Shown here piece by piece: positions 1-64,000 of a DNA stretch of 64,000 nt (position 1 is the stretch's first letter; each line of letters starts with the position of its first letter). The position numbers and the translations under genes are program-made. The DNA is from Amycolatopsis regifaucium. Its GTDB lineage: Bacteria; Actinomycetota; Actinomycetes; Mycobacteriales; Pseudonocardiaceae. The stretch is from the NCBI RefSeq assembly GCF_001613935.1, contig NZ_LQCI01000002.1, forward strand, positions 434,001-498,000, written 5' to 3'. The notes under the pieces were generated by a model that was not told the DNA's origin, made no database searches, and was given only the letters and a program-made list of their open reading frames with translations.

Positions 1-509
1 AGATCGAGTGCCTGCCGCAGCCGCGGCAGGCCGTCGGTGTCGATCCGGCGGCGGATCTCGGTGACGTCGCCGTCCTGTTCGGCACTGATCACCAGCGCGA
101 GGGCCGGTGTGTGGCGGGTCCCCGCGAGCGTCGCGTGCGCGGCGTGGACGCCGGGATAGTTCGAGACCTCGGCGACGAACGGCTCGATCGCGGCGCCCGC
201 GGCCAGCTCGGTGCGACCGGCGGCGGGATCGGTTTCGAAGCGCCAGGTGTGGGTCTTGGGCTTACGGGTCAGCTGCGCGATGAGCCATCGCAGCACGAGC
301 AAACCCAGGACGACCGCGACCGCGGCGGCGACGTAGAGCGTCCAGGTGGGCGGCTGCCCCGTACCGGCCACCAACGCGGATTCCGGTCGCAGGACGGTGA
401 GCTTGCCGAAATGGGTCAGCAGGGTGAAAACACCGGCCGCGATCAGGACGAGACCACACAAGGCGAGCAACGTGCGATTGAGCCGGGACGGCCGGTTGAG
501 GCTGGTCAT
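1..509 (-). CDS. amaP: AmaP-like Asp23 membrane anchor (C-terminus beyond the window)
   Basis: The first 169 residues are visible; the gene runs off the left edge. It starts ATG at 509 (MTSLNRPSRLNRTLLALC). Two hydrophobic helices lie at about residues 12-32 and 63-80, followed by a charged soluble part. This layout is that of AmaP, the family that tethers Asp23 proteins to the cell membrane. The start overlaps the stop of the upstream gene by ATGA, so the two are translationally coupled. It is the last visible gene of a six-gene minus-strand envelope-stress operon. The assignment rests on topology and on the Asp23 neighbours more than on any catalytic motif. Confidence 0.75.
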   Translation of the reverse strand, partial: MTSLNRPSRLNRTLLALCGLVLIAAGVFTLLTHFGKLTVLRPESALVAGTGQPPTWTLYVAAAVAVVLGLLVLRWLIAQLTRKPKTHTWRFETDPAAGRTELAAGAAIEPFVAEVSNYPGVHAAHATLAGTRHTPALALVISAEQDGDVTEIRRRIDTDGLPRLRQALD

Positions 510-1033
510 GACACGCTCCTGGCACTGCGGACCTTGACCTTGACGGTCGGGCGGATGGCGGGGTCGATCTGGTCGAGCCGGTGCGCGATCGCGCCGCGAA
601 CGGCTTCGGCGAGACCATCGGTGGTCGCCCGCCCCGTGATCACTTTCGCGGAAACCTTGCGAGACTTGAGCTTCACCGTCGCGCTGGACACACCGTCCAC
701 CGCCGCGGCCGCGGCGCGAAGGGTGGAGCGGTAGCTCCGACGCGAGGCTCCGGAGTCCAAATCGCCTTGGAGCGGCAGGACGGTGAGCCTGCCGGGCAGC
801 ACCGCCGCCATGACCAGGACCAACCCGAGGAGCACCGCGACGCCGCCCATGACGGCCGTCGCGACGTCACTCCAGCGCAGATCGTGCAAGGTGCCGGCGA
901 CGGTGTCGTAACGAATCCAGGGAGTCTCACCGAGAAGCATCTGGACCGCGACGACCGCCACGAGAGCGCAAGCGGCGAGCAGGACGATCCCGGTGAGGGT
1001 CGCGGGAATGCTGCGGCGCGGGCGGCGTTTCAC
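506..1033 (-). CDS. DUF6286-type membrane protein of the Asp23 operon
   Basis: A 175-residue protein with a basic N-terminus (MKRRPRRSIPATLTG) and two transmembrane segments at about residues 12-32 and 60-82. A soluble C-terminal domain rich in Val, Lys and Arg follows. Actinobacterial Asp23 operons commonly carry such a protein between Asp23 and AmaP. The start is GTG at 1033, overlapping the stop of the Asp23 gene by GTGA. It probably takes part in the membrane-attached Asp23 assembly; no enzymatic motif is visible. Confidence 0.7.
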   Translation of the reverse strand: MKRRPRRSIPATLTGIVLLAACALVAVVAVQMLLGETPWIRYDTVAGTLHDLRWSDVATAVMGGVAVLLGLVLVMAAVLPGRLTVLPLQGDLDSGASRRSYRSTLRAAAAAVDGVSSATVKLKSRKVSAKVITGRATTDGLAEAVRGAIAHRLDQIDPAIRPTVKVKVRSARSVS

Positions 1034-1437
1034 TGGACCCTCCTCGTTTCGGCGGTGGCGGTGTGCAGCGCGGTGACGGTGATGTCCACTTGCGACACCG
1101 TGAGACCGGTGAACTCCTCGACACGGCGCATCAAATGGCGGCGGACGTTCTCCGTGGTGCGAGAGACCGACATCGGATAGCTGAGGGAAAGCCTGACGTC
1201 GAGACTGGCGGCACCACCGCTGACTTTCGCGGTGACCTTGGCGCTGTTGTCGAGGTCTTCGCCACCGACAGCGACACCGAGCACACGGCTCGCGGCACCG
1301 CCGACACCGTCGACCTCGGTCACCGCGTGCGCCGCGATCCGCTCCACCGTGCTGTCGGAAATGGTGAGGATGCCCCGGTCTTCGGCGTCGGCGGGAGCAG
1401 CCGTTCCGAGGGTCGCGCTCGACAGGGTGGCGGTCAT
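1030..1437 (-). CDS. Asp23/Gls24 family envelope stress protein (copy 1)
   Basis: A 135-residue protein with the Asp23 (DUF322) core: GILTISDSTVERIAAHAV, then GVGGAASRVLGVAV, then a strand-rich part ending TGLTVSQVDITVTAL. Asp23 proteins form membrane-associated assemblies linked to cell-envelope homeostasis. ATG at 1437 was chosen over a longer in-frame extension because it begins just after the stop of the upstream DUF2273 gene (1442-1444). The gene overlaps the next one downstream (DUF6286) by four bases. It is a paralogue of the protein at 1908-2378. Confidence 0.85.
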   Translation of the reverse strand: MTATLSSATLGTAAPADAEDRGILTISDSTVERIAAHAVTEVDGVGGAASRVLGVAVGGEDLDNSAKVTAKVSGGAASLDVRLSLSYPMSVSRTTENVRRHLMRRVEEFTGLTVSQVDITVTALHTATAETRRVQ

Positions 1438-1441
1438 GGGC

Positions 1442-1618
1442 TCAACCCCTGTCACGGCCGGTGAGCTGCGAAAGGTCGAGCTTGCCGTCGAGGACACGGC
1501 CGACCAGCAGTCCGAGGGCGCCGAGGACCAGAACGACGATGAACGCGCTGAACCCGCCGAAAGCGGCCGCGAGGCCGAGTGCGAGGCCGGTGAGAAGGCC
1601 GAGATGCGTGGAATTCAT
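1442..1618 (-). CDS. DUF2273-like small membrane protein (58 aa)
   Basis: A short gene found by reading the minus strand between the two Asp23 blocks. The 58 residues begin MNSTHLGLLTGLALGLAAA and form one long hydrophobic stretch to about residue 42, ending DLSQLTGRDRG. Small proteins of this size and composition (DUF2273) are regular partners of Asp23 and AmaP. The ATG at 1618 overlaps the stop of the preceding gene by ATGA. The role is inferred from context. Confidence 0.75.
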   Translation of the reverse strand: MNSTHLGLLTGLALGLAAAFGGFSAFIVVLVLGALGLLVGRVLDGKLDLSQLTGRDRG

Positions 1619-1911
1619 GGTTTCTCCTTGGCTGGTGCGGAGGCGATATCGCCGATCCGCACGTGTACCGGGAGGCCGACCGGCCCCACCGCCGCGCGGA
1701 CGTCGTCACTGATCTCGACGGCGGTCGCCGGATAGCGGCCGGTGACACCGATGGTGATCTCGTCGTCGCGGATGCGGATCCCCGGGATCCGGCGACCACG
1801 CAGGAGGGTGGCGATCTCGCCGAACCGGCCGCTGTGCAGGCCCGCGACATGAGGTTGGGCCTGCACAGCGGCGGCGATGCGGTCGGCGTCGATCTCGACG
1901 CCGGGGGTCAC
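1615..1911 (-). CDS. small Asp23-operon protein, unknown function
   Basis: A 98-residue protein that begins at GTG 1911 (TPGVEIDADRIAAAVQAQP). It has a compact alpha/beta pattern, with VAGLHSGRFGEIATLL followed by a GIRI/EITIGV strand pair. No transmembrane segment is seen. It is coupled on both sides: GTGA with the upstream Asp23 gene and ATGA with the downstream DUF2273 gene. Small Asp23-related proteins like this recur in actinobacterial Asp23 operons. I cannot assign a biochemical role. Confidence 0.65.
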   Translation of the reverse strand: MTPGVEIDADRIAAAVQAQPHVAGLHSGRFGEIATLLRGRRIPGIRIRDDEITIGVTGRYPATAVEISDDVRAAVGPVGLPVHVRIGDIASAPAKEKP

Positions 1912-2378
1912 TGGACGCGGCCGGTGTCGCTCTTGGCGTCCTCGTCCTCGTCGTCGCCGGGAATGTGCACGTCGGACACGTTGATGTTGACCTCGACGAC
2001 CTCGAGCCCGGTGATCTGCTCGACCGCGCCGATGACGTTCCTGCGCACCGCGCGGGAGAGGTCGGCGATGGACACGCCGTATTCGACGAGAATCTGCAGG
2101 TCGACCGCGGCCTGCTTCTCGCCGACCTCGACCGAGACACCCTGGCTCGCCGAGGCCGTGGCGCCCGGGATGCGCTCACGGATCGCGCTGAACGCCCGGG
2201 CCGCACCGCCGCCCAGGTCGTACACACCCGAGATCTCCCGAGTGGCCAGGCCGGCGACCTTCGCCACGACGGTGTCGGCGATGGTGGTGGCGCCCTTGCT
2301 CGACTCCAACGCGCCCGTACCGGTCTTCTCTACCTGGGCCGACTGGCTGGGGGCCTTGGCCGCGGTCGAATTCGTCAT
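1908..2378 (-). CDS. Asp23/Gls24 family envelope stress protein (copy 2, operon head)
   Basis: A 156-residue protein. A polar N-terminal tail (residues 1-28) is followed by the Asp23 domain: TTIADTVVAKVAGLATREI, GVYDLGGGAARAF, LQILVEYGVSIADLSRAVR, and TGLEVVEVNINVSDVH. It ends with an acidic tail containing DDEDED. It is the first gene of the minus-strand operon running to AmaP. ATG at 2378 sits next to the purine-rich sequence ccgaggagaagtc. The acidic tail and the extra N-terminal tail distinguish it from the shorter copy at 1030-1437. Confidence 0.88.
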   Translation of the reverse strand: MTNSTAAKAPSQSAQVEKTGTGALESSKGATTIADTVVAKVAGLATREISGVYDLGGGAARAFSAIRERIPGATASASQGVSVEVGEKQAAVDLQILVEYGVSIADLSRAVRRNVIGAVEQITGLEVVEVNINVSDVHIPGDDEDEDAKSDTGRVQ

Positions 2379-2585
2379 GACTTCTCCTCGGGTCGGTTCT
2401 TGCGGTCTCGATGGAAGTTCAAGCCCGTTCCATCCTTACTTCCACACCACTGGGACCCCGTCCTGAGAAGATCGTCACGACCCCATCGTGTGACACCCGT
2501 CTCTCCCGTCCGGAGCCTGCCGACGACCGCGCCCGAACACGCGGTGTGTGCGCCGACCCACTTCGGCGGTGGCTGGAGACGACGC

Positions 2586-2948
2586 TCAAGCACCCGGCGG
2601 GTTCTGTCGTGGTTCGGCGGGCGGATAGGTGTTCGCCGGCGGCGTCCCCGGACCCGCGGCCGGATATCCCGCCATCGCACCCGGTTTCGGTTCACGGCGG
2701 ACGAGCCCGGCAAGGCCCAGGAGACCGAGCAGCCCCAGCAGGCCCCATAAACCATTGTCCCCGTCGGAATCGTTCCTGTCGTTCCTGTCGTTCCTGTCGT
2801 TGGGGTCGTTGGGGTTGTTGTCGGCCTGCTGCCCCGCCGGTGTCGCGATCGCGGGCGCCGGCGCCGCGTCGGCCGGGACCGCTCCGGTCAAAACAATGGC
2901 CGCGGACACCGCACATGCGGAAATCAATTTCGCTGTCCTGTGAAGCAT
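2586..2948 (-). CDS. secreted WGxxGxxG-motif protein with NDR repeats
   Basis: A 120-residue protein. Residues 1-28 are a signal peptide (MLHRTAKLISACAVSAAIVL, ending ADAAP). An Asn/Asp/Arg-rich linker encoded by 9-bp tandem repeats follows. The segment LWGLLGLLGLLGLAGLVRRE (about residues 67-86) precedes a Pro/Gly-rich tail. The Trp-Gly-x-x-Gly segment defines a family of small actinobacterial exported proteins of unknown function. Its hydrophobic run ends in Arg-Arg, like a sorting or anchoring element, although a tail follows it here. It is divergent from the gene at 3116, which carries the same motif. The function is unknown. Confidence 0.7.
   Translation of the reverse strand: MLHRTAKLISACAVSAAIVLTGAVPADAAPAPAIATPAGQQADNNPNDPNDRNDRNDRNDSDGDNGLWGLLGLLGLLGLAGLVRREPKPGAMAGYPAAGPGTPPANTYPPAEPRQNPPGA
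2772..2807. repeat. 9-bp tandem repeat inside the WGxxG gene
   Basis: Three exact copies of gttcctgtc (2772-2798) are followed by the related gttggggtc. On the coding strand they encode repeated Asn-Asp-Arg/Pro. The unit is three codons, so changes in copy number keep the reading frame. Confidence 0.85.
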
Positions 2949-3115
2949 TCGATGATCCTTCCCTCGGTGGTAGATCGATCGATTTCTGCGTACCCGCCCC
3001 CAGCCCGCTCACACGCGATTCACCCGATTCGTGTCACCCACACGGGGCTTTTCGGATTAGACGACCGCCAACCGGTCACCCGGTTTCCAACGAAACGAGG
3101 AAAGGGAGGAAGGCA

Positions 3116-3709
3116 ATGACGGCGGCATTGTGGGGTCTGACCGGACTATTCGGCCTTCTGGGCGTCTATGGCCTCGCCCGGGTCGGCCAACGAACAAATA
3201 CCCGGGCCCGGACTCCGGCAGCGGATGTTTTGGCCCGGTATCCCGTGGCCCGTGAACCGGCGGTGCCGAACGCCGATACCGCGCACACACCACTCATGAT
3301 CCCGGCGGTCACCCCGGAGATGATCCTCGGCGCCGGCCCCAGGCGAGTTCCCCGGTCGGGCGGGGATCACGCTCCCAGCGGGCCTCGGTCGCCGATGGCC
3401 CGGCCGAACCTCGGCGGAGCACCGGCCGTCGCCGCGCCGGTCACCGACCCCGGCACCGGTGACCCCGGCCCTGTTCCGGCACAGGCGGGTCCGCGGTTCG
3501 AATCCGCGGTCCCCGACTGGCCGGACCCTGAAGACACCGCCTTGGCGGAGCCGGGATCCGAACCGGCTCAAACTCCGGTCCCGGCAAAATCTGCCGAAGG
3601 CGCCTCGCGAAAGCACCATGGTTCGGGACCGCGCGACCTGCTCGATCCGGTCGTCCGTAACGCCAAGGGGGTCAAGCACAGGCTCCGCCGGAAGCGATCG
3701 AGCCAGTGA
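3116..3709 (+). CDS. WGxxG-motif protein with long Pro-rich basic tail
   Basis: A 197-residue protein. The N-terminus (MTAALWGLTGLFGLLGVYGL) is the Trp-Gly hydrophobic segment also found at the C-terminal side of the divergent neighbour. Here it serves as a likely membrane anchor. The rest is a low-complexity Pro/Ala/Gly region with a strongly basic end (KHRLRRKRSSQ). ATG at 3116 was chosen because it sits 6 bases after a strong Shine-Dalgarno (gggagga). The longer upstream reading frame has no such signal. There is no enzymatic motif and the function is unknown. Confidence 0.65.
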   Translation: MTAALWGLTGLFGLLGVYGLARVGQRTNTRARTPAADVLARYPVAREPAVPNADTAHTPLMIPAVTPEMILGAGPRRVPRSGGDHAPSGPRSPMARPNLGGAPAVAAPVTDPGTGDPGPVPAQAGPRFESAVPDWPDPEDTALAEPGSEPAQTPVPAKSAEGASRKHHGSGPRDLLDPVVRNAKGVKHRLRRKRSSQ

Positions 3710-3843
3710 GCCTGGCGAACCACGGTCGGACGAACTCGCGTACATCCTGGCGGTGCTTGGGAATGTGGTCCGTTCGACCGACAGTGTGCGGACGCGCTCG
3801 CGGATACCTTGTGGCTGAGTCCGACCACACCTGAAGGAGCACC

Positions 3844-4158
3844 ATGACGACCGCCCGGCGCGCTCTCACCATTCTGGCCACCGCGGGTCTGGCCATCTCG
3901 GTCCTCGGCGCGGGTTCCGCCTCCGCCGCGACCAAAGGCAAGATCTACATCTCCAACAACTGCGGCAAAGCGGTCTCCACCACTATCCACCGCGGCGACA
4001 GGATGATCGCGGGCACCGGCGCCGCCCCGGCCGGCAGCTACTTCGGCTACCCGGTCGACCCCGGCACCTATCAGGTCCGCGTGCCCGCCGGGAACAAGGA
4101 CGTGAGAATCCTCGACCTCGGCAGCAAGGCACACTCGGTCATCGTCAAGGCCTGCTGA
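3844..4158 (+). CDS. small secreted protein
   Basis: A 104-residue protein. Residues 1-28 are a classical signal peptide (TTARRALTILATAGLAISVL, then GSASAA). The mature part of about 75 residues has two cysteines, one in SNNCGKAV and one as the last residue, which could form a disulfide. The segment YPVDPGTYQVRVPAGNKDV reads like a beta-sandwich fold. A Shine-Dalgarno (aaggag) sits 5 bases before the ATG. I do not recognise the family. Confidence 0.7.
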   Translation: MTTARRALTILATAGLAISVLGAGSASAATKGKIYISNNCGKAVSTTIHRGDRMIAGTGAAPAGSYFGYPVDPGTYQVRVPAGNKDVRILDLGSKAHSVIVKAC

Positions 4159-4212
4159 GCCGCCGCCTGGCCTGTCGGTATCCGACGACGGCCGCGGCGA
4201 CCACGCCGGTCG

Positions 4213-5811
4213 TCAGTCGTACATCCGGATCGACGACGGTTGGAGGAAGGTGTTCGAGATCTCGAACCGTGCCTTGTTCCCGAAGGTCGGGAGCAGCGAG
4301 TTCGCGAACTGTGCGACGTCCTGGCGTTCGAACAGCGCCGTCTCCGCGGCCAGCCAGTCCGGGCAGCCCGCGGTCCCGACCTGGGTGGCCGCCTTGGCGA
4401 CCAGCGCGTCGTACCGCGGGTTGTCGATGTGCGCGAAGTTCGTGCCCTCCGGGGGCCGGTTGCCGGACACGAACGGGATCAGCTGGCTCGGCAGATTCAA
4501 GCTGACCGGGGCCATCGAGAGATCCCAGTCGCCGGTGGCGAACAGGGTTTGGCTGGTCGCCGGGCTGTCCAGGCCCTTGAGCGTGACGTCGACGCCTGCC
4601 TCCTTCCAGCCCCGCTGCATCAGCTCGGCGGCCGGTGTCATGGTCGCGCCGAGCTGCGTGCCGTAGATGGCGGTCAGCGCGAGGCGCTTGCCGTCCTTCA
4701 TCCGGATGCCGTCCGGGCCCGGTTTCCAGCCTGCCGCTTCGAGCGCGGTCTTGGCCGCGGCGAGGTCGAAGCCGGGGATGTGCCCGGTGGCGGAGTCGCC
4801 GGTGCACGCCAGGGGTTCCATGGTGATCAAGCCCCGGACCGGGGCGCCGGCGTCCCGGGTCAGGACCTTGGCGACCGGGGCGAGGTCGAGTGCCTGCACC
4901 AGTGCGCGGCGCATCGCCTGGTCCGCGCCGAACCGGCCGGGCGCCTGGTTGAACCACAACTCCCCGAACGCCACGGTGGTGTCGGCGTGGAACAACCCGC
5001 GCGCCCGCAGGCGCTGCTGATCCGGTCCGCTCACCTGTGCGGCGTTGAGTTCGCCGGACAGCAGCAGGTTCGTGACGGTCGTCATGTTCGGGATGACCCG
5101 GATGACCACCTTGTCCGGCAAGCCCTTCTGCCCGGGATCGAAGGTTCCGGGGCCCCAGTTGTAGTCCTTGCGCCGGGTCAGCGTGTAGTGGTCGTTCGGG
5201 ACGACCTCGGATATGGTGAACATGCCGGTGCCGTTCTCGCCCCTGGCCAGCGTCTTGCGGTCGGCGAGGCCCTTCGCGCAGACGATCGGGACGTTGCCGG
5301 CGTTGCGCAGCAGGAACGCGTCCGGTGCCCCGCTGGTGACCTTCACGGTGCCCGCCGCGTCGTCGGCGACCGCCTTCGTGCCCACCTGCACCGTGTTGCC
5401 CGCGATCGGTGAGTTGTTCGCCGGGTCGCCGACGAAGTTGATGTTCGCCGCGACGTCCGTCGCGGTGAGCGGGCTCCCGTCGGGACAGGTGATGCCCTTG
5501 CGCAGGGTGAAGGACGCGGTGGTCGTGGTGGCCTCCCACTGTGCCGCGAGCCCGGCCTCGGGTTGCCCCTTGCCGTCCACGCCGAGCAACCCGTCATAAA
5601 GATAACGACCGATCTCGCCGGCGATCGAGAGCACGGTGAGCGCCGGGTCGAGCGTTCCCGGATCCGAACCGACGGCGTAGGTGAAGGTCTTGCCGTCGGC
5701 CGGTTTCCGGTTCGCGGTCGGATCCGTTCCGGAAGGCGCCGGGGCCCCGCACGCGCTCACGGTCAAAGCCACTACTACTGCCGTCACGGCGGTGTGCCGA
5801 GCAGTTTTCAC
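4213..5811 (-). CDS. extracellular solute-binding lipoprotein, peptide ABC type
   Basis: A 532-residue protein of the SBP family 5 (peptide/nickel/opine binding). It starts GTG at 5811 and has a lipobox (LTVSAC) at about residues 16-21, so Cys21 should be lipidated. Family features visible are DPGTLDPAL near the mature N-terminus, YDGLLGVDGKG, LRKGITCPDGSPLTATDVA, and RRALVQALDL in the second lobe. The length is usual for the family. No permease or ATPase gene adjoins it, so the transporter partner must lie elsewhere. It is an orphan binding protein next to two penicillin-binding-fold hydrolases, which hints at murein-peptide or beta-lactam sensing or uptake (inference). Confidence 0.88.
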   Translation of the reverse strand: MKTARHTAVTAVVVALTVSACGAPAPSGTDPTANRKPADGKTFTYAVGSDPGTLDPALTVLSIAGEIGRYLYDGLLGVDGKGQPEAGLAAQWEATTTTASFTLRKGITCPDGSPLTATDVAANINFVGDPANNSPIAGNTVQVGTKAVADDAAGTVKVTSGAPDAFLLRNAGNVPIVCAKGLADRKTLARGENGTGMFTISEVVPNDHYTLTRRKDYNWGPGTFDPGQKGLPDKVVIRVIPNMTTVTNLLLSGELNAAQVSGPDQQRLRARGLFHADTTVAFGELWFNQAPGRFGADQAMRRALVQALDLAPVAKVLTRDAGAPVRGLITMEPLACTGDSATGHIPGFDLAAAKTALEAAGWKPGPDGIRMKDGKRLALTAIYGTQLGATMTPAAELMQRGWKEAGVDVTLKGLDSPATSQTLFATGDWDLSMAPVSLNLPSQLIPFVSGNRPPEGTNFAHIDNPRYDALVAKAATQVGTAGCPDWLAAETALFERQDVAQFANSLLPTFGNKARFEISNTFLQPSSIRMYD

Positions 5812-5821
5812 GGGAGTTCTC

Positions 5822-6724
5822 CTACGGTGTCGCGTTCTCGGCAAGGAGGTGGTCGACTGCCAGCCGGGCGGCGGCGCCGATGGACGTGTCGACTTCGGGA
5901 AGGCGATCGTCGAGGGAATGGGCGCGGGTGAACACCGCGACCGCGAACCGGCGGCCCTCGGGCAAGGTCACCACTCCCGCTTCGTTGCGGATGCCCGGCA
6001 GAGTCCCGGTTTTCGCGGCTATCCGCACACCGGAGGGGAATGCGGACGACAGCCGGTGCGGCCAGATCTGCTGGGCCATGATCGTCCGGACGCGTTCGCA
6101 GGCTTCGGGTTCGCCCGCCCGGTCGGTCCAGATCGCGTCGAGCAGTTCGGTCGTCTCACGCGGCGTCGACGAGGTTTCCCTTTCCGGGTCGCACATCGAC
6201 AGGTTCCGCACCTGTTCTTCGGTGGCCGCGGCCAGCAGTGCGTCGATCTCGGCGAGATCGGTCCCGCCGAGTTCGGCGATCCCGATCCGGAACGAGTCCT
6301 CGCAGGAGCCGATCAGCCGGGTGCGGGACAGCCCGAGGTCGGCGACCGCCCGGCAGATCGTCTCCTGGCCGATCCGGTTCCAGATCAGGTCGGTCGCCGC
6401 GTTGTCGCTCATCGTGAGCATGAACCAGGCGAGGTCGCGCCAGGTCATCTCGACGTCGTCGGCGCAGCCCGCGGTGCCGATGCCGCCGATCCGGTACCGC
6501 GCGGTCACCTTCGTGTATTCGGTCTCGTCGAGTCGTCCGGCCACCACTTCCTTGGCATAGGCGAGCGCGATCGGGATCTTGAACACCGAGGCGAGGACCA
6601 CCTGATCGTCGGCGCCGACCGACACCTCGGCACCGTCCGGCACACCGACTTCCCTCGCGTGCAGCGACCCTTCGGCACCCGCTGCGGCGAACACGGCCTC
6701 GATCCGTTCGCGGATGTCGCTCAC
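5822..6724 (-). CDS. class A beta-lactamase-like serine hydrolase, no signal peptide
   Basis: A 300-residue protein with the serine beta-lactamase signature set: SVFK (active-site Ser and Lys), SDN (TMSDNAATDL) and KTGT (IAAKTGTLPG). The start is GTG at 6724, overlapping the stop of the upstream hydrolase by GTGA. The frame continues upstream as Arg-rich sequence that looks like read-through of the neighbouring gene. No signal peptide is present at this start, so the protein appears cytosolic, which is unusual for a resistance enzyme. It may be a beta-lactam or peptide hydrolase with another role. Confidence 0.85.
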   Translation of the reverse strand: MSDIRERIEAVFAAAGAEGSLHAREVGVPDGAEVSVGADDQVVLASVFKIPIALAYAKEVVAGRLDETEYTKVTARYRIGGIGTAGCADDVEMTWRDLAWFMLTMSDNAATDLIWNRIGQETICRAVADLGLSRTRLIGSCEDSFRIGIAELGGTDLAEIDALLAAATEEQVRNLSMCDPERETSSTPRETTELLDAIWTDRAGEPEACERVRTIMAQQIWPHRLSSAFPSGVRIAAKTGTLPGIRNEAGVVTLPEGRRFAVAVFTRAHSLDDRLPEVDTSIGAAARLAVDHLLAENATP

Positions 6725-8109
6725 TTCGCCACCCGCCGGTCCGCGCGTCCGGTGTGGAGGAACCGGGCCCGGCCGGTGCCGTCGTCGCCGACGAACACGT
6801 GGGCCACGTAGGCGCCGGGGACTTCCGGAATGGCGGCGACGAAGGTTTCGCCGTGCCACGACAGCAGCTCCACCGTGCCCGACGGCTCGTCGAGTTCGGC
6901 GAACTCCCCCTTCGGGGTGCGCCGCAGCCAGAGCCGGCCGCCCTCGGCGGTGACGACGGTGGAGAGGACCCGCGACGAGTACTCCCCCACATACCGGGAA
7001 AGATCGGCCGGGGCCGGCGCGGGACCCGGTTCGGGCAGCGGCGGGACCGTGATCCCGGCGAGTTCGCGCATCAGCTTGGTGGCGATCTCGTGGTAGACCT
7101 TCAGCGTCGCCCCTCCGTTGGTCAGCAACGCGAACGCGACGTCGTGCTCCACCGCGACCCGCAGGAAGGCCGACTGGCCGATCGTGCCGCCGTCGTGGCC
7201 GACCACCGTGCCGCCCTGCCAGCCGAAGTCCACCCAGCCGAGGCCCCAGTGCGTGCCCATGATGCCGAGATCCGGCACGGCGACCTGCCGTTCGCGCATC
7301 GCGCGCACCGATTCCGGCGACAGCACCTGGACACCGTCGTCGGCCTTACCTTCGTTCAAATGCATGCGGGCGAAGGTCAGCAGATCGCGCGGGCGCATGA
7401 CCAGCGTCGCACCGGCGGGCGCGTTGGAGCGGGCGAGCGACCAGACCTTCGTGGGCACCGGCTCGCCGCCCGATTCCGGCAGGATGTGACCGACCGCGGC
7501 ACGATGGCGGACGGCGTCCTCGGCCCCGCAGCCGGCATGGGTCAGGCCGAGCGGGCCGATCAGCCGTTCGCGCACGCAGTCGTCCCAGCACTTGCCTCGC
7601 AGCACCTCGACGATGCGGCCGAGCACGCAGTAGCCGGCGTTGCTGTAGGAGAACCGTTCGCCCGGCGGGAACAGCTGCGGCACGTCCGACAGCAACGGGA
7701 TGAGCTTCGCCACCGCGTCCTCGCCGGTCCCCGTGTCGGCGAAGACGTCGCCTTCGAACCCGCCGGTGTGACACGCCAGCTGCCGGACGGTGATCGTGGC
7801 CGCGGCGCGGGCGTCGGCGACCTGGAACTCGGGCAGGTAGTCGCGCACCGGACGGTCGAGGTCGACCAGGCCCTCGTCGACCAGCTGCATGATCAGCGTG
7901 ATCGTCCAGATCTTGGTGATCGACCCGATCTGGAACACCGAGTCCGTTGTGGACTCCACGCCGGTTGCCGTGTTCACGACACCCGCCGCGTGCTCGACGA
8001 CCTCGCCGTCGGCGAACACCGCGATCGCGGCACCGGGCACCTGGTGCTTGTCCAGCAAGAGGGAGAAGTTCTCCCGGAGCCAGGTATCGATCTCGGAAAT
8101 TTTCGACAT
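6721..8109 (-). CDS. serine hydrolase, class C beta-lactamase / DD-peptidase fold
   Basis: A 462-residue protein. An N-terminal beta-lactamase domain has SITK (catalytic Ser-x-x-Lys in QIGSITKIWT), YSN (FSYSNAGYCVLG) and HDGG (VVGHDGGTIG), the third motif of this family. About 120 C-terminal residues form an added beta-rich domain typical of DUF3471-like or lipocalin-like extensions (DLSRYVGEYSSRVL). No signal peptide is present. ATG at 8109 was chosen because aagagg lies 6 bases upstream; a GTG two codons earlier is the alternative. It is coupled to the class A-like gene. Likely an esterase or D-peptidase; the substrate is unknown. Confidence 0.85.
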   Translation of the reverse strand: MSKISEIDTWLRENFSLLLDKHQVPGAAIAVFADGEVVEHAAGVVNTATGVESTTDSVFQIGSITKIWTITLIMQLVDEGLVDLDRPVRDYLPEFQVADARAAATITVRQLACHTGGFEGDVFADTGTGEDAVAKLIPLLSDVPQLFPPGERFSYSNAGYCVLGRIVEVLRGKCWDDCVRERLIGPLGLTHAGCGAEDAVRHRAAVGHILPESGGEPVPTKVWSLARSNAPAGATLVMRPRDLLTFARMHLNEGKADDGVQVLSPESVRAMRERQVAVPDLGIMGTHWGLGWVDFGWQGGTVVGHDGGTIGQSAFLRVAVEHDVAFALLTNGGATLKVYHEIATKLMRELAGITVPPLPEPGPAPAPADLSRYVGEYSSRVLSTVVTAEGGRLWLRRTPKGEFAELDEPSGTVELLSWHGETFVAAIPEVPGAYVAHVFVGDDGTGRARFLHTGRADRRVAK

Positions 8110-8232
8110 GCGCACCTCTTGTCCGGTGTGGATGGTCCGGCGTTGCGGGAATGCTAGGTCGCGGCGGGACGTCCCTTGTTCGTCCGGACCGAGGAGACCG
8201 GCGGGGAAAGTTCATCCGCTCGGACAGGGGTG

Positions 8233-9879
8233 TCAGGCTTCTCCGGGCCGCATGCCATGGAGCAGCAGATGCAGCTGCACCATCGCCGCGAACCGGTCCC
8301 GTGGGTCGTCGAGGTCGATTCCGCCTACCTCGGCCAGCCGGCGCAACCGGTAGCGGAAGGTGCTCGGATGCACATATGCCGCCGCCGACGCGGCGTTGAT
8401 GTCCCCGAACGAATCGAGCCAGCACCGCAGCGTGTGCACGAACTGGGACTGGTGTTCCCGGTCGTAGGCCAGCAGCCTCGCGATCGGCCCGGTCGCGGCG
8501 TCGCCGCGGGCCGCGGAAAGGTCCGCCAGCTCGAGCATCAGCGCGTCGACGTGCGCGTCTTCGGCCGTGATCACCCGCTTGGCGCCGCCGTTGGCGAGCA
8601 GCACCCGCAACGCCCGGTCCGCCCCGCTGCGGGAGTCGTACAGGTCCGCGCCCTCGAGTGCCGGCGGTCCGACGCCGATCGCCGCGGAGACCCGGTGCCC
8701 GATTCGTTCCAGGAACGCGGTCGCGACGCGCACCGCGCGTTCCTGATGATCGCCGTGGTTTCCGGGCACCGGCACGATTCCGTACGCGACCTCGCCGATG
8801 AGCGCGACCGCCGAGCGCGGCTGGACCGCGCTCAGATGCATGGCGAGGGCGTCGGCGACGCGTTGGCGTTCGGTGGCGAGCCAGGGGCCGTCGTCGGCCG
8901 GGTCGAGCAAACCCATCGCGAGCACGACGGCGGGTTGGCCCAGCAGGCCGAGGCGCCCGACGGCTTCCGGGGCCCGGCGCCCGCCTTCGAGCGCGGTGCT
9001 CACCAAATCGGCTCGCAGCCGACGTTCGACATCGGCTCCGGCCCGCAGCCGGAGCAGGTGCAACGCCACGATCTTCGAAGCTTCCACCAGCGCCACCGCA
9101 CGTTCTTCGCTCAGCGCGTGATCGACCACGGCCCAGATCGAGCCGAGCACCTCATCGCCCGCCCGGACGGCGACCACCACCCGGGGACGGTTCTCGCCAT
9201 CGTCGTCGTCCGGATAGAAGTAAACCGGTCCCGTCTCGCGGTGGAGGCGGTCGAAGAAGCCGCTCTGCTCCAAGCCCCGGGTGTAGCGTTCCGGCACCTG
9301 GCGGCCGAGGATCGTTTCGACCCGCGGCGGGTCGGTTTCGTCCTGGCGGCCGGAAAACGCGAGCACCCGCGAGTCGCGGTCCTCGATGGTGATCGGCGCG
9401 TCGAGCAGCGCGGCGATCGCGTTGGCGAGCGCGAACAGATCGCCGGTCGGGATTCCGCCGAGTGCCTGCGGGGAGACGTCGCCGACGTCACCCTCGGCCA
9501 GCAACGTGCGGAGCATCGCGGCCAGCTGCGTCCACGACGCCCTGCTCGCCAGCCCGACCAACGCGACCCCGGAGGAGGCGGCCGCCCGCGCCAGCTCGGC
9601 CGGCGCGGAGGTCGGCGAGCGCACGATCAGCGCGGACGCGCCGCGTTCGCCGACCTCGTGCAGTAGCTTCACGATCTCCCCGGGATCGCGCACCCCGACC
9701 CCGAGGACCACTGCCCGGTCGGGGAACTCGGCGTCGTCGTACGGATCGTGGATCACCACGCCGCCGAGGTGGCGACGGGTGTCCCGGCCGACCGCGATCG
9801 GCTCGAGGAGCACGTCCCCGAGTGCTTCGATGACGCGGCTCAGACTCGTATGCGGTTTGCTCGGCACCGGTGTCCGCAC
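8233..9879 (-). CDS. PucR-family transcriptional regulator
   Basis: A 548-residue protein with the PucR/CdaR architecture. An N-terminal PucR domain (about 1-130: GGVVIHDPYDDAEFPDRAVV) is followed by a GGDEF-like/GAF-type middle with VLAFSGRQDETDPPRVETIL. The C-terminal PucR helix-turn-helix reads INAASAAAYVHPSTFRYRLR. These regulators often control catabolic genes for purines or amides beside them. The divergent upstream neighbour here is a decayed amidohydrolase, so its original target may be lost. The start is taken as GTG 9879; a slightly shorter start is possible. Confidence 0.88.
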   Translation of the reverse strand: MRTPVPSKPHTSLSRVIEALGDVLLEPIAVGRDTRRHLGGVVIHDPYDDAEFPDRAVVLGVGVRDPGEIVKLLHEVGERGASALIVRSPTSAPAELARAAASSGVALVGLASRASWTQLAAMLRTLLAEGDVGDVSPQALGGIPTGDLFALANAIAALLDAPITIEDRDSRVLAFSGRQDETDPPRVETILGRQVPERYTRGLEQSGFFDRLHRETGPVYFYPDDDDGENRPRVVVAVRAGDEVLGSIWAVVDHALSEERAVALVEASKIVALHLLRLRAGADVERRLRADLVSTALEGGRRAPEAVGRLGLLGQPAVVLAMGLLDPADDGPWLATERQRVADALAMHLSAVQPRSAVALIGEVAYGIVPVPGNHGDHQERAVRVATAFLERIGHRVSAAIGVGPPALEGADLYDSRSGADRALRVLLANGGAKRVITAEDAHVDALMLELADLSAARGDAATGPIARLLAYDREHQSQFVHTLRCWLDSFGDINAASAAAYVHPSTFRYRLRRLAEVGGIDLDDPRDRFAAMVQLHLLLHGMRPGEA

Positions 9880-9889
9880 TCCCGAAGGT

Positions 9890-10301
9890 AGGTCCGGCCT
9901 CGTCCGAACCGGCTGGTTCGACCGGACGGAATGGTATTCCGGACTCGACGCTGACCGGCGCGTATCCGAGCAGCACGCCGAAGCCGAGCGTGCAGCGGCC
10001 GTCCCGCCGCGGCCGTCGCCGCGTAAGCCCGGCCGACCGGCCTCATCCCGGCCTCCGGGTCGAGCGCCATGGTGACCCCTTCCATCGCTTGCGGCCGGTG
10101 GGCCGCGATCGAACGCACGTGGCTGTGCAGCTCGACGAAGCCCGGTCCGACGAGGTACCCGGCGACGGCGGCCTGGTCCCCGGCCTGCGGCGGTCCCGAT
10201 CCGACGGCGAGCATTCCGCCGTCGCCGACCAGCACGTCGACGGTGCCTTCGAACCCGGTGGCCGGATCGACGACACGACCGCCGCGCAAGAGCGTGCGCA
10301 T
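9890..10301 (-). pseudogene. amidohydrolase remnant (N-terminal fragment, frameshifted)
   Basis: Starting at ATG 10301 there are about 100 good codons of an N-acyl-D-amino-acid deacylase-type amidohydrolase: MRTLLRGGRVVDPATGFEGT, then GYLVGPGFVELHSHVRS with the metal-binding HSH. The match then reads AYAATAAAGRPLH. At about position 9985 the frame shifts and the expected sequence resumes in another frame (LGFGVLLGYAPVSVE) before breaking off near 9890. Three quarters of a normal enzyme is absent. A sequencing error could explain the shift but not the missing C-terminal part. Confidence 0.7.
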
Positions 10302-10516
10302 ACCTGTCCTCCTGGCCTCGCTGGTGACGACCCTAGGAGGACTCGCGGGCGGCCCGTTCGTCCCGCCGCATGAATTCCAGCGTGAACTTCCCTCCGGCGG
10401 CACCAACCCGGGAACCCGAGTTCGGGTTGCCGAGATCGATGAATCGCGCGTCGGCGGGCACCGGTCGACAAGCGCCGGTGTGCGCCTTCCCGGCCGCTCC
10501 CCACAGGGGGTCCGAG
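10302..10516. other. short region with possible coding remnant
   Basis: Between the amidohydrolase remnant and the MFS gene the minus strand is open and reads KAHTGACRPVPADARFIDLG and GGKFTLEFMRRDE. This looks like the end of a real protein but has no start of its own and joins no recognisable family. It is probably another decayed fragment. No promoter or repeat was recognised. Confidence 0.35.
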
Positions 10517-11749
10517 TCAAGATGTCTCCGGACGGCGCCCTCGATGCCGGTGGCGCCGCTCGACGACGCCGGAGGCCAAGGCGACGCCGAGCGCGGCCAC
10601 ACCCAGCGCCACACCGATCCACACCGGAGCGATGAGTCCGAGACCGCCGTCGATCGCCATCCCGCCGAACCAGGCGGAGAGGGCGATGCCGACGTTGAAC
10701 GCCGCGGCGTTCACGGAAGAGGCGAGCGACGGCGCGTCCTTGGCCACGTCCATCACGCGGGTCTGGAAGACGGGGACCATCGCGAAACTCGCCACCCCCA
10801 GCACGAACACCATAATCACCGCCGATACCCGCTCGTGCACCGCGAAAGCGAAGACGGCCAACGCGGCGGTCGCGGCGAGGATGGTGCCGTAGAGCGTGGG
10901 TGTCAGCGCTCGGTCGGCGAGCTTGCCGCCGAGCAGGTTCCCGGCGGTCAGCCCCGCGCCGAAGAGCAACAGCAACCACGGCACCGTCGAAGTTCCGAAG
11001 CCGGTGACCCGCGTCAAAATCGGCTCCAGGAAGGTGATGGCGGCATAGGCCGCGCCCCAGCCCAGCATCGTCACCGTCAACACCGACCAGACCTGGAGAC
11101 GGCGGAACACGGCGAACTCGCGGCGAAGCCCGCCTCCCGTGTCATTCGGCCGCGCGGGTACGAACGCGATGATCGCGGCGAGCGCGGCCGCGCCGATCAG
11201 GGCGATGGCCCAGAACGCCGAGCGCCAGCCGAGCCGCTGGCCCAGCGCCGTCCCGAACGGCACCCCGACCACGGTCGACAACGTCAGTCCCGTCATCATC
11301 AGCGCGATGGCACGGGAGCGCCGCTCCGGGGCGACGAGGCTCGCGGCCATGACCGGGCCGATGCCCATGAAAGCGCCGTGGCACAAGGCGGAGATGACGC
11401 GGCCCGCCATGAGCACGCCGTATCCGGGGGCGGTGGCGGAGAGCACGTTCCCGGCGATGAAGAGACTCATCAGCACGCTGAGCATGATCTTGCGCGGCAG
11501 CCTGGTCCCGGCGACGGTCATGATCGGCGCGCCGATGGCCACCGACGCCGCGTAGCCGGTGACCAGGAGTCCGGCGGCGGGAATGGACACTTCGAGGTCC
11601 TCGCCGAGCGGCCCGAGAAGGCCGACGACGACGAACTCGGTCAGGCCGATACCGAACGCGCCGAGAGCGAGGGCACCGATCGCGAACGCGCGACGCCGTT
11701 TCGAGTACTCAAGGGTGGACACGCCGGAAGAGGCGGCCATGGTCGGCAC
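10517..11749 (-). CDS. MFS transporter, DHA1 drug/arabinose efflux type
   Basis: A 410-residue membrane protein with about 12 hydrophobic segments. Family hallmarks are GALALGAFGIGLTEFVVVGL in TM1, the loop motif AGTRLPRKIM between TM2 and TM3, and LCHGAFMGIGPVMAASL in TM4-5. These place it with AraJ/YdhP/chloramphenicol-efflux-type exporters. The start is GTG 11749 (a good aaagga upstream) or ATG 11740. It is isolated from the polyketide block by two pseudogenes and a regulator, so a link to it is not supported. Confidence 0.85.
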   Translation of the reverse strand: MPTMAASSGVSTLEYSKRRRAFAIGALALGAFGIGLTEFVVVGLLGPLGEDLEVSIPAAGLLVTGYAASVAIGAPIMTVAGTRLPRKIMLSVLMSLFIAGNVLSATAPGYGVLMAGRVISALCHGAFMGIGPVMAASLVAPERRSRAIALMMTGLTLSTVVGVPFGTALGQRLGWRSAFWAIALIGAAALAAIIAFVPARPNDTGGGLRREFAVFRRLQVWSVLTVTMLGWGAAYAAITFLEPILTRVTGFGTSTVPWLLLLFGAGLTAGNLLGGKLADRALTPTLYGTILAATAALAVFAFAVHERVSAVIMVFVLGVASFAMVPVFQTRVMDVAKDAPSLASSVNAAAFNVGIALSAWFGGMAIDGGLGLIAPVWIGVALGVAALGVALASGVVERRHRHRGRRPETS

Positions 11750-11917
11750 GCGGGGGTCCTTTCGCCGAGGCGTCGGCGGCCCTCGCGGGCCTCAGGTCCC
11801 GTCCACGCCGGGACCCGCCATGATCCACTCCCGAGTATGGGTCGGGATCGCGCCGTACGTCCAGCGGATTCGCGGGTATCGAACTGTGCCGCGGTCGCCC
11901 GGCCGCGGCGTTCGCGC

Positions 11918-12768
11918 TTACCGGGCCCGGCAAGTCCTGAGGTAGCTGAGGAATGAGGCCTGCAGGCCGGTCACGTGCGTTTCGCGCAGGACGGCGCTGG
12001 TGACGGCTCCGCCGAGAGAGGTGAGGCGGTGCAGGACGGTGGCGGTGTTCTTCGTGAGGTTTTGGTAGATGGCCAGGTCTCCGAGCAGCTCCCGCTCGTT
12101 GAGGGTCACGTGAAGCTTGGCGGCCTGCTGCCGGTCACCCAGCTCTTGGAGTTGGGTGAAGATCTGTGTCTTCACCGGCGACGCCGGGGCTGCCCGCTCC
12201 GATGCTCTCGAAGAGCGTGTTGCCGGTGAGCCAGGTGTAGAGGCTGAAAAGCCCGCCGTAGGAATAGCCGAAAAGGCCGTGCCCGCTCGTGGCTGTGCCG
12301 TAGTCGCGTTCGATCCGCGGGTGCAGTTCCGCGGTGAGGAAGCTCAGGAACACGTCGGCGTGGTGTCGCGCAGTTCGGCGAGGTAGGCGTCGGATTCCTC
12401 GCGTGTCCTCGCGCCCGCTTGCACCCCATCTCCACGGCATCGAAAAGTTCCTTGGCGATGGGCTCGCCGGGCGGCACGAGGTCTCTGTTGCGCAGCCGAT
12501 CCCAGTGCTGGGCGCCTTCGCCCGCGTAGCCGACGCTGACCTGGATGTAGGGCTGTATCCGCTGCATGGGGTCCGCCTGGGTGACGATGAGCGGGGCCGT
12601 CATGCCCACGGCCCAGTTGCCGTCGAGCACATACACGGCAGGCGCTCGCGTAGTGGCGGGGTCGTAGCCCGGCGGCGTGGTGACCCAGACGCCGTAGTCG
12701 TGCCCACCGCTGGAGCGCGTCTCGAAGTAGTCGGTGTCAGCGAGGCAGCCGTGCCACATGGTGCTCAT
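11918..12768 (-). pseudogene. alpha/beta-hydrolase (enterochelin-esterase-like) broken by two frameshifts
   Basis: From ATG 12768 the first frame reads SGGHDYGVWVTTPPGYDPAT and PAVYVLDGNWAVG, the Fes/IroE-like start. It loses sense after AVEMGCKRAR (about 12410). A second frame continues with RHHADVFLSFLTAELHPRIE and the nucleophile elbow GYSYGGLFSLY. Near 12175 a third frame carries the C-terminal end (QELGDRQQAAKLHVTLNERE, and GLQASFLSYLRT). All three pieces align end to end as a single esterase. Either the gene is dead or the assembly holds two indels. It is divergent from the TetR gene that may have regulated it. Confidence 0.8.
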
Positions 12769-12863
12769 CGGAGGTCCTTCACGACACGTCCGGCGTGGAC
12801 GACGCCGACAAGCTGAAAACTTCCCACAAGTCATTCCCTTCGCTCTTTTCCAATGGATAAACT

Positions 12864-13466
12864 GTGGGAGTGATCTTGTCAAGCACGGAACGCACCGGTG
12901 ACGCACGCGAGCGCCTCCTGGCTCGGCTTCTCGACGCCTTCGGCGAGACCCTTCCCGCCCCGGAGGTGTCACTGCGGGAAATCGCGGCCCGGGCCGGGAC
13001 CAGCCACGCCCTCCTGCGATACCACTTCGGGTCGCTTCCGGGAGTGTTGGCGGCCATGCTCAAGGCGCGGCGATCCCACGACAACGAGGCGCTTTTCGAG
13101 GCCGCCCCGCAGGGCACCTTCGACGACCTCGTCGTGGCAATCTGGCGGACCTATACCCGCCCGGAGCAGCTGTCGCGTGTCCGCGGCTTCTTTCACGTCG
13201 TAGGGCTGGCCGCGTACAGCCCACAGGACTTTCGTGAGTTCATCGACTCACTCGACGACCTGACCAAGATGCTGGCCTCGCTCGCGGAACGCGAAGGGCT
13301 CGACGCCGACGAAGCGCTCACCACGGCCACCGTCACCATCGCCGCGATTCGCGGCCTGCTCCTCCAAGAGGTCCTGACTCCGGCAGCCCATTCGGAGGAC
13401 GCGGTCGACTTGATCCTGCGCATGAGCAAGAACCGACCCGGTCCACCAGCACATCCGAAGCCGTGA
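12864..13466 (+). CDS. TetR-family regulator
   Basis: A 200-residue protein. The N-terminal helix-turn-helix reads EVSLREIAARAGTSHALLRY HFGS, with the Tyr-His-Phe that ends TetR DNA-binding domains. An all-helical ligand domain follows. It starts GTG at 12864, or GTG at 12870. It is divergent from the broken esterase, its most likely former target. The end of the gene overlaps a strong terminator hairpin. Confidence 0.85.
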   Translation: MGVILSSTERTGDARERLLARLLDAFGETLPAPEVSLREIAARAGTSHALLRYHFGSLPGVLAAMLKARRSHDNEALFEAAPQGTFDDLVVAIWRTYTRPEQLSRVRGFFHVVGLAAYSPQDFREFIDSLDDLTKMLASLAEREGLDADEALTTATVTIAAIRGLLLQEVLTPAAHSEDAVDLILRMSKNRPGPPAHPKP

Positions 13467-13496
13467 GCGGCACGCGCGCGTGCGCGTGCCGCTCAC
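13463..13496. terminator. bidirectional terminator hairpin
   Basis: A perfect 15-bp stem (gtgagcggcacgcgc, 13463-13477, against 13482-13496) with a 4-base loop. It covers the TetR stop codon and lies between two convergent genes. Confidence 0.75.
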
Positions 13497-13559
13497 TATC
13501 GGGCAGGACCCACCGTCGCCGCCCGCGTTCGCCGGCCCCGGCGACTTACCGGGCCTGCG

Positions 13560-14327
13560 CTAGTCGGGCCTGCCGACTTGGGTGTTCGACAGATCGAGAC
13601 CGATCGCGAAGTCCGCCGTGTAGCCGTTCCCGGCCTGCTGGGGACGCAGCAGCATTTGGGCGCCGCCGTTGCGGTAGATCGAGTCCCGGCTGTTGGTCGT
13701 GTCGGCCGGCCCCTTCCGCCGGTACGGATCGGTCCGGAGGTACGCCGCGCCGAACTCGGGCGTGAAGTAAAGCTGCGACGTGAACTCGTACGGCCGGCCG
13801 TTCGTCCCGACCGTGCGTATCTTGACGTGGATATGCAGCGTGCGTCCCGAATACCAGCCAGGAAGAATGGTGGTGAACCGAGCCGCTCCCGATTGGTCGG
13901 TATTCTGGTAACCGCGCAGGAAACGACGGCCGGAACTTCCCTGAGACGGAATATCGGAGTACAGCCCGAACGCGTCGCACTGCCAGAGGTCGATCATCGC
14001 TCCCGGCAGTGGCGTGCACTGCTGCTGACGAATTTGCTGAACGGTGAAATTGATCATCAGCGCGGTGCCGGGAACCAGTTGCCCGGTGGCCGGTTCACTG
14101 CGGATATCGGAGCGGTTGAGCCGCTCGTCGACGAAGTACGGACCCTCCATCTGCTCTGGCTTGACCACACAATCCAGCGTGCAGACCTCGGGTGATCCCG
14201 CGATGGGGGTGGCGGCACGTGCCGTGGTGGTTCCGGCGACAGCGAGGGTCGCACCGGCGGCGCCGAGCAGAATCAACGCCTGCCGCCTGCCGAGCACCCG
14301 GCCTACTGGCTCATCATCGTCATGCAT
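13560..14327 (-). CDS. exported intradiol ring-cleavage dioxygenase-like protein
   Basis: A 255-residue protein. The N-terminus LGRRQALILLGAAGATLAVA with twin arginines is a Tat-type signal. The mature domain carries intradiol dioxygenase motifs: MEGPYFVDERLNRSDIR, MIDLWQCDAFGLYSD, and WYSGRTLHIHVKIRT, whose Tyr and two His are iron ligands in the family. It matches the 'protocatechuate dioxygenase-like secreted' group, in which aromatic catechols are cleaved outside the cell. ATG 14327 was chosen; it leaves an intact signal peptide. No catabolic pathway genes adjoin. Confidence 0.85.
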   Translation of the reverse strand: MHDDDEPVGRVLGRRQALILLGAAGATLAVAGTTTARAATPIAGSPEVCTLDCVVKPEQMEGPYFVDERLNRSDIRSEPATGQLVPGTALMINFTVQQIRQQQCTPLPGAMIDLWQCDAFGLYSDIPSQGSSGRRFLRGYQNTDQSGAARFTTILPGWYSGRTLHIHVKIRTVGTNGRPYEFTSQLYFTPEFGAAYLRTDPYRRKGPADTTNSRDSIYRNGGAQMLLRPQQAGNGYTADFAIGLDLSNTQVGRPD

Positions 14328-14659
14328 GGATTTCCTTTTCGCCAAATAATGGGAGCAGGGAACTGAACGCAACAAGGGTTTTGCTCGCAGGGTGCCGCGC
14401 GTATCTGATCATCCGCCATGACCCGTTCGCTGTCGAGACGGTTCACTCTCGCGCATCATACTTCGAAGCGGGCAACGGCCTTTGATGGGCCGAATCCTCG
14501 AATCCCGCTACGGCATTTCGCCTACGCCATTCGAAGGTGATTTCGAGGAATTCCGCCGTCTTGCCCTCATCCGCCTTGAGTGACAGATTTTGGCAAACTG
14601 TCACATCTCGCGCCGATCTTTGCTACCGTCCAGGGAACCGACTTGAGGAGGCTGGGGCG
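14328..14659. promoter_or_regulatory. divergent promoter region with an inverted repeat
   Basis: 332 bases between two divergent Tat-exported proteins, more AT-rich than the surroundings. An imperfect inverted repeat (tgacag, 14581-14586, and ctgtca, 14598-14603) lies 57 bases before the ATG at 14660 and is a candidate operator. No gene is seen. Confidence 0.4.
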
Positions 14660-15280
14660 ATGACAGGGGATCTCGGGCGACGGGCGGTCTTCGGGATGGC
14701 GGCGACCGCCGGTGGCGCGTTGCTGACCGGCGGCACCGCGGACGCGAAGGAGTCCACTGTGGACTCAACAGTGGACGACAAGTCCCGGGCGACCCCGTCG
14801 TTCACCGTGGTGGACAAGCGAGGACGGCAGCGGTTCCTGCTCGACAGCCGTAAGCCGCCGCTGATCATCGACGGCCGGACCTACCCGCCAGAGCGGCGCT
14901 CCGGGCCGGAGAACGGCTCCTATCTGATCTTCAACGACGAGACCGGTGACGAAAAGGGCGGCCTGCTCGTCCACCCCACCGGCGGTCACATCGCCTTCGA
15001 CTATCCGCACGCGGTGGACGGCATCAGCCTCAGCTTGTCCGCGAAGGACGGCGTGGGCGGCGCGGGCTTGACCATCAACGGTGTTCCGGATCCCGATGCC
15101 GGGCCCGGCGTCCGTGCCACGCCGCGGGCGGCCTTCGGCTGCCACACCACCTTCGGCGCGCAGCTCGCGTTGTGCGATTCCCAAGGCCGTCCGCGAATCG
15201 TGCTCCAGGTCGACGAGAACGACCGGCCGACCATCAAGATCCTGGACGGCGACGGCAAAACGGTCAACGAACTGGCCTAG
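14660..15280 (+). CDS. Tat-exported protein of unknown function
   Basis: A 206-residue protein. DLGRRAVFGMAATAGGALLT with twin arginines is a Tat-type signal. A short repeat (STVDSTVDD) follows, then a beta-rich domain of about 150 residues (SFTVVDKRGRQRFLLDSRKP and YLIFNDETGDEKGGLLVHP). ATG 14660 follows a ggaggctgggg Shine-Dalgarno. I recognise no enzyme motif. It is the last gene before the polyketide block, convergent with the KS-alpha gene. Confidence 0.65.
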   Translation: MTGDLGRRAVFGMAATAGGALLTGGTADAKESTVDSTVDDKSRATPSFTVVDKRGRQRFLLDSRKPPLIIDGRTYPPERRSGPENGSYLIFNDETGDEKGGLLVHPTGGHIAFDYPHAVDGISLSLSAKDGVGGAGLTINGVPDPDAGPGVRATPRAAFGCHTTFGAQLALCDSQGRPRIVLQVDENDRPTIKILDGDGKTVNELA

Positions 15281-15340
15281 TCCAGGCCGGGAACCGCGGT
15301 GCCGGCACAGTCGCCGCGCCGCTGCGGTCCCGGCAGTCAC

Positions 15341-16621
15341 CTAGGTCCGGCTGGAAGTCCTTCGGCTGTTCGGCCCACTCAAGACGACGGCCGTCTGAAA
15401 ACCGCCGAAACCGCTGCCCACACTGAGCACGACGTCGGTGCGCTGCTCGCGGGCCACCAGTGGGACGTAGTCCAGATCGAGGTCCGGGTCCGGTTCCTTG
15501 AGGTTGGCGGTCGGCGGCACCACCTGATTGTCGATCGCCAGCAGGCAGGCGACGACCTCGAGGGCGCCGATCGCGCCCAGCGAGTGCCCGATCATCGACT
15601 TGATCGAGCTGACCGGGACGTCGAACGCGTGCGACCCCAGGCTCCGCTTGAACGCCGACGTCTCGTGCCGGTCGTTCTGCTTGGTCGCCGAGCCGTGCGC
15701 GTTCACGTAGTCGATCTCGCTGGGGTCTCGTTTCGCGTACCGGAGCGCGGCGTTGATCGCCTCCGCCATCTCACGGCCGTCCGGCTTGAGCCCGGTCATG
15801 TGGAAAGCGTTGGTGCGATTGGCGAATCCGTCGATGACACCGTAGATCTTCGCCCCGCGGCTCCGCGCCGCCTCCTCGCTCTCGAGCGTGACGATCGCCG
15901 CGCCCTCGCCGAGCACGAAGCCGTCACGCCGGGCGTCGAACGGACGGGAGGCATGCTCGGGGTCGTCCAGATTCGGCGTGGTGGCCCGGATCGCGTCGAA
16001 CGAGGCCACCGTGATCGGTGAGATCGGCGCCTCGGTGGCGCCGGCGAAGACGACGTCGGCCTCCCCCCGCTCCACCAGCATCGCGCCGTTCCACACCGCG
16101 TCCAGCCCCGACGTGCACCCGGTCGAGATCACCGAGGAAGGCCCTTCCGCGCCGACCGCCCAAGCAACCTCGACGCCGAGCGTGCTCGGGACCATGTACC
16201 CGTACAAGTGGGGTACGGCGTACTCGTGGTCGAGCAGCCAGTGCTTGCCGTCGTCGGACAGCACCCGGTACTCGTTCTCGAGCCCCACGGTGCAGCCGAC
16301 GGCACTGCCGACGGTGACGCCGACGCGTTCCGGCGGAATCGCCCCCACGTCGAACCCGCTGTCCCGCATGGCTTCCTCCGCGCAGACCACGGCGAACTGG
16401 GCGGCCCGGTCCATCCGGCGCACCTCGCGCGGGGTCAGCCCGTTCGCCAGTGGGTCGAAGTCGACCTCCGCGGCGACCTGGGACCGGAACGGCGCCGGGT
16501 CGAAGTGGGAGATCCGCCTGGTCGCCGTCCGGCCCTCGCTGAGCAGGTCCCAGTACGCCTTCCGGCCGATCGCCCCCGGCGCCACCACGCCGATGCCGGT
16601 CACCGCCGCCCTCCGGTTCAT
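15341..16621 (-). CDS. type II PKS ketosynthase alpha (KS-alpha)
   Basis: A 426-residue condensing enzyme that forms the carbon chain by decarboxylative Claisen condensations with malonyl-ACP. The active-site Cys169 lies in SVISTGCTSGLD. The two catalytic histidines lie in VNAHGSATKQND and MIGHSLGAIGAL, and GFGGFQTAVVLS closes the protein. ATG 16621 was chosen because it overlaps the cupin stop by ATGA and matches the family start (MNRRAAVTGIGVVAPG). The CLF that should pair with it is 9 kb away on the other strand, which is very unusual. No second KS-alpha is visible. It is the last gene of a PadR-SDR-cyclase-cupin-KS operon. Confidence 0.95.
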   Translation of the reverse strand: MNRRAAVTGIGVVAPGAIGRKAYWDLLSEGRTATRRISHFDPAPFRSQVAAEVDFDPLANGLTPREVRRMDRAAQFAVVCAEEAMRDSGFDVGAIPPERVGVTVGSAVGCTVGLENEYRVLSDDGKHWLLDHEYAVPHLYGYMVPSTLGVEVAWAVGAEGPSSVISTGCTSGLDAVWNGAMLVERGEADVVFAGATEAPISPITVASFDAIRATTPNLDDPEHASRPFDARRDGFVLGEGAAIVTLESEEAARSRGAKIYGVIDGFANRTNAFHMTGLKPDGREMAEAINAALRYAKRDPSEIDYVNAHGSATKQNDRHETSAFKRSLGSHAFDVPVSSIKSMIGHSLGAIGALEVVACLLAIDNQVVPPTANLKEPDPDLDLDYVPLVAREQRTDVVLSVGSGFGGFQTAVVLSGPNSRRTSSRT

Positions 16622-17043
16622 CGAGCTCCGCCGACCATGGGCTGCGACTCGTGCGAGGCGGGAGGCTCCTCGGTGTCCACGTGGCCGAGTTCCGGTCTCG
16701 GCGCGAGCGGGGAGAGGTGGAAGACGTAGTGGGCCTGCTCGGTGCCGTCGTTCACCAGGCGGTGACGCGCGCCGATCGGCACCAGGAGGGAATCGCCCGC
16801 GGTCAGCTCGATCGGCTCGCCGTCCAGGTAGAGGGTGCCCGTGCCGCGGACGAGGTGCAGGAACTCCTCGGAATGCGGGTGGTAGTGCTCGGAGACGTAC
16901 TCCCCGGGCTCGAGCCACAGCACCCCGCCGAAGCCGGACGTGCTGGCCACTGTCCGCGGGCTCAGCGTGACCCGCATTTCCCCGCCTCGCCGCCGGTTCG
17001 CGGCGACCTCGGTGAAGTGTACTTTGTGGACGGTCTCGGTCAC
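16618..17043 (-). CDS. cupin-fold polyketide cyclase
   Basis: A 141-residue single-domain cupin. Motif 1 is YVSEHYHPHSEEFLHLVRGTG with three His and a Glu as likely metal ligands; motif 2 is AGDSLLVPIGARHRLVND. Cupins of this size in pentangular polyphenol clusters assist cyclisation of later rings. It starts GTG at 17043, overlapping the TcmI-like stop by GTGA, and its own stop overlaps the KS-alpha start. The cyclase role is inferred from the neighbours and the fold. Confidence 0.85.
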   Translation of the reverse strand: MTETVHKVHFTEVAANRRRGGEMRVTLSPRTVASTSGFGGVLWLEPGEYVSEHYHPHSEEFLHLVRGTGTLYLDGEPIELTAGDSLLVPIGARHRLVNDGTEQAHYVFHLSPLAPRPELGHVDTEEPPASHESQPMVGGAR

Positions 17044-17375
17044 AGTTCCCTCCCGTTTTCGGCCGACCAGACGTAGAACTGCCGGGCCATCGCGTCTTTC
17101 GGTTCTTTCCAGTTCGGGTCGTACGGCGACACCAGCGGCAGCAGCTTGGTGTGGATGTCCTGGTACTCGGCACCAGGCCGGGCACGGTACAGCCGCGGGG
17201 AGATGTCTTCGTCGGCCTCGACGAGGTGGAAATACAGGTCGTGGAAGCTGAACAGCGTCCGGCGGGTGACGCCGACCTGGTGCGGCAACCCGGTGGCGTC
17301 CGACTCCTCGAACACCTCCGCGATCCGGCCGGGGTCCGGTGTCTCGAGTCGCGCCACGATCAGGGTCCGGTGCAC
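17040..17375 (-). CDS. TcmI-family polyketide cyclase
   Basis: A 111-residue ferredoxin-like cyclase of the TcmI family (polyketide synthesis cyclase). It closes with the family pattern of TcmI: LPHQVGVTRRTLFSFHDLYF HLVEADEDI, and further LYRARPGAEYQDI. TcmI closes the fourth ring of tetracenomycin, and its relatives act on pentangular intermediates. The start is GTG 17375, 6 bases after an aggagg Shine-Dalgarno. The 3' end is coupled to the cupin gene. Confidence 0.92.
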   Translation of the reverse strand: MHRTLIVARLETPDPGRIAEVFEESDATGLPHQVGVTRRTLFSFHDLYFHLVEADEDISPRLYRARPGAEYQDIHTKLLPLVSPYDPNWKEPKDAMARQFYVWSAENGREL

Positions 17376-17454
17376 GGCGTCCTCCTAGAAACGGCCGGGA
17401 AACTGGCGTGCTCCGATCTGACACACCGGAGCTGGAATCCGGCTCGAACCCGGC

Positions 17455-18171
17455 TCACCAGCCGATCAGCCGGTCACCGCGGCGGAAGGTGCCGGTGGGC
17501 CCGTCATCGGGCAACGTCACCGCGTCGGCGATGGCGACGGCGGACTCTTCGGCCGTCCTGGTCGCCGACGGCATCATCCTGGTCCTGGTCTGCCCGGGGT
17601 TGACGGCGTTCACCAGCACACCGGTGCCTTCGGCGTGCGCGGCGAGCATTTGGGTCAGGCCGTTGAGCGCGGCTTTCGACACCGAGTAAGCCGGACAGCC
17701 GATGAACAGGCCCGCGGTGAAGGAACCGGTCGCGCTGGAGACGAACACCAGCCGACCCCAGCCGCGGCCGATCATGGCGGGCAAGAAGGCCTGGGCCACC
17801 CGCCAGGAGCCGATGAGGTTCACCGCCATCGTGCGCTCGACCAGTTCCGGCGGGACGGTCAACGGGTCGGCGCCGGTGTCGAGCATGATGCCGGCGTTGG
17901 AGACCAGGACGTCCACCTCGGGCAGAGCGCGCGCGGCGGCGGCCACGGATCCGGGATCGGTGACGTCCAACTGGATGTGCCGGACGTCCTCACCCAGCCC
18001 GGCCGCGGCTTCCCGTGCCTGCGCCCCGTCACGGGCGCTTACGACGACCTCGAAACCCCGCCGGTGCAGTTCGGCGGCCACCGCTCGGCCGAGGCCTCGA
18101 TTGGCACCGGTGACCAGGGCGGTGCGGACGTTCGGACGGTGTTCGTTCAGGGCAGTGCTCGTGCCGTTCAT
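17455..18171 (-). CDS. short-chain dehydrogenase/reductase
   Basis: A 238-residue Rossmann enzyme. TALVTGANRGLGRAVA is the NADP(H)-binding motif (TGxxxGxG), VSNAG is present, and the catalytic set is Ser in VFVSSATGS and Tyr-x-x-x-Lys in YSVSK. It lies in the KS-alpha operon between PadR and the TcmI-like gene and may be a polyketide ketoreductase. Which of the five SDRs in the window reduces which carbonyl cannot be told from sequence. Confidence 0.88.
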   Translation of the reverse strand: MNGTSTALNEHRPNVRTALVTGANRGLGRAVAAELHRRGFEVVVSARDGAQAREAAAGLGEDVRHIQLDVTDPGSVAAAARALPEVDVLVSNAGIMLDTGADPLTVPPELVERTMAVNLIGSWRVAQAFLPAMIGRGWGRLVFVSSATGSFTAGLFIGCPAYSVSKAALNGLTQMLAAHAEGTGVLVNAVNPGQTRTRMMPSATRTAEESAVAIADAVTLPDDGPTGTFRRGDRLIGW

Positions 18172-18261
18172 GAGGGCTCCGGATCGCGTCGGCGAAGCTT
18201 GACGCGTCCGATGCTGGACAGAGCGGCTGGACCGTGGATCGGCCCCGGGTCGAAGCCGGGG

Positions 18262-18882
18262 TCAGGTGCCGCCGACGGCCCCGTTCCGCTGGGCGGCTTC
18301 CAGCTTTTCGAGCATCCCGCGCAGCCAGGTGATCTCGGCCCGCGCCATGGTCCGCTGGTAGTCCGTGTCGACGAGGTGGATGGGGTCCAGTGAGCCGCCG
18401 AAATCGGCCAGCCGGGCGTTGACCTCGGTCTCGAACGCGGCGAGGTTCCGCTCGCTGGTTTCGAGCCGCTCGTTCAGGGCGGCCATCGCCTCAGAGCGCG
18501 AGATCGAGGCGATGAACGCCAGCGCGGCGGGGAACTCCGGGTACTCCACGGCGGGGGTGCGCAGCATGTCGCGCACCCATTCCCGGGACAGCTGGACGCC
18601 GCTCTCGGTGGTGCGGAAGACGGTGCGTTCCGGACGGTTCTCGTGCTTGGTCGTCTCGTGCACGGTGATCAGCCCGTGCCGCTCCAGCCTGCGCATCGTC
18701 TGGTAGATCGCGTTGCGCTGGCTGACGTTGATGACGCGGTCCTTCTCCCATTCGAGAATCCGCTGACGCAGCCCGTAGGGATGCTTGGGCTCGACGGCGA
18801 GCAGCAGCAGGACGGCCATGGCCAGCGGAGAGCGGCGGACCGTCGCCGTGTCTGCTTCCTCGTCCTTCGAGTGTCCGATCAC
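18262..18882 (-). CDS. PadR-family transcriptional regulator
   Basis: A 206-residue protein. The winged helix occupies residues 15-95 (PLAMAVLLLLAVEPKHPYGL and QRNAIYQTMRRLERHGLITV). A C-terminal coiled-coil dimerisation domain follows. It starts GTG at 18882. A perfect AT-rich palindrome, tgattataatca, lies 5 bases upstream of that codon in the divergent promoter region. This fits autoregulation and control of both the KS-alpha operon and the plus-strand operon. PadR repressors often sense phenolic compounds, so the pathway product is a plausible ligand (inference). Confidence 0.9.
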   Translation of the reverse strand: MIGHSKDEEADTATVRRSPLAMAVLLLLAVEPKHPYGLRQRILEWEKDRVINVSQRNAIYQTMRRLERHGLITVHETTKHENRPERTVFRTTESGVQLSREWVRDMLRTPAVEYPEFPAALAFIASISRSEAMAALNERLETSERNLAAFETEVNARLADFGGSLDPIHLVDTDYQRTMARAEITWLRGMLEKLEAAQRNGAVGGT

Positions 18883-19028
18883 CGCTTGATTATAATCATA
18901 ACAGAAACATTACATCGGACACCGATCCTCTGGCCGCGCCGGAAGCGCCGAGACAGCCGCTTGAGCCTCTCTCCAGCCCCCTGTCACACGGTTTGAGTCC
19001 CGCCCCGGACAGCTCACGAGGAGACCCG
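18883..19028. promoter_or_regulatory. divergent promoter with PadR-type palindrome
   Basis: The intergenic region between PadR and the first SchA/CurD gene. It contains the perfect 12-bp palindrome tgattataatca (18887-18898) and adjoining AT-rich sequence (cataacagaaacattacat). It should drive both main polyketide operons. Confidence 0.6.
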
Positions 19029-19412
19029 ATGCCCTTCGCCGCGATCAGTTACGACGTCAAGAGCGGGTTCGAGGACGAGCTCGTCGAGGTGTTCGCCGAC
19101 TTCCGCAGGCCGGACACCTCGCGGGTGCCGTCCGCGGCCGCGGACGGCACGCCGAGCCGCATCCTGAGCACCGCCGTGTTCATCCGCGACGGACTGCTGG
19201 TGCGCTTCATCGAGTACGAAGGCGACCTCACCGCTATCGCGAAATTCATGGCCGCCCAGCCCGGGGTCCGCGAGGTCGAACGCAAGCTCAAGCCGTACCT
19301 GCGGACGCCCCGTGACACGGACACCGAAGAAGGTTTCGTGCGCACCTTCACGGCCAGCCTGCTTCGCAGTGTCACCCAGCTTTCCCTGCCCAAGGCCGCC
19401 GCTTCTTCCTGA
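19029..19412 (+). CDS. SchA/CurD-like polyketide tailoring protein (copy 1)
   Basis: A 127-residue protein starting MPFAAISYDVKSGFEDELVE. It matches the SchA/CurD-like domain named from the spore-pigment clusters of Streptomyces halstedii and S. curacoi. The conserved stretch ILSTAVFIRDGLLVRFIEYE and the C-terminal RSVTQLSLP are typical. It is a ferredoxin-like alpha/beta fold of the kind found in cyclases and cofactor-free oxygenases. Its exact role is not established. ATG 19029 was chosen after cacgaggagac. It is the first gene of the plus-strand operon; a second copy lies at 23374. Confidence 0.85.
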   Translation: MPFAAISYDVKSGFEDELVEVFADFRRPDTSRVPSAAADGTPSRILSTAVFIRDGLLVRFIEYEGDLTAIAKFMAAQPGVREVERKLKPYLRTPRDTDTEEGFVRTFTASLLRSVTQLSLPKAAASS

Positions 19413-19472
19413 GCACACGGCGATCCGCCTCGGAGGAACTCCCCCGTCCAAGGTCGAACGAAGGAACCAACC

Positions 19473-21077
19473 ATGCAGGAAATCGCTGTACCAGTGCTGA
19501 TCGTCGGCGCCGGGCCGGTCGGCCTCTCCGCCGCGGCCTTCCTCGGGCGGCACGGGGTGAAAGCGCTCGTCGTCGAACGGCGCGACGGCACCTCGACCCT
19601 GCCGAGGGCGCCCGGCCTCCAGGCACGCACGATGGAACTGTTCCGCGCGGCGGGCTTCGTCTCGAAGATCCGCGCACTGGAAATGGGTGACTCGCATCCC
19701 TACTTCGAGGGCGGCATCATCCAGACCAGGACGTTCGCCGAAATCGACGACGCGGTGACCCTCGAGGCACCCTCCCTCGACGGGGAGCACATCAGCCCGG
19801 AGCGGGTGATGGGCTGTGGCCAGGACCGGTACGAGCGGGTACTCGCGGGGCTGGTCACCGACACCGGCGGCACACTGAAGCACAGCACCCGCCTGCTCTC
19901 GTTCACCCAGGACGAAACCGGGGTGACTGCTCAGCTCGAGGAAAACGGGCAGCCGCTGCGGGTCCGGGCGCAGTACCTGATCGGCGCGGACGGCTCGGCC
20001 AGCACCACCCGCGACCTCCTCGGTATCGAGCGGACCGGGATGGGCACCGTCTTCGACGCGATGTCGATCTACTTCCGCGCCCCGGAGCTGGAAACGATGC
20101 TGGCCCATCGGAAGTTCATCCTCTGCTACGCGACCGCGGCCCCCGGCACCCTGATGGGACTGTCCCGGCTGCACGGTTGCGACCCCTGGCTGGCGGCGCC
20201 GCTGTATTTCCCGGAAAAGGGCGAGACGCGCGCGGACTTCACGGACGACCGCTGCCGCGAAATCATCCGCATCGCGGCGGGCAGGCCCGAGATGGACGTC
20301 GAGATCATGGCCAAGGTGCCGTGGCGGGGCGCGCAGCTGGTCGCCGAGACCTTCCGCGCCGGCCGGGTCTTCCTCGCGGGCGACGCCGCGCACTTGCACC
20401 CGCCTGCCGGCGGTTTCGGTGCCAACACCGGGATCCACGACGCGCACAACCTCGCGTGGAAGCTGGCGGCGGTGCTGGCGGGTAAAGCGGAAGAGCCGCT
20501 GCTCGACTCCTACGACGCCGAGCGACGACTGGTCGGTGAGGCGATGGCGAGCCAGGCCATGGTGCGCAACCGGATCCGGCACGGGCACGCGGACGAAGTG
20601 ACGGCCGCGAAGATGGTCGACGACGTCATCGTCACCCTCGGCTACCGGTACCGTTCCGCCGCGATCACCGGCGTGCCCGAAGACGCGCCGGTGCTCGCGC
20701 CCGAACTCGCGCTGACCGGCAGCCCCGGCACCCGGGCACCGCATTGCTGGCTCGAACGCGACGGCGAACGACTGTCCACGATCGACCTCTACTTCGACGA
20801 TTTCGTGCTGCTGACCGGCTCCCGTGACAGCGGCTGGCTGGAAGCGGCGGAGCGGGCCGGCAAGCTGCTCGGGGTGCCGGTGCGCGGCCACGTACTCGGC
20901 GAGGGCGGCGATCTTCGCCCGGAGCAGGGCACTTTCGGTGCCGCACATGGGGTTCCGGAGCACGGTGCCGTCCTGGTCCGCCCCGACGCCTTCGTGGCGT
21001 GGCGCACCGGCGCCACCGCTGACACCGCCGAAGACGCGCTGCGCGCGGCACTCGCCGCCGCGACGGGGAGGCCGTGA
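19473..21077 (+). CDS. FAD-dependent aromatic hydroxylase (group A)
   Basis: A 534-residue flavin monooxygenase. PVLIVGAGPVGLSAAAFLGR is the FAD/Rossmann motif, IGADGSAS the DG motif, and VFLAGDAAHLHPPAGGFGAN the GD motif with the complete PPAGG loop. A C-terminal thioredoxin-like domain (about 400-534) is present as in PgaE and RdmE. It hydroxylates or oxidatively rearranges the polyketide. The length equals the family norm. It ends in a TGATG overlap with the transporter gene. Confidence 0.93.
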   Translation: MQEIAVPVLIVGAGPVGLSAAAFLGRHGVKALVVERRDGTSTLPRAPGLQARTMELFRAAGFVSKIRALEMGDSHPYFEGGIIQTRTFAEIDDAVTLEAPSLDGEHISPERVMGCGQDRYERVLAGLVTDTGGTLKHSTRLLSFTQDETGVTAQLEENGQPLRVRAQYLIGADGSASTTRDLLGIERTGMGTVFDAMSIYFRAPELETMLAHRKFILCYATAAPGTLMGLSRLHGCDPWLAAPLYFPEKGETRADFTDDRCREIIRIAAGRPEMDVEIMAKVPWRGAQLVAETFRAGRVFLAGDAAHLHPPAGGFGANTGIHDAHNLAWKLAAVLAGKAEEPLLDSYDAERRLVGEAMASQAMVRNRIRHGHADEVTAAKMVDDVIVTLGYRYRSAAITGVPEDAPVLAPELALTGSPGTRAPHCWLERDGERLSTIDLYFDDFVLLTGSRDSGWLEAAERAGKLLGVPVRGHVLGEGGDLRPEQGTFGAAHGVPEHGAVLVRPDAFVAWRTGATADTAEDALRAALAAATGRP

Positions 21078-22603
21078 TGGTGTCCCCGGCCGAACAGGCC
21101 CTCGGTGACCGGACGGTCACCTTGTTCCGGATGCCGGACTGGTACTCCAGATTGTTTTCCGCGGACCTGTTGGAGCGCTTCGGTTTCTACGGTCTGCAAG
21201 CGGTTCTGGTGTTGTACGCGGCGGCCCCGGTGAGCACGGGCGGGCTGGCTCTCGGTGCCGATGCGGCCGCGCTGTTCGGCGCTTGGATCGCGTTCACCTA
21301 CATGCTGTCGCTGGCGGGCGGCTGGCTCGGCGACCGGGTGCTCGGCGCACGCAGGGCGATGCTCACAGGATGCGCGCTGAGCGCCGCGGGGTTCGCCGCG
21401 CTGAGCGCGGGACTGCCCGCCGCGGCCGGGCTCGGCCTGCTGGCGATCGGCAACGCCGTGTTCAAACCGAACCATCAGGCCATGGTCAACCTGATGTTCG
21501 GGGACGGCCGGGGCCGGGAGTCCGGTATCTCGCTGATGTTCGTCGCGACCCAGGTCTCCTCCCTGCTCGCCCCGCTGGCCTGTGGCTGGCTCGGTGAACG
21601 CGTCTCCTGGTCGGCGGCGTTCCTGGCATGCGCCGCGGCGATGGTGCTGGCAGGCGCGAGAATCGCCACCGCGGCGAACCGGTTCGGCCCCATCGGCCTC
21701 GCCCCGCGAGCCGGGCTCGCCCCGGCCGAACGGGCACGGCTGCTCCGCCGGACCGGGCTGGTACTCGGCGTCGCGGCCGTAGCCACGGTGTGCGCCGCAC
21801 TCGCGGGAGTGCTGAGCGTCCGCACCCTCGTCAGCGCGGCGGCGGTACTGCTGCTGGTCGCGACCGTCACGGGATTCCGTTCGCTCCACCGGAATCCGGA
21901 ACTGACCGGCGCGGACCGGCGACGGCTCACCGCGTTCCTCACGGTGTTCTGCGGTGCCGCCCTGTTCTGGATGATCTTCGCCTATTCCGGCTCGCTGCTC
22001 ACCCTGTTCGCCCGCGATCACGTGCGTCGCGACTTCGCCGGTTTCCTCGTCCCGGCGAGCTGGATGCAGTCGGTGATCCCGTTGTTCACACTGTTGTTCG
22101 CCCCCCTGATCGCGCGGCTGCTGCCCCGGCTCGGGCGGCGGCACAACGTCGCGGTGAAGTTCGCGATCGGCCTCTGCCTGATCGGCGCCGGTTTCCTGAC
22201 CATGGCCATCGCCGCGGGCCAGACCGGCGGTGGCGCCAAGGTCTCCCCGCTCTGGCTGGTCGGCGCCTACCTGGTCTCGGCGCTGGGCGAACTGGTGATC
22301 GCGGCGGTCAGCATCGCGGCGACCGCGGACGTGCTGCCGCGCACGTTCACCGCCAGGATGCTCGGCCTCTACTGGCTTTTCGCCGGTCTCGGCAGCGCGA
22401 TCGGCGCCGCCCTGCTCCGCCTGCTGCAGCTGATCCCGGAGCAGTACTACTACCTCGGCCTCGGCACGGTCAGTGTCCTGACCGGACTGTTGTTCCTGCG
22501 AAGCCGCCGCCGCCTGACCGCGGCACTGCGCCACGACCCCGGCGAACACGAGGTCCCGCGGCCGAGCGAGCCTCCCACCGCTTCGCGCACGTTGCAGGAC
22601 TGA
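21077..22603 (+). CDS. POT-family (proton-dependent oligopeptide type) transporter
   Basis: A 508-residue membrane protein with about 14 hydrophobic segments. ADLLERFGFYGLQAVLVLYA matches the ERFxYYG signature in TM1 of POT/PTR peptide transporters. AGGWLGDRVLGARRAMLTGC and FKPNHQAMVNLMFGDG are the further PTR motifs. ATG 21077 is preferred (ggggagg 6 bases upstream, TGATG overlap); GTG 21074 is the alternative. Aromatic-polyketide clusters usually use MFS DHA or ABC pumps, so a POT carrier is unusual. It may export the product or an amino-acid-bearing intermediate (inference). Confidence 0.8.
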   Translation: MVSPAEQALGDRTVTLFRMPDWYSRLFSADLLERFGFYGLQAVLVLYAAAPVSTGGLALGADAAALFGAWIAFTYMLSLAGGWLGDRVLGARRAMLTGCALSAAGFAALSAGLPAAAGLGLLAIGNAVFKPNHQAMVNLMFGDGRGRESGISLMFVATQVSSLLAPLACGWLGERVSWSAAFLACAAAMVLAGARIATAANRFGPIGLAPRAGLAPAERARLLRRTGLVLGVAAVATVCAALAGVLSVRTLVSAAAVLLLVATVTGFRSLHRNPELTGADRRRLTAFLTVFCGAALFWMIFAYSGSLLTLFARDHVRRDFAGFLVPASWMQSVIPLFTLLFAPLIARLLPRLGRRHNVAVKFAIGLCLIGAGFLTMAIAAGQTGGGAKVSPLWLVGAYLVSALGELVIAAVSIAATADVLPRTFTARMLGLYWLFAGLGSAIGAALLRLLQLIPEQYYYLGLGTVSVLTGLLFLRSRRRLTAALRHDPGEHEVPRPSEPPTASRTLQD

Positions 22604-22636
22604 CCCCGCTACCGAACCTCGTGAAAGGACCTCCGG

Positions 22637-23374
22637 ATGCACCAAGGACTGGACGGCAAGAAAGTACTGGCGACCGGCGGCACGAAGGGCATCGGCCGCG
22701 CGACCGTGCTCGCGTTCGCGGCGGCGGGCGCCTCCGTGGTCACCTGCTACCGCGACGACGAGGAAGCGGCCGCCTCGTTGGAAAAGGAACTGGAACGGCT
22801 CGGCGGGACGCACCGCGTGGTGCGGGCCGACGTCACCGGTGAGAGCGGCGCCGCGGCCCTCGCGGCCGCGGCCACCGAGACACTGGGCACGGTCGACGTG
22901 CTGGTGAACAACGTCGGCGTGGACGGAGTGGTGCCCTTCGCCGAGCTCACCCCGTCCGAATGGCAACGGGTGATGGACCACAACGTGACCAGCGTGTACC
23001 ACGTGACCCACGCGGTCACGGACGCGCTGGCCGACGGCGCCTCGGTGATCACCGTCGGCTCCTCGGTGGCGCTGCGCGGACGGGCGAACGGTGTCCACTA
23101 CACCACCTCGAAGGCCGCGCTGATCGGCTTCACCCGGGCGCTGTGCAAGGAACTGGGGCCGCGAGGGATCCGGGTCAACGTCGTCGCACCCGGGCTCACC
23201 GAGACCGAGCCCGGCGCCGGGCTGCCGCCGGAGGCCGTCGGCCGGATCGTCGGGATGACCGCGCTCGGCCGGATCTGCCGGCCGGAGGATGTCGCCGGGG
23301 CGGTCCTGTTCCTCGCCGGGGACACGTCGGCCTACATCACCGGGGTCACCCTCAACGTGGACGGAGGAGTCTGA
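22637..23374 (+). CDS. short-chain dehydrogenase/reductase
   Basis: A 245-residue SDR. VLATGGTKGIGRATVLAF is the cofactor motif, and the NNVG, GSSVALRG and YTTSK (Tyr-x-x-x-Lys) elements are present. It is FabG-like and most likely a ketoreductase for a polyketide carbonyl or a quinone. A Shine-Dalgarno (gaaaggacc) precedes the ATG. Its stop overlaps the next ATG by one base. Confidence 0.9.
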   Translation: MHQGLDGKKVLATGGTKGIGRATVLAFAAAGASVVTCYRDDEEAAASLEKELERLGGTHRVVRADVTGESGAAALAAAATETLGTVDVLVNNVGVDGVVPFAELTPSEWQRVMDHNVTSVYHVTHAVTDALADGASVITVGSSVALRGRANGVHYTTSKAALIGFTRALCKELGPRGIRVNVVAPGLTETEPGAGLPPEAVGRIVGMTALGRICRPEDVAGAVLFLAGDTSAYITGVTLNVDGGV

Positions 23375-23754
23375 TGCCCTACGCGGCCATCTGCTACCGG
23401 GTCAAGCCGGGCAATGAGGACCGGATCGCGGAGATCTTCGCCGGGTTCCAGCGGATGTCGACACCGCAGGCACCCGCCGGGAACGACCACGAAGGCGCCC
23501 GCCTGCTCGGCACGGCGGTGTTCGTGCAAGAGGATGTCGTGGTGCGGGTCGTGCACTACGAAGGCGACTTCGCCGCGGTAGGAAGGCATGTCGGCGCCCA
23601 ACGCGGAGTACACCTGATCGAGAAAGCGCTTGCGCCGTATCTCGCGGAACCGCGCGAGACCGTGACCGAAGAGGGCTTCGCCCGGTACTTCGCCGACGCG
23701 ACCATGCGCTGTGTTTCCCAGCTTTCGGTCGCCGACCACCCGAACGCCCGGTGA
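23374..23754 (+). CDS. SchA/CurD-like polyketide tailoring protein (copy 2)
   Basis: A 126-residue protein with the same domain as the gene at 19029 (MPYAAICYRVKPGNEDRIAE, LLGTAVFVQEDVVVRVVHYE, MRCVSQLSV). The two copies share the core and the C-terminal signature but differ in the middle, so they are likely specialised. Translation is coupled on both sides, to the SDR (1-base overlap) and to the dehydrogenase (GTGA). The reaction is not known. Confidence 0.85.
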   Translation: MPYAAICYRVKPGNEDRIAEIFAGFQRMSTPQAPAGNDHEGARLLGTAVFVQEDVVVRVVHYEGDFAAVGRHVGAQRGVHLIEKALAPYLAEPRETVTEEGFARYFADATMRCVSQLSVADHPNAR

Positions 23755-24641
23755 CCGCCATGACCGCCAGGGTGGCCGCGATCGGCCTCGGGGAAATGGG
23801 TTCGGGGATGGTCCGCGCGCTCCTCGCGGCGCGGTACGAGGTCGTGGTCTTCAACCGCACCACCGCACGCGCCGAAGCGCTCCGCGCGGCCGGGGCGCAA
23901 GTCGCCGCCACAGCGGCCGAGGCCGTCGAAGACGCATCACTGGTATTGGTCAGCCTCGCCGACGAAGACGCCGTGACCCAGGTGCTGCTGGGTGACCTCG
24001 CCGGAATGCTCACCGACCGGCACACGGTGCTCGACACCTCCACGGTGTCCCCGCGGTTTTCGATACAGGCCACCGCGAAACTCGCCGAAACCGGCGTGCG
24101 CCGGATCGAAAGCTGCGTCATGGGCAATCCGGAAATGGCGCGGGAGGGCCGGTTGCGGGTGTTCGCGGCCGGGGAGGAACCACCCGGCGAAGACGTCTCC
24201 GCGGTGTTCGACGCGCTCGGCCAGCAGGTGACCTGGCTCGGTGAGACCGGCCGCGCGAGCACCCTCAAACTCGCCTTCAACCTCCTGCTCGGCGTGCAGA
24301 CGGCGGGGCTGGCCGAAGCGCTGGATTTCGCCGAATCCGCCGGGATCGACCGCACGCTGATGCTGGACGTCTTCTCGGCCAGCGGCTGGTATTCGCCGAT
24401 CCTGGGCTTCCGCGCGCGCTTCATGCGGGAACGCGCCTACAAGCCGGCGGCCTTCCGCAGCGTGCTGATGCACAAGGATCTCCGGCTCGGCTGCGAGGAC
24501 GCGGCCGGGCGCGGAGTGCCCATGCCGGTCACCGTCGCGGCCGCGGACCGGTACGCCCGCGTCGTCGACGCCGGTTTCGGCGACGACGACGCGGCAGTGA
24601 TCGCGGAAGGATTCCACAGCGACACCCCGTCTTCGCGGTGA
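23751..24641 (+). CDS. 3-hydroxyisobutyrate-dehydrogenase-like oxidoreductase
   Basis: A 296-residue enzyme of the beta-hydroxyacid dehydrogenase fold. AAIGLGEMGSGMVRALLAA is the GLGxMG NAD(P) motif, and STLKLAFNLLLG holds the catalytic Lys of the HIBADH group. The substrate motif that is normally D-x-P-x-S-G-G is replaced by ESCVMGNPEMARE, so the substrate is not hydroxyisobutyrate in a canonical way. This fold also contains imine reductases, but the Lys argues against that. It is unusual in an aromatic PKS operon and may reduce a ketone or act on a side-chain unit. The start is GTG 23751, or ATG 23760. Confidence 0.8.
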   Translation: MTAMTARVAAIGLGEMGSGMVRALLAARYEVVVFNRTTARAEALRAAGAQVAATAAEAVEDASLVLVSLADEDAVTQVLLGDLAGMLTDRHTVLDTSTVSPRFSIQATAKLAETGVRRIESCVMGNPEMAREGRLRVFAAGEEPPGEDVSAVFDALGQQVTWLGETGRASTLKLAFNLLLGVQTAGLAEALDFAESAGIDRTLMLDVFSASGWYSPILGFRARFMRERAYKPAAFRSVLMHKDLRLGCEDAAGRGVPMPVTVAAADRYARVVDAGFGDDDAAVIAEGFHSDTPSSR

Positions 24642-25096
24642 CGACCGTGTCGACGTGGGAACGCTGGCTGGCCGGCACGGTGACGGTGACCAGCGGCGCG
24701 ATCGCCGGTGTGCTGTTCGCCGTCGCGCTCGCCGTGCTGCCCGCGTTGTTCGCGATGCCACCGGCCCAGTACGTCTACAGCCACCAGCTGATCGGAAAAC
24801 GGTGGGATCCGACGATGCCGGCGCTCGTGCTCGGGTCGACGGTGGCCGACGTCGTGCTCGCCTTCCTCGTGCCGGAGCGGGCCTGGCTCTTCGGGGCGGG
24901 CGCGCTCGCCTTGACCGCGGTATCGGTGGTTTCGCACTTCTGCAACGTGCCGATCAACCGGGTGGTCAAACGGCTCGACCCGGCGGCGATCCCGGCCGAC
25001 TGGGCCGATCCGCGGCCGTTGTGGCGTCGCTGGCACCTGCTCCGCACCGGGATAGCCGTGCTCGCCGCCGGGCTGAACACGACCGCGCTGTTCTGA
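24638..25096 (+). CDS. DUF1772 anthrone-oxygenase-like membrane protein (copy 1)
   Basis: A 152-residue protein with four hydrophobic segments. SHFCNVPINRVVKRLDP carries the family N-x-P-x-N motif, and RRWHLLRTGIAVLAAGLNT the conserved Trp-His-x-x-Arg. DUF1772 includes fungal and bacterial anthrone oxygenases, which turn anthrones into anthraquinones without an obvious cofactor. It starts GTG at 24638, coupled by GTGA to the dehydrogenase. A second copy lies at 27199. Confidence 0.8.
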   Translation: MTTVSTWERWLAGTVTVTSGAIAGVLFAVALAVLPALFAMPPAQYVYSHQLIGKRWDPTMPALVLGSTVADVVLAFLVPERAWLFGAGALALTAVSVVSHFCNVPINRVVKRLDPAAIPADWADPRPLWRRWHLLRTGIAVLAAGLNTTALF

Positions 25097-25194
25097 GCGG
25101 ACCTGTCGAGCACCGTTCGAGAACCACTTCAGTGACCGCGCTGAAGATCGGAAGCCAAGGCAGAAGGACTGCCGGACAAGAAAAGGTGAGGATC

Positions 25195-26457
25195 ATGACC
25201 GATTCGGCTGGTGCCGATCGACCGGTCGTCACGGGGATCGGCGTAGTGGCACCGACCGGGATCGGGACGGCGGAACACTGGCGGGCCACGCTCGATGGCC
25301 GCTCCGGCATCGGCTACATCGACCGCTTCGATCCCGCGAGTTATCCGGTCCGGCACGCGGGAAAGCTCCGCGGGTTCGCCGCCGAGGACCACCTGCCCGG
25401 CCGGTTGCTGGTGGAAACCGACCTGTGGACGCAGACCGGGCTGGTGGCCAGCCACGAAGCGCTGGCCGACGCGGCGCTCGACCCGGCGACGGTCCCCGAG
25501 TTCGAGATGGCCGTGCTGACGTCCAGTTCGTCCGGCGGGGTCGAGTTCGGCCAGCGCGAGATGGCGAGCCTGTGGCAGAACGGCCCGCGGATCAGCGCTT
25601 ACCAGTCCATCGCGTGGTTCTACGCGGCCACGACCGGGCAGCTCGCGATCCGGCACGGCATGCGGGGCGCCTGCGGGGTGATCTGCGCCGAACAGGCGGG
25701 CGGGCTCGACACCCTGGGGCACGCCAGGAAATTCACCGCCGAGGACACCAAAGTGGTGGTCGCCGGCGGCACCGACGCGCCGTTGTGCCCGTACTCCCTG
25801 GTCGCCCAGCTGAGCAACGGCAGGCTGTCCACCGAGCCCGACCCGCGCCGGGCCTATCTGCCGTTCGACGAGGCGGCTTCGGGCTACCTGCCGGGTGAAG
25901 GCGGCGCGATCCTCATCGTCGAAGGCAAGCACGCCCACCGCGAACGCGGGGCCGCGCACTCCTACGGCGAGGTGGCGGGCTACGCGGCCGGGATGGACCC
26001 GCGACCGGGATCGCCAAGGCCGCCCGCGCTCACCAGGGTGATCCGCGCCGCGCTCGCCGACGCCGGTCTCGGACCGGGTGAGATCGATGTCGTCTTCGCG
26101 GACGCGGCCGGCTCGGCCCGAGAAGACCTCTTGGAGGCGCGGGCGATCACCGAGGTCTTCGGTGCCCGCGCGGTTCCGGTCACCGCGCCGAAGACGCTGG
26201 TCGGACGGCTCTACGGCGGCGGGGCCGCACTGGACGTGGCGACCGCGTTGCTGGCGCTGCGCGACGGCGTCATCCCGCATACCGACGGCACCACCCGGCT
26301 GGCTCCCGGCTGCGACATCGACCTGGTGCGCTCGGCCCCGAGGGAGGCGGCACTGACCAGCGCGCTGGTGCTCGCGCGCGGCTACGGCGGCTTCACCTCG
26401 GCCCTCGTCCTTCGAAAGACCGAACCCGACGGAACCACCCAGGGAGCCCATCGATGA
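25195..26457 (+). CDS. type II PKS chain length factor (KS-beta, CLF)
   Basis: A 420-residue partner of the ketosynthase that sets polyketide chain length. It has the KS fold (VVTGIGVVAPTGIGTAEHW) but Gln167 replaces the active Cys in ICAEQAGGLDTL, the mark of a CLF. GYGGFTSALVL is the C-terminal motif. ATG 25195 was chosen after aaaaggtgagg; the longer frame belongs to the overlapping neighbour. It overlaps the ACP gene by ATGA. It normally sits directly after KS-alpha; here KS-alpha is elsewhere. Pentangular polyphenols usually need chains of 24-26 carbons, which cannot be read off reliably. Confidence 0.95.
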   Translation: MTDSAGADRPVVTGIGVVAPTGIGTAEHWRATLDGRSGIGYIDRFDPASYPVRHAGKLRGFAAEDHLPGRLLVETDLWTQTGLVASHEALADAALDPATVPEFEMAVLTSSSSGGVEFGQREMASLWQNGPRISAYQSIAWFYAATTGQLAIRHGMRGACGVICAEQAGGLDTLGHARKFTAEDTKVVVAGGTDAPLCPYSLVAQLSNGRLSTEPDPRRAYLPFDEAASGYLPGEGGAILIVEGKHAHRERGAAHSYGEVAGYAAGMDPRPGSPRPPALTRVIRAALADAGLGPGEIDVVFADAAGSAREDLLEARAITEVFGARAVPVTAPKTLVGRLYGGGAALDVATALLALRDGVIPHTDGTTRLAPGCDIDLVRSAPREAALTSALVLARGYGGFTSALVLRKTEPDGTTQGAHR

Positions 26458-26714
26458 ACCAGCTCACCATCGAAGACCTGCGCGAAATCCTGCGCAGCAG
26501 CGTCGGGGTCGACGAAGGAGTCGATCTGGACGCCGACATCGACGACGTCGAGTTCGCCGAACTCGGATACGACTCGCTGGCCATCTTGGAGCTGGCAGGC
26601 CAGCTCCAGCGCCGATACGGGGTCACGATCTCCGATGACGTCGCCCTCGACATGCGCACCCCGGCCGAAGCCCTGCGAACCATCAACCGCCAGCTGGAAA
26701 GGACGGCCCGCTGA
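26454..26714 (+). CDS. acyl carrier protein
   Basis: An 86-residue ACP. Ser41 in LGYDSLAILELA is the phosphopantetheine site. The four-helix length and the acidic stretch DLDADIDDVEFAE are typical. It carries the growing polyketide for the ketosynthase. It overlaps the CLF by four bases. Confidence 0.97.
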   Translation: MNQLTIEDLREILRSSVGVDEGVDLDADIDDVEFAELGYDSLAILELAGQLQRRYGVTISDDVALDMRTPAEALRTINRQLERTAR

Positions 26715-26715
26715 G

Positions 26716-27183
26716 ATGTCCGGTCACGTCGACAACGAGATCCTGATCAAGGCCCCGCTGGAGCTGGTGTGGGAGCGCACCAACGACGTCGAGTCCTGGA
26801 CCGAGCTCTTCAGCGAGTACTCGGCCGTCGAGATCCTCTCCGAACGGGACGGCACCATCGTGTTCCGGCTGGCACTGCACCCCGACGAGAACGGCAAGGT
26901 GTGGGACTGGGTCTCGGCGCGGACGCCGGACCACGAGACCTACACCGTCCGTTCACAGCGGGTGCAGACCGGACCGTTCAAGTACATGTGGATCTACTGG
27001 GAGTACAGCGAAACCCCGGACGGGACCCGGATGCGCTGGGTACAGGACTTCGAGATGAAGCCCACCGCGCCGATCGACGACGAGGGCATGCGGAAACGGC
27101 TCGACCACAACACCGGTATCCAGCAGAAGCTGATCAGGGACCGGCTCGAGCAGCTCGCCGGTCACCGCGCCGCCGCCCGCTAG
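26716..27183 (+). CDS. SRPBCC aromatase/cyclase, monodomain TcmN/ZhuI type
   Basis: A 155-residue START-like (SRPBCC) enzyme. HVDNEILIKAPLELVWERTN at the N-terminus and ESWTELFSEYSAVEILSERD are typical of the monodomain aromatase/cyclases. It closes and aromatises the first ring(s) of the polyketide. It starts ATG 26716, just after the ACP stop. It is one of three distinct cyclase folds here, with TcmI-like and cupin, a set found in pentangular systems. Confidence 0.93.
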   Translation: MSGHVDNEILIKAPLELVWERTNDVESWTELFSEYSAVEILSERDGTIVFRLALHPDENGKVWDWVSARTPDHETYTVRSQRVQTGPFKYMWIYWEYSETPDGTRMRWVQDFEMKPTAPIDDEGMRKRLDHNTGIQQKLIRDRLEQLAGHRAAAR

Positions 27184-27198
27184 CCACCGGGAGACACC

Positions 27199-27669
27199 GT
27201 GCTCGGGTTGCTGCTTCCCTTGGTACTGCTGGCGAACGGCCTGGCGGCCGGGGTGCTTGTCGGCACGCAGCTCGGCGGCTGGCCGCTGCTGCGCGGTCTC
27301 CCGCCGGACCGGTACGTCCAGGCTCACGCCTTCTTCGCCACCCGCTACGACCCGTTCATGCCGGTGTGTTTCGTCCTCACCTTCGCCGGCGACCTGGCGC
27401 TGGTGTTCACCGACGAAGGGCCGCGCCGGGTGGCGTTCGGCGCCGCGGCGCTGCTGACCGTCACCGCCATGGTCATCTCGGTGGTGAAGAACGTGCCGGT
27501 GAACAAGTGGCTCCGCACCCTCGACCCGGACAGCCTGCCTGCCGACTTCGCTCGGCTGGACCCCCGAAAACATTGGGGCGCTTGGAATCGTGTCCGCGGC
27601 ACGCTCGCCGTGCTCGCGTTCGCGCTGAACTGCGCCGCGCTCGGTTTCCTGCTGAGCACACGGATCTGA
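27199..27669 (+). CDS. DUF1772 anthrone-oxygenase-like membrane protein (copy 2)
   Basis: A 156-residue protein with four hydrophobic segments. [14 protein letters not shown] carries the N-x-P-x-N motif, and [17 protein letters not shown] matches the end of copy 1, although Trp-His is replaced by Trp-Asn. It starts GTG at 27199. Two copies in one cluster suggest two oxygenation positions, or one structural and one catalytic subunit (inference). Confidence 0.8.
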
Positions 27670-27697
27670 CCCGACGAAGAAGACGAGGAGCATTCCG

Positions 27698-28450
27698 ATG
27701 GATCTTGGCTTGAGGGGCAAGACGGCGCTCGTGACCGGCGGGAGCCGAGGTGTCGGCCGCGGCATCGTGCTCGAGTACGCCCGGCACGGCATGGACGTGA
27801 TCACCTGTCACCGCACCGATTCCGAAGCCGCGGCCACCCTGCAGCGGGAACTCAAGGAGATCGGCGGCAAGCACCACGTGGTCAGGGCCGACCTGACCGA
27901 CGCGAGCGAAATCGACCGGCTGTTCGAGGTCGTCCGCTCGCAGTACGGCACGCTGGACGTGGTCGTGAACAACGCCGGGGCGATCAGCCACATCCCCTAC
28001 GCCGAGCTTCCGCTCGACGAGTGGCACCGGGTGCTCGCGACCAACCTGACCGCGGTGCACCTGGTGACCCAGCAGGCGATCGAACTGCTCGATTCCGGCG
28101 GCTCGGTGATCAGCATCGGCTCCAAATCCATCGACGCCGGGATCCCGCTGCGCGCGCACTACACCGCGACCAAGGCCGCACTGCAGGGCTTGAGCCGGTC
28201 GCTGGCGAAGGAGTTCGGCAGCCGCGGTGTCCGCTTCAACGTGCTCGCCCTCGGCGTGATCGCCACCGAGGCGATGGACGCGATGCCCGCCGAAACCCGC
28301 GAAACCATGGTGCAGCGCTACTCCGACAAGACCGCCCTCCGGCGGCTGGGCACCCCGGCCGAGGTCGCGGGTGCCGCGCTCTGGCTGGCCAGCGATCTCG
28401 CGCGGTACGTCACCGGTTCGGTGCTCAGCGTGGACGGGGGCATCTCCTGA
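27698..28450 (+). CDS. short-chain dehydrogenase/reductase (ketoreductase type)
   Basis: A 250-residue [21 protein letters not shown] is the cofactor motif, then NNAGAISH and YTATK. It is FabG-like and located right behind the aromatase, which suits a C-9/C-19 type ketoreductase or quinone reductase. It ends coupled to the ABM gene by a one-base overlap. Confidence 0.9.
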
Positions 28451-28782
28451 TGGCCACCGACACGGTTTTCCGGGTGATGCTGCGGATGCTGATCAAACCG
28501 GGCATGGGGCCCGACTTCGAGCGCGTCTGGTCGGAGGTCGGCGACTCGGTGGTCACCCATCCGGCGAACCTCGGCCAATGGCTTTCGCGGTCGGACGAAG
28601 AAGATTCCGAGAACGGCGGCAGCGTCTACTACATCGTCAGCGACTGGGTGAGCGAACCGGCGTTCCGCGAGTTCGAGACGAGCGACCGGCACCTGACCCA
28701 CCGCCAGAAGCTCCACCCGTACCGCTCCGGTGGCTCGATGGTCACCATGCGGGTGGTCGCCCATCTTCCCGGGGGCGGCTGA
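28450..28782 (+). CDS. ABM-family (antibiotic biosynthesis monooxygenase) protein 1
   Basis: A 110-residue dimeric ferredoxin-like protein (VFRVMLRMLIKPGMGPDFER, and YYIVSDWVSEPAFREFETSD). Such proteins oxidise anthrone-type intermediates without metal or flavin, as in ActVA-Orf6. The helix after the second strand has SDRHLTHRQKLHPYRSGGSM. It is translated as part of the SDR-ABM-ABM group, with one-base overlaps on both sides. Confidence 0.85.
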   Translation: MATDTVFRVMLRMLIKPGMGPDFERVWSEVGDSVVTHPANLGQWLSRSDEEDSENGGSVYYIVSDWVSEPAFREFETSDRHLTHRQKLHPYRSGGSMVTMRVVAHLPGGG

Positions 28783-29096
28783 TGCCCGGCAAGGTGCGGG
28801 TTCTGCTGTTCCACCGCACCGCCGACGGAGAAGGGCTGCGGGCCGCCTATCGCCGGACCAGTGAGGCGCTGAGCGGGACCCCCGGACTGCTCGGCAACGA
28901 ACTGCTCGGCTCGGTGCACGACAGCGCCGAATTCATCGTCATCAGCGACTGGGCCGACCAAGAGTCCTTCGACGCCTGGGAAACCGGCGCGTCCCACCGG
29001 GACAGCACCGCGCCACTCCGGCCGTACCGGGATATGGCCCTGTCCCGCCCGTTCGGCGTCTACCGCGTGCTCGACGGCTTCGGCGAACCGTATTGA
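28782..29096 (+). CDS. ABM-family protein 2
   Basis: A 104-residue ABM protein (VRVLLFHRTADGEGLRAAYR, and FIVISDWADQESFDAWETGA). It is related to protein 1 but more distant from it than a recent duplicate. It is probably a quinone-forming oxygenase, or a partner forming a heterodimer with protein 1. It begins with a one-base overlap. Confidence 0.85.
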   Translation: MPGKVRVLLFHRTADGEGLRAAYRRTSEALSGTPGLLGNELLGSVHDSAEFIVISDWADQESFDAWETGASHRDSTAPLRPYRDMALSRPFGVYRVLDGFGEPY

Positions 29097-29217
29097 AGGC
29101 CTGGTACCGCTGGTTTTCGTGGTCACTGCGAGGTTTGGCGGCGCTCGGCGCCGGCGCCGGTTGCGTCGTGGCTCCCGCGGCGGAAGCCACGCACGGCGAC
29201 AAGAGAGAGGAAACGGC

Positions 29218-30474
29218 ATGTCCGCAGGACGTCACGGACCCCGGGTGGTCATCATCGGCGGAGGCGTCGGCGGGCTGATCCTGGCGCAGGGACTGCACGC
29301 GGCGGGGTTGCCCGTCACGGTGTACGAACGTGACAAGTCCCCGCGGGTACGGACCCAAGGCTACCGACTGCGGATCAGCCCGGACGGCGAGCGGGCGATG
29401 CGCGAATGCCTGCCGCCACGGGTGCTCGAACTGCTGCTGGCGACCTCGAACGAACGCCACGGGCACGGTCTGCTGGCCTTCGACGAGCAGTTACATCCAC
29501 AGTGGGCACCGGAGTTCGAGGATCCACGGGGCCCGGGGCCGGACAAGATCGACGCCGTCGATCGCGTCACCCTGCGGCGGGTCCTGCTCGCCGGTCTCGG
29601 CGACGTGGTGCGGTTCGGCCGACGGCTCATCAGGGTCGAGGAGAACGCGGACGGCGTCACCGCCCACTTCGCTTCCGGTGAATCCGCGACCGGGGACGTC
29701 CTTGTCGCGGCGGACGGGGCGAACTCGGCGGTAAGGAACCAGCTTCGCCTGGCGGAGCAACCCAGGGACCTGGGTGTGCGGACGGTCTTCGCCCGCCTGC
29801 CGATGGACGGGGTGCACCGGGCGGGCCTGCCCGAGGGGCTTCGCGGCGCGTTCAGCTATGTGATCGGCTCCGACGGGCATCATCTCGGCCTGATGCCGAT
29901 GGTCTTCCGCGAGCCGCCGTCGCGTGCGGCGGCCCGGATCTGGCCAGGGCTGGACCTGCCGCCGGGCGACGACTACTACATGGCGGTGCTCAACGTGCAC
30001 CGCGACGAACTGGCGATGCCGGACTCGGAGTTCTTCGCGTTGGACGGCCGGGAGCTGGCGGGCTTCGCCACCGTCCGGATGCGTGACTGGCACCCGGGCC
30101 TGCGCGGCCTGTTCGGACTCGGCGACCCCGCAGACACCTTCGCGGTCTCGCTGCGGGCCGACCTTCCGGTCCGGCCATGGGGCACGGAACGGATAGTGGC
30201 ACTCGGCGACGCGGCGCATACGATGCCGCCGTCCGGCGGAGTCGGGGCGAACAGCGCCGCCTGGGACGCGGCCTTGCTCACCCGGTTGTTGCGTGAGGTC
30301 GCCGACGGCGGCACTACCCTGCCCGCCGCGTTCGGCCGGTATCAAGACGCCGTGACCGAGCACGCGACCCAGGCCGTCTCGCTGTCGCTCAAAATCGCTC
30401 AATGGTCCATTCGCAAGCTCGACATCGAGGTGCCCGCCGCCGGGGTGGAGAAGTCCGCGCACCATTCACGGTGA
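29218..30474 (+). CDS. FAD-dependent monooxygenase with a TTA codon
   Basis: A 418-residue flavin monooxygenase (VVIIGGGVGGLILAQGLHAA, DG motif VAADGANSAVR, GD motif VALGDAAHTMPPSGGVGANS). It is shorter than the hydroxylases with a thioredoxin-like tail and resembles the TetX/RebC-like subgroup. Leu92 is encoded by TTA (29491-29493), the rare codon read by the bldA tRNA, so its translation may depend on development. ATG 29218 follows aagagagagg. It is the last gene of the plus-strand operon. Confidence 0.9.
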   Translation: MSAGRHGPRVVIIGGGVGGLILAQGLHAAGLPVTVYERDKSPRVRTQGYRLRISPDGERAMRECLPPRVLELLLATSNERHGHGLLAFDEQLHPQWAPEFEDPRGPGPDKIDAVDRVTLRRVLLAGLGDVVRFGRRLIRVEENADGVTAHFASGESATGDVLVAADGANSAVRNQLRLAEQPRDLGVRTVFARLPMDGVHRAGLPEGLRGAFSYVIGSDGHHLGLMPMVFREPPSRAAARIWPGLDLPPGDDYYMAVLNVHRDELAMPDSEFFALDGRELAGFATVRMRDWHPGLRGLFGLGDPADTFAVSLRADLPVRPWGTERIVALGDAAHTMPPSGGVGANSAAWDAALLTRLLREVADGGTTLPAAFGRYQDAVTEHATQAVSLSLKIAQWSIRKLDIEVPAAGVEKSAHHSR

Positions 30475-31173
30475 GAATTCCGGTTGCCTCCGTCGAATAC
30501 AATAGTGAACCCGGCCCCGACTTCCGGCAGGCCGATAAAATAAATCGAATGAACGATTTTCGCCGACCATCCCGTTTCGCCGGGGATGGTCGGCGGAGAT
30601 CTCCGCGCCGCCCCGTCGACCGGACACCGTCACCCCCTCGGACGACCGTCCCCACGGACGCAACGACCTTCAAGGCCAGGTCACAGGCCCCTGGCCCGAC
30701 CAGCGGGACACCGAGATCACCGGGATCGTGAATAGTGTCATTAAGCCTAATCATCATTGACCCAACTCGGTTCAATTGCTCACTCTTTTCACCGGTCAGC
30801 CGCTTGCCTTCCACTTAGGGCGACCGACCTGAACCGGACCGGAGGGAGTAATTCACCATATCGAACTACACCGTGGCATCGAATGCCGCCGTCGACTACC
30901 CGGCTCCCGGCGGACCCGCGGCGCGCCCTCGAGCGGTCGCCCGCGCCTCCCCCGACGGCTTGCCATATGTCCGTAATGCACCATTCTTCGGAGCGGCGGC
31001 GACACATTTCCGACTCCCCTTCGACAGAAATTCAGGCGCCGTCCGAAATGCGCCCCCGGGCACGGTATTACGGTCCGTGGTTCTTTTATCGCCCATCTGG
31101 CCGTAGACCTCGACTGGTCATTTTGAAACTATTAGCGCGAGTAATCTTCTTGTCGAGCCATGGGGGGCCCACC
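30475..31173. promoter_or_regulatory. upstream region of the SARP gene with hairpin
   Basis: A 699-base gap. A hairpin with a 13-bp perfect stem (30561-30573 and 30583-30595; loop in between) probably ends the long operon. The rest is markedly AT-richer (for example around 30735-30790 and 31110-31150) and should hold the SARP promoter. The reading frame of the SARP runs far upstream, but no start with a ribosome site or homology is seen there. Confidence 0.55.
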
Positions 31174-33090
31174 TTGAGAATCAGTGTGCTCGGACCGTTG
31201 GAAGTCGTCCACCTCAACGCGATTATCACCCCGACCGCCGCGAAACTTCGTCAGGTACTCGCCCTGCTCGCATTGCATTCCGGCCGGGTGGTGCGCAACG
31301 AGCAGATCCTGGAAGAGCTTTGGGAGGACAACCCACCGGTCAGCGTCACGACCACCATGCAGACTTACATCTACCAGCTGCGCAAGCTGCTCCGCCTCCA
31401 GCGCACCGGACTGCCGACGTCGGAGGAGTACGACACGAGACCGCTTCCCAGCCTGCAGACCTCACCGGGCGGGTACAGCCTCAACTACGAACCCGAATGC
31501 CTCGACGCGTACCGCTTCGAGCAGTTGGTGAACCAAGGGCGGCTGGAGAGTTCGGCAGGCCGCTGGACCGACGCTGCCGCCACCCTCACCCACGCCGGCC
31601 TGCTGTGGCGCGGCCCGGCGCTGGCGGACGTCAACGTGGGACCGGTGCTGCACGCCGAAATCCTGCGGCTGGACGAGTTCCGCCGCAACGCGCTGGAACT
31701 CCGGCTGGAGGCGGACCTCCGGCTCGGGCGGCATCACGAACTGATCGGCGAACTCGCCAGGCTGGTCGGTCAGGAGCCGACCAACGAAAGCCTGCAGTCG
31801 AAACTGATCATCGCGCTGCACCGGGCCGGACGGCGGGCGGAGGCCCTCCGCGTCTACCAGCAACTGCGTACCGCCCTGAATCAGGAACTCGGCCTCGACC
31901 CGTCGGAGGAGTTGCAACGGCTGCACCGTGCCGTGCTCGACGCCGACAGTTCACTGGACCTGCCGCTGGACGACGAGGTGCAGCGGGTGACGCTGGTCGA
32001 ACCACAGTGTCAGCTGCCGCCGAGGCACAACAACCTCGTCAGCCGGGATGAACCGCGGTCCGTGGCGCTGGCCGCGTTGCGCGCCGGCGAATCGAGTGGC
32101 CCCGCGACGGTCGTCGTGACCGGGCCGCCCGCTTCCGGCAAGTCCGCCTTCGCCATCGACATCGCGCATTCGGTGCGCCACCAGTACCCCGACGGCCAGC
32201 TCTACGCCCGGCTCATCGACGACGACGGCAACCCGGTCGACAAGAACGAAATCCTCGGCCACTTCCTCCGCGCGCTCGACAACCAGCACCCCGACCTTCC
32301 GTCCGGCACCCACGACCGGATGCTCCGCTTCCGTTCGCTCACGTCGGACCGGCGGTTGCTGACCGTCTTCGAGGACGTGACGAACCTGGACCAGCTGACT
32401 GGGCTGATGCCGTCCGGGGACGACTGCGCGGTGATCGTGATCAGCAGGCGACGGCTCGCCCCGTCGCCATCGGCCACGGTGATCGAGCTGTCACCACTGG
32501 ACCTCGAGCAGAGCGGGGTGTTGCTCGCCGGTTGCCTGGGCCGTGACAAGGACGGCACACCCGCCGCCGCCGACAAGGAATTGCTGCGGTTGTGCGATGG
32601 ACTTCCCGGCGCGCTGGAGACCGTGGCGAACCGGCTCAAAGTCCGTCCACATTGGACACCCGCCCGCACCGTCCGCTGGATCAAGGCGGAACTGGCGAGG
32701 GACGGCGGCGCCACCAGCGATCCGCTCGGCCTACGCGCCGGGGTCTGGCAGAGTTACCTGTGCCTGACCCCGCCGGGCAGGGCCGCGTTCCGGATAGTGA
32801 CCGAGGCGCCGACGGGCTCGGTGTCCACCGCCGAACTCGCGGCTCGTCTGTCCGTTCCGGAGTACATCGCGGAGACGATCCTCGACGAACTCGCCGAGTT
32901 GTGCCTGGTGACCATCCAAGAGGACGACTCGAGCAGTTGCCACTGCCTGCCTTGCATCCGCGCCGTGGGGCATCAGCTCATCGAAGAGCACACCCGGCTG
33001 TCGGAGATGCTCACCGAGGGCACCGAAGACACGTTCGACATCCCTGCGCAGGAGCGCTTCCGGCTTCAATACGCGCAGCGAGCCCACTGA
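31174..33090 (+). CDS. large SARP-type pathway regulator (winged helix + BTAD + NTPase)
   Basis: A 638-residue activator. An OmpR-like winged helix (residues 1-90: RISVLGPLEVVHLNAIITP and QTYIYQLRKLLRL) and a bacterial transcriptional activation domain (about 100-250: CLDAYRFEQLVNQGR and HRAGRRAEALRVYQQLRTAL) form the SARP part. An NB-ARC/STAND-like NTPase with the P-loop GPPASGKS at about residue 317 follows; no TPR end is seen. SARPs bind direct repeats in cluster promoters and switch antibiotic pathways on. The start is TTG 31174, which gives the canonical SARP beginning; SD-like ggggggg lies upstream. It ends with a one-base overlap with a glycosyltransferase. Confidence 0.88.
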   Translation: MRISVLGPLEVVHLNAIITPTAAKLRQVLALLALHSGRVVRNEQILEELWEDNPPVSVTTTMQTYIYQLRKLLRLQRTGLPTSEEYDTRPLPSLQTSPGGYSLNYEPECLDAYRFEQLVNQGRLESSAGRWTDAAATLTHAGLLWRGPALADVNVGPVLHAEILRLDEFRRNALELRLEADLRLGRHHELIGELARLVGQEPTNESLQSKLIIALHRAGRRAEALRVYQQLRTALNQELGLDPSEELQRLHRAVLDADSSLDLPLDDEVQRVTLVEPQCQLPPRHNNLVSRDEPRSVALAALRAGESSGPATVVVTGPPASGKSAFAIDIAHSVRHQYPDGQLYARLIDDDGNPVDKNEILGHFLRALDNQHPDLPSGTHDRMLRFRSLTSDRRLLTVFEDVTNLDQLTGLMPSGDDCAVIVISRRRLAPSPSATVIELSPLDLEQSGVLLAGCLGRDKDGTPAAADKELLRLCDGLPGALETVANRLKVRPHWTPARTVRWIKAELARDGGATSDPLGLRAGVWQSYLCLTPPGRAAFRIVTEAPTGSVSTAELAARLSVPEYIAETILDELAELCLVTIQEDDSSSCHCLPCIRAVGHQLIEEHTRLSEMLTEGTEDTFDIPAQERFRLQYAQRAH

Positions 33091-34256
33091 TGCGCGTACT
33101 TCTGACCGCCTGGGCTTGGCCTTCTCACCTGTACGCGCTGGTGCCGATGGCGTGGGCGTTGCGTTCGGCGGGCCACGACGTCCTGCTGGCCAGCCAGCCG
33201 GCCGCCGAGACCTGGGTGACCGGAACCGGGCTGCCGGGCGCCACCGTCGGGACCGACGTGCCGGCGGCCGACATGGTCCGCCGCTACGTTCTTCCCTCCA
33301 CAAAGGACACCGATGTCCCTTGGGGAGGCGCGGCGCGCGGTGGGAGCGGGCCGAGGGCGATGGAGATGTTCCTCGCCCACGCGGAATCCATGACCGGCGG
33401 GCTGGTGGAACTGGCCGGGCGGTGGCGACCGGATCTCGTGGTGTACGACCCCACCGCACTGGCCGGGCCGATCTGCGCGGCGGCCGCGGGCGTGCCCGCG
33501 GTACGTCACCTCTACGGCACCGATCTGATGCTGCGCGCCCGCACCGTCCTGCCCTCGGCACTGGCGCCCCTGGCGGAACGGCACGGCGTCACCGGGTTCG
33601 ACCCCTTCGGGGCGTGCACCATCGACCCCACGCCCGCGTCTCTGCAACTGCCGTCGGATTATCGGCGCCTCCCGATCCGGTACCTCCCGTTCAACGGCCC
33701 CGGCCCGCTCCCGGCCCCGCCGCCGCGCGATCGGCGGCCGACGGTGTGTGTCAGCTGGGGGCACACGATGGCGAAGCTGCACCCGCGGCTCTTCCTGGCG
33801 GGAAGCGTCGTCGAAGTCCTGCGGAAGCTGGACGTGCGTGTCGTACTGGCGTGTTCGTCGGCGCAGCTCGACCTGCTCGGACCGGTGCCGGACGACGTGT
33901 CGCTGTACGTCGACGCGCCGCTGGACGGCCTGCTCGGGCACTGCGACCTGCTCGTTTCGCACGGCGGGGCGGGGAGCATCCTCACCGCGCTGTCGAACGG
34001 TGTCCCGATGCTGCTCGTACCGCAGCTGCCGGATCACACCGCGCACGCGGGCCGCGTACTGGCGAAGGGGGCGGGCGAAGTGCTCACGCGCGACGAGGCG
34101 ACTGACGACGCTGTCGCGACCCAGGTCGAACGCCTGCTTTCCGAACCGGGCTTCCGGGGCGCGGCGCTGGCACTGCGGGAGGAGATCCGCGCCCAGCCGT
34201 CACCGGCCGCGGTGGTCGCCGAACTGGAGCGGGTGGCTTCGGCCCCCGCGATCTGA
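33090..34256 (+). CDS. GT-B glycosyltransferase (GT1, antibiotic type) A
   Basis: A 388-residue GT1-family enzyme transferring an NDP-deoxysugar to the aglycone or the sugar chain. The N-terminal domain begins RVLLTAWAWPSHLYALVPMA; the C-terminal nucleotide-binding domain has LLVSHGGAGSILTALSNGVP and PQLPDHTAHAG. It is coupled to the SARP gene and is the only glycosyltransferase far from the sugar genes. Which sugar it moves is unknown. Confidence 0.92.
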   Translation: MRVLLTAWAWPSHLYALVPMAWALRSAGHDVLLASQPAAETWVTGTGLPGATVGTDVPAADMVRRYVLPSTKDTDVPWGGAARGGSGPRAMEMFLAHAESMTGGLVELAGRWRPDLVVYDPTALAGPICAAAAGVPAVRHLYGTDLMLRARTVLPSALAPLAERHGVTGFDPFGACTIDPTPASLQLPSDYRRLPIRYLPFNGPGPLPAPPPRDRRPTVCVSWGHTMAKLHPRLFLAGSVVEVLRKLDVRVVLACSSAQLDLLGPVPDDVSLYVDAPLDGLLGHCDLLVSHGGAGSILTALSNGVPMLLVPQLPDHTAHAGRVLAKGAGEVLTRDEATDDAVATQVERLLSEPGFRGAALALREEIRAQPSPAAVVAELERVASAPAI

Positions 34257-34310
34257 ACCCGGGCCCGCCCCTCCCGAACCCCCCAGCACGGAAGGGGCCG
34301 GGCCCCGCCA

Positions 34311-34345
34311 GGGCCCCGGTGCGGTCGCCGCACCGGGGCCCTTTT
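34311..34345 (+). terminator. strong intrinsic terminator
   Basis: A perfect 14-bp GC-rich stem (34311-34324, loop tcg, 34328-34341) is followed by tttt. It ends the SARP-glycosyltransferase unit. Confidence 0.85.
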
Positions 34346-34412
34346 CACGCCGCTTCTATGGAGAGTTACGGCGACCGACACGCTAACCGCTGTCCCAGCG
34401 TCGAAGCCCGAT

Positions 34413-34465
34413 GTCCTGAAGGCTCCCTTCGAGACCTTCAACGTCTCAAAGGGAGCCTTCAGGAC
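34413..34465. repeat. long palindromic intergenic repeat (copy 1)
   Basis: A 17-bp perfect stem (gtcctgaaggctccctt, 34413-34429, and 34449-34465) with an inner 5-bp stem (gagac/gtctc). It lies between convergent genes and is similar in style (gaaggctccctt) to three hairpins further right. It may act as a terminator and may belong to a palindromic repeat family. Confidence 0.75.
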
Positions 34466-34512
34466 GCGCTACGCTCGCCTTACTCCTCGATAGCCCGGAT
34501 CACTTTCCAAGC

Positions 34513-35919
34513 TCAGAGTTCTCCGTCCCGCCGTTCGCGGACCGCGAAGGAGACCACCAGCGCGAGCGCGGTCGCGATGGCCGCCATCCACAGCGCGCCC
34601 GCGAATCCGGCCGTCGGCGAGTCACCGGGCGACGGCGCCCGGCCGGACAGCTGGGAAGCGAGCGCGATGCCGATCGACCCGCCGAGACCGAGACACGCGG
34701 AATTGATCCCCGGCAGCACACCGGCCTTGCCCTGCGGGGCCAGTACGACGCTGAGCCCGTTGAGCGCGGTCAGCGCCACCGAATTCACCGCGGCGAGCAG
34801 GATCACCAGGCCGAGCACCACCCACTGCGAGCGATGGGCCAGCGCGATGGCCACGATCAGCGGCGCCACCCCGGCCAGCGACAGCCGCAGGATCCGGAGC
34901 CAGCCGACTCGCGGGGCGAGCGCGCCGGCGAGCGGTGACGCCAGCACGGTCACCGCGCACGGCGGCACCATGAACAGAAGGGTCATCATCGTCGCCGAGT
35001 AGCCGTAGCCACCGGCCGGGAAGATCGCGAGCAACGGGACCGTGTAGTTGATGACGCTGAGCACGCCGGTCAGCAGCAGGACCGATGTCAGCAGCATCGG
35101 CCAGATCCGCCGCGAGAGCAGGTACCGCGCCGGTATCAGGGCGTTCGCCCGGCGCGCCTCGACCCGGACGAACACGAGGAACAGCGCCACCCCGAGCCCG
35201 GCGAACACGAGCAGCCAGCGCACCGGGCCGTCGGCCATCCCCGCCGCCGCCTGGATCGAGGCCAGGCTCAGGCACAGCACCGCCGCGCCCCACCAGTCCA
35301 TTTTGCCGTCCCGCGACGGTTCCGACCCCGGCACCGCGCGAACCGCGGCGTACAGGGCGAGCGCGCCGAACGCGGTCATGAAGCCGAAGACCGCGCGGAA
35401 GCCGCCGTGGTCGGTCAGCCAGCCGCCGATCAGCGAGTCGATCCCGGCCACCCCGCCGTACGCCGCGGTGATGACGCCCATCGCACGACCGAACCGTTCC
35501 GGCGGCATCGTTTCCCACAACACCCGCAGGGCCAAGGGAAACGCGGCCCCCGACGCGCTCTGCAGGACGCGCGCCACCATGAGCACCTCGACGTTCGGGG
35601 TGGCCGCGGCGAGCGCCAGCCCCACACAGGTCACCACCAGCGAGCCGATCAGCAGCCGCCGCCTGCTGGAGTAGTCCGCGTAGCTGGCCACCACCACCGC
35701 GACCAGGCCGCCCAGCAGGAAGCACAGCGAATGGGCGAATCCCACCGCCGAGGCGGAGGCCTCCAGCCGAAGCGCGATGTCCCCGAGCGCGGCCGTCGGC
35801 ATCGCGCCGGACATCTGGCCGAGGATCGCGGCGAGTACCAGCGCGACGTAGACACCGCGGGCACCCGGAGGGCTCGCCGGGGCACCGGCGGGCGCCGATC
35901 GGGCCGTCTCCTGCGTCAT
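34513..35919 (-). CDS. MFS transporter, DHA2-like efflux pump
   Basis: A 468-residue membrane protein with 12-14 hydrophobic segments. SYADYSSRRRLLIGSLVVTC carries the loop 2-3 motif and ARVLQSASGAAFPLALRV follows. It probably exports the product or confers self-resistance. It forms one unit with the P450 and ferredoxin: ATGA overlap at its start (35919). Confidence 0.9.
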   Translation of the reverse strand: MTQETARSAPAGAPASPPGARGVYVALVLAAILGQMSGAMPTAALGDIALRLEASASAVGFAHSLCFLLGGLVAVVVASYADYSSRRRLLIGSLVVTCVGLALAAATPNVEVLMVARVLQSASGAAFPLALRVLWETMPPERFGRAMGVITAAYGGVAGIDSLIGGWLTDHGGFRAVFGFMTAFGALALYAAVRAVPGSEPSRDGKMDWWGAAVLCLSLASIQAAAGMADGPVRWLLVFAGLGVALFLVFVRVEARRANALIPARYLLSRRIWPMLLTSVLLLTGVLSVINYTVPLLAIFPAGGYGYSATMMTLLFMVPPCAVTVLASPLAGALAPRVGWLRILRLSLAGVAPLIVAIALAHRSQWVVLGLVILLAAVNSVALTALNGLSVVLAPQGKAGVLPGINSACLGLGGSIGIALASQLSGRAPSPGDSPTAGFAGALWMAAIATALALVVSFAVRERRDGEL

Positions 35920-36146
35920 CGTCGTTCCTCCACACCGGAATCGTCGATCCGGATCGCCCGCGTCGGACAGCCCTGTGCCGCCCGGCGCACCTCGGTGGCC
36001 AGTTCGGCGGGCGGGGTCCGGTCCACGACCTTGACCCGGCCCTCCTCGTCCTGGTCGAACACCTCGGGCACCCGGTACACGCAAAGACTGCTCACCACGC
36101 AGACGTTCCGATCCGCCGAGACACGCAGTGAGTCCTCACCGGTCAC
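35916..36146 (-). CDS. small [3Fe-4S]-type ferredoxin
   Basis: A 76-residue (77 with GTG 36149) ferredoxin. Cysteines lie in NVCVVSSLCVYRVPEVF and AAQGCPTRAIRI, the three-Cys arrangement of P450 partner ferredoxins. It supplies electrons to the P450 whose stop it overlaps by GTGA; no reductase gene is in the window. GTG 36146 was chosen for the overlap. Confidence 0.88.
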   Translation of the reverse strand: MTGEDSLRVSADRNVCVVSSLCVYRVPEVFDQDEEGRVKVVDRTPPAELATEVRRAAQGCPTRAIRIDDSGVEERR

Positions 36147-37339
36147 CACTCGACCGGGATTTCCGCGAACGCCTCCAGGAACCCGCCGAATTTGCGCGGC
36201 AGGTCTGCCGCGGGCACGGCGAGCCGCAACCCGGGGAACCGGCGCAGCAGGCCCTCCGTCGCCACCTGCAGCTCCATCCTCGCCAGCGCCGCGCCCACGC
36301 AGTAGTGGATACCGGAGCCGAAGGTGAGGTGATGGTTGTTGGTGCGCCGGATGTCGAGTTTCAAGGGGTCGGGGAACGCCGTCTCGTCCACGTTCGCCTC
36401 GGTCGACAGCAGCACGGTGGATCCCTTGGGCACCACCGAGCCGTCGGCGAGTTCGATGTCTTCCAGCGCGTACCGGAGCGAGCCCAGCGAGGACCCCATC
36501 AGTTCGTAGCGCAGCAGTTCTTCCACCGCCGACGGGATCAGCGAGTAGTCCGCGCGGAGGTCCGCGACGACCTCCGGCCGGTGCAGCAGCACGGCCATGC
36601 TGGAGCCGATCTGGCTGGCGGTGGTGATGTAGCCGGCGATCAGCAGGGTGCGGATCCAGTGGTGCAGCTGGTAGTCGGAGAGCCGATCCTGATCGCCGTC
36701 GCTGATCTGGATCAGCGCGCTGGTCAGATCCTCACCCGGGGTTTCGCGGCGCAGCCGGATGAACTTGTCGATGTAGCTCCACAGGTCCTCGCGGCAGCGG
36801 GCCACCTCGGCGTCCGGCAGTTTGCTGATCGACAGGAAACCGTCGACCAGTCCGCGAAAGACCTCCATGTCCTCCTCGGGGATGCCGAGCAGATGGCAGA
36901 TCACGCGGATCGGCAAGGGGAAGGCGATCGTCTCGTTGAGTTCGGCCGAAGACGCGCCTTCGGCCATCCGGTCGAGGAGTTCGCCGGTGATCGACACCGC
37001 GAGCGGCCGGAGCGCTTCGATGTGCCGGGCGCTGAAGGCTCTGGTCACCAGGCCTCGCTCGGCGCTGTAGCGGGGCGGGTCCGAATCGATTTCCGGATCG
37101 CTGAACAGGTTGTTGTTCAAGGAGATCCGCGACGTCGGGTACCACGCGGTATTACGGCTCAGCCGCACGTCCGCGAACAGCGCCTTCACGTCCCGGTACC
37201 GGGTCACCAGCAGGGCGGGATCCCCGCTGGGCAGCGTGATCTCCACGATCGGCCGCTCCCGGAGGTCACGCCATTTCTCCGGGATCTCCAGCGGCGGGGT
37301 CCACGGGAAGGGGTAGGAAACAGGGCACGAACCGGACAC
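36143..37339 (-). CDS. cytochrome P450 with atypical I helix
   Basis: A 398-residue P450. The heme-ligating Cys347 lies in FGSGIHYCVGAALA and the ExxR in EELLRY. The I helix reads LLIAGYITTASQIG: the acidic residue of AGx(D/E)TT is Ile. Proton delivery must differ, or the enzyme performs an unusual coupling or bridging rather than plain hydroxylation (inference). GTG 37339 was chosen (gagaggtgccag before it); a TTG-started frame extends further upstream. It is first in a P450-ferredoxin-MFS operon, divergent from a methyltransferase. Confidence 0.88.
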   Translation of the reverse strand: MSGSCPVSYPFPWTPPLEIPEKWRDLRERPIVEITLPSGDPALLVTRYRDVKALFADVRLSRNTAWYPTSRISLNNNLFSDPEIDSDPPRYSAERGLVTRAFSARHIEALRPLAVSITGELLDRMAEGASSAELNETIAFPLPIRVICHLLGIPEEDMEVFRGLVDGFLSISKLPDAEVARCREDLWSYIDKFIRLRRETPGEDLTSALIQISDGDQDRLSDYQLHHWIRTLLIAGYITTASQIGSSMAVLLHRPEVVADLRADYSLIPSAVEELLRYELMGSSLGSLRYALEDIELADGSVVPKGSTVLLSTEANVDETAFPDPLKLDIRRTNNHHLTFGSGIHYCVGAALARMELQVATEGLLRRFPGLRLAVPAADLPRKFGGFLEAFAEIPVEW

Positions 37340-37526
37340 CTGGCACCTCTCTCGGGTCAGCCGTGCGCCGACGGCGAACTGGGCGTTTTTCTCGTGCACA
37401 CAGTTCAACCACCCGCTGGTGTGGCGCTGGAAAGGCGGTCAGCGCGCCGCGCCCAGCCCCGTCCCAGCGATTTTCGACCGGGACTCGCCACGGTGATCGC
37501 GACCCGGAAACAGGAGAGGAACGCCG

Positions 37527-38570
37527 ATGACGAAGACCAGTACCCGGCCCGTTCAGGAAGAGGCCGGTCGGCACACCGACGGTTCGGCCGACATTCTCCG
37601 GCTGGGCAACGCTTTCTGTGACGCGCAGGCCCTGCTGACGGCGGTCGAACTGAACGTCTTCGGCAACCTCACGGCAGGCCCGGCGACCGAGGAGGAGCTG
37701 CGGGAACGCCTCGCCCTGCACGGCAGGGGCCTGCGTGACTTCCTCCAGCTGCTGGTGGCGCTCGGCCTGCTCGAGACCGCGGACGGCCGCTACCGCAACA
37801 CCGAAGCCACCGCCCGGCACCTGGTCCCGGGTGAACCCGGCTACATCGGGGACTTCCTCGGTGGGGCCAAACACTTCCTGTACCCGGTGTGGGGTGGCCT
37901 CGGCGACGCGGTGCGCACCGGCAAGCCCCAAGCGGGTGGCGACTTCGAAGTGATGCTCAACAATCCGGAGATGATCGCGCCCTACGTCCGGATGATGGAC
38001 GGGCTGATGCAGGTACTGGGCCCCAAGGTGATCAAGGCGGCCGGATTCGCCGGGCGCCGCACCGTGGTCGACGCGGGCGGCGGGCGCGGCAACCTCGCGA
38101 GCCAGCTCGCCGAAGCGCACCCGGAGCTGGAGATCACCGTCTTCGACCGTGAACAGATCGAGCCGTTCTTCGACGAGTACCGCGCCGAGATCGGCAGTCC
38201 CGGCTCCGTGCGCTTCCAGGCGGGCGACTTCTTCCGCGACCGGATCCCGGCCGCGGACGTGGTGGTGCTGGGCCACATCCTGCACGACTGGTCGCCGGAG
38301 GAGCGCACGCGGATCGTCGAGAACGCCTACCGTGCGGTGAACCCCGGTGGCACGCTGGTGGTCTTCGACCGGATGCTGCCCGACGACTACGGTCACGTCG
38401 AGAACCTGGTCGCCAGCCTCAACATGCGCTTGGTGACACCGGGCGGATCCGAGTACACCATCGCCGAGCTGACCGAACTCGCCGAGGCGGCGGGGTTCCG
38501 GAAGGGCGCCGTGGTCGCGCTGGACGAGAACGAGACGCTCGTCGAACTGCACAAGGCCGCGAACCGATGA
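37527..38570 (+). CDS. SAM-dependent O-methyltransferase A (TcmN/DmpM-like)
   Basis: A 347-residue enzyme. A winged-helix dimerisation domain (about 25-105) is followed by the Rossmann SAM domain: VVDAGGGRGNLASQLAEAHP. The HILHDWSPEERTRI segment holds the His base typical of phenol O-methyltransferases. It methylates a phenolic hydroxyl of the aglycone. Its stop overlaps the aminotransferase start by ATGA. It is a paralogue of the gene at 48878. Confidence 0.93.
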   Translation: MTKTSTRPVQEEAGRHTDGSADILRLGNAFCDAQALLTAVELNVFGNLTAGPATEEELRERLALHGRGLRDFLQLLVALGLLETADGRYRNTEATARHLVPGEPGYIGDFLGGAKHFLYPVWGGLGDAVRTGKPQAGGDFEVMLNNPEMIAPYVRMMDGLMQVLGPKVIKAAGFAGRRTVVDAGGGRGNLASQLAEAHPELEITVFDREQIEPFFDEYRAEIGSPGSVRFQAGDFFRDRIPAADVVVLGHILHDWSPEERTRIVENAYRAVNPGGTLVVFDRMLPDDYGHVENLVASLNMRLVTPGGSEYTIAELTELAEAAGFRKGAVVALDENETLVELHKAANR

Positions 38571-39616
38571 CCAGAACGACCACGGCCGAAGCGACCGAGT
38601 GGCAGGGCGGGGATCTGCGCGCGCTCGGCGAGCAGGCCTATCTGGACCTCGGCACCTGCATCAACCGGTACGGCCCGCCGACCAGCGTCGGTTCGGCGCT
38701 GCGCGCGGTGGACATCCGCTCGCTGCGGGCCCATCCCTACGACGCCGAGGAATTGTTCGTCTCGGCCTACGCCGAGTACCTCGGGGCCGACGGCGGCGAG
38801 CTGGTGGCCGGACGCGGCATCACTGAGTTCATCCGGTTGCTGTCGGCCCATTTCCCGGCGCGGAGCACCGCCGTGGTCACCCCCGACTACACCGACAGCA
38901 TCCGGTGGATCACCAACCACGTCGGGCCGACCGCCGGCGTACCGGAGACCGCGGAGACCAGAGCGGCCCGCGTCGCCTACGCGATGCGGCACTACGACTG
39001 TGTCCTGCTGTCCAACCCCAACAACCCGCTGGGCCTGTACGTGCCGTCGGAGGAGCTGGCCGCGATCTGCCGGGCCAACTCCGGCTCCACGCTGATCGTC
39101 GACGAGGCGTACATCGACTTCGCCGACGGTGGCTCGCGGCGTTCGATGATCTGGTCCGGGCTCGGCAACGTCGTCGTGCTGCTCTCGCCCAACAAGCTGT
39201 TCGGCATCGCGGGAACCAGGACCGGGGTGATGTGGACACCCGACGCCGCTTTGCGCGCGGCGATCCGGGCCCGGCAGCTGAACTGGTCGATCTCCTACCT
39301 GGACGCGCTCGTCGCCGCCGAAGCGCTGCGCAATCTCGGCTGGGTGGCACACAGCCGGAGCCGGTTGAGTGCCACCGCGAACCGGATGGAGGCCCTGCTG
39401 TGCGCGCGGTATCCCGGCGTGGTCACCGGCGTGCCGGTGCACTACCGGTTCGTGTACACGGAGGACGCCGAACGGGAACACGAGCGGCTGCTCCGGCACG
39501 GAGTGGTGGTCCGGGTCTTTTCCGGCTCCCAGGCCGGCCGGGTGAGCGGACTGCGGATCACCGCGCCCACCGAGGCCGAGTACCCGGTGCTGGCCGCCGC
39601 GCTGCGCGGCGACTGA
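38567..39616 (+). CDS. HisC/CobD-like PLP-dependent enzyme
   Basis: A 349-residue fold-type I PLP protein of the histidinol-phosphate aminotransferase group. Lys210 in LSPNKLFGIAGTRTG binds PLP, SNPNNPLGLYVP is the NPNNP motif, and TLIVDEAYIDF holds the Asp. The group includes amino-acid aminotransferases and CobD, which decarboxylates threonine phosphate to an amino-alcohol phosphate. Such an enzyme is not part of ordinary aromatic PKS clusters. It could supply the amine joined by the amidotransferase at 44366 (inference). Confidence 0.85.
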   Translation: MTRTTTAEATEWQGGDLRALGEQAYLDLGTCINRYGPPTSVGSALRAVDIRSLRAHPYDAEELFVSAYAEYLGADGGELVAGRGITEFIRLLSAHFPARSTAVVTPDYTDSIRWITNHVGPTAGVPETAETRAARVAYAMRHYDCVLLSNPNNPLGLYVPSEELAAICRANSGSTLIVDEAYIDFADGGSRRSMIWSGLGNVVVLLSPNKLFGIAGTRTGVMWTPDAALRAAIRARQLNWSISYLDALVAAEALRNLGWVAHSRSRLSATANRMEALLCARYPGVVTGVPVHYRFVYTEDAEREHERLLRHGVVVRVFSGSQAGRVSGLRITAPTEAEYPVLAAALRGD

Positions 39617-39630
39617 CGGACTCGCCGAAC

Positions 39631-39651
39631 TATAGCCATAGTATGGCTATA
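39631..39651. promoter_or_regulatory. palindromic operator candidate
   Basis: A perfect palindrome (tatagccata, 39631-39640, centre g, tatggctata, 39642-39651) in AT-rich sequence ahead of the SDR pair. It has the look of a repressor site, and is of a similar composition to the sites near 18887 and 60842. Confidence 0.65.
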
Positions 39652-39715
39652 TCGATTAGGGTCAAGGTACCGGCCGGCCTCCGGCCCGGCACGACCAAGA
39701 CTTCGGAGTGACGTT

Positions 39716-40465
39716 ATGGATCTGGGACTGCAGGACAAGCGGGTGCTGATCACGGGCGCGACCAGAGGGATCGGCAAGGCGACGGCCCGCCTGTTCGCCG
39801 ACGAGGGCGCGCGGGTCGCCATCACCTACCACACGGGCAAGGAAGCGGCCGACGAGCTGGTGGCCGAACTCGGCGGTCCGGACCGGGCACTCGCGGTCCG
39901 GCACGATCTCGGCGACCCGGCCGTGATCAAGGCCGCCGTCGAGGAGGTGGAGCGGCACTGGGGCGGCATCGACGTCGTGGTGTGCAACGCCCAGACCTTC
40001 ACCTGGATCAACCCGGAGGATCTGACCGAGTTCGAGAACTTCCAGGAAGACTGGTACACCAAGCTGCGCGAGAACAGCGAGGGACACCTCCGCACCGTCC
40101 AGTACGCGCTGGGCGGCATGCGGGCCCGCGGCTGGGGCCGGGTCGTCCTGCTGTCCTCGGTGACGGCCCAGCACGGGATGTACGGCTCGGAGATCTACAG
40201 CGCCGCGAAGTCCGCGCTGAACGGGTTCGTCCGCGGGCTGATGTGGACGAAGGGCGGCGTGCTGAGCAACGTGGTGGCGCCCGGCGGCACGCTGACGGAG
40301 AGCTTCGACGGCGTCGACCCGGCGATCGTCGAACAGGCCGCGGCCACCACCCCGAGCGGGCAGCTGAGCAAACCCGAGGACGTCGGCAGGCTCATCGTCT
40401 TCCTTTGTTCCGAGGCCAACGGCAACATCAGCGGCGAAGTGATCAACGTGGCGGGCGGCCGCTGA
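39716..40465 (+). CDS. short-chain dehydrogenase/reductase
   Basis: A 249-residue SDR. VLITGATRGIGKATARLFAD is the cofactor motif, YSAAK the catalytic Tyr-x-x-x-Lys. The usual NNAG is changed to CNAQTFTW. It lies behind a palindromic operator and 4 bases before the next SDR gene. It is a candidate ketoreductase or oxidoreductase of the tailoring steps. Confidence 0.88.
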   Translation: MDLGLQDKRVLITGATRGIGKATARLFADEGARVAITYHTGKEAADELVAELGGPDRALAVRHDLGDPAVIKAAVEEVERHWGGIDVVVCNAQTFTWINPEDLTEFENFQEDWYTKLRENSEGHLRTVQYALGGMRARGWGRVVLLSSVTAQHGMYGSEIYSAAKSALNGFVRGLMWTKGGVLSNVVAPGGTLTESFDGVDPAIVEQAAATTPSGQLSKPEDVGRLIVFLCSEANGNISGEVINVAGGR

Positions 40466-40469
40466 GCCC

Positions 40470-41231
40470 ATGGACCTGGAACTGCGGGGCAAACGCGCAC
40501 TGATCACCGGCGGCACCCGAGGGATCGGGAAGGCAATCGTGCTCGCGCTCGCCAAGGACGGCGTCGACGTCGTCACCTGCGCGCGCGGACATGGTGACAG
40601 CGGTGACGCCGTGGCGGCACTGCGGGCCGAACTCGCCGCCATCGGTGGCGAGCACCTCGTCTGCGAGACCGATCTCACCGCGGACGGCGAGGCCGAACGC
40701 CTGGCCCAGCGCTGTGCCGAGCGGTTCGGCGGGCTGGATCTGGTGGTGCACAACGCCGCGGCGGTCGTCCGGGCGGACTACCCGAAGCTCGGCTTGGCCG
40801 AGTGGGAGGCCACCCTCGCCGCCAACGTCACCGCCGTGCACCGGTTGACCACCGCGGTGCTCCCGCTGCTCGGCCGCGGGTCGTCGGTCGTCGCGATCAG
40901 TTCCAGGTCCGCGGAGCTCGGCCTGGCCGGACGCGTGCACTACACCGCGTCGAAGGCCGCCCTGCACGGCTGGAACCGTTCGCTGGCACAGGAATACGGC
41001 CCCGCGGGTATCCGGTTCAACCTGTTGACGCTGGGCATGGTCCACACCGAGGTCTACGACGGTCTCGCCGAGACGGACCGCGCCGCGCTGCTGGCCCGGT
41101 TCCACCCGGTCATCGCGCTCGGCAGGCTGGCCACCCCGGACGAGGTCGCCGACGCGGTGCGCTGGCTGGCCAGCGACCTCTCCGGTTACGTCACCGGCAC
41201 CGCCGTCACGGTCGACGGCGCGCTCTGCTGA
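40470..41231 (+). CDS. short-chain dehydrogenase/reductase
   Basis: A 253-residue SDR. LITGGTRGIGKAIVLALAKD is the cofactor motif, HNAAAVVRAD the NAG site (here NAA), and YTASK the catalytic motif. It resembles the SDR at 27698 (shared MDLxLRGKxAL start and WLASDL ending), so the two are probably duplicates specialised within the cluster. Confidence 0.88.
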   Translation: MDLELRGKRALITGGTRGIGKAIVLALAKDGVDVVTCARGHGDSGDAVAALRAELAAIGGEHLVCETDLTADGEAERLAQRCAERFGGLDLVVHNAAAVVRADYPKLGLAEWEATLAANVTAVHRLTTAVLPLLGRGSSVVAISSRSAELGLAGRVHYTASKAALHGWNRSLAQEYGPAGIRFNLLTLGMVHTEVYDGLAETDRAALLARFHPVIALGRLATPDEVADAVRWLASDLSGYVTGTAVTVDGALC

Positions 41232-41240
41232 GCGGAAGCC

Positions 41241-42425
41241 TTACCAGCGGACCGGGAGGCTTTCCGCGCTTCTCGCGAGCAGGCCGGGCGACCAGCGCAC
41301 GTCGGCGACGGGCACGGCCAGCGCCAGCCCCGGAAACCTGGTGACCAGCGCGTGCAACACCACGCGAAGCTGCAGGAGCGCCAGCTGCGCGCCGAGACAC
41401 CGGTGGAGTCCGTATCCGAAACCGAGGTGCGGATTCGGCCGCCGGGTCAGCTCGAGCTCGTCCGGCCGGTCGAAGACCTCGCCGTCGCGGTTGGCCGCGG
41501 TCAGCGCCACCACCACGTAGTCCCCCTCCCGCAGAAGCGCTCCGCCGAGCTCGACGTCCTCGGTCACCCGGCGCGGGAACGCCGTGCTGATACCGAGCGG
41601 ACTGAACCGCATCAGTTCTTCGACGGCGTTCTCGATCAGCCCCGGGTCGGCGACCAGCCTGTCGTACTGCCTGGGCGCGGTGAGCAGCTGATAGCAGAAG
41701 TTCCCGAGCTGCATGGTGGTGGCGTCGTGGCCGGCGATCACCACGGTGGCGCACAGCGCGACGGCTTCCTCGTCGCTCACCCCGCCCCGGACCAGATCGG
41801 CCACGAGCCCGGTGCCCGGCGATCGGCGGCGTTCGCGCACCAGATCACCGAGCCCTTCCCACAGCCGGAGCCCCGCGGCCTTGGTCTGCTCGGCGGTTTG
41901 CCTCGCCAGGGCCGTCGCCAGCAGGGAGCCGGTCAGCTCGACGAATTCTTCGCGGCTTTCCCCGGGCACACCGAGCAGTTCGGCCATGACGAGCGCGGGC
42001 AGCGGCGCCGCGACCGCGGAGACCAGGTCCCCCGGTGGGCCCTGCGCGCTCAGCCGATCCAGCAGGCCTGCCACGAAAGCTTCCGTGACCGCCTCGAGCC
42101 GCCGGACGCCGGGCCGGGTGAACGCGGCGGCCACCAGGCCGCGCAGTCTGCTGTGCTCCGGCTCGTCGTGGTTCAGGATCAGGTTGGCCCGCTGCGGCAT
42201 CGGCACCACGCGCGGCTCGTCCGCGCCGAGCGAGTCCGCCCGGGAAAACCGCCGGTCCCCGAGCACCGTCCGGACGTGCTCGTAACTGCTCACCAGCCAG
42301 GCGGCCGAGCCGAAGGGCAGCCGCACGCGGACCGGTCCCTCGTCCCGCAGCCCACGAAACCGGGCGTCCGGGTCGAGCGCGTGGGCGTCGGCGAGCGGGA
42401 AGACGAGTTCGGGCGCGCCGGTCAT
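41241..42425 (-). CDS. cytochrome P450
   Basis: A 394-residue P450. Heme Cys343 lies in FGYGLHRCLGAQLA, ExxR in EELMRF, and the I helix reads VIAGHDATTMQLG with the usual Asp but Ala at the next position. It oxidises the aglycone. ATG 42425 was chosen because it overlaps the stop of the secreted beta-helix gene by ATGA, which places it second in that operon. No dedicated ferredoxin adjoins; the one at 35916 may serve both. Confidence 0.92.
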   Translation of the reverse strand: MTGAPELVFPLADAHALDPDARFRGLRDEGPVRVRLPFGSAAWLVSSYEHVRTVLGDRRFSRADSLGADEPRVVPMPQRANLILNHDEPEHSRLRGLVAAAFTRPGVRRLEAVTEAFVAGLLDRLSAQGPPGDLVSAVAAPLPALVMAELLGVPGESREEFVELTGSLLATALARQTAEQTKAAGLRLWEGLGDLVRERRRSPGTGLVADLVRGGVSDEEAVALCATVVIAGHDATTMQLGNFCYQLLTAPRQYDRLVADPGLIENAVEELMRFSPLGISTAFPRRVTEDVELGGALLREGDYVVVALTAANRDGEVFDRPDELELTRRPNPHLGFGYGLHRCLGAQLALLQLRVVLHALVTRFPGLALAVPVADVRWSPGLLARSAESLPVRW

Positions 42426-43840
42426 CGCGCCGTGAACCGGTCGCGGTGGGCACCCGCGTCGACCGGCGGCGCGGGGAAGGCGCCCGTCCCCGGGTGGCCG
42501 GTGATGGAAAGGAACACGTTGCGGCGGTAGGTGCTCTTCGGATCGTCGATCCGCGAACCGCCGGGACGGCCGGAGAACAGGTTGCCGACGAACGACGCGC
42601 CGAAGTCCCCGACGTTGTTCACCATCACCTCGGCGACGCTGGTGCGCACCACGTTGCCGTACACCGAAAGCGAGCCGGGATCGCCGCACATCATCGTGAA
42701 GACCCCGGTGCGGTCGCCGTTCGGATACCGGCCGAGCGAGTTGTCGTCGAGGCTGACGTTGTACCGGAACACCGTGCGGTCCGAAGTGGCGTCGGGGTCG
42801 TTGCAGACGATCAGCAGGCCGCCGTCGCTGCGGCGGCTGAGGTTGTGCTCGTACACCGTTCCCAGCGACGCGGACTCGACCATGAAGGCCTGTGACGGCA
42901 GCGTTTGCCCGCCTTTCCCGTCCGAGACGGTGTTGTAGCGGATCCTGGTGCCGTTCGAGTTGTAGGCGAACATGCCGGTGGTGTACTTCGTCCCGCCGAT
43001 CGCGTAGCCGTCGAGCACGTTGTCCTCGACCAGCGCGTCGAGTCCATTGTAGACACCGATACCGTCGCCGTGGATGGTGCGCAGCGTGTTCCCGGTGATC
43101 CGCAGCCCGGTGATGGGCACGTACGCGGACCCGGTGCCGCTGGGGTACTCGGGACGGCGTTGCCAGTCCGAAGAGGTGCCGATGGCGGTCCGCCCGGTCC
43201 TGGTGACGGTGTTGCCGTCGACGAGGACGTCGTCGAAGCCGGTCGGCCGCTCGGTGCCCGCGGCCTTGAAGAGAATCCCCCCGCTCGGATCGGGGTCGCC
43301 GGGGTTCTGGCACTGGCAGCCGTTGACGTCGTGTACGTCGACGTCACGCACGACGTAGTGCCGTCCGATGCCGTAGTCGGTCAGCCGGGCGTAGACGCCG
43401 AACCGGATCTCGTGCGCGCCGGGCGGCGGCCCGAAATTCGACAGCGCGAGGTGCTCGATCTCCCAGCCTTCGACGTTGTCCAGCAGTACGGCCGCGAGCG
43501 CGCCGTTGGCGTCGATGGCGGGTTTGGCACCGGAGCCGTAGGACCCGACGGTGATCGGCTTCCTCGGTGTACCGGAGCCTTTCGGCGCGAACATGCCGTC
43601 GCACCGGGTGCCCGCGCGGAACGCGATACGGTCGCCCGGCCGGTAGGCCTGCGCGCCCGCTCTCGCCACCGACGCCCACGGCGCCGAGGCGCGCGTGCCG
43701 GATGCCGCGTCCGATCCTCGCTGACAGTCCACAAAGTACGTCGCTGGGCGGGTGCCCGCGGCCGACGGCGTGGCGGACGACAGGATGACCAGCAGTGCGG
43801 CCGCCAGCGCACCCACCGAACGTGCTCCCAGTGCTGTCAT
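42422..43840 (-). CDS. secreted right-handed parallel beta-helix protein A
   Basis: A 472-residue protein with a signal peptide of about 28 residues (GALAAALLVILSSATPSAAG). The mature N-terminus (YFVDCQRGSDAASGTRASAP) and repeated units such as LRITGNTLRTIHGDGIGVYN and ALVEDNVLDGYAIG are those of pectate-lyase-like beta-helices. Such folds bind or cleave polysaccharides; no lyase residues can be pinned down. It is translationally coupled to the P450 downstream, which is odd for an exported protein. It is a paralogue of the gene at 51792. ATG 43840 follows gggagaa. Confidence 0.85.
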   Translation of the reverse strand: MTALGARSVGALAAALLVILSSATPSAAGTRPATYFVDCQRGSDAASGTRASAPWASVARAGAQAYRPGDRIAFRAGTRCDGMFAPKGSGTPRKPITVGSYGSGAKPAIDANGALAAVLLDNVEGWEIEHLALSNFGPPPGAHEIRFGVYARLTDYGIGRHYVVRDVDVHDVNGCQCQNPGDPDPSGGILFKAAGTERPTGFDDVLVDGNTVTRTGRTAIGTSSDWQRRPEYPSGTGSAYVPITGLRITGNTLRTIHGDGIGVYNGLDALVEDNVLDGYAIGGTKYTTGMFAYNSNGTRIRYNTVSDGKGGQTLPSQAFMVESASLGTVYEHNLSRRSDGGLLIVCNDPDATSDRTVFRYNVSLDDNSLGRYPNGDRTGVFTMMCGDPGSLSVYGNVVRTSVAEVMVNNVGDFGASFVGNLFSGRPGGSRIDDPKSTYRRNVFLSITGHPGTGAFPAPPVDAGAHRDRFTAR

Positions 43841-43979
43841 CGCGTTTTCTCCCGTTCCCCACCGAGGTCCGTACCGGGAGGAGCCTGGGCGGGACCGCTC
43901 GAACCGGGCTCGAACGCCGGTTATCGAGAGGGAAGGCAAGGTGACAGTGGGGCGGCTGTGACCTCGGCGGCCGGTCGTG

Positions 43980-44038
43980 AAGTACATGAAGGTCCCCTTC
44001 CTTGCGCCTAGCGCAGGGAAGGGGGCGTTCATGTACTT
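43980..44038. repeat. palindromic intergenic repeat (copy 2)
   Basis: Arms of about 28 bases (aagtacatgaaggtcccctt at the left end) pair with few mismatches around a ctag centre. The left end agtacatga and the inner ccccttccttgcgcc match the copy at 53386. Confidence 0.8.
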
Positions 44039-44224
44039 GGGTGAAGCGTGACTCGCGTGCCTGGATCCCGGACCCGGGCCGCTATCCCGCCCGAACACGC
44101 GAAGGCCTCTTCCCTGCTTTCAGGGTCAGGGTCCCGGCAATGTCGCATAACCACTGGTCGGCGGTGGAATTCGGCGTGAGCGGGCTCGCACGAGAGGCCA
44201 CGTCGGCGTCCAGAATCAGGGAAA

Positions 44225-44275
44225 GCGTGAAGGCCCCTTCCTCGGCTCAGCCGAGGGGGAAGGGGGCCTTCACGC
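44225..44275. repeat. palindromic intergenic repeat (copy 3)
   Basis: gcgtgaaggccccttcctcg pairs with a right arm that ends gggggccttcacgc, with small bulges. It is the third member of the same style of hairpin, 187 bases from copy 2. Confidence 0.75.
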
Positions 44276-44365
44276 GCCGCCGCTTCCAGATGGCGTCGAG
44301 CCCTGTTCGAGCCTCACTGACGAGCCTGCGTCGAAGTGGCTTCGATGCGACGAGAGGGCTGGCAC

Positions 44366-46222
44366 ATGTGCGGAATCACCGGTTGGATCGACTACCACCG
44401 TGACCTGGCCACGGAACGGCCGACCGTGGAGTTGATGACCGAGGCGATCGCGAGCCGCGGCGTCGACGATCACGGGCTCTGGTTGCGAGGCCACGCCTGC
44501 CTCGGGCACACCCGCACGGCGGTGATCGACCCGGCGGGCGGCGCGCAGCCGATGATCGCCGACGAGGACGGAAGCCCCACCGCGGTCTTGGCCTACAGCG
44601 GCGAGATCTTCAACTTCCAGCAGCTGCGCACCGAACTGCGTGAGCGGGGGCACAAGTTCCGCACCCGCAGTGACACCGAGGTGGTGCTGCGGTCGTACCT
44701 GGAGTGGGGGGTGCGCTGCGCGGAGCGCCTCGAGGGCATGTTCGCGTTCGCCGTCTGGGACCTGCGGACCGAGGAACTGGTGCTGATCCGTGACCGGATG
44801 GGCATCAAACCGCTTTTCTACGCGAAGATCCCCGGCGGATTCATCTTCGGCTCCGAGCCGAAGGCGCTGCTCGCGCATCCCGCCATCCGGCCGACGGTGG
44901 ATCTGGACGGACTCCGGGAGATCTTCTCCACGGCCAAACGTCCCGGCGCCGCGGTGTTCCGTGACATGCAGGAACTTCGCGCCGGCCACACGCTCACGGT
45001 GAGCCGCAAGGGTCTGTACGAACAGACCTACTGGAAGCTCGAGGCCAAACCGCACGAGGAGGACCTCGACGGCACCATCGCGCACGTGCGCTCGCTGCTG
45101 TCCGACATCGTGCTGCGCGAACTGGTCGCGGACGTACCGCTGTGCGTCGGCTTGTCCGGCGGGCTGGACTCCTCCGCCATCACCGCGTTGGCCGCCCAGT
45201 GGATGTGGAAACTCGGTGGCGACCGGGTGCGCACGGTCACTCACGCTTTCGAGGGCTACGAAGAGAACTTTCGGCCGGACGACGTCCGCGACACCCCGGA
45301 CGGCCCGTTCGCCGCCGAGATGGCCGCGCTGGTCCGGTCCGATCACACCGATCTCATGATCCGGACCGCCGACCTGATGGACCCGGAGACCCGGCGGGCG
45401 GTGCTGCTGGCACAGGACATGCCGTCCACTCTCGGCGACATGGACACTTCCCACTACCTGATGCTCAAGTCGGTGCGCGACCACTCCACGGTGATGCTCA
45501 CCGGCGAGGTCGGTGACGAGGTGTTCTGCGGCTTCCGCTGGATGTTCGACCCGGACTTCACCAATTCCGGCACCTTTCCCTGGGTGGCCAACGAAAACAA
45601 GATGCGCAGCACCGGCCACGGCCGCGGGCTGTTCGATCAGGGACTGTTCAGCCGGAAGCTGGACATGGCAACCTACTACGCCGACAACTACCAGCAGACC
45701 ATCGACGAAACTCCTCACCAGGAAGGGGAAAACGGTCTGGAGCACAAGATGCGCGAAATCTGTTACGCGCACTTCACCAGGTGGCTGCCGATGCTGCTCG
45801 CCCGCGGCGACCGGCTGGCGATGGCACACGGGCTCGAGACCCGCATCCCGTACTGCGACCACCGGTTGATCGAATACCTCTACAACACCCCGTGGGCGTT
45901 CAAGACGTTCGACGGCCGCGAGAAGAGCCTCCTGCGGGCAGCCGTCGGCGACCTGCTGCCCAAGTCCATTGTGGAGCGCCGGAAGAGCCCGTGGCCGGTG
46001 ACCCAGGACCCGGCGTACACCGAGGCACTGCACCGCGAATTCGCCGGGGTGCTGGCGGATCCGTCTTCACCGGTGCTGCCCCTGCTCGATCTGAAGGCCT
46101 CGAAGGAGACAGCGGCGAACCCGACCGGTTCCGCCCACGAATGGCAGAGCCGGATCAACGTGGAAACCGCACTGCAGTTCAACGCCTGGCTCCGCCACTA
46201 CAAGGTCGACCTCGCCATCTGA
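44366..46222 (+). CDS. asparagine-synthetase-like amidotransferase
   Basis: A 618-residue class II glutamine amidotransferase plus ATP-dependent synthetase. Cys2 in MCGITGW is the glutaminase nucleophile, so ATG 44366 is the right start although the frame extends upstream. The C-terminal domain has the PP-loop SGGLDSS at about 264-270. In lysolipin, xantholipin and tetracycline clusters such enzymes amidate a polyketide carboxyl or build the lactam. The same is likely here. It has its own transcript, with a terminator behind it. Confidence 0.93.
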   Translation: MCGITGWIDYHRDLATERPTVELMTEAIASRGVDDHGLWLRGHACLGHTRTAVIDPAGGAQPMIADEDGSPTAVLAYSGEIFNFQQLRTELRERGHKFRTRSDTEVVLRSYLEWGVRCAERLEGMFAFAVWDLRTEELVLIRDRMGIKPLFYAKIPGGFIFGSEPKALLAHPAIRPTVDLDGLREIFSTAKRPGAAVFRDMQELRAGHTLTVSRKGLYEQTYWKLEAKPHEEDLDGTIAHVRSLLSDIVLRELVADVPLCVGLSGGLDSSAITALAAQWMWKLGGDRVRTVTHAFEGYEENFRPDDVRDTPDGPFAAEMAALVRSDHTDLMIRTADLMDPETRRAVLLAQDMPSTLGDMDTSHYLMLKSVRDHSTVMLTGEVGDEVFCGFRWMFDPDFTNSGTFPWVANENKMRSTGHGRGLFDQGLFSRKLDMATYYADNYQQTIDETPHQEGENGLEHKMREICYAHFTRWLPMLLARGDRLAMAHGLETRIPYCDHRLIEYLYNTPWAFKTFDGREKSLLRAAVGDLLPKSIVERRKSPWPVTQDPAYTEALHREFAGVLADPSSPVLPLLDLKASKETAANPTGSAHEWQSRINVETALQFNAWLRHYKVDLAI

Positions 46223-46230
46223 CCGCGGCG

Positions 46231-46270
46231 CGGCCCGGTTTCCGTCCCGGCGGCCGGGCCGGGCCGTTTT
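46231..46270 (+). terminator. intrinsic terminator behind the amidotransferase gene
   Basis: cggcccgg (46231-46238) pairs with ccgggccg (46259-46266), followed directly by tttt. Confidence 0.65.
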
Positions 46271-46307
46271 CACGGTGCCGCGTGTTCCCGTTCCGGAGAG
46301 GCTTCCC

Positions 46308-47876
46308 ATGACGACCATCCCGGCGCCGTCCGTGCCGCGCCATGCCGGTCTGGCCATGTTCGTACTCGCCTTCGCCTCGTTCATGGATCTGCTCGACGTC
46401 GGCATCGTCACCGTGGTGGTGCCGGTGATCCAGCGTGATCTGGGGGCCACCTACGCGCAGAGCCAGTGGTTCGTCGTCGCCTACGTCCTAGCGTTCGCGG
46501 TCGTGCTGGTGGTCGGCGGCAGGCTCGGGGACAGCCACGGCCGGCGTCGGATCTTCCTGATCGGGGTCACCGGCTTCACCGTGTTGTCGGCCTGCTGCGC
46601 CGCCGCCCCGAATGCCGAACTCTTCATCGTGGCCCGGCTGCTGCAGGGCGCTTTCGGCGCGTTGATGACGCCTCAGGTGTTCGCGATGATGCAACTGCTG
46701 TTCCGGCCGGAAAGACGCGGGACCGGCTTCATGATCTACGGCGCGGTGATCAACTTGGCCCAGGTCGGCGCGCCGCTGCTCGGCGGGCTGCTGGCGACCC
46801 GGGATCTCTTCGGCCTCGGCTGGCGGGCGATCTTCCTGATCAACGTCCCGGTCGGGGCCGCGATCGTGATCGCGACCCTGGCGCTCGTAGGCGAGTCCCG
46901 GTCTCCGCGCCGTCCGCGCCTCGACCCGATCGGCATCACGCTGATCGCGGTGGTCACCGCGCTGGTGATCGTCCCGCTGCAGCAGGGCAGGGAGGCGAAC
47001 TGGCCGTGGTGGCTGCTCGCGATGCTCGGCGCGGCGGTGCCGCTGCTGCTGGTGCTGATCGACCATGAGCGCAGGCGCGGCGGGGACGCGGTGCTGCCGA
47101 CGAGCCTGTTCCGGCTGCGCTCGTTCTCCGCCGCCGGTCTGCTCGCGACGCTGGTCATGTCCACCATCATCTCGGTGAACCTGATCCTCGTCTGGTTCAC
47201 GCAGCTCGCGCTCGGCTGGACCCCCATGCAGACCGCCGTCAGCCTCGTCGGGTTCGCGGTGGCACTGGTGACCGTCGGCACCTGGGGCGCCGGCAGGGTA
47301 CCGCGCTTCGGCCGGGGCACGGTCGCCGCCGGGTCGGTGCTGCTCGCGCTCGGCATCGCCGTGCTGAGTTCGCTGGTGAGCGTGACCGGGACCGCCCTGT
47401 CTCCACTGGCGGTCTCCGCAGCGCTGTTCGTCGCGGGGTCCGGGATGGCCTTGGTCGTCGGCACGCTGGTGAACATCCAGCTTCGCGACGTCCCGGAAGG
47501 TGACGCCGGTGCGGCGGGCGGCATCCTGTCCGCGATCTTCCAGTTCGCCGGCGCCGTCGGCGTCGGCGTGGCGGCGACCGTTTTCTTCGCTCTCGTGGCA
47601 CACGGCGGAAACCAGGCCGCGGCCGCTCCGCCCGGCACCCCGGCCGCCGCGTTCGCCTCCTGCGTACGCGACCAAGCCGCCGACACGAACCCGTTCTCCC
47701 AGCCGGTTTCCTGCCGCTCAGCGGAGCTGGACCGGCCGGCCGTCGTCGCCGCGCTGGCCGACGCGAAGCAGCGCGCGTTCGCGGACGCCACCACCTCGAC
47801 CTTGTGGATCCAGGTGGGCGTCCTCCTGCTCGCGGCCGCCCTTTCCCGGCTCCTGCCACCGAAACGGGCCGGATGA
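46308..47876 (+). CDS. MFS drug-efflux transporter, 14-TM DHA2 type
   Basis: A 522-residue membrane protein with about 14 hydrophobic segments. GGRLGDSHGRRRIFLIGVTG is the loop 2-3 motif and ARLLQGAFGALMTPQVFAMM motif C-like. It belongs to the EmrB/QacA drug-resistance group and is a likely self-resistance exporter. ATG 46308 follows ccggagagg. It is the second MFS pump of the cluster. Confidence 0.92.
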   Translation: MTTIPAPSVPRHAGLAMFVLAFASFMDLLDVGIVTVVVPVIQRDLGATYAQSQWFVVAYVLAFAVVLVVGGRLGDSHGRRRIFLIGVTGFTVLSACCAAAPNAELFIVARLLQGAFGALMTPQVFAMMQLLFRPERRGTGFMIYGAVINLAQVGAPLLGGLLATRDLFGLGWRAIFLINVPVGAAIVIATLALVGESRSPRRPRLDPIGITLIAVVTALVIVPLQQGREANWPWWLLAMLGAAVPLLLVLIDHERRRGGDAVLPTSLFRLRSFSAAGLLATLVMSTIISVNLILVWFTQLALGWTPMQTAVSLVGFAVALVTVGTWGAGRVPRFGRGTVAAGSVLLALGIAVLSSLVSVTGTALSPLAVSAALFVAGSGMALVVGTLVNIQLRDVPEGDAGAAGGILSAIFQFAGAVGVGVAATVFFALVAHGGNQAAAAPPGTPAAAFASCVRDQAADTNPFSQPVSCRSAELDRPAVVAALADAKQRAFADATTSTLWIQVGVLLLAAALSRLLPPKRAG

Positions 47877-47979
47877 GTTTCCCCGGCGTGGGGTCCCAGT
47901 TCCGCTCCAGCGCCACCCGACCGGATCTCGGCAGGCTCGGAACGACCAGGCAAGAACCCGATTGGAGAAGGCAAAGCGC

Positions 47980-48837
47980 ATGGACATCGGAGTAGGGCTA
48001 CCCAGTACGGTGCCGGGCGCCGCGGGCGCCGAGCTGATCGGCTTCGCCAAACGTGCCGAAGAACTGGGATTCAGTACGTTGGCGGTCCTCGACAGGCTCG
48101 TCTACGACAGTTACGACAGCCTCGTCGCGCTGGCGGCGGCCGCCGCGGTGACCGAACGGATCACCCTCGCCAGCACCATCCTGCTCGCCGCATACCGGCC
48201 GAGTGCGGCGGAATTGGCCAAGCAGCTCGCCAGCATCGACCGGCTCAGCGGTGGCAGGCTGGTGCTCGGTGTGGCGGCGGGGGGCCGCGAAGACGACTTC
48301 GCCGCGACAGGGGTGCCGTACCGGCGCCGTGGCGCCCTGCTGGACCGGTTGCTCGAGGACCTCGTCGAGGTGTGGTCGGGCGGTGGCCAAGTGCCCGGCA
48401 TCGGCCCGAAGCCGGTGCGAGATCGGATCCCGATCTGGATCGGCGGGCACTCCGAGGCGGCGCTCGCCCGCGCGGCCAAGCACGGCATCGGCTGGATCTC
48501 CCCTGGCGGCAGCGCCGCCGCCTACCCCGACCTGGTCGAGCGGGCCACCACCGCGTTCGCCGCCGCCGGCCGCGACGACAAACCGAAGATGGCCGCCATG
48601 ACCTACGTCGGCCTTGGCGAAGACAACGCCTCTCGCGGCGCCCAGTACCTGCGCGACTACTACTCCTACATCGGGCCGAAAGCCGAGTTCCTGGCCAAAG
48701 GCCTGATCTCCGACGAAGGCAGGCTCCGCGAAACGATCGACAACTACGCCGCGGCCGGCTGCGACGAACTGCTGCTCTTCCCCACCACCGCGGACCCTGG
48801 ACAGCTCGACCAGCTGGCCAAGGTCGCCTTCGCCTGA
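47980..48837 (+). CDS. luciferase-like (LLM class) flavin/F420 oxidoreductase
   Basis: A 285-residue TIM-barrel oxidoreductase. GVGLPSTVPGAAGAELIGFA, then LSGGRLVLGVAAGGREDDF and IPIWIGGHSEAALARAAKHG are the family blocks. Members use F420 or FMN to reduce or oxidise substrates. It lies between the pump and a methyltransferase and probably performs a late redox step. The cofactor cannot be decided from the sequence by eye. Confidence 0.88.
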   Translation: MDIGVGLPSTVPGAAGAELIGFAKRAEELGFSTLAVLDRLVYDSYDSLVALAAAAAVTERITLASTILLAAYRPSAAELAKQLASIDRLSGGRLVLGVAAGGREDDFAATGVPYRRRGALLDRLLEDLVEVWSGGGQVPGIGPKPVRDRIPIWIGGHSEAALARAAKHGIGWISPGGSAAAYPDLVERATTAFAAAGRDDKPKMAAMTYVGLGEDNASRGAQYLRDYYSYIGPKAEFLAKGLISDEGRLRETIDNYAAAGCDELLLFPTTADPGQLDQLAKVAFA

Positions 48838-48877
48838 TTCTCCAACCCCGACCCGACCGAGCCCGAGGAGCCGGCAT

Positions 48878-49900
48878 ATGCCCAGCACCAGCACCGCCCC
48901 CGCGGCGTCCACTTTGGACACCGCGGAGCAGATCATCCGTCTCGGCAACCGATTCTCCGACGCCAAGGCCTTGCTCACCGCCGTCGAACTGGATGTCTTC
49001 GGGGTCCTGCGGGAAAACCCCGGCACCGCCGAAGAGATCCGAGAGCGGCTGGACGTCGCCGGGCGAGGCCTGCCCGACATGCTGCACCTGCTCACCGCGC
49101 TCGGCCTGCTCGACCACGTGGACGGCCGGTTCCACAACAGCCCGTCGGCGGCGAAGTACCTCATCCGCGGCACCGACGACTACATCGGCGGCTTTCTGCA
49201 GCGGTCCAACCGGAACCTGTACCCGGCGTGGGGCAAGCTGACCGAGGCGCTGCGCACCGGCCGGCCGCAGGCGGTGGGTAACTTCGACCTGGTGGTGGCC
49301 GATCCTCGTCTGCTGCGCCAGTTCATCGGGATGATGGACGGGCTGACCCAGGTACTCGGCCCCCAGCTGGTCGCCGCGTACGACTTCGCTCCCCACGGCA
49401 CGGTGCTCGATGTCGGCGGCTGCCGGGGGAACCTGCTGTCCAAGGTGCTCGGCGCCAACCCGGGGCTCACGGGAACGGTCTTCGACCTTCCCCAGATGGA
49501 GCCGTTCTTCGACGAGCTGATGGCCGAGACGGGGTTGACCGGCCGGGCCACCTTCCACGGCGGGAACTTCTTCGAGGACCCGCTGCCCCGCGCGAATCTG
49601 GTCAATCTCGGGCACGTCCTGCACGACTGGGATCCCGGGCAGCGCAAGGAGCTGGTGGCGAAGGCCTACGCCGCGGTCGAACCCGGCGGCAGCCTGCTCA
49701 TCTACGACCGCATGCTGGACGACGAGCCCGAGCATGTGGAGAACCTGGTGATCAGTCTCGACATGCTGCTGGTCACCGACGGCGGTTCCGAGTACACCGT
49801 GACCGAGGTGAAGGACCACGCCACGGCCGCGGGCTGCCGGGACATCACCGAGCAGCCGCTGGGCGCGTACGACACCCTCGTCATCTGCCGCAAACCCTGA
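48878..49900 (+). CDS. SAM-dependent O-methyltransferase B
   Basis: A 340-residue enzyme, clearly homologous to methyltransferase A over its whole length (shared ALLTAVELxVFG, MMDGLxQVLGP, and HVLHDWDPGQR). Its SAM motif is VLDVGGCRGNLLS, with Cys where A has Gly. It probably methylates a second phenol. It is followed by a terminator. Confidence 0.93.
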   Translation: MPSTSTAPAASTLDTAEQIIRLGNRFSDAKALLTAVELDVFGVLRENPGTAEEIRERLDVAGRGLPDMLHLLTALGLLDHVDGRFHNSPSAAKYLIRGTDDYIGGFLQRSNRNLYPAWGKLTEALRTGRPQAVGNFDLVVADPRLLRQFIGMMDGLTQVLGPQLVAAYDFAPHGTVLDVGGCRGNLLSKVLGANPGLTGTVFDLPQMEPFFDELMAETGLTGRATFHGGNFFEDPLPRANLVNLGHVLHDWDPGQRKELVAKAYAAVEPGGSLLIYDRMLDDEPEHVENLVISLDMLLVTDGGSEYTVTEVKDHATAAGCRDITEQPLGAYDTLVICRKP

Positions 49901-49902
49901 GG

Positions 49903-49939
49903 CCCGCGGCCTGCCGGGAACGTACCGGCAGGCCGCGGG
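49903..49939. terminator. bidirectional terminator hairpin
   Basis: A perfect 15-bp stem (cccgcggcctgccgg, 49903-49917, and 49925-49939) with a 7-base loop, between two convergent genes. Confidence 0.8.
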
Positions 49940-49947
49940 GGGCGAGC

Positions 49948-51210
49948 TCACCGCAGCAGCCTGTCGAACACCTCGCCCAGCACGAGTTCCGGCGATTCCG
50001 GCGCGACGTCGGTGAGCCAGCCGACATAGCCGTCCGGGCGGATCAGCACGGCGCCGTCGTCGCCGATCGGGTAGCGGTCCGGTGCCCGGCCCTGGACGTC
50101 GCCGAAATCGGCGTCCGCCGAGCTGCGGCCGAGCCGGTAGGCCCGCAGCGGAAGGCACCTGCGGCTCGCGATCCGGGTCGCCGCCGAGGTCCATCCCACT
50201 CCGCCGCTAGTGGTCAGCAGGACGAACGAGCCGTCGAACAGGTCATGGGTGGACAGCCTGGCCCCGGCCCGTTCCAGCCACAGGTGCGGAGCCCGCTCCC
50301 CGGGACAGGCCCGCACGCCGAGCCGGTCACCGAACACCGAGGCCGGCCGGTCCCCGGCCAGCGCGCCCTCGGGGTACCGCTGCCCCAGCGTCAGCACTTG
50401 TTCCTCGGCCTCGTTCATGGCCGGAGGTGTCCACGTCGGCCACCGCGACAACCGCTTTTCCACTTCGAGGGCGACGGGCCGGCGTTCGGTCTCGTAGCTG
50501 TCGAGCAGGCCGGGCCCGGCCCAGCCGTGGATCACCCCGGCGATCTTCCATGCCACGTTGTGGGCCTCCTGGACCGCGAGGCCCGCCCGGAGCGCGCCGT
50601 CCTCGGGCCACCGGTGCGCGCTGTCCCCGACCAGGAACACCCGGCCGACGCGGAAGGACTCGGCCGTGCCGGACGGGTACGGCCACGGATCGGCCTGCCG
50701 TTCGGCCGTCTGGAGTTCCAGCCGGATGGCCAGAGCGGCCGCGGCGAGGCCGCCTGCCCCCTCCGCCGCGATCACGTAGTCCGCGCGCACGACGTCGCGT
50801 CGTCCGCCGACGCGGTCCAGCAGGACCGCGTCGGCCCCGTCGGCGTCGGTGGCGATCGACACCAGCTCGGTGCCGAACCTGGCGTCGGCGCCCCGCCGCC
50901 GGGCCGCTTCGAGCAGCACCGGCTCGACCTCGTGCCGCTCCCCCTCGTGGTACGCGCACGGACAGAGATCCGGCCACCGCCCGCGGACAGGCGGCGAGTC
51001 ACCGCGGATCGCTTCTTCCAGACCCAGTGCCCGGTAGATCTCCATGGTCCGCTGGTCGACGCCGTCCCCGCCACCCGTCGACCGCACCCCGGGCCACCGT
51101 TCCACCAGTACCGCGCGCACCCCGTGCCGAGCCAGGAACAACGACGAAGCGAGACCGGCGAGACCCCCGCCGACGATCAGGACCAGCACCCGTTGCGGCT
51201 CATTCGGCAT
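49948..51210 (-). CDS. FAD monooxygenase homologue lacking its substrate-binding segments
   Basis: A 420-residue member of the aromatic hydroxylase family. It is the closest relative in the window of the 529-residue enzyme at 59117 (both have QRTMEIYRALGLE, VEPxLxxAARxRGA, AWKIAGVxHGWAG, and the same C-terminal domain). About 25 residues are missing after EEAIRG. Some 85 more are missing between AAEGAGG and RVFLVGDSAH, where the substrate domain should be. The DG motif is altered to EG and the PPAG loop to RWPEDGALRAG. The FAD-binding N-terminus is intact and the frame is open. It may be a non-hydroxylating partner or a decaying gene. ATG 51210 was chosen. Confidence 0.8.
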   Translation of the reverse strand: MPNEPQRVLVLIVGGGLAGLASSLFLARHGVRAVLVERWPGVRSTGGGDGVDQRTMEIYRALGLEEAIRGDSPPVRGRWPDLCPCAYHEGERHEVEPVLLEAARRRGADARFGTELVSIATDADGADAVLLDRVGGRRDVVRADYVIAAEGAGGLAAAALAIRLELQTAERQADPWPYPSGTAESFRVGRVFLVGDSAHRWPEDGALRAGLAVQEAHNVAWKIAGVIHGWAGPGLLDSYETERRPVALEVEKRLSRWPTWTPPAMNEAEEQVLTLGQRYPEGALAGDRPASVFGDRLGVRACPGERAPHLWLERAGARLSTHDLFDGSFVLLTTSGGVGWTSAATRIASRRCLPLRAYRLGRSSADADFGDVQGRAPDRYPIGDDGAVLIRPDGYVGWLTDVAPESPELVLGEVFDRLLR

Positions 51211-51791
51211 CGATACCCACCTAGATTGCTTCGGCGAAGTGGTGTGAGCGGTCGAACGCGATCGGTGATCGTGCCCTGGTCCCGTCGGGAGAACTCGCCC
51301 GCGACCAGACGGGTCGGTGTCGCTCACCGGTCCGGAATGGACGAGCGGCCGGATCGGCGCCGCGACAAGGCAAAACGACTGTCGCATCCGGAACGGAGCG
51401 CGGAATAGTCACCCACGGCCGTCCACTGGAGACACCAAGTGACGCGGTCCCACGTTCGCACTGCGACACCTCACACAGTCATATTCGAGTTAGTTATTAA
51501 GTCCTTAGTCCTCTTATGATTATACCCAACGTAATGGACCATGCGTCCAGTGACACGACGCGACCAGTCACCTTAGACATAGTTATAAGTTAGTTATTTC
51601 ACTAATGGATGCCGTCGAACCGACGTGCTTAGACTCTGCGTGACAAGTCGGGTGTCGCACGGCGGGTATCGGACTCAGTGGAGTACACCCGCTCGCACGA
51701 ATCGGGCTTATTCACATAACCGAGGGTGACGGCCTGCCTGGGGGCGGCCGGAGGACATCACAGACGCAGGAACGAACAAGGGGGTACATCC
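51211..51791. promoter_or_regulatory. divergent AT-rich regulatory region
   Basis: 581 bases between the short FAD gene and beta-helix protein B. The stretch 51480-51610 is strongly AT-rich and contains an 11-bp direct repeat agttagttatt at 51488-51498 and 51588-51598, exactly 100 bases apart. Between them are ttatgattata (51514-51524) and catagttataag. These look like operators or promoters. No gene was seen. Confidence 0.55.
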
Positions 51792-53318
51792 ATGCACGGA
51801 AAACGACCCGCCGTGGCCAAGGTCCTGGCGATCGCGGCCTCACTGCTCCTCGGCGCGAGCGTGGCGGCCACGCCCGCCGCGGCGGACCCACCCAAGGTCC
51901 CCCGCACGTTCTTCGTGGACTGCGCACGCGGTCTCGACGTCGGCCCCGGCACCAGTCCGGACCAGGCCTGGAAGCTGTCGAAAGCCAACACCATGAAGTA
52001 CCTGGCCGGAGACACGATCCTGTTCAAAGCCGGCGTCACCTGCACCGGCACCTTCGCGCCGACGGGTTCCGGCACGGCGGGCCGCCCCATCAAGGTCGGC
52101 AGGTTCGGCTCCGGCACCAAGCCCCGCATCGACGGCAAGGGCGCGGCCAGCGCGATCCACCTCCGCAACGTCGCGGGCTGGGAGCTGCGCGACCTCGACA
52201 TCACGAACACCGGCCCGGCCCCCGCGGCGAATCAGCAGCGCGCGGGCATCTACGTCCTGCTCGAGGACTACGGCGTCGGCAGCCACTATCTTGTGTCCAA
52301 TGTGGACGTACACGACGTCAACGGCTGCGACTGCCGGTTCCCGCCGAGCGGTGGGGTGGTGTTCTACGCCGCGGGCTCCAAGACCCCGACGCGGTTCGAC
52401 GACGTCACCGTGACCAAGAGCACCATCACGCACGTGGACCGGATCGGTGTCGGCATGCTGTCCACCTGGCTCGGTTCACCGCTGGTGCCGATGACGAAGG
52501 TGCGGTTCACCGAGAACACGGTGCGCGACATCGGCGGCGAGGGCATGGTGGTGTTCAACGGTTCGGGCGCGATCATCGAGCGCAACATCATCGACGGCTT
52601 CAACGAACGGTCCACTCAGGACAGTGCGGGTGCGTACGGCTGGAACGCCGAGGGCACCCGGATCCGGTACAACGACGTGTCGAACGGCAAGGGCCAGGCG
52701 ATGGCGTTCAGCCTGGACGACGCGAACATCGACACGATCATCGAGTACAACTTCTCGCACGACAACAAGGGCGGCTTCCTGCTGCAGTGTTCCGGTAACG
52801 AACTGAAGAACGCCAACGGGATCGCTCGGTACAACCTCAGCCAGAACGACGCGGCCGGCACCGACGAGCCGTACACCAGCACGGTGACCATCGCCTGCGG
52901 CGACGCATCGAACACCCAGGTCTACAATAACGTGTTCTACGCCCAGAACAGCCCCCGGCTGGTCACGAACGTCAGCACCAGCGCGACCGGCGTCCACTTC
53001 ACCAACAACATCTTCTACGGCCAGCCGTCGGGCTCTTCCATCAACGACACCACCGGTCAGTATGTGAACAACGTGTTCTACCAGGTTTCCGGGGTTCCGG
53101 CCGACAGCATCACCTCGATCATCGGCGACCCGCGGCTGGTGTCCCCCGGTACGGCGACGTCGATGTCGACGACGAACGGCTACCGGCTCCGGGAGGCGTC
53201 ACCCGCGATCCAGCACGGTGCGCCCGTGGCGAACAACGGCGGCAAGGACTTCTTCGGCAACCCGCTCACCGACAAACTGAACATCGGTGCCTACGAAGGG
53301 GCCGGGGTCACCCCCTGA
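51792..53318 (+). CDS. secreted right-handed parallel beta-helix protein B
   Basis: A 508-residue protein with a signal peptide (VAKVLAIAASLLLGASVAAT, then PAAADPP). It shares with protein A the N-terminal block (FFVDCARG, FAPTGSG, GSGTKPRIDG) and the DVHDVNGCDC segment. Many beta-helix turns follow (VRFTENTVRDIGGEGMVVFN and AIIERNIIDGFN). It continues about 40 residues beyond A. It has its own promoter region and a perfect palindrome after it. The substrate is unknown; a polysaccharide or cell wall is the family norm. Confidence 0.87.
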   Translation: MHGKRPAVAKVLAIAASLLLGASVAATPAAADPPKVPRTFFVDCARGLDVGPGTSPDQAWKLSKANTMKYLAGDTILFKAGVTCTGTFAPTGSGTAGRPIKVGRFGSGTKPRIDGKGAASAIHLRNVAGWELRDLDITNTGPAPAANQQRAGIYVLLEDYGVGSHYLVSNVDVHDVNGCDCRFPPSGGVVFYAAGSKTPTRFDDVTVTKSTITHVDRIGVGMLSTWLGSPLVPMTKVRFTENTVRDIGGEGMVVFNGSGAIIERNIIDGFNERSTQDSAGAYGWNAEGTRIRYNDVSNGKGQAMAFSLDDANIDTIIEYNFSHDNKGGFLLQCSGNELKNANGIARYNLSQNDAAGTDEPYTSTVTIACGDASNTQVYNNVFYAQNSPRLVTNVSTSATGVHFTNNIFYGQPSGSSINDTTGQYVNNVFYQVSGVPADSITSIIGDPRLVSPGTATSMSTTNGYRLREASPAIQHGAPVANNGGKDFFGNPLTDKLNIGAYEGAGVTP

Positions 53319-53385
53319 CGGTCTCGGACGTCGCGTCGGGCCCTCTCCGCGTCTAAGCTTGAGGTACGCGGTCATGTTCGCGTGA

Positions 53386-53442
53386 AGTACATGATGGCCC
53401 CCTTCCTTGCGCCTGGCGCAAGGAAGGGGGCCATCATGTACT
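53386..53442. repeat. perfect long palindrome (copy 4)
   Basis: A 28-bp perfect inverted repeat (agtacatgatggccccctt at the left end; arms 53386-53413 and 53415-53442) around one central base. It lies behind beta-helix gene B and the convergent FkbM gene and is the most regular of the four related hairpins. Confidence 0.9.
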
Positions 53443-53530
53443 GGGGGAAAGCCTTCACTTGCCGCCGCTACCCGCTTCTGCCGACTCCCCCACGACACGG
53501 TTGCCTTACCCCCTCGGCAGCCCTTGTCTC

Positions 53531-54328
53531 TCACGAATCCTGATCCCGGGTCGCCAGTACGATGTAGACACTGCCGCCGGCGAAGGCCGGGGCCTGGCGG
53601 ACGCGGACGTCGTAGCCGTGGCCCGCCAGTTTGGCCACCACCGCGCCGAGCCTGCCCTCCCGGTCGTGCACCTCGGCCAGCACCCGCCGGATCCGCGGCC
53701 ACAGGTCCTCCCGCAGCCCTTCGAGCACCTCGAGTTCGGCTCGCTCGACGTCGATCTTGAGCAGACCGACCCGCTCGATCCGGTGCTCGTCCAGTACCGA
53801 ACTGAGGGTGACCACCTCGACCGTCTCGATCGTCCGGACGTTGTGCATCTCCCGGACGAGCGGTCTCGCCTGCTCGTCGAAGCCGGCGTTGTCCAGGTAG
53901 GCCTCGAGGTTGAGATCTTCGTCGGTCTCGTCGGTGTGCAGAGTCGACTTCGAGCTGACGTAGGGGTGATACACGAATTCCTGTTCGCCGTTCTTCGCCG
54001 CGACGGCGAGCTTCAGCGCCGTGCCGTTGGGCACATGCTCGGCGAAGTTCCTTTCCAGGCAGGAGAAAGTGGCGGCGGCGGGTTCGAAGGCGATGATCCG
54101 GGATGCCGGGGCGCGCTCGGTGAAGCACAGCGATGCCAGGCCGATGTGCGCGCCGACGTCGAGGACGACCTCGTCGGCCCCCACCCCCGCGATCGCCTCG
54201 GCGTAGGGGGTGTCCCCGTCGATCTCGGCCCACAGGATCCGCGCCTCGGTTTCGTCGGCGCAGCTCACCCGCACCCCGTTCGGCAGTTCGTAGGTCCCGA
54301 TCGCGTCTCGGGCTGGTTCGGCGGTCAT
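53531..54328 (-). CDS. FkbM-family methyltransferase
   Basis: A 265-residue SAM enzyme. VVLDVGAHIGLASLCF is the SAM-binding motif; LLKIDVERAELEVLEGL is the FkbM block. FkbM enzymes O-methylate polyketide or sugar hydroxyls. It is last in a minus-strand unit with a glycosyltransferase and sugar reductases, so a deoxysugar 3-O-methyl group, as in oleandrose, is a reasonable target (inference). Confidence 0.88.
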   Translation of the reverse strand: MTAEPARDAIGTYELPNGVRVSCADETEARILWAEIDGDTPYAEAIAGVGADEVVLDVGAHIGLASLCFTERAPASRIIAFEPAAATFSCLERNFAEHVPNGTALKLAVAAKNGEQEFVYHPYVSSKSTLHTDETDEDLNLEAYLDNAGFDEQARPLVREMHNVRTIETVEVVTLSSVLDEHRIERVGLLKIDVERAELEVLEGLREDLWPRIRRVLAEVHDREGRLGAVVAKLAGHGYDVRVRQAPAFAGGSVYIVLATRDQDS

Positions 54329-54330
54329 CC

Positions 54331-55638
54331 TCAGCTCTTTCCCGAAGTAGTCGTCGTCCGGCGTCGCGCCAGTTCTTCCAGCACCCCGACCACCTCACTC
54401 GGCGCCGGCCGTTCCCGCAGCTCCCGGCACACCCTGGCGGTGTTCCGGAGATACGCGGGGTCCGCCAGGATCTCGAGCGAGGCCTTCCGGATGTCGTTCT
54501 CGTTCGCCACGTGCCCGGCGATGCTCCGGCCCGCGCCCGCGGCTTCGATCCGGCGCGCGATCACGTGCTGGTCGAAACCGTGCGAGATGACGAGTTGAGG
54601 GACGCCGCCCGCGAGCGACGTCATCGCGGAGCCCGCCCCGCCGTGGTGCACGACGAGGTCGCACCGCGGCAGCACCAGGTGCAGTGGCACGTTCTCCAGC
54701 GGCCGCACGTTCGGCGGCAGCGGACCGAGGTCCCGCAGGTCCGCGGCATTGGCGGCGACCACCACTTCGGCCGCGGTGTCGGTCAATGCCCGGACGACCG
54801 CGGGGACCGCGAGCGCCCGGTCACCGAAGATCTGCCGGGACGAGTTACCCCAGATGACGCAGATCCGCGGCCTGCCGCGATCCGGTTCCGGCAGCCAGTC
54901 GGGCAGCTCCCCCGGCCCGTTGTAAGGCAAGTAGCGAATCGGGAGGCGAACGGCGGAAACGAGACCGGGCTCGGTGCTCACCGGGCAGGGGTCCAGCACG
55001 TATCCGGGTTCGGGAGCGGTATCGGGGAGGCCGTAACGGGCGAGCGCGTCGGTCAGCGGACGGTTCAGGACGTACTCGTCGTCGAACTGGACGAGGTCGT
55101 GGATCCCGGCCGTCTCGTCGAGCCCGGCGAAGGCGAGCACCATCTCCTCCGGACCGACCGGACCCCAAAGATGGTTGATCGACGGCACGTCCAGCACCCG
55201 GCCCACCAATGGCCCCTCGAAGCTGATCGGATCGTGCACGACCAGGCCGGGCCGCCAGCTCCTGGCGAACGCGACCACGTTGTCCGCGCTGCGCTTGGCC
55301 GCGGCCACGCCCGCCGACCGCAGCCGTGCCGTGACCGCCGTCAGATCGATCTCGTCGAGATCGCGCACTTCGGCCCCGGTCTCCGGATGCGGTGGCGGAG
55401 TCGGATACGGCCACTTCCCACGCCGGGCCTGGACGGCGTTCACCCAGCGGGCGTGCACGAGCTGCTCCGTCCCGCTCAAGATCGGCACCGGCACCAGCCC
55501 CGCCGCCGCCACGTGCGGTGTTTCCGAAGCGGCGCAAACGACCCTGACCTCGTGGCCGGCCGCCTGGAGTGCCCAGCCGAGTGGCACCATCGGGAAATAG
55601 TGGCTACGCCAGCCCGACACCGTGAACAGCACGCGCAT
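54331..55638 (-). CDS. GT-B glycosyltransferase (GT1, antibiotic type) B
   Basis: A 435-residue enzyme, longer than A and C. RVLFTVSGWRSHYFPMVPLG begins the acceptor domain; LVVHHGGAGSAMTSLAGGVP is the donor site with the HHGG motif. It should transfer one of the deoxysugars made by the adjoining genes. ATG 55638 follows caggagtg. Confidence 0.93.
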   Translation of the reverse strand: MRVLFTVSGWRSHYFPMVPLGWALQAAGHEVRVVCAASETPHVAAAGLVPVPILSGTEQLVHARWVNAVQARRGKWPYPTPPPHPETGAEVRDLDEIDLTAVTARLRSAGVAAAKRSADNVVAFARSWRPGLVVHDPISFEGPLVGRVLDVPSINHLWGPVGPEEMVLAFAGLDETAGIHDLVQFDDEYVLNRPLTDALARYGLPDTAPEPGYVLDPCPVSTEPGLVSAVRLPIRYLPYNGPGELPDWLPEPDRGRPRICVIWGNSSRQIFGDRALAVPAVVRALTDTAAEVVVAANAADLRDLGPLPPNVRPLENVPLHLVLPRCDLVVHHGGAGSAMTSLAGGVPQLVISHGFDQHVIARRIEAAGAGRSIAGHVANENDIRKASLEILADPAYLRNTARVCRELRERPAPSEVVGVLEELARRRTTTTSGKS

Positions 55639-55651
55639 TCGACACTCCTGC

Positions 55652-56392
55652 CTAGTAACAAGGGACATAGCGATCGAGCAGGTGTTCGGCGTAACGGTCG
55701 CGAGTGATCCGCGAGTGGATCTGTGGCACCAGGCTGCACAGCTTCTCCGTCGAAACCACCGTCCTGGCGGGTGGCCCCGGAATGACCAGCCGCCGGGCGC
55801 TCGTGCCGAGCCTGTCCTCGATCCCCCGCACGATGTACTCCACGCGGTGGGGCGTGCCGGACGCGACGTTGACGACCTCGCCGGTGATCTCCTTCTCCAG
55901 CAGATGATCCAGGGCGTACCTCAGGTCCGCTATGTCGATCAGGTCGCGGTGGGCGCCCTGGCGCAGCCGGACGGTGCCGGACCTGATCTGGTGAATGAGG
56001 TTCGGCAGCAGCTGGTGCGCGCGCTGACCCTCACCCACGAGATGACTCAGCCGGAGCACCAGCCACGGAACCGACGAGTCCATGACACATCGCTCCAGCG
56101 CGTGTTTGTGCCTGCCATAGGGCGATTCCGGGGCCACTGGCCAGTGCTCGGCGGCGGGTGTCCCGGTCGTGCCGTACATGGCCTGCGACGCCGTCGACAG
56201 GAAAACGACCACCATGCCCTGGCGGCGGCAGCGTCGGAGGACTTCGGTGACCAGTTCGGCTTCGCGGTCGAACTCCGCCTTTCCCGCGGCCTGGGTGCTG
56301 GACACACCCGCGGCCAGCAACGTCACGCGGGGATGCCGGGAAGCGAGCGTGGCGAGGCCGCGCGCGACGAACCCGTCACCGACGATCTCCAT
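55652..56392 (-). CDS. NDP-hexose 4-ketoreductase candidate
   Basis: A 246-residue NAD(P)-dependent extended-SDR protein, short for the family. GDGFVARGLATLA is a degenerate dinucleotide motif; SPYGRHKHALE holds the Tyr-x-x-x-Lys. It resembles the 4-ketoreductases that finish deoxysugars. ATG 56392 overlaps the previous stop (TGATG); the longer upstream frame is read-through of the neighbour. It belongs to the sugar operon. Confidence 0.8.
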   Translation of the reverse strand: MEIVGDGFVARGLATLASRHPRVTLLAAGVSSTQAAGKAEFDREAELVTEVLRRCRRQGMVVVFLSTASQAMYGTTGTPAAEHWPVAPESPYGRHKHALERCVMDSSVPWLVLRLSHLVGEGQRAHQLLPNLIHQIRSGTVRLRQGAHRDLIDIADLRYALDHLLEKEITGEVVNVASGTPHRVEYIVRGIEDRLGTSARRLVIPGPPARTVVSTEKLCSLVPQIHSRITRDRYAEHLLDRYVPCY

Positions 56393-57432
56393 CACGAAGC
56401 CCGTGTCGCGGGGACCCGCTGGGCCTCGGTGCCGATCCGCGCGAGCAGTTCGGCCAGGCCGAGCGCCGAAGCGGCTTGAACCGCCCGCTCGGGATCCGCG
56501 CCCGTGCTCCGGGCGTCGAGCACGGCTTCGGCGAAGGCCGAGAGTGAATTCCGGAACTGGTGATCGGAGGGCAGCACGATTTCCTCGACATGATCTTGCT
56601 CCTCGATGCGCACGACCGGGGCCAGCCAGGCGGGTGGGGTGAAAGCACGATCGACGCTGATCCGGCCGCTGCCGCCCCACAACAGGTACCGGGCGCCGTA
56701 GCCGTGCTCGAAGCCGAAGCTCAGCGTCGCGGTACGGCCGTCGCCCGACCGCAGCAGCACGGCCCCGCCCATGTCGACGTCGTACTCGGCGTCCCAGCGC
56801 AGGACCGCGCCCGCCACTTCGAGTTCGTCGCCGAGGAAGAAACGCGCCGCGCTGATCGGGTACACGCCCACGTCCAGCAACGCGCCACCGCCCAGCTCCG
56901 CGCGGTGGCGGATGTCGGAGGCGGGCAGCGGAGGGATGCAGAACGCGCTGTGGAACTCCATCAAGGGACCGATCCGGCCCGCCTCCACCAGGTCTCGTAC
57001 CGTGGCGTGCTGCCGGTGGTGCGGGTAGGTCAGGTTCTGCCGGATCACCAGCCCCCGGCGCGCGGCGGCGTCCAGCAGTTCCGAGGTTTCGGCGGCGGTG
57101 GTCGCCATCGGCTTCTCCACCAGGACGTGTTTGCCCGCCGCGAGCGCGGCCAGTGCCCAGCGGTGGTGCAGGGCGGCGGGCAGCGGCAGGTAGACGGCGT
57201 CGACGTCGGCACTGGCCAGCACCGCGTCGTAGTCCGCCGCCGCGACACAGCCGAACTCCCCGGCCATCCGCGCGGCTTTCCCCTTGTCACGGCTGGCGAT
57301 CGCGGTAAGCACGACGTTCGGGGCGGCGGCGACCGCAGGCAGTGTCCGGCGCCTCGCGACGGAGGAGGCCCCGAGCACCCCGAGCCGGACCGGACCGCCG
57401 TCGTGCCCGGTCGACACCGTTCGTGCGCTCAT
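56392..57432 (-). CDS. NDP-hexose 3-ketoreductase (Gfo/Idh/MocA family)
   Basis: A 346-residue oxidoreductase. RLGVLGASSVARRRTLPAVA is the NADP motif and HVLVEKPMATT the EKP motif with the catalytic Lys. It reduces the 3-keto group left by the 2,3-dehydratase, giving the 2,6-dideoxy-4-keto sugar. It overlaps the 2,3-dehydratase stop by ATGA. Confidence 0.92.
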   Translation of the reverse strand: MSARTVSTGHDGGPVRLGVLGASSVARRRTLPAVAAAPNVVLTAIASRDKGKAARMAGEFGCVAAADYDAVLASADVDAVYLPLPAALHHRWALAALAAGKHVLVEKPMATTAAETSELLDAAARRGLVIRQNLTYPHHRQHATVRDLVEAGRIGPLMEFHSAFCIPPLPASDIRHRAELGGGALLDVGVYPISAARFFLGDELEVAGAVLRWDAEYDVDMGGAVLLRSGDGRTATLSFGFEHGYGARYLLWGGSGRISVDRAFTPPAWLAPVVRIEEQDHVEEIVLPSDHQFRNSLSAFAEAVLDARSTGADPERAVQAASALGLAELLARIGTEAQRVPATRAS

Positions 57433-58901
57433 CCGTTGCCGCCCGGCAGGCCGCAGGACAGGCTGTGCAGGCAGGCGACCAGGCTGCGGGCCTGGACGTT
57501 GACGTAGTGGCTGTGCCGGATCAGCGCGGTGAGCTGGTGCACGGTCAACCAGCGGAAGTCCTGTCGCACGTCCTCGTGTTCGCCGTCGCCGACCTCGATC
57601 ACGAGATAACGGTTCTGCGCCTCGAAGAAGCGGCCGCCCTCTTCGGACAGGATCGTGTCGTACCGCACGGCGTCTGCCGGTGCTTCGAGTACGTCGTCGA
57701 GGTAGGGCGGACGCGCGTCCGGTGGGAGATGATCGTAGTTCTCCGGGGAGCACTGGACGGTCGGCGCGAGTTCGACAACGTCGAGGTAGCCCGGCTCCAC
57801 CCTGGCGTTGACCAGCACGTGCAGCACACCGGAGATCCGCTTGACCAGGAAGGCGACGAGACCGGTGCCTCGCGGCGAGATCATCGGCTGGGACCAGCCC
57901 TGGACTTCGCGGCTTTCGGCGCTCACGTCCACCGCGATGATGTCGAAGAAGGCTTCCGTCTCGTGTGTGATGGCGTGACTGGTCCGCCGCCAGCCTGTCG
58001 TCTCGTTGAGCGGTATCAGCTTCGTCGTGACGTCGTTGCCCACCCTGGACTCGGTGATCCAGCTGAGGACGTCGCCGGAACTGTGCAGGCTGCCGTTGTC
58101 CTCGGAGAACGAGCGGATGACCGAGGACTGGAAGTCGTCCCCGCCGAAGCTGAACAACGACGCGATGCCCGCGGCCGAGAACGGCAGACAGGACAGCACT
58201 GTGCGGGCATCCATGTTGATCAAGTCGTATTCCGACAGCAGGCTGTGGAGCTGGCCGATCGTGACCCAGCTGAACCCGTCGATCACTTCGACGTCCGTGG
58301 TGACCTCGACGATCATGTTCCGGTTGCGCTTGCGGTAGAACCACGAGCCTTGCTCCGACTGCAGCACGTCGGCGAGCACTCGATGTCCCGCCGTGTCGCG
58401 GAAGTAGTGGAGGTAGGGCACCGGGCGTCCTTTGTGGACCTGGCTGTAGTTGCTCCTGGTCGCCTGGACGGTCGGGGAAAGCTGGATCCCGTCCGCGTTG
58501 CCCGGTTCCATTTTCGCCTGCATCAGGCAGTGCAGCACCCCGTCGATCTCCTTGACGAGAATGCCGAGGATGCCGACCTCCGGCTGGTTGAGGATGGGCT
58601 GCGACCACTCCTTCACCGGCCCGTCGGAAACCGCGACGGACAGCCCTTCGACGCTGAAGAACTTGCCGCTCTCGTGGGACAGGTTCCCGGTGTCCGGCGC
58701 CACCGACCACTTCCGCAGTTGCTCGAACGCGATGCGTCGGACGTCGAACTTCTCCTGGAGCTTGCGCACGGTGAGCCAGCGGTGCAACCGTTCCATGCGG
58801 AGGACGCCGTTCAAGGTGAGCGCGGACTCTGCGATACGGACGGAAACCGCGCGCTCGAACGTGCGCAGGCGGGTTCCCCTCCCCGAAGTCATGTGCACCA
58901 T
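57429..58901 (-). CDS. NDP-4-keto-6-deoxyhexose 2,3-dehydratase
   Basis: A 490-residue enzyme made of two homologous halves, as the family requires. The pattern VKEWSQPILNQPEVGILGIL in the first is matched by VQGWSQPMISPRGTGLVAFL in the second; SNYSQV and ENYDHLP correspond likewise. It removes the 2-hydroxyl, the first committed step to 2-deoxysugars. ATG 58901 was chosen. It starts a four- to five-gene sugar unit. Confidence 0.95.
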   Translation of the reverse strand: MVHMTSGRGTRLRTFERAVSVRIAESALTLNGVLRMERLHRWLTVRKLQEKFDVRRIAFEQLRKWSVAPDTGNLSHESGKFFSVEGLSVAVSDGPVKEWSQPILNQPEVGILGILVKEIDGVLHCLMQAKMEPGNADGIQLSPTVQATRSNYSQVHKGRPVPYLHYFRDTAGHRVLADVLQSEQGSWFYRKRNRNMIVEVTTDVEVIDGFSWVTIGQLHSLLSEYDLINMDARTVLSCLPFSAAGIASLFSFGGDDFQSSVIRSFSEDNGSLHSSGDVLSWITESRVGNDVTTKLIPLNETTGWRRTSHAITHETEAFFDIIAVDVSAESREVQGWSQPMISPRGTGLVAFLVKRISGVLHVLVNARVEPGYLDVVELAPTVQCSPENYDHLPPDARPPYLDDVLEAPADAVRYDTILSEEGGRFFEAQNRYLVIEVGDGEHEDVRQDFRWLTVHQLTALIRHSHYVNVQARSLVACLHSLSCGLPGGNG

Positions 58902-59060
58902 CGCCACATCCTCATCAGTTCGGCTTGACGCCACTAGACAACTCGTGCTGCCCTGAGCCGAGCGTCTCCGGTTCGCCTCGATCACTCCTGGAGCCCGGCT
59001 GGAACCCCGCGAAGGCCACCCGCTCCCGGAGTCCACAAAGGACAACGCCGTGGACGCGAA

Positions 59061-59103
59061 GCGGCCCCGCGGGCGGATCACTCGAATCCGCCCGCGGGGC
59101 CGC
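59061..59103. terminator. perfect terminator hairpin
   Basis: An 18-bp perfect stem (gcggccccgcgggcggat, 59061-59078, and 59086-59103) with a 7-base loop. It lies between the aromatic hydroxylase stop and the start of the sugar operon and separates the two minus-strand units. Confidence 0.85.
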
Positions 59104-59116
59104 CTTTCTCTCAGCT

Positions 59117-60706
59117 TCAGCCGTTGCGCAGTACCGTGTGGAGTGCCTCGGTCAAGGCTTCCGCCGGCTGCCCGGTCGCCGGGCTCAGCCAGGCGACGTA
59201 GCCGTCGGGACGGACCAGCGCGGCACCACCCGCACCGACCGTGTACCGCTTGTCCCAGCCGTTCTCCACGTCGGCGAGGTCGGCACCGGCGGCGGCCGCG
59301 CCGATCCGGAAAGCCTGCAGCGGAACGGAAAGCTTGTCCGAAACCTGGGCGGCGGCCTCGACCCACTCGGCGCCGTCCGTGCCGGTGAACAGGACGAACC
59401 CGCGGCCGAACAGGTCGTGTGTCGACAACCGCGCGCCATCGCGCTCGACCCACAGGTGCGGCGCGCGCACACCCGGCTCCGCCACCTTGCTCAGCGTGTC
59501 GCCGAACACGGTGTCGTGCTCGGCGCCGATGACCGCCGAGGACCAGTAGCGCTGGCCGAACGCCCAGAGCTGGTCGTCGGTCGTGTCGTCCTCGACTTCG
59601 GCGCTGTTGCGCTTCATCTGCCGGTTGACCACGAGGTCGGACAGTTCGACGGCGACCGTGTGACGTTCGACGTGGTAGCTGTCGAGCAGGTCGTCGCCCG
59701 CCCAGCCGTGCACCACACCGGCGATCTTCCACGCCAGGTTGTAGCCGTCCTGCACGCCGGTGTTGGCGCCCATCGCCCCGGCGGGCGGCCACACGTGCGC
59801 GGCGTCGCCCGCGAGGAAGACGCGGCCACTGCGGTACTGGTCGGCGATGCCGATGGCCTGCTCCCAGGCGGCCACGTCTTCGATCTCGACTTCCAGGTCG
59901 TCCCGGCCGATCGCGGCGCGGACGTCCGCGATGCAGCGTTCGGTGGTGAAGTCGGCGATCGACTGCCCCGCGGCCGGGTCGTAACCGACGCTCATCCCCC
60001 AGCGGTTCGGCTGGGCCGTGGTCACCAGGCCGGCCCCGACCTTGTCGTTCACGATGATCCAGAACAGCGCCGGCTTCGGCACGAACTCCGACAGGTCGGC
60101 GCGGAACACGATGCTCACCGAGTGCTGGATCACGCCGGGGCCGGTGCGGTGGATGCCGAGCTGCTCACGGATCGGGCTGCGGTGACCGTCCGCGGCGACG
60201 ACGTAGTCGGCCGACACGGTTTCCTCGACGCCGGTCTGACGGTCCCGGATGACCGCGGTCGCGCCGTTGTCGTCGGTGACGATCGAGACCAGTTCGGTGT
60301 TGAAGCGGTGCTCCGCGCCCCGCTCACGAGCGGCGTCGATCAGGATCGGCTCCACCGCGCTCTGGTCGGCCTGGCAGAACTCGCCGGGGCTGAGGTTGGG
60401 CCAGATCCGCGGCGCGTCGTCGTTGAACAGCCAGTGCCATTCGCCGGCCAGCGTGTCACAACGAGCGACGCCCCAATCGTCCTCGAAGGGCTTGCCCGCC
60501 TCCCGGATGGCCCCTTCCAGGCCCAGCGCGCGATAGATCTCCATGGTCCGCTGATTGATCCCGCGGGCCCGGCCCTGAATCGAGGCACCGGGGTGCCTGT
60601 CGACCAGCAGGGTGCGAACACCCTGCTCGGCCAGGAACAAAGTGGTGGCCAGCCCGACCAGACCACCACCCACGACCAGAACCGGTACGCGTTCCTCGAC
60701 TGCCAT
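59117..60706 (-). CDS. FAD-dependent aromatic hydroxylase (group A, full length)
   Basis: A 529-residue flavin monooxygenase with all family motifs: VLVVGGGLVGLATTLFLAEQ, DG motif VAADGHRSP, GD motif VFLAGDAAHVWPPAGAMGAN, and a thioredoxin-like C-terminal domain. It is the full-length relative of the short protein at 49948. Enzymes of this class also perform Baeyer-Villiger-type steps, so it is one candidate for forming a xanthone ring (inference). A palindromic operator lies upstream. Confidence 0.93.
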   Translation of the reverse strand: MAVEERVPVLVVGGGLVGLATTLFLAEQGVRTLLVDRHPGASIQGRARGINQRTMEIYRALGLEGAIREAGKPFEDDWGVARCDTLAGEWHWLFNDDAPRIWPNLSPGEFCQADQSAVEPILIDAARERGAEHRFNTELVSIVTDDNGATAVIRDRQTGVEETVSADYVVAADGHRSPIREQLGIHRTGPGVIQHSVSIVFRADLSEFVPKPALFWIIVNDKVGAGLVTTAQPNRWGMSVGYDPAAGQSIADFTTERCIADVRAAIGRDDLEVEIEDVAAWEQAIGIADQYRSGRVFLAGDAAHVWPPAGAMGANTGVQDGYNLAWKIAGVVHGWAGDDLLDSYHVERHTVAVELSDLVVNRQMKRNSAEVEDDTTDDQLWAFGQRYWSSAVIGAEHDTVFGDTLSKVAEPGVRAPHLWVERDGARLSTHDLFGRGFVLFTGTDGAEWVEAAAQVSDKLSVPLQAFRIGAAAAGADLADVENGWDKRYTVGAGGAALVRPDGYVAWLSPATGQPAEALTEALHTVLRNG

Positions 60707-60841
60707 TACGTCTCACCCTCTGAATTGTTCGTGCTGTCGTCGGCCGGCTTCCCCGGCAGGCGGACACAGTTCCCGCCTGGTGGCATCGACACGACGGAGG
60801 TGCGACGACCGGCCGGAAAGGCCCGATAGCCATCAAAGTAC

Positions 60842-60858
60842 TAGTCAAATTATGACTA
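60842..60858. promoter_or_regulatory. palindromic operator candidate ahead of the hydroxylase
   Basis: tagtca (60842-60847) and tgacta (60853-60858) around aatta, in an AT-rich patch 136 bases upstream of the hydroxylase ATG and 3 bases from the glycosyltransferase stop. It is similar in length and composition to the PadR-site palindrome near 18887. Confidence 0.6.
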
Positions 60859-60860
60859 TG

Positions 60861-62087
60861 TCAACCCGGGATGGCGGTGAAGGCTTTTCCGGCCGGGTTC
60901 TCATCCGTTCGATGCGCGGCCACCAGCTTTTCCAGCCTGGTGACCACGTCGGCGGGCGTCAGGCCTGCTTCGTTCTCTTCTCGCACCCGCCGGGCCGCAG
61001 CCGCGTAGGACGGGTCGCCGAGAATGGTCGTGATCGCCTTCCGGATGCCGCCGATGTCCGCCTGCGCCGCCCGAGTGTCGATGGACAGGCCCGCGCCCGC
61101 CTCCTCGATCCGGCTCGCGCAGTCGAAGTGGTCGAACACCTGCGGCAGCACGAGTTGCGGGACACCGAGTGCCGCCGCCGTGAGCGCGGCACCGCTGCCG
61201 CCGAGCGCGATGAAGAGGTCACAGGTGGGCAGGAACAAGTCCAGCGGCATGAGTTCGACGACCCGCCAACGCTCCGGCAACTCACCGGCCAGTCCGACGT
61301 CGGATTTGCTGAGCGCGACGATCACCTCGACGTCGTCGAGCCCGGTGAGCGCTTCGACCACCCGCACCAGCGGCCGGGGCCCGCAGATCGAGAGCAGCGT
61401 CTTGCCGAAACAGATGCAGACACGCTTGCGCTCCGGCGGTCGCATCGCCCAGTCGGCCATGATCCCGGCTCCGTTGAACGGCACGTACCGCATCCGCAGG
61501 CCGGGACTCGCTTCCAGCGACTGCAGGCTCGGCGGACAAGGATCGACGACGAGATCCGAGTCGGGCAGTCCCGCGAGACCGAGCCGCCCGCACAACGGGG
61601 CGAGATTCCACCTCGCCCTGTCGTGGTACACCGCGCCCGTCGCGTCGACGCCGTAGCGGTGGGTCGCGATGGGGACGTCGAGCACCCCGCCGAGCACCCT
61701 GCCGATCAGCGCCGTCGAGTCCGGCAACAACAGATCCGGCCGCCAGGCGTGGGCGAAGCGCTCGTAGTCCGCGAGCGCGTCGGTGGCGTAGACCGAATGC
61801 AGGTCCGCGAGCATCTCCACCAGGAACCGGCCGTACCGCGTCGTTTCACGGTGTTTCCACTCCTCGACGGGGAACCGGTCGCCGGGGTCGACATAGAGAT
61901 CCCGGTTGAAGTTCTTCGAAGAGCCGAGGCCGGCGTAGCTGAACCCGGCCGCGTGGGCCGACGCGGCGATGTCCGGGGTACCGGCGAACAGCACCTCGTG
62001 CCCGGCCGCCCGCAGGGCCCAGGCCAGCGGCACCATGGCCATGATGTGTGTCGCCGCGGACGGCGACGGCAGCGCGAGGACTCTCAT
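60861..62087 (-). CDS. GT-B glycosyltransferase (GT1, antibiotic type) C
   Basis: A 408-residue enzyme. RVLALPSPSAATHIMAMVPL opens the acceptor domain; LFIALGGSGAALTAAALGVP is the donor motif, with GG but Leu in place of His. VLPQVFDHFDCASRIEEAGA is the sugar-binding end. With A and B it makes three glycosyltransferases, enough for a two- to four-sugar chain if one acts more than once. It is 32 bases behind the 3-dehydratase gene. Confidence 0.92.
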   Translation of the reverse strand: MRVLALPSPSAATHIMAMVPLAWALRAAGHEVLFAGTPDIAASAHAAGFSYAGLGSSKNFNRDLYVDPGDRFPVEEWKHRETTRYGRFLVEMLADLHSVYATDALADYERFAHAWRPDLLLPDSTALIGRVLGGVLDVPIATHRYGVDATGAVYHDRARWNLAPLCGRLGLAGLPDSDLVVDPCPPSLQSLEASPGLRMRYVPFNGAGIMADWAMRPPERKRVCICFGKTLLSICGPRPLVRVVEALTGLDDVEVIVALSKSDVGLAGELPERWRVVELMPLDLFLPTCDLFIALGGSGAALTAAALGVPQLVLPQVFDHFDCASRIEEAGAGLSIDTRAAQADIGGIRKAITTILGDPSYAAAARRVREENEAGLTPADVVTRLEKLVAAHRTDENPAGKAFTAIPG

Positions 62088-62119
62088 CCGTGGTTTCCTC
62101 CGTGTGCCGGTGCCCCGAC

Positions 62120-63430
62120 CTAGTGGCTACGCCCGGTGACGAACTCGCCGATCGAAGCGACCATGTAGTCGATCATTTCGCCGGTCACCCCCGGGTAGAC
62201 GCCGATCCAGAAGGACTGCTCGGTGATCACGTCGCTGTTCCTCAGGTCCCCGGAGATCCGGTACGGCTGATCGATGTAGGCGGGTTGCCGTGTGAGGTTC
62301 CCCGCGAACAGCAGGCGGGTGCCGATCCGGCGGGACTCCAGGAAGTGAACGAGATCGCGGCGAGCGAAGGGCGCCGCCGGGTCGACCGTGATGACGAAGC
62401 CGAACCAGCTCGGGTCGCTCTTGGGGGTCGGCTCCGGCAGGACGAGCCAGGGCAGGCCGTCGAGCCCCTCCCGTAACCGCCGCCAGTTCCGCTTGCGGGC
62501 CGCCACGAAGTCGGGCAGCTTGCGCAACTGGCTCAGTCCCAGCCCGGCCTGGATGTCGGTCGTCTTCAGGTTGAAGCCCACGTGGGAGAAGATGTACTTG
62601 TGGTCGTAGCCGTGCGGCAGGTCGCCCATCCGGTGGTCGAACCGCTTCAGGCACCGGTTGTCCTCGCCCGGCGGGCACCAGCAGTCCCGCCCCCAATCGC
62701 GAAGGGACTCGACGATCCTGGCCAGCACCAGATTGTCGGTGAGCAGGCAGCCGCCCTCGCCCATCGTCAGGTGGTGCGCGGGGTAGAAGCTGACCGTGGT
62801 CATGTCGCCGAAGGTGCCGGTGTAGCGGTCCTCGTAGGTCGACCAGACGGCGTCGCAGTTGTCCTCCACGAGGAACAGGTCGTGGTCGGTCGCGAGCTGC
62901 GCGATCTCGGCGACCTCGAACGGATTCCCGAGCGCGTGCGCCAGCATGACCGCCTTGGTACGGGGGCCGATGGCCGCCGCGACCCGGTCCGCCGTCGTGT
63001 TGTAGGTGGCCAGGTCGACGTCCACGAAGACCGGGATGAGGCCGTTTTGGAGGACGGGGTTGACCGTGGTCGGGAAACCGGCGGCGACGGTGATGACCTC
63101 GTCTCCCGGCTTCAACCGCCGGTCCCCCAGTTTCGGTGAGGTCAGCGCGCTCATCGCGAGCAGGTTCGCCGACGACCCGGAATTCGTCAGATGTGCCTTG
63201 CGCAGCTTCAGCGCCCGGGCGAACTCGCGCTCGAAGCGCAGGGCGGTGGCGCCGGAGGCGATGTGCAGTTCCAGTGCCTCCGCCACCATGGCCGCGCGGT
63301 CGTCCTCGTCGAGCACGGCGCCGGACGCCAGGATAGGGGTGACACCGGGCACGAACGCCCCGTCGGTGCGGCGGCTGCGATGCAGCTTTCGGGTCTGTTC
63401 CAGGATGGACTGCGTTGCCGGGTCGTTCAT
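62120..63430 (-). CDS. NDP-4-keto-hexose 3-dehydratase, E1/RfbH type ([2Fe-2S], PMP)
   Basis: A 436-residue aspartate-aminotransferase-fold enzyme. At the usual PLP-lysine site it has His219/His220 in [14 protein letters not shown], the mark of 3-dehydrases. Cys192, Cys250, Cys252 and Cys260 form exactly the C-x57-C-x-C-x7-C motif of the E1 iron-sulfur cluster. It removes the 3-hydroxyl with a reductase partner, giving a 2,3,6-trideoxy sugar when the 2-hydroxyl is already gone. Its start overlaps the upstream epimerase stop by ATGA. Confidence 0.95.
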
Positions 63431-64000
63431 GCGTGCCGTCTCCGTTCGATGCTGATGTCGTGCCACAACGTGCGCAGCGCGTCGGTCAGAGCCCTGCGCG
63501 GTGCCCAGCCGAGCACCTGGCCGGCGGCTTCCCGCGCGATCCGCCGTTCCTCGAATCCCTTTGTCCGCCGGGAACCTCCGGTGGCCCGGGTGACCACGCG
63601 CGCGGGCACCCCGCTGACGTCGATCAGCCGCCGCACCAGCTCGCCGACTCCGACGAGCTCACCGCGGCCGATGTTGAACAGGCCGGCGGCTTCCGGCGTG
63701 CGCAGCGCGGCGAGGACGGCGTCACCGACGTCCCGCACGTCGAGGAAGTCGCCCCGGCCACGGAGGATCGGAAGCTCGACCAGGGCGAGTCCTTCCGCGT
63801 CGGCGAGTTGGCGGGCCACCGAGCCCAGCAGACTCTCCGCCGGCATCCCGGGTCCGATGGCCGTACTGAGCCGCAGCACGACCGCTCGGCCGTCCCTGGC
63901 GAGCACCGCCTCCGTGGCGAGCAGTTTGCCGCGGCCGTAATGGCTGGTGGGGGCGGCGGGCGAGCATTCACGCAGATCGACGGCACCGGCGGGATTCCCG
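63427..64000 (-). CDS. NAD-dependent epimerase/4-ketoreductase (N-terminus beyond the window)
   Basis: The last 190 or so residues are visible; the start lies right of the window. [15 protein letters not shown] holds the Tyr-x-x-x-Lys of extended SDRs, and [20 protein letters not shown] is the sugar-binding end. It probably reduces the 4-keto group or epimerises the sugar. With the gene at 55652 it is a second candidate, which would allow two different deoxysugars. It is coupled to the 3-dehydratase gene. Confidence 0.8.

What the first reader, a model, noticed from the sequence alone, without database searches (positions are those of the whole stretch)
41241..53318. Two secreted parallel beta-helix proteins embedded in an aromatic polyketide cluster
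Genes 42422-43840 and 51792-53318 encode related exported beta-helix proteins with signal peptides. Gene A overlaps a tailoring P450 by ATGA, so the exported protein and the cytosolic oxidase are made together. I know of no role for such proteins in aromatic polyketide biosynthesis. Ideas: an extracellular maturation or binding step, cell-wall protection of the producer, or a polysaccharide target that aids the product.
Basis: partly seen in the sequence, partly recalled or inferred. Interest (0 to 1): 0.75.

Follow-up and report, generated by a model that had tools for sequence, protein, structure and literature searches.

The report
Repurposed sugar-enzyme proteins in antibiotic clusters
Two secreted proteins in this soil bacterium's antibiotic gene cluster descend from a sugar-cutting enzyme that lost half of its catalytic pair, and relatives sit in similar clusters of five bacterial genera, pointing to an overlooked step in making or handling these antibiotics.

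Summary
Gene A (42422-43840, minus strand) and gene B (51792-53318, plus strand) encode related (45% identity), apparently exported right-handed beta-helix proteins inside a type II polyketide cluster, and A overlaps a P450 gene by ATGA. The cluster looks like a glycosylated polycyclic-xanthone cluster, probably of the kigamicin kind. The fold is that of GH136 lacto-N-biosidases (Z 39.9 and 36.7 to TnX). Relatives lie in 12 further clusters that I compared, from five genera; the cluster-borne copies placed in a tree form one clade. All 17 clade members examined have lost the GH136 acid/base aspartate but keep Asp or Glu at the nucleophile position; 36 of 36 relatives outside keep both. One copy (Kibdelosporangium) lacks a signal peptide and four of six conserved cysteines, which argues against a wall or polysaccharide role. 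Compared clusters with the gene carry one conserved glycosyltransferase (12 of 12, against 1 of 12 without). Best reading, inferred only: a GH136-derived protein working on the glycosylated polyketide, perhaps a glycosidase needing no acid because a phenol leaves easily. A pure binder or new tailoring chemistry are close rivals. The open library searched gave no earlier description.

The parts
42422..43840 (-). gene A: exported beta-helix protein, GH136 fold, A-type; acid/base position Pro315, nucleophile position Glu322; lacks the C-terminal ~50 residues of B
41241..42425 (-). cytochrome P450 whose start overlaps the stop of gene A (ATGA)
51792..53318 (+). gene B: exported beta-helix protein, GH136 fold, B-type; acid/base position Gln302, nucleophile position Asp309
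33090..34256 (+). GT1, EryCIII-like glycosyltransferase; homologue (50% or more) in 12 of 12 other beta-helix clusters compared
29119..30474 (+). FAD monooxygenase that tracks the beta-helix gene (start uncertain)
15341..16621 (-). KS-alpha of the type II PKS
25195..26457 (+). chain-length factor (KS-beta)
44366..46222 (+). asparagine-synthase-like amidotransferase (start chosen at MCGITG)
38567..39616 (+). CobD-like PLP enzyme
54331..55638 (-). GT2, EryCIII-like glycosyltransferase (start uncertain)
60861..62087 (-). GT3, EryCIII-like glycosyltransferase
57429..58799 (-). NDP-hexose 2,3-dehydratase (start uncertain)
62120..63436 (-). RfbH-like 3-dehydrase (DegT fold)
55652..56389 (-). NAD-dependent epimerase/reductase, deoxysugar type
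56392..57429 (-). Gfo/Idh/MocA oxidoreductase, deoxysugar type
53531..54328 (-). FkbM-type methyltransferase (possible sugar O-methylation)

Best explanation
SHOWN: A and B are two old paralogues of a beta-helix family with the GH136 (lacto-N-biosidase) fold. The cluster-borne copies placed in a tree form one clade, present in a subset of pentangular-polyphenol (polycyclic xanthone) type clusters. The clade has lost the GH136 acid/base aspartate but keeps a carboxylate at the nucleophile position. INFERRED: the protein works on the glycosylated polyketide itself, not on wall or matrix glycans. The conserved glycosyltransferase GT1 puts a sugar on the polyketide inside the cell, and the beta-helix protein, usually outside, removes, trims or moves it through the retained carboxylate. 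Loss of the acid catalyst would be tolerable if the leaving group is a phenolate of the polyketide, which needs no protonation, as is known (recalled) for myrosinase and for acid/base mutants acting on activated aryl glycosides. In this cluster, with three glycosyltransferases, A and B could divide such work along an oligodeoxysugar chain.
For: Fold and homology: B model to TnX Z 39.9, rmsd 2.0 A, 451 residues, 28% identity, GH136 at ranks 1-3 with a gap to the next family at 31.5; A model to TnX Z 36.7; profile search 7v6m E 7.2e-69. Clade: 15 rows labelled cluster-borne plus one orphan form one branch, support 100/96. Catalytic pair: acid/base Asp kept in 36 of 36 rows outside the clade, 0 of 16 inside; nucleophile position D or E in 16 of 16 (columns again on 16+16+16 rows); a 17th copy agrees. 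Aromatic residue near the sugar-stacking Trp of ErLnb136 kept as W/Y/F in 15 of 16 (column 480; W548 named in PMC7335108, section read). GT1 at 50% identity or more in 12 of 12 beta-helix clusters compared against 1 of 12 without. In the A. rifamycinica (G430) cluster, GT1 and a beta-helix gene are present and no gene hits this window's deoxysugar genes (three small ORFs there had no window hit); the same holds for G424 and A. eburnea. The cytosol-type copy in Kibdelosporangium fits a small-molecule partner. Purifying selection.
Against: No activity or product data. GT1 occurs without the beta-helix gene in G684, and a published table names glycosyltransferases LtmGT, XanG and Arx3 while listing no beta-helix protein for ltm (PMC9127795, section read). 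For model A, AlgE epimerases (34.8) tie with the third GH136 row and outrank 6kqs (31.9). The nucleophile position varies between D and E, unusual for a strict glycosidase nucleophile. A second Asp of the motif (column 508) is lost in 13 of 16. The GH136 helper domain is absent from A and B. A cytosolic copy fits poorly with a purely extracellular unmasking scheme. The loss of the Asp is best read as one event, so it is not 17 independent cases. The GT1 contrast rests on chosen clusters and a cut-off; at 45% with other gene calls it was 9 against 2. Nothing excludes a pure binder.
Confidence: 0.35

Rival explanations
1. Non-catalytic binder. The GH136 pocket was kept as a binding site for the (glycosylated) polyketide, so the protein sequesters, solubilises or carries the toxic product outside the cell, giving self-protection or delivery.
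For: Acid/base lost and then free to vary (P, Q, T, N, G, V), D/E exchange at the other position, as expected if catalysis was given up. Hydrophobic export-type N-terminus in 10 of 11 named clade loci. Two paralogues kept together in this cluster, in G425 and in Actinoplanes.
Against: A carboxylate is nevertheless kept at the nucleophile position in 17 of 17. The Kibdelosporangium copy looks cytosolic.
Confidence: 0.25
2. New tailoring chemistry: a cyclisation, epimerisation, dehydration or ring-forming step on the polyketide by the remodelled pocket, not a reaction at a sugar.
For: Overlap with oxidase genes of two different kinds (P450 here; FAD monooxygenase in A. rifamycinica and A. eburnea); one FAD monooxygenase family tracks the gene (10 of 12 against 0 of 12 at 45% identity); a cytosol-type copy exists. 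Beta-helix epimerases and lyases are the next closest folds.
Against: No substrate or precedent; GT1 tracks the gene at least as well.
Confidence: 0.22
3. Polysaccharide- or wall-acting protein (protection of the producer, or a glycan target that aids the product).
For: Fold neighbours include many polysaccharide lyases and hydrolases; most copies look exported.
Against: LnbX has a pocket, unlike the cleft of polymer-acting beta-helix enzymes (PMC8106489, passages); acid/base lost only in this clade; the clade is found almost only in a subset of one cluster type (one orphan, L024); Kibdelosporangium copy without signal peptide.
Confidence: 0.12
4. Passenger genes without a role in the pathway.
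For: Absent from many related clusters; one clade member, L024 in S. morookaense, lies apart from any PKS gene seen.
Against: One clade, kept in clusters of five genera in different positions, 0.7-53 kb from KS-alpha, purifying selection.
Confidence: 0.06

Closest known systems
GH136 lacto-N-biosidases (TnX 7v6m, LnbX 5gqc, BsaX 7v6i, ErLnb136 6kqs)
   Same: Whole-length right-handed beta-helix fold and detectable sequence homology; carboxylate at the nucleophile position; aromatic residue near the sugar-stacking Trp
   Different: Acid/base Asp lost (Pro315 in A, Gln302 in B); no helper (GH136I) domain in the protein; placed in polyketide clusters; activity unknown
Pentangular-polyphenol / polycyclic-xanthone clusters (xantholipin xan, arixanthomycin arx, lanthomicin ltm)
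   Same: Same gene types (KS-alpha/beta, cyclases, asparagine-synthase-like amidotransferase, ring monooxygenases, a glycosyltransferase) as tabled for ltm/xan/arx in PMC9127795
   Different: No beta-helix gene in the ltm table; this window adds deoxysugar genes, two further glycosyltransferases and two beta-helix genes
Oleandomycin-type intracellular glycosylation and extracellular deglycosylation (OleI/OleD and OleR; recalled, no call)
   Same: Works-like analogy: sugar on inside, off outside
   Different: OleR is an unrelated glycosidase; no such activity shown here
Myrosinase (recalled, no call)
   Same: Retaining glycosidase that lost its acid/base residue because the leaving group is good
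   Different: GH1 barrel, sulfur aglycone; only an analogy for the chemistry

Membership tests
GH136 glycoside hydrolases | right-handed beta-helix fold of the GH136 catalytic domain | tested here: met
   Z 39.9 / 2.0 A / 451 residues for B, Z 36.7 / 2.6 A / 417 for A (AlgE at 34.8 close behind)
GH136 glycoside hydrolases | sequence homology to characterised members | tested here: met
   phmmer E 1.9e-25 for B to 7v6m, E 3.9e-17 for A to 6kqs, profile E 7.2e-69
GH136 glycoside hydrolases | acid/base aspartate (D568 of ErLnb136) | tested here: not met
   Gln302 in B, Pro315 in A; 0 of 16 in the clade, 36 of 36 outside; residue roles from PMC7335108, passages and section 8
GH136 glycoside hydrolases | nucleophile aspartate (D575 of ErLnb136) | tested here: inconclusive
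   Asp309 in B, but Glu322 in A; clade 10 E and 6 D
GH136 glycoside hydrolases | helper domain or subunit (GH136I) | tested here: inconclusive
   A and B match only residues 242-663 of ErLnb136, the catalytic domain, so no fused helper; a separate helper gene was not searched for
GH136 glycoside hydrolases | lacto-N-biosidase activity | not testable with these tools
   needs an assay
pentangular-polyphenol (polycyclic xanthone) clusters | type II KS-alpha/KS-beta, polyketide cyclases, anthrone-oxygenase-type gene, asparagine-synthase-like gene | tested here: met
   same gene types in PMC9127795 Table 1
pentangular-polyphenol (polycyclic xanthone) clusters | XanO4-type xanthone-forming monooxygenase | not tested
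   19473-21077 is a candidate by size and family, but no XanO4 sequence was compared
kigamicin cluster | genes suited to a trideoxyhexose (amicetose) and a methylated dideoxyhexose (oleandrose), several glycosyltransferases | tested here: met
   2,3-dehydratase, RfbH-like 3-dehydrase, reductases, FkbM methyltransferase, three GTs; kigamicin sugars from PMC9327801, passages; the sugar assignment is inference
kigamicin cluster | shown to make kigamicin | not testable with these tools

The most novel reading that the evidence does not exclude
A GH136-fold protein has been turned, once, into a dedicated pathway protein of aromatic polyketide clusters: an acid-catalyst-free, phenol-releasing glycosidase or transglycosidase (or a new kind of polyketide tailoring enzyme) that acts on the antibiotic itself, mostly outside the cell, so that the final step of an aromatic polyketide pathway is extracellular.
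Probability: 0.4. Interest if true: 0.78.

Novelty: new variant of a known kind. Interest (0 to 1): 0.62.

Why it matters
Pentangular polyphenols such as xantholipin, albofungin and kigamicin are strong antibacterial or antitumour agents. Some of their clusters hold a glycosyltransferase of unexplained use (XanG is tabled in PMC9127795) although xantholipin itself carries no sugar (recalled). If a secreted, remodelled GH136 relative edits or holds the glycosylated product, it would help explain such genes, place a step outside the cell, and give a new tool for sugar editing of phenols. It also gives a sharp evolutionary test case: one clade, one lost catalyst, one cluster type.

Tried and rejected
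Plus-strand reading of gene A: no gene. First scan of named genomes with A alone found nothing; the scan with alignment A1 gave 48 loci. Idea that the beta-helix gene is present whenever the GT is: rejected by G684 and by the ltm table. Idea that the gene marks all close KS-alpha clusters: rejected, 8 of 12 genus genomes and 0 of 20 other class genomes. Short palindromes beside A and B as special regulatory sites: rejected, the genome has about 140 copies. Papers: searches listed nothing; some searches listed papers of which I opened nine (PMC9327801, PMC7335108, PMC8106489, PMC9469721, PMC7902042, PMC13200232, PMC9127795, PMC5984834, PMC8037709) and PMC8532670, by passages or single sections; none of the opened parts describes a beta-helix protein in a type II PKS cluster. 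The original xantholipin, lysolipin, arixanthomycin, amexanthomycin and kigamicin papers and all supplements were not seen. Foldseek was run for B only; for A only the second aligner. A family missing from these lists is not excluded.
Full report
WHAT IS THERE. Gene A (42422-43840, minus) and gene B (51792-53318, plus) are genes for 472 and 508 residues. Both match Pfam Beta_helix and start with what reads as a signal peptide. They are 45% identical and are the only matches found in the whole genome. Gene A's stop overlaps the start of a P450 gene as ATGA. B stands alone on its strand. Gene A, like its G425 orthologue, lacks about 50 C-terminal residues that the other five rows of alignment A1 have.

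THE CLUSTER. KS-alpha (15341-16621), chain-length factor (25195-26457), two polyketide cyclases, an anthrone oxygenase, several FAD ring hydroxylases, a luciferase-like enzyme, O-methyltransferases, an asparagine-synthase-like amidotransferase and a CobD-like PLP enzyme largely match the gene types tabled for the lanthomicin, xantholipin and arixanthomycin clusters (PMC9127795, section 12 read). The right side adds an NDP-hexose 2,3-dehydratase, an RfbH-like 3-dehydrase (659.6 bits against a cut-off of 423), two reductases, an FkbM methyltransferase and two further EryCIII-like glycosyltransferases besides GT1. That suits a trideoxyhexose such as amicetose and a methylated dideoxyhexose such as oleandrose, the sugars of the kigamicins (PMC9327801, passages). 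Kigamicins are listed for A. regifaucium and A. alba (PMC8532670, passages). Of 80 genomes of the genus, two (this one and G425) hold this KS-alpha at 98% or more, and the 60 kb of G425 compared are syntenic, most genes above 90%. That the genus is Amycolatopsis follows from named loci that coincide in contig length with genus genomes (L031, A. rubida, 458,490 bases = G436 contig 32; L032, A. rifamycinica, 267,306 = G430 contig 42). Kigamicin as the product is an inference.

THE FOLD. AlphaFold models are confident (B pLDDT 89.6, pTM 0.89; A 88.3, 0.87). The best solved structures are GH136 lacto-N-biosidases: for B, TnX Z 39.9 (2.0 A over 451), LnbX 39.5, BsaX 38.4, then AlgE6 at 31.5; for A, TnX 36.7, LnbX 35.7, BsaX 34.9, with AlgE epimerases level with the last at 34.8 and ahead of ErLnb136 at 31.9. 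Sequence settles it: phmmer E 1.9e-25 for B to 7v6m and 3.9e-17 for A to 6kqs; a family profile gives 7.2e-69.

THE FAMILY. A scan of named genomes gave 48 loci. Ten of the 48 lie in type II PKS clusters by their neighbours: Actinosynnema, S. monomycini, A. circi, K. banguiense, A. eburnea, A. rubida, A. rifamycinica, S. mashuensis, S. morookaense and Actinoplanes siamensis; several of the other loci have short contigs, so their context is partly unseen. In A. circi the KS-alpha is on another contig, so membership there rests on neighbouring sugar and reductase genes. A tree of 52 proteins (46 of the 48 loci plus A, B, two copies of G425 and one each of G424 and G193; L040 and L068 dropped as broken or short) puts all 15 rows labelled cluster-borne and one orphan (L024, S. 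morookaense, no PKS neighbour within 10 kb) on one branch with support 100/96; two label changes are needed against 13.2 in shuffles. G537, a further genus genome with a copy 6 kb from KS-alpha, was not in the tree. For eleven genomes with non-clade relatives and a KS-alpha match (one of them L040's, not in the tree), the beta-helix gene and KS-alpha are on different contigs in all eleven, weak evidence where contigs are short. Within the clade there are A-type and B-type lineages; this cluster, G425 and Actinoplanes have one of each. Distances to KS-alpha run from 0.7 to 53 kb (the A. circi figure is not real), so it is not one conserved neighbourhood carried along.

THE LOST CATALYST. In E. 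ramulus GH136 the acid/base is D568 and the nucleophile D575 (PMC7335108, passages and section 8). They are seven residues apart; in the aligned chain one Asp pair of that spacing fixes the columns (my reading, where chain positions would run two ahead of the published numbers). The acid/base Asp is kept in 36 of 36 rows outside the clade and in 0 of 16 inside, where it is P, Q, T, N or G; the second Actinoplanes copy has V. The nucleophile column is Asp in all 36 outside, and Glu (10) or Asp (6) inside, Glu in the 17th. A further Asp of the motif (column 508) is kept in only 3 of 16. An aromatic residue near the sugar-stacking Trp is kept in 15 of 16 (column 480). Two extra cysteines (179 and 181 in B) occur in 13 of 16 clade rows and in none of the four outside rows printed. 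The tree makes the loss most simply one event, so the count is not 17 independent trials.

A CYTOSOL-TYPE COPY. The K. banguiense gene starts at an ATG behind GGAGGGGG with no hydrophobic stretch, and four of the six clade cysteines are replaced. Ten of the eleven named clade loci checked do have a hydrophobic N-terminus. The simplest reading is that this copy works inside the cell, so the partner is a pathway compound rather than wall or matrix.

WHO ELSE HAS IT. In 80 genus genomes, clade-level beta-helix hits (E <= 3e-207) occur in 8, and all 8 are among the 12 with KS-alpha at about 70% identity or more; 4 further genomes have only distant relatives. In 394 class genomes, 20 others have a close KS-alpha (E <= 1e-186) and none of them has a beta-helix match at E <= 1e-40 (only three or four candidates per genome were scored). 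I compared 12 clusters with the gene, besides this one, and 12 without: the 4 genus ones and 8 of the 20 class genomes (chosen by KS-alpha identity; G801 and G650 among those left out; G415, G871 and G741 cover only 40-46 kb). GT1 at 50% or more: 12 of 12 against 1 of 12. FAD monooxygenase 29119 at 45% or more: 10 of 12 against 0 of 12. In a separate clustering of called genes at 45% identity the beta-helix family itself came out at 11 and 0, and GT1 at 9 and 2; cut-offs and gene calls matter. In the G430 cluster no gene hits this window's deoxysugar genes, and three small ORFs had no window hit, so its GT, if active, probably draws on a general nucleotide sugar.

MECHANISM. Shown: fold, descent, lost acid/base, kept carboxylate, cluster association, export-type N-terminus in most, purifying selection (dN/dS 0.24 for A, 0.21 for B; ten neighbours 0.03-0.22). 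Inferred: that it acts on the glycosylated polyketide. I prefer a remodelled glycosidase or transglycosidase whose phenol leaving group makes the acid unnecessary (analogy to myrosinase recalled). Against it stand GT1 without the gene in G684 and a GT without a beta-helix gene in the ltm table, and the D/E variation. A binder and a new tailoring enzyme are close behind.

NOVELTY. I found no description of a beta-helix or GH136-like protein in a type II PKS cluster in the library searched (no hit or no such title; the main texts of PMC9327801, PMC9469721, PMC7902042, PMC13200232 and PMC9127795 hold no word beginning 'helix'). Subscription papers on xan, lysolipin, arx and kigamicin, and supplements, were not available. 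I call it a new variant of a known kind: known fold, new setting, changed active site.

Noticed in passing
window 43976-44047 and 53381-53452: A palindromic repeat of up to 72 nt (copies 88% identical) lies just upstream of gene A and just downstream of gene B; its half-site occurs 140 times forward and 137 times reverse in the genome (control 0), so it is a dispersed palindrome with roughly 140 copies.
   Followed up: partly
window 15341-16621 and 25195-26457: KS-alpha and chain-length factor lie 8.6 kb apart on opposite strands instead of side by side; they are also apart in A. rifamycinica and Actinosynnema but adjacent in S. mashuensis and G684.
   Followed up: partly
L027 9950-11443: Kibdelosporangium banguiense copy of the beta-helix protein has no signal peptide and has lost four of six conserved cysteines.
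   Followed up: yes
window 49948-51387: FAD monooxygenase that looks like a shortened paralogue of the one at 59117-60706; RdmE-type profile matches in three separate stretches.
   Followed up: no
L024 9944-11512: S. morookaense has an A-type clade member away from any PKS gene seen, near a GH9-family gene and a lipase-like gene, besides the B-type copy in its PKS cluster.
   Followed up: partly
L032 11548 and L029 11455: In A. rifamycinica and A. eburnea the beta-helix gene overlaps an FAD monooxygenase start by 4 bases, a second kind of oxidase coupled to it.
   Followed up: yes
G684 contig C1, about 973.7-975.2 kb (locus L141): A cluster with GT1 but no beta-helix gene carries next to KS-alpha a protein with a Tat-like leader that might be a multicopper oxidase (a guess from its first 50 residues).
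   Followed up: no
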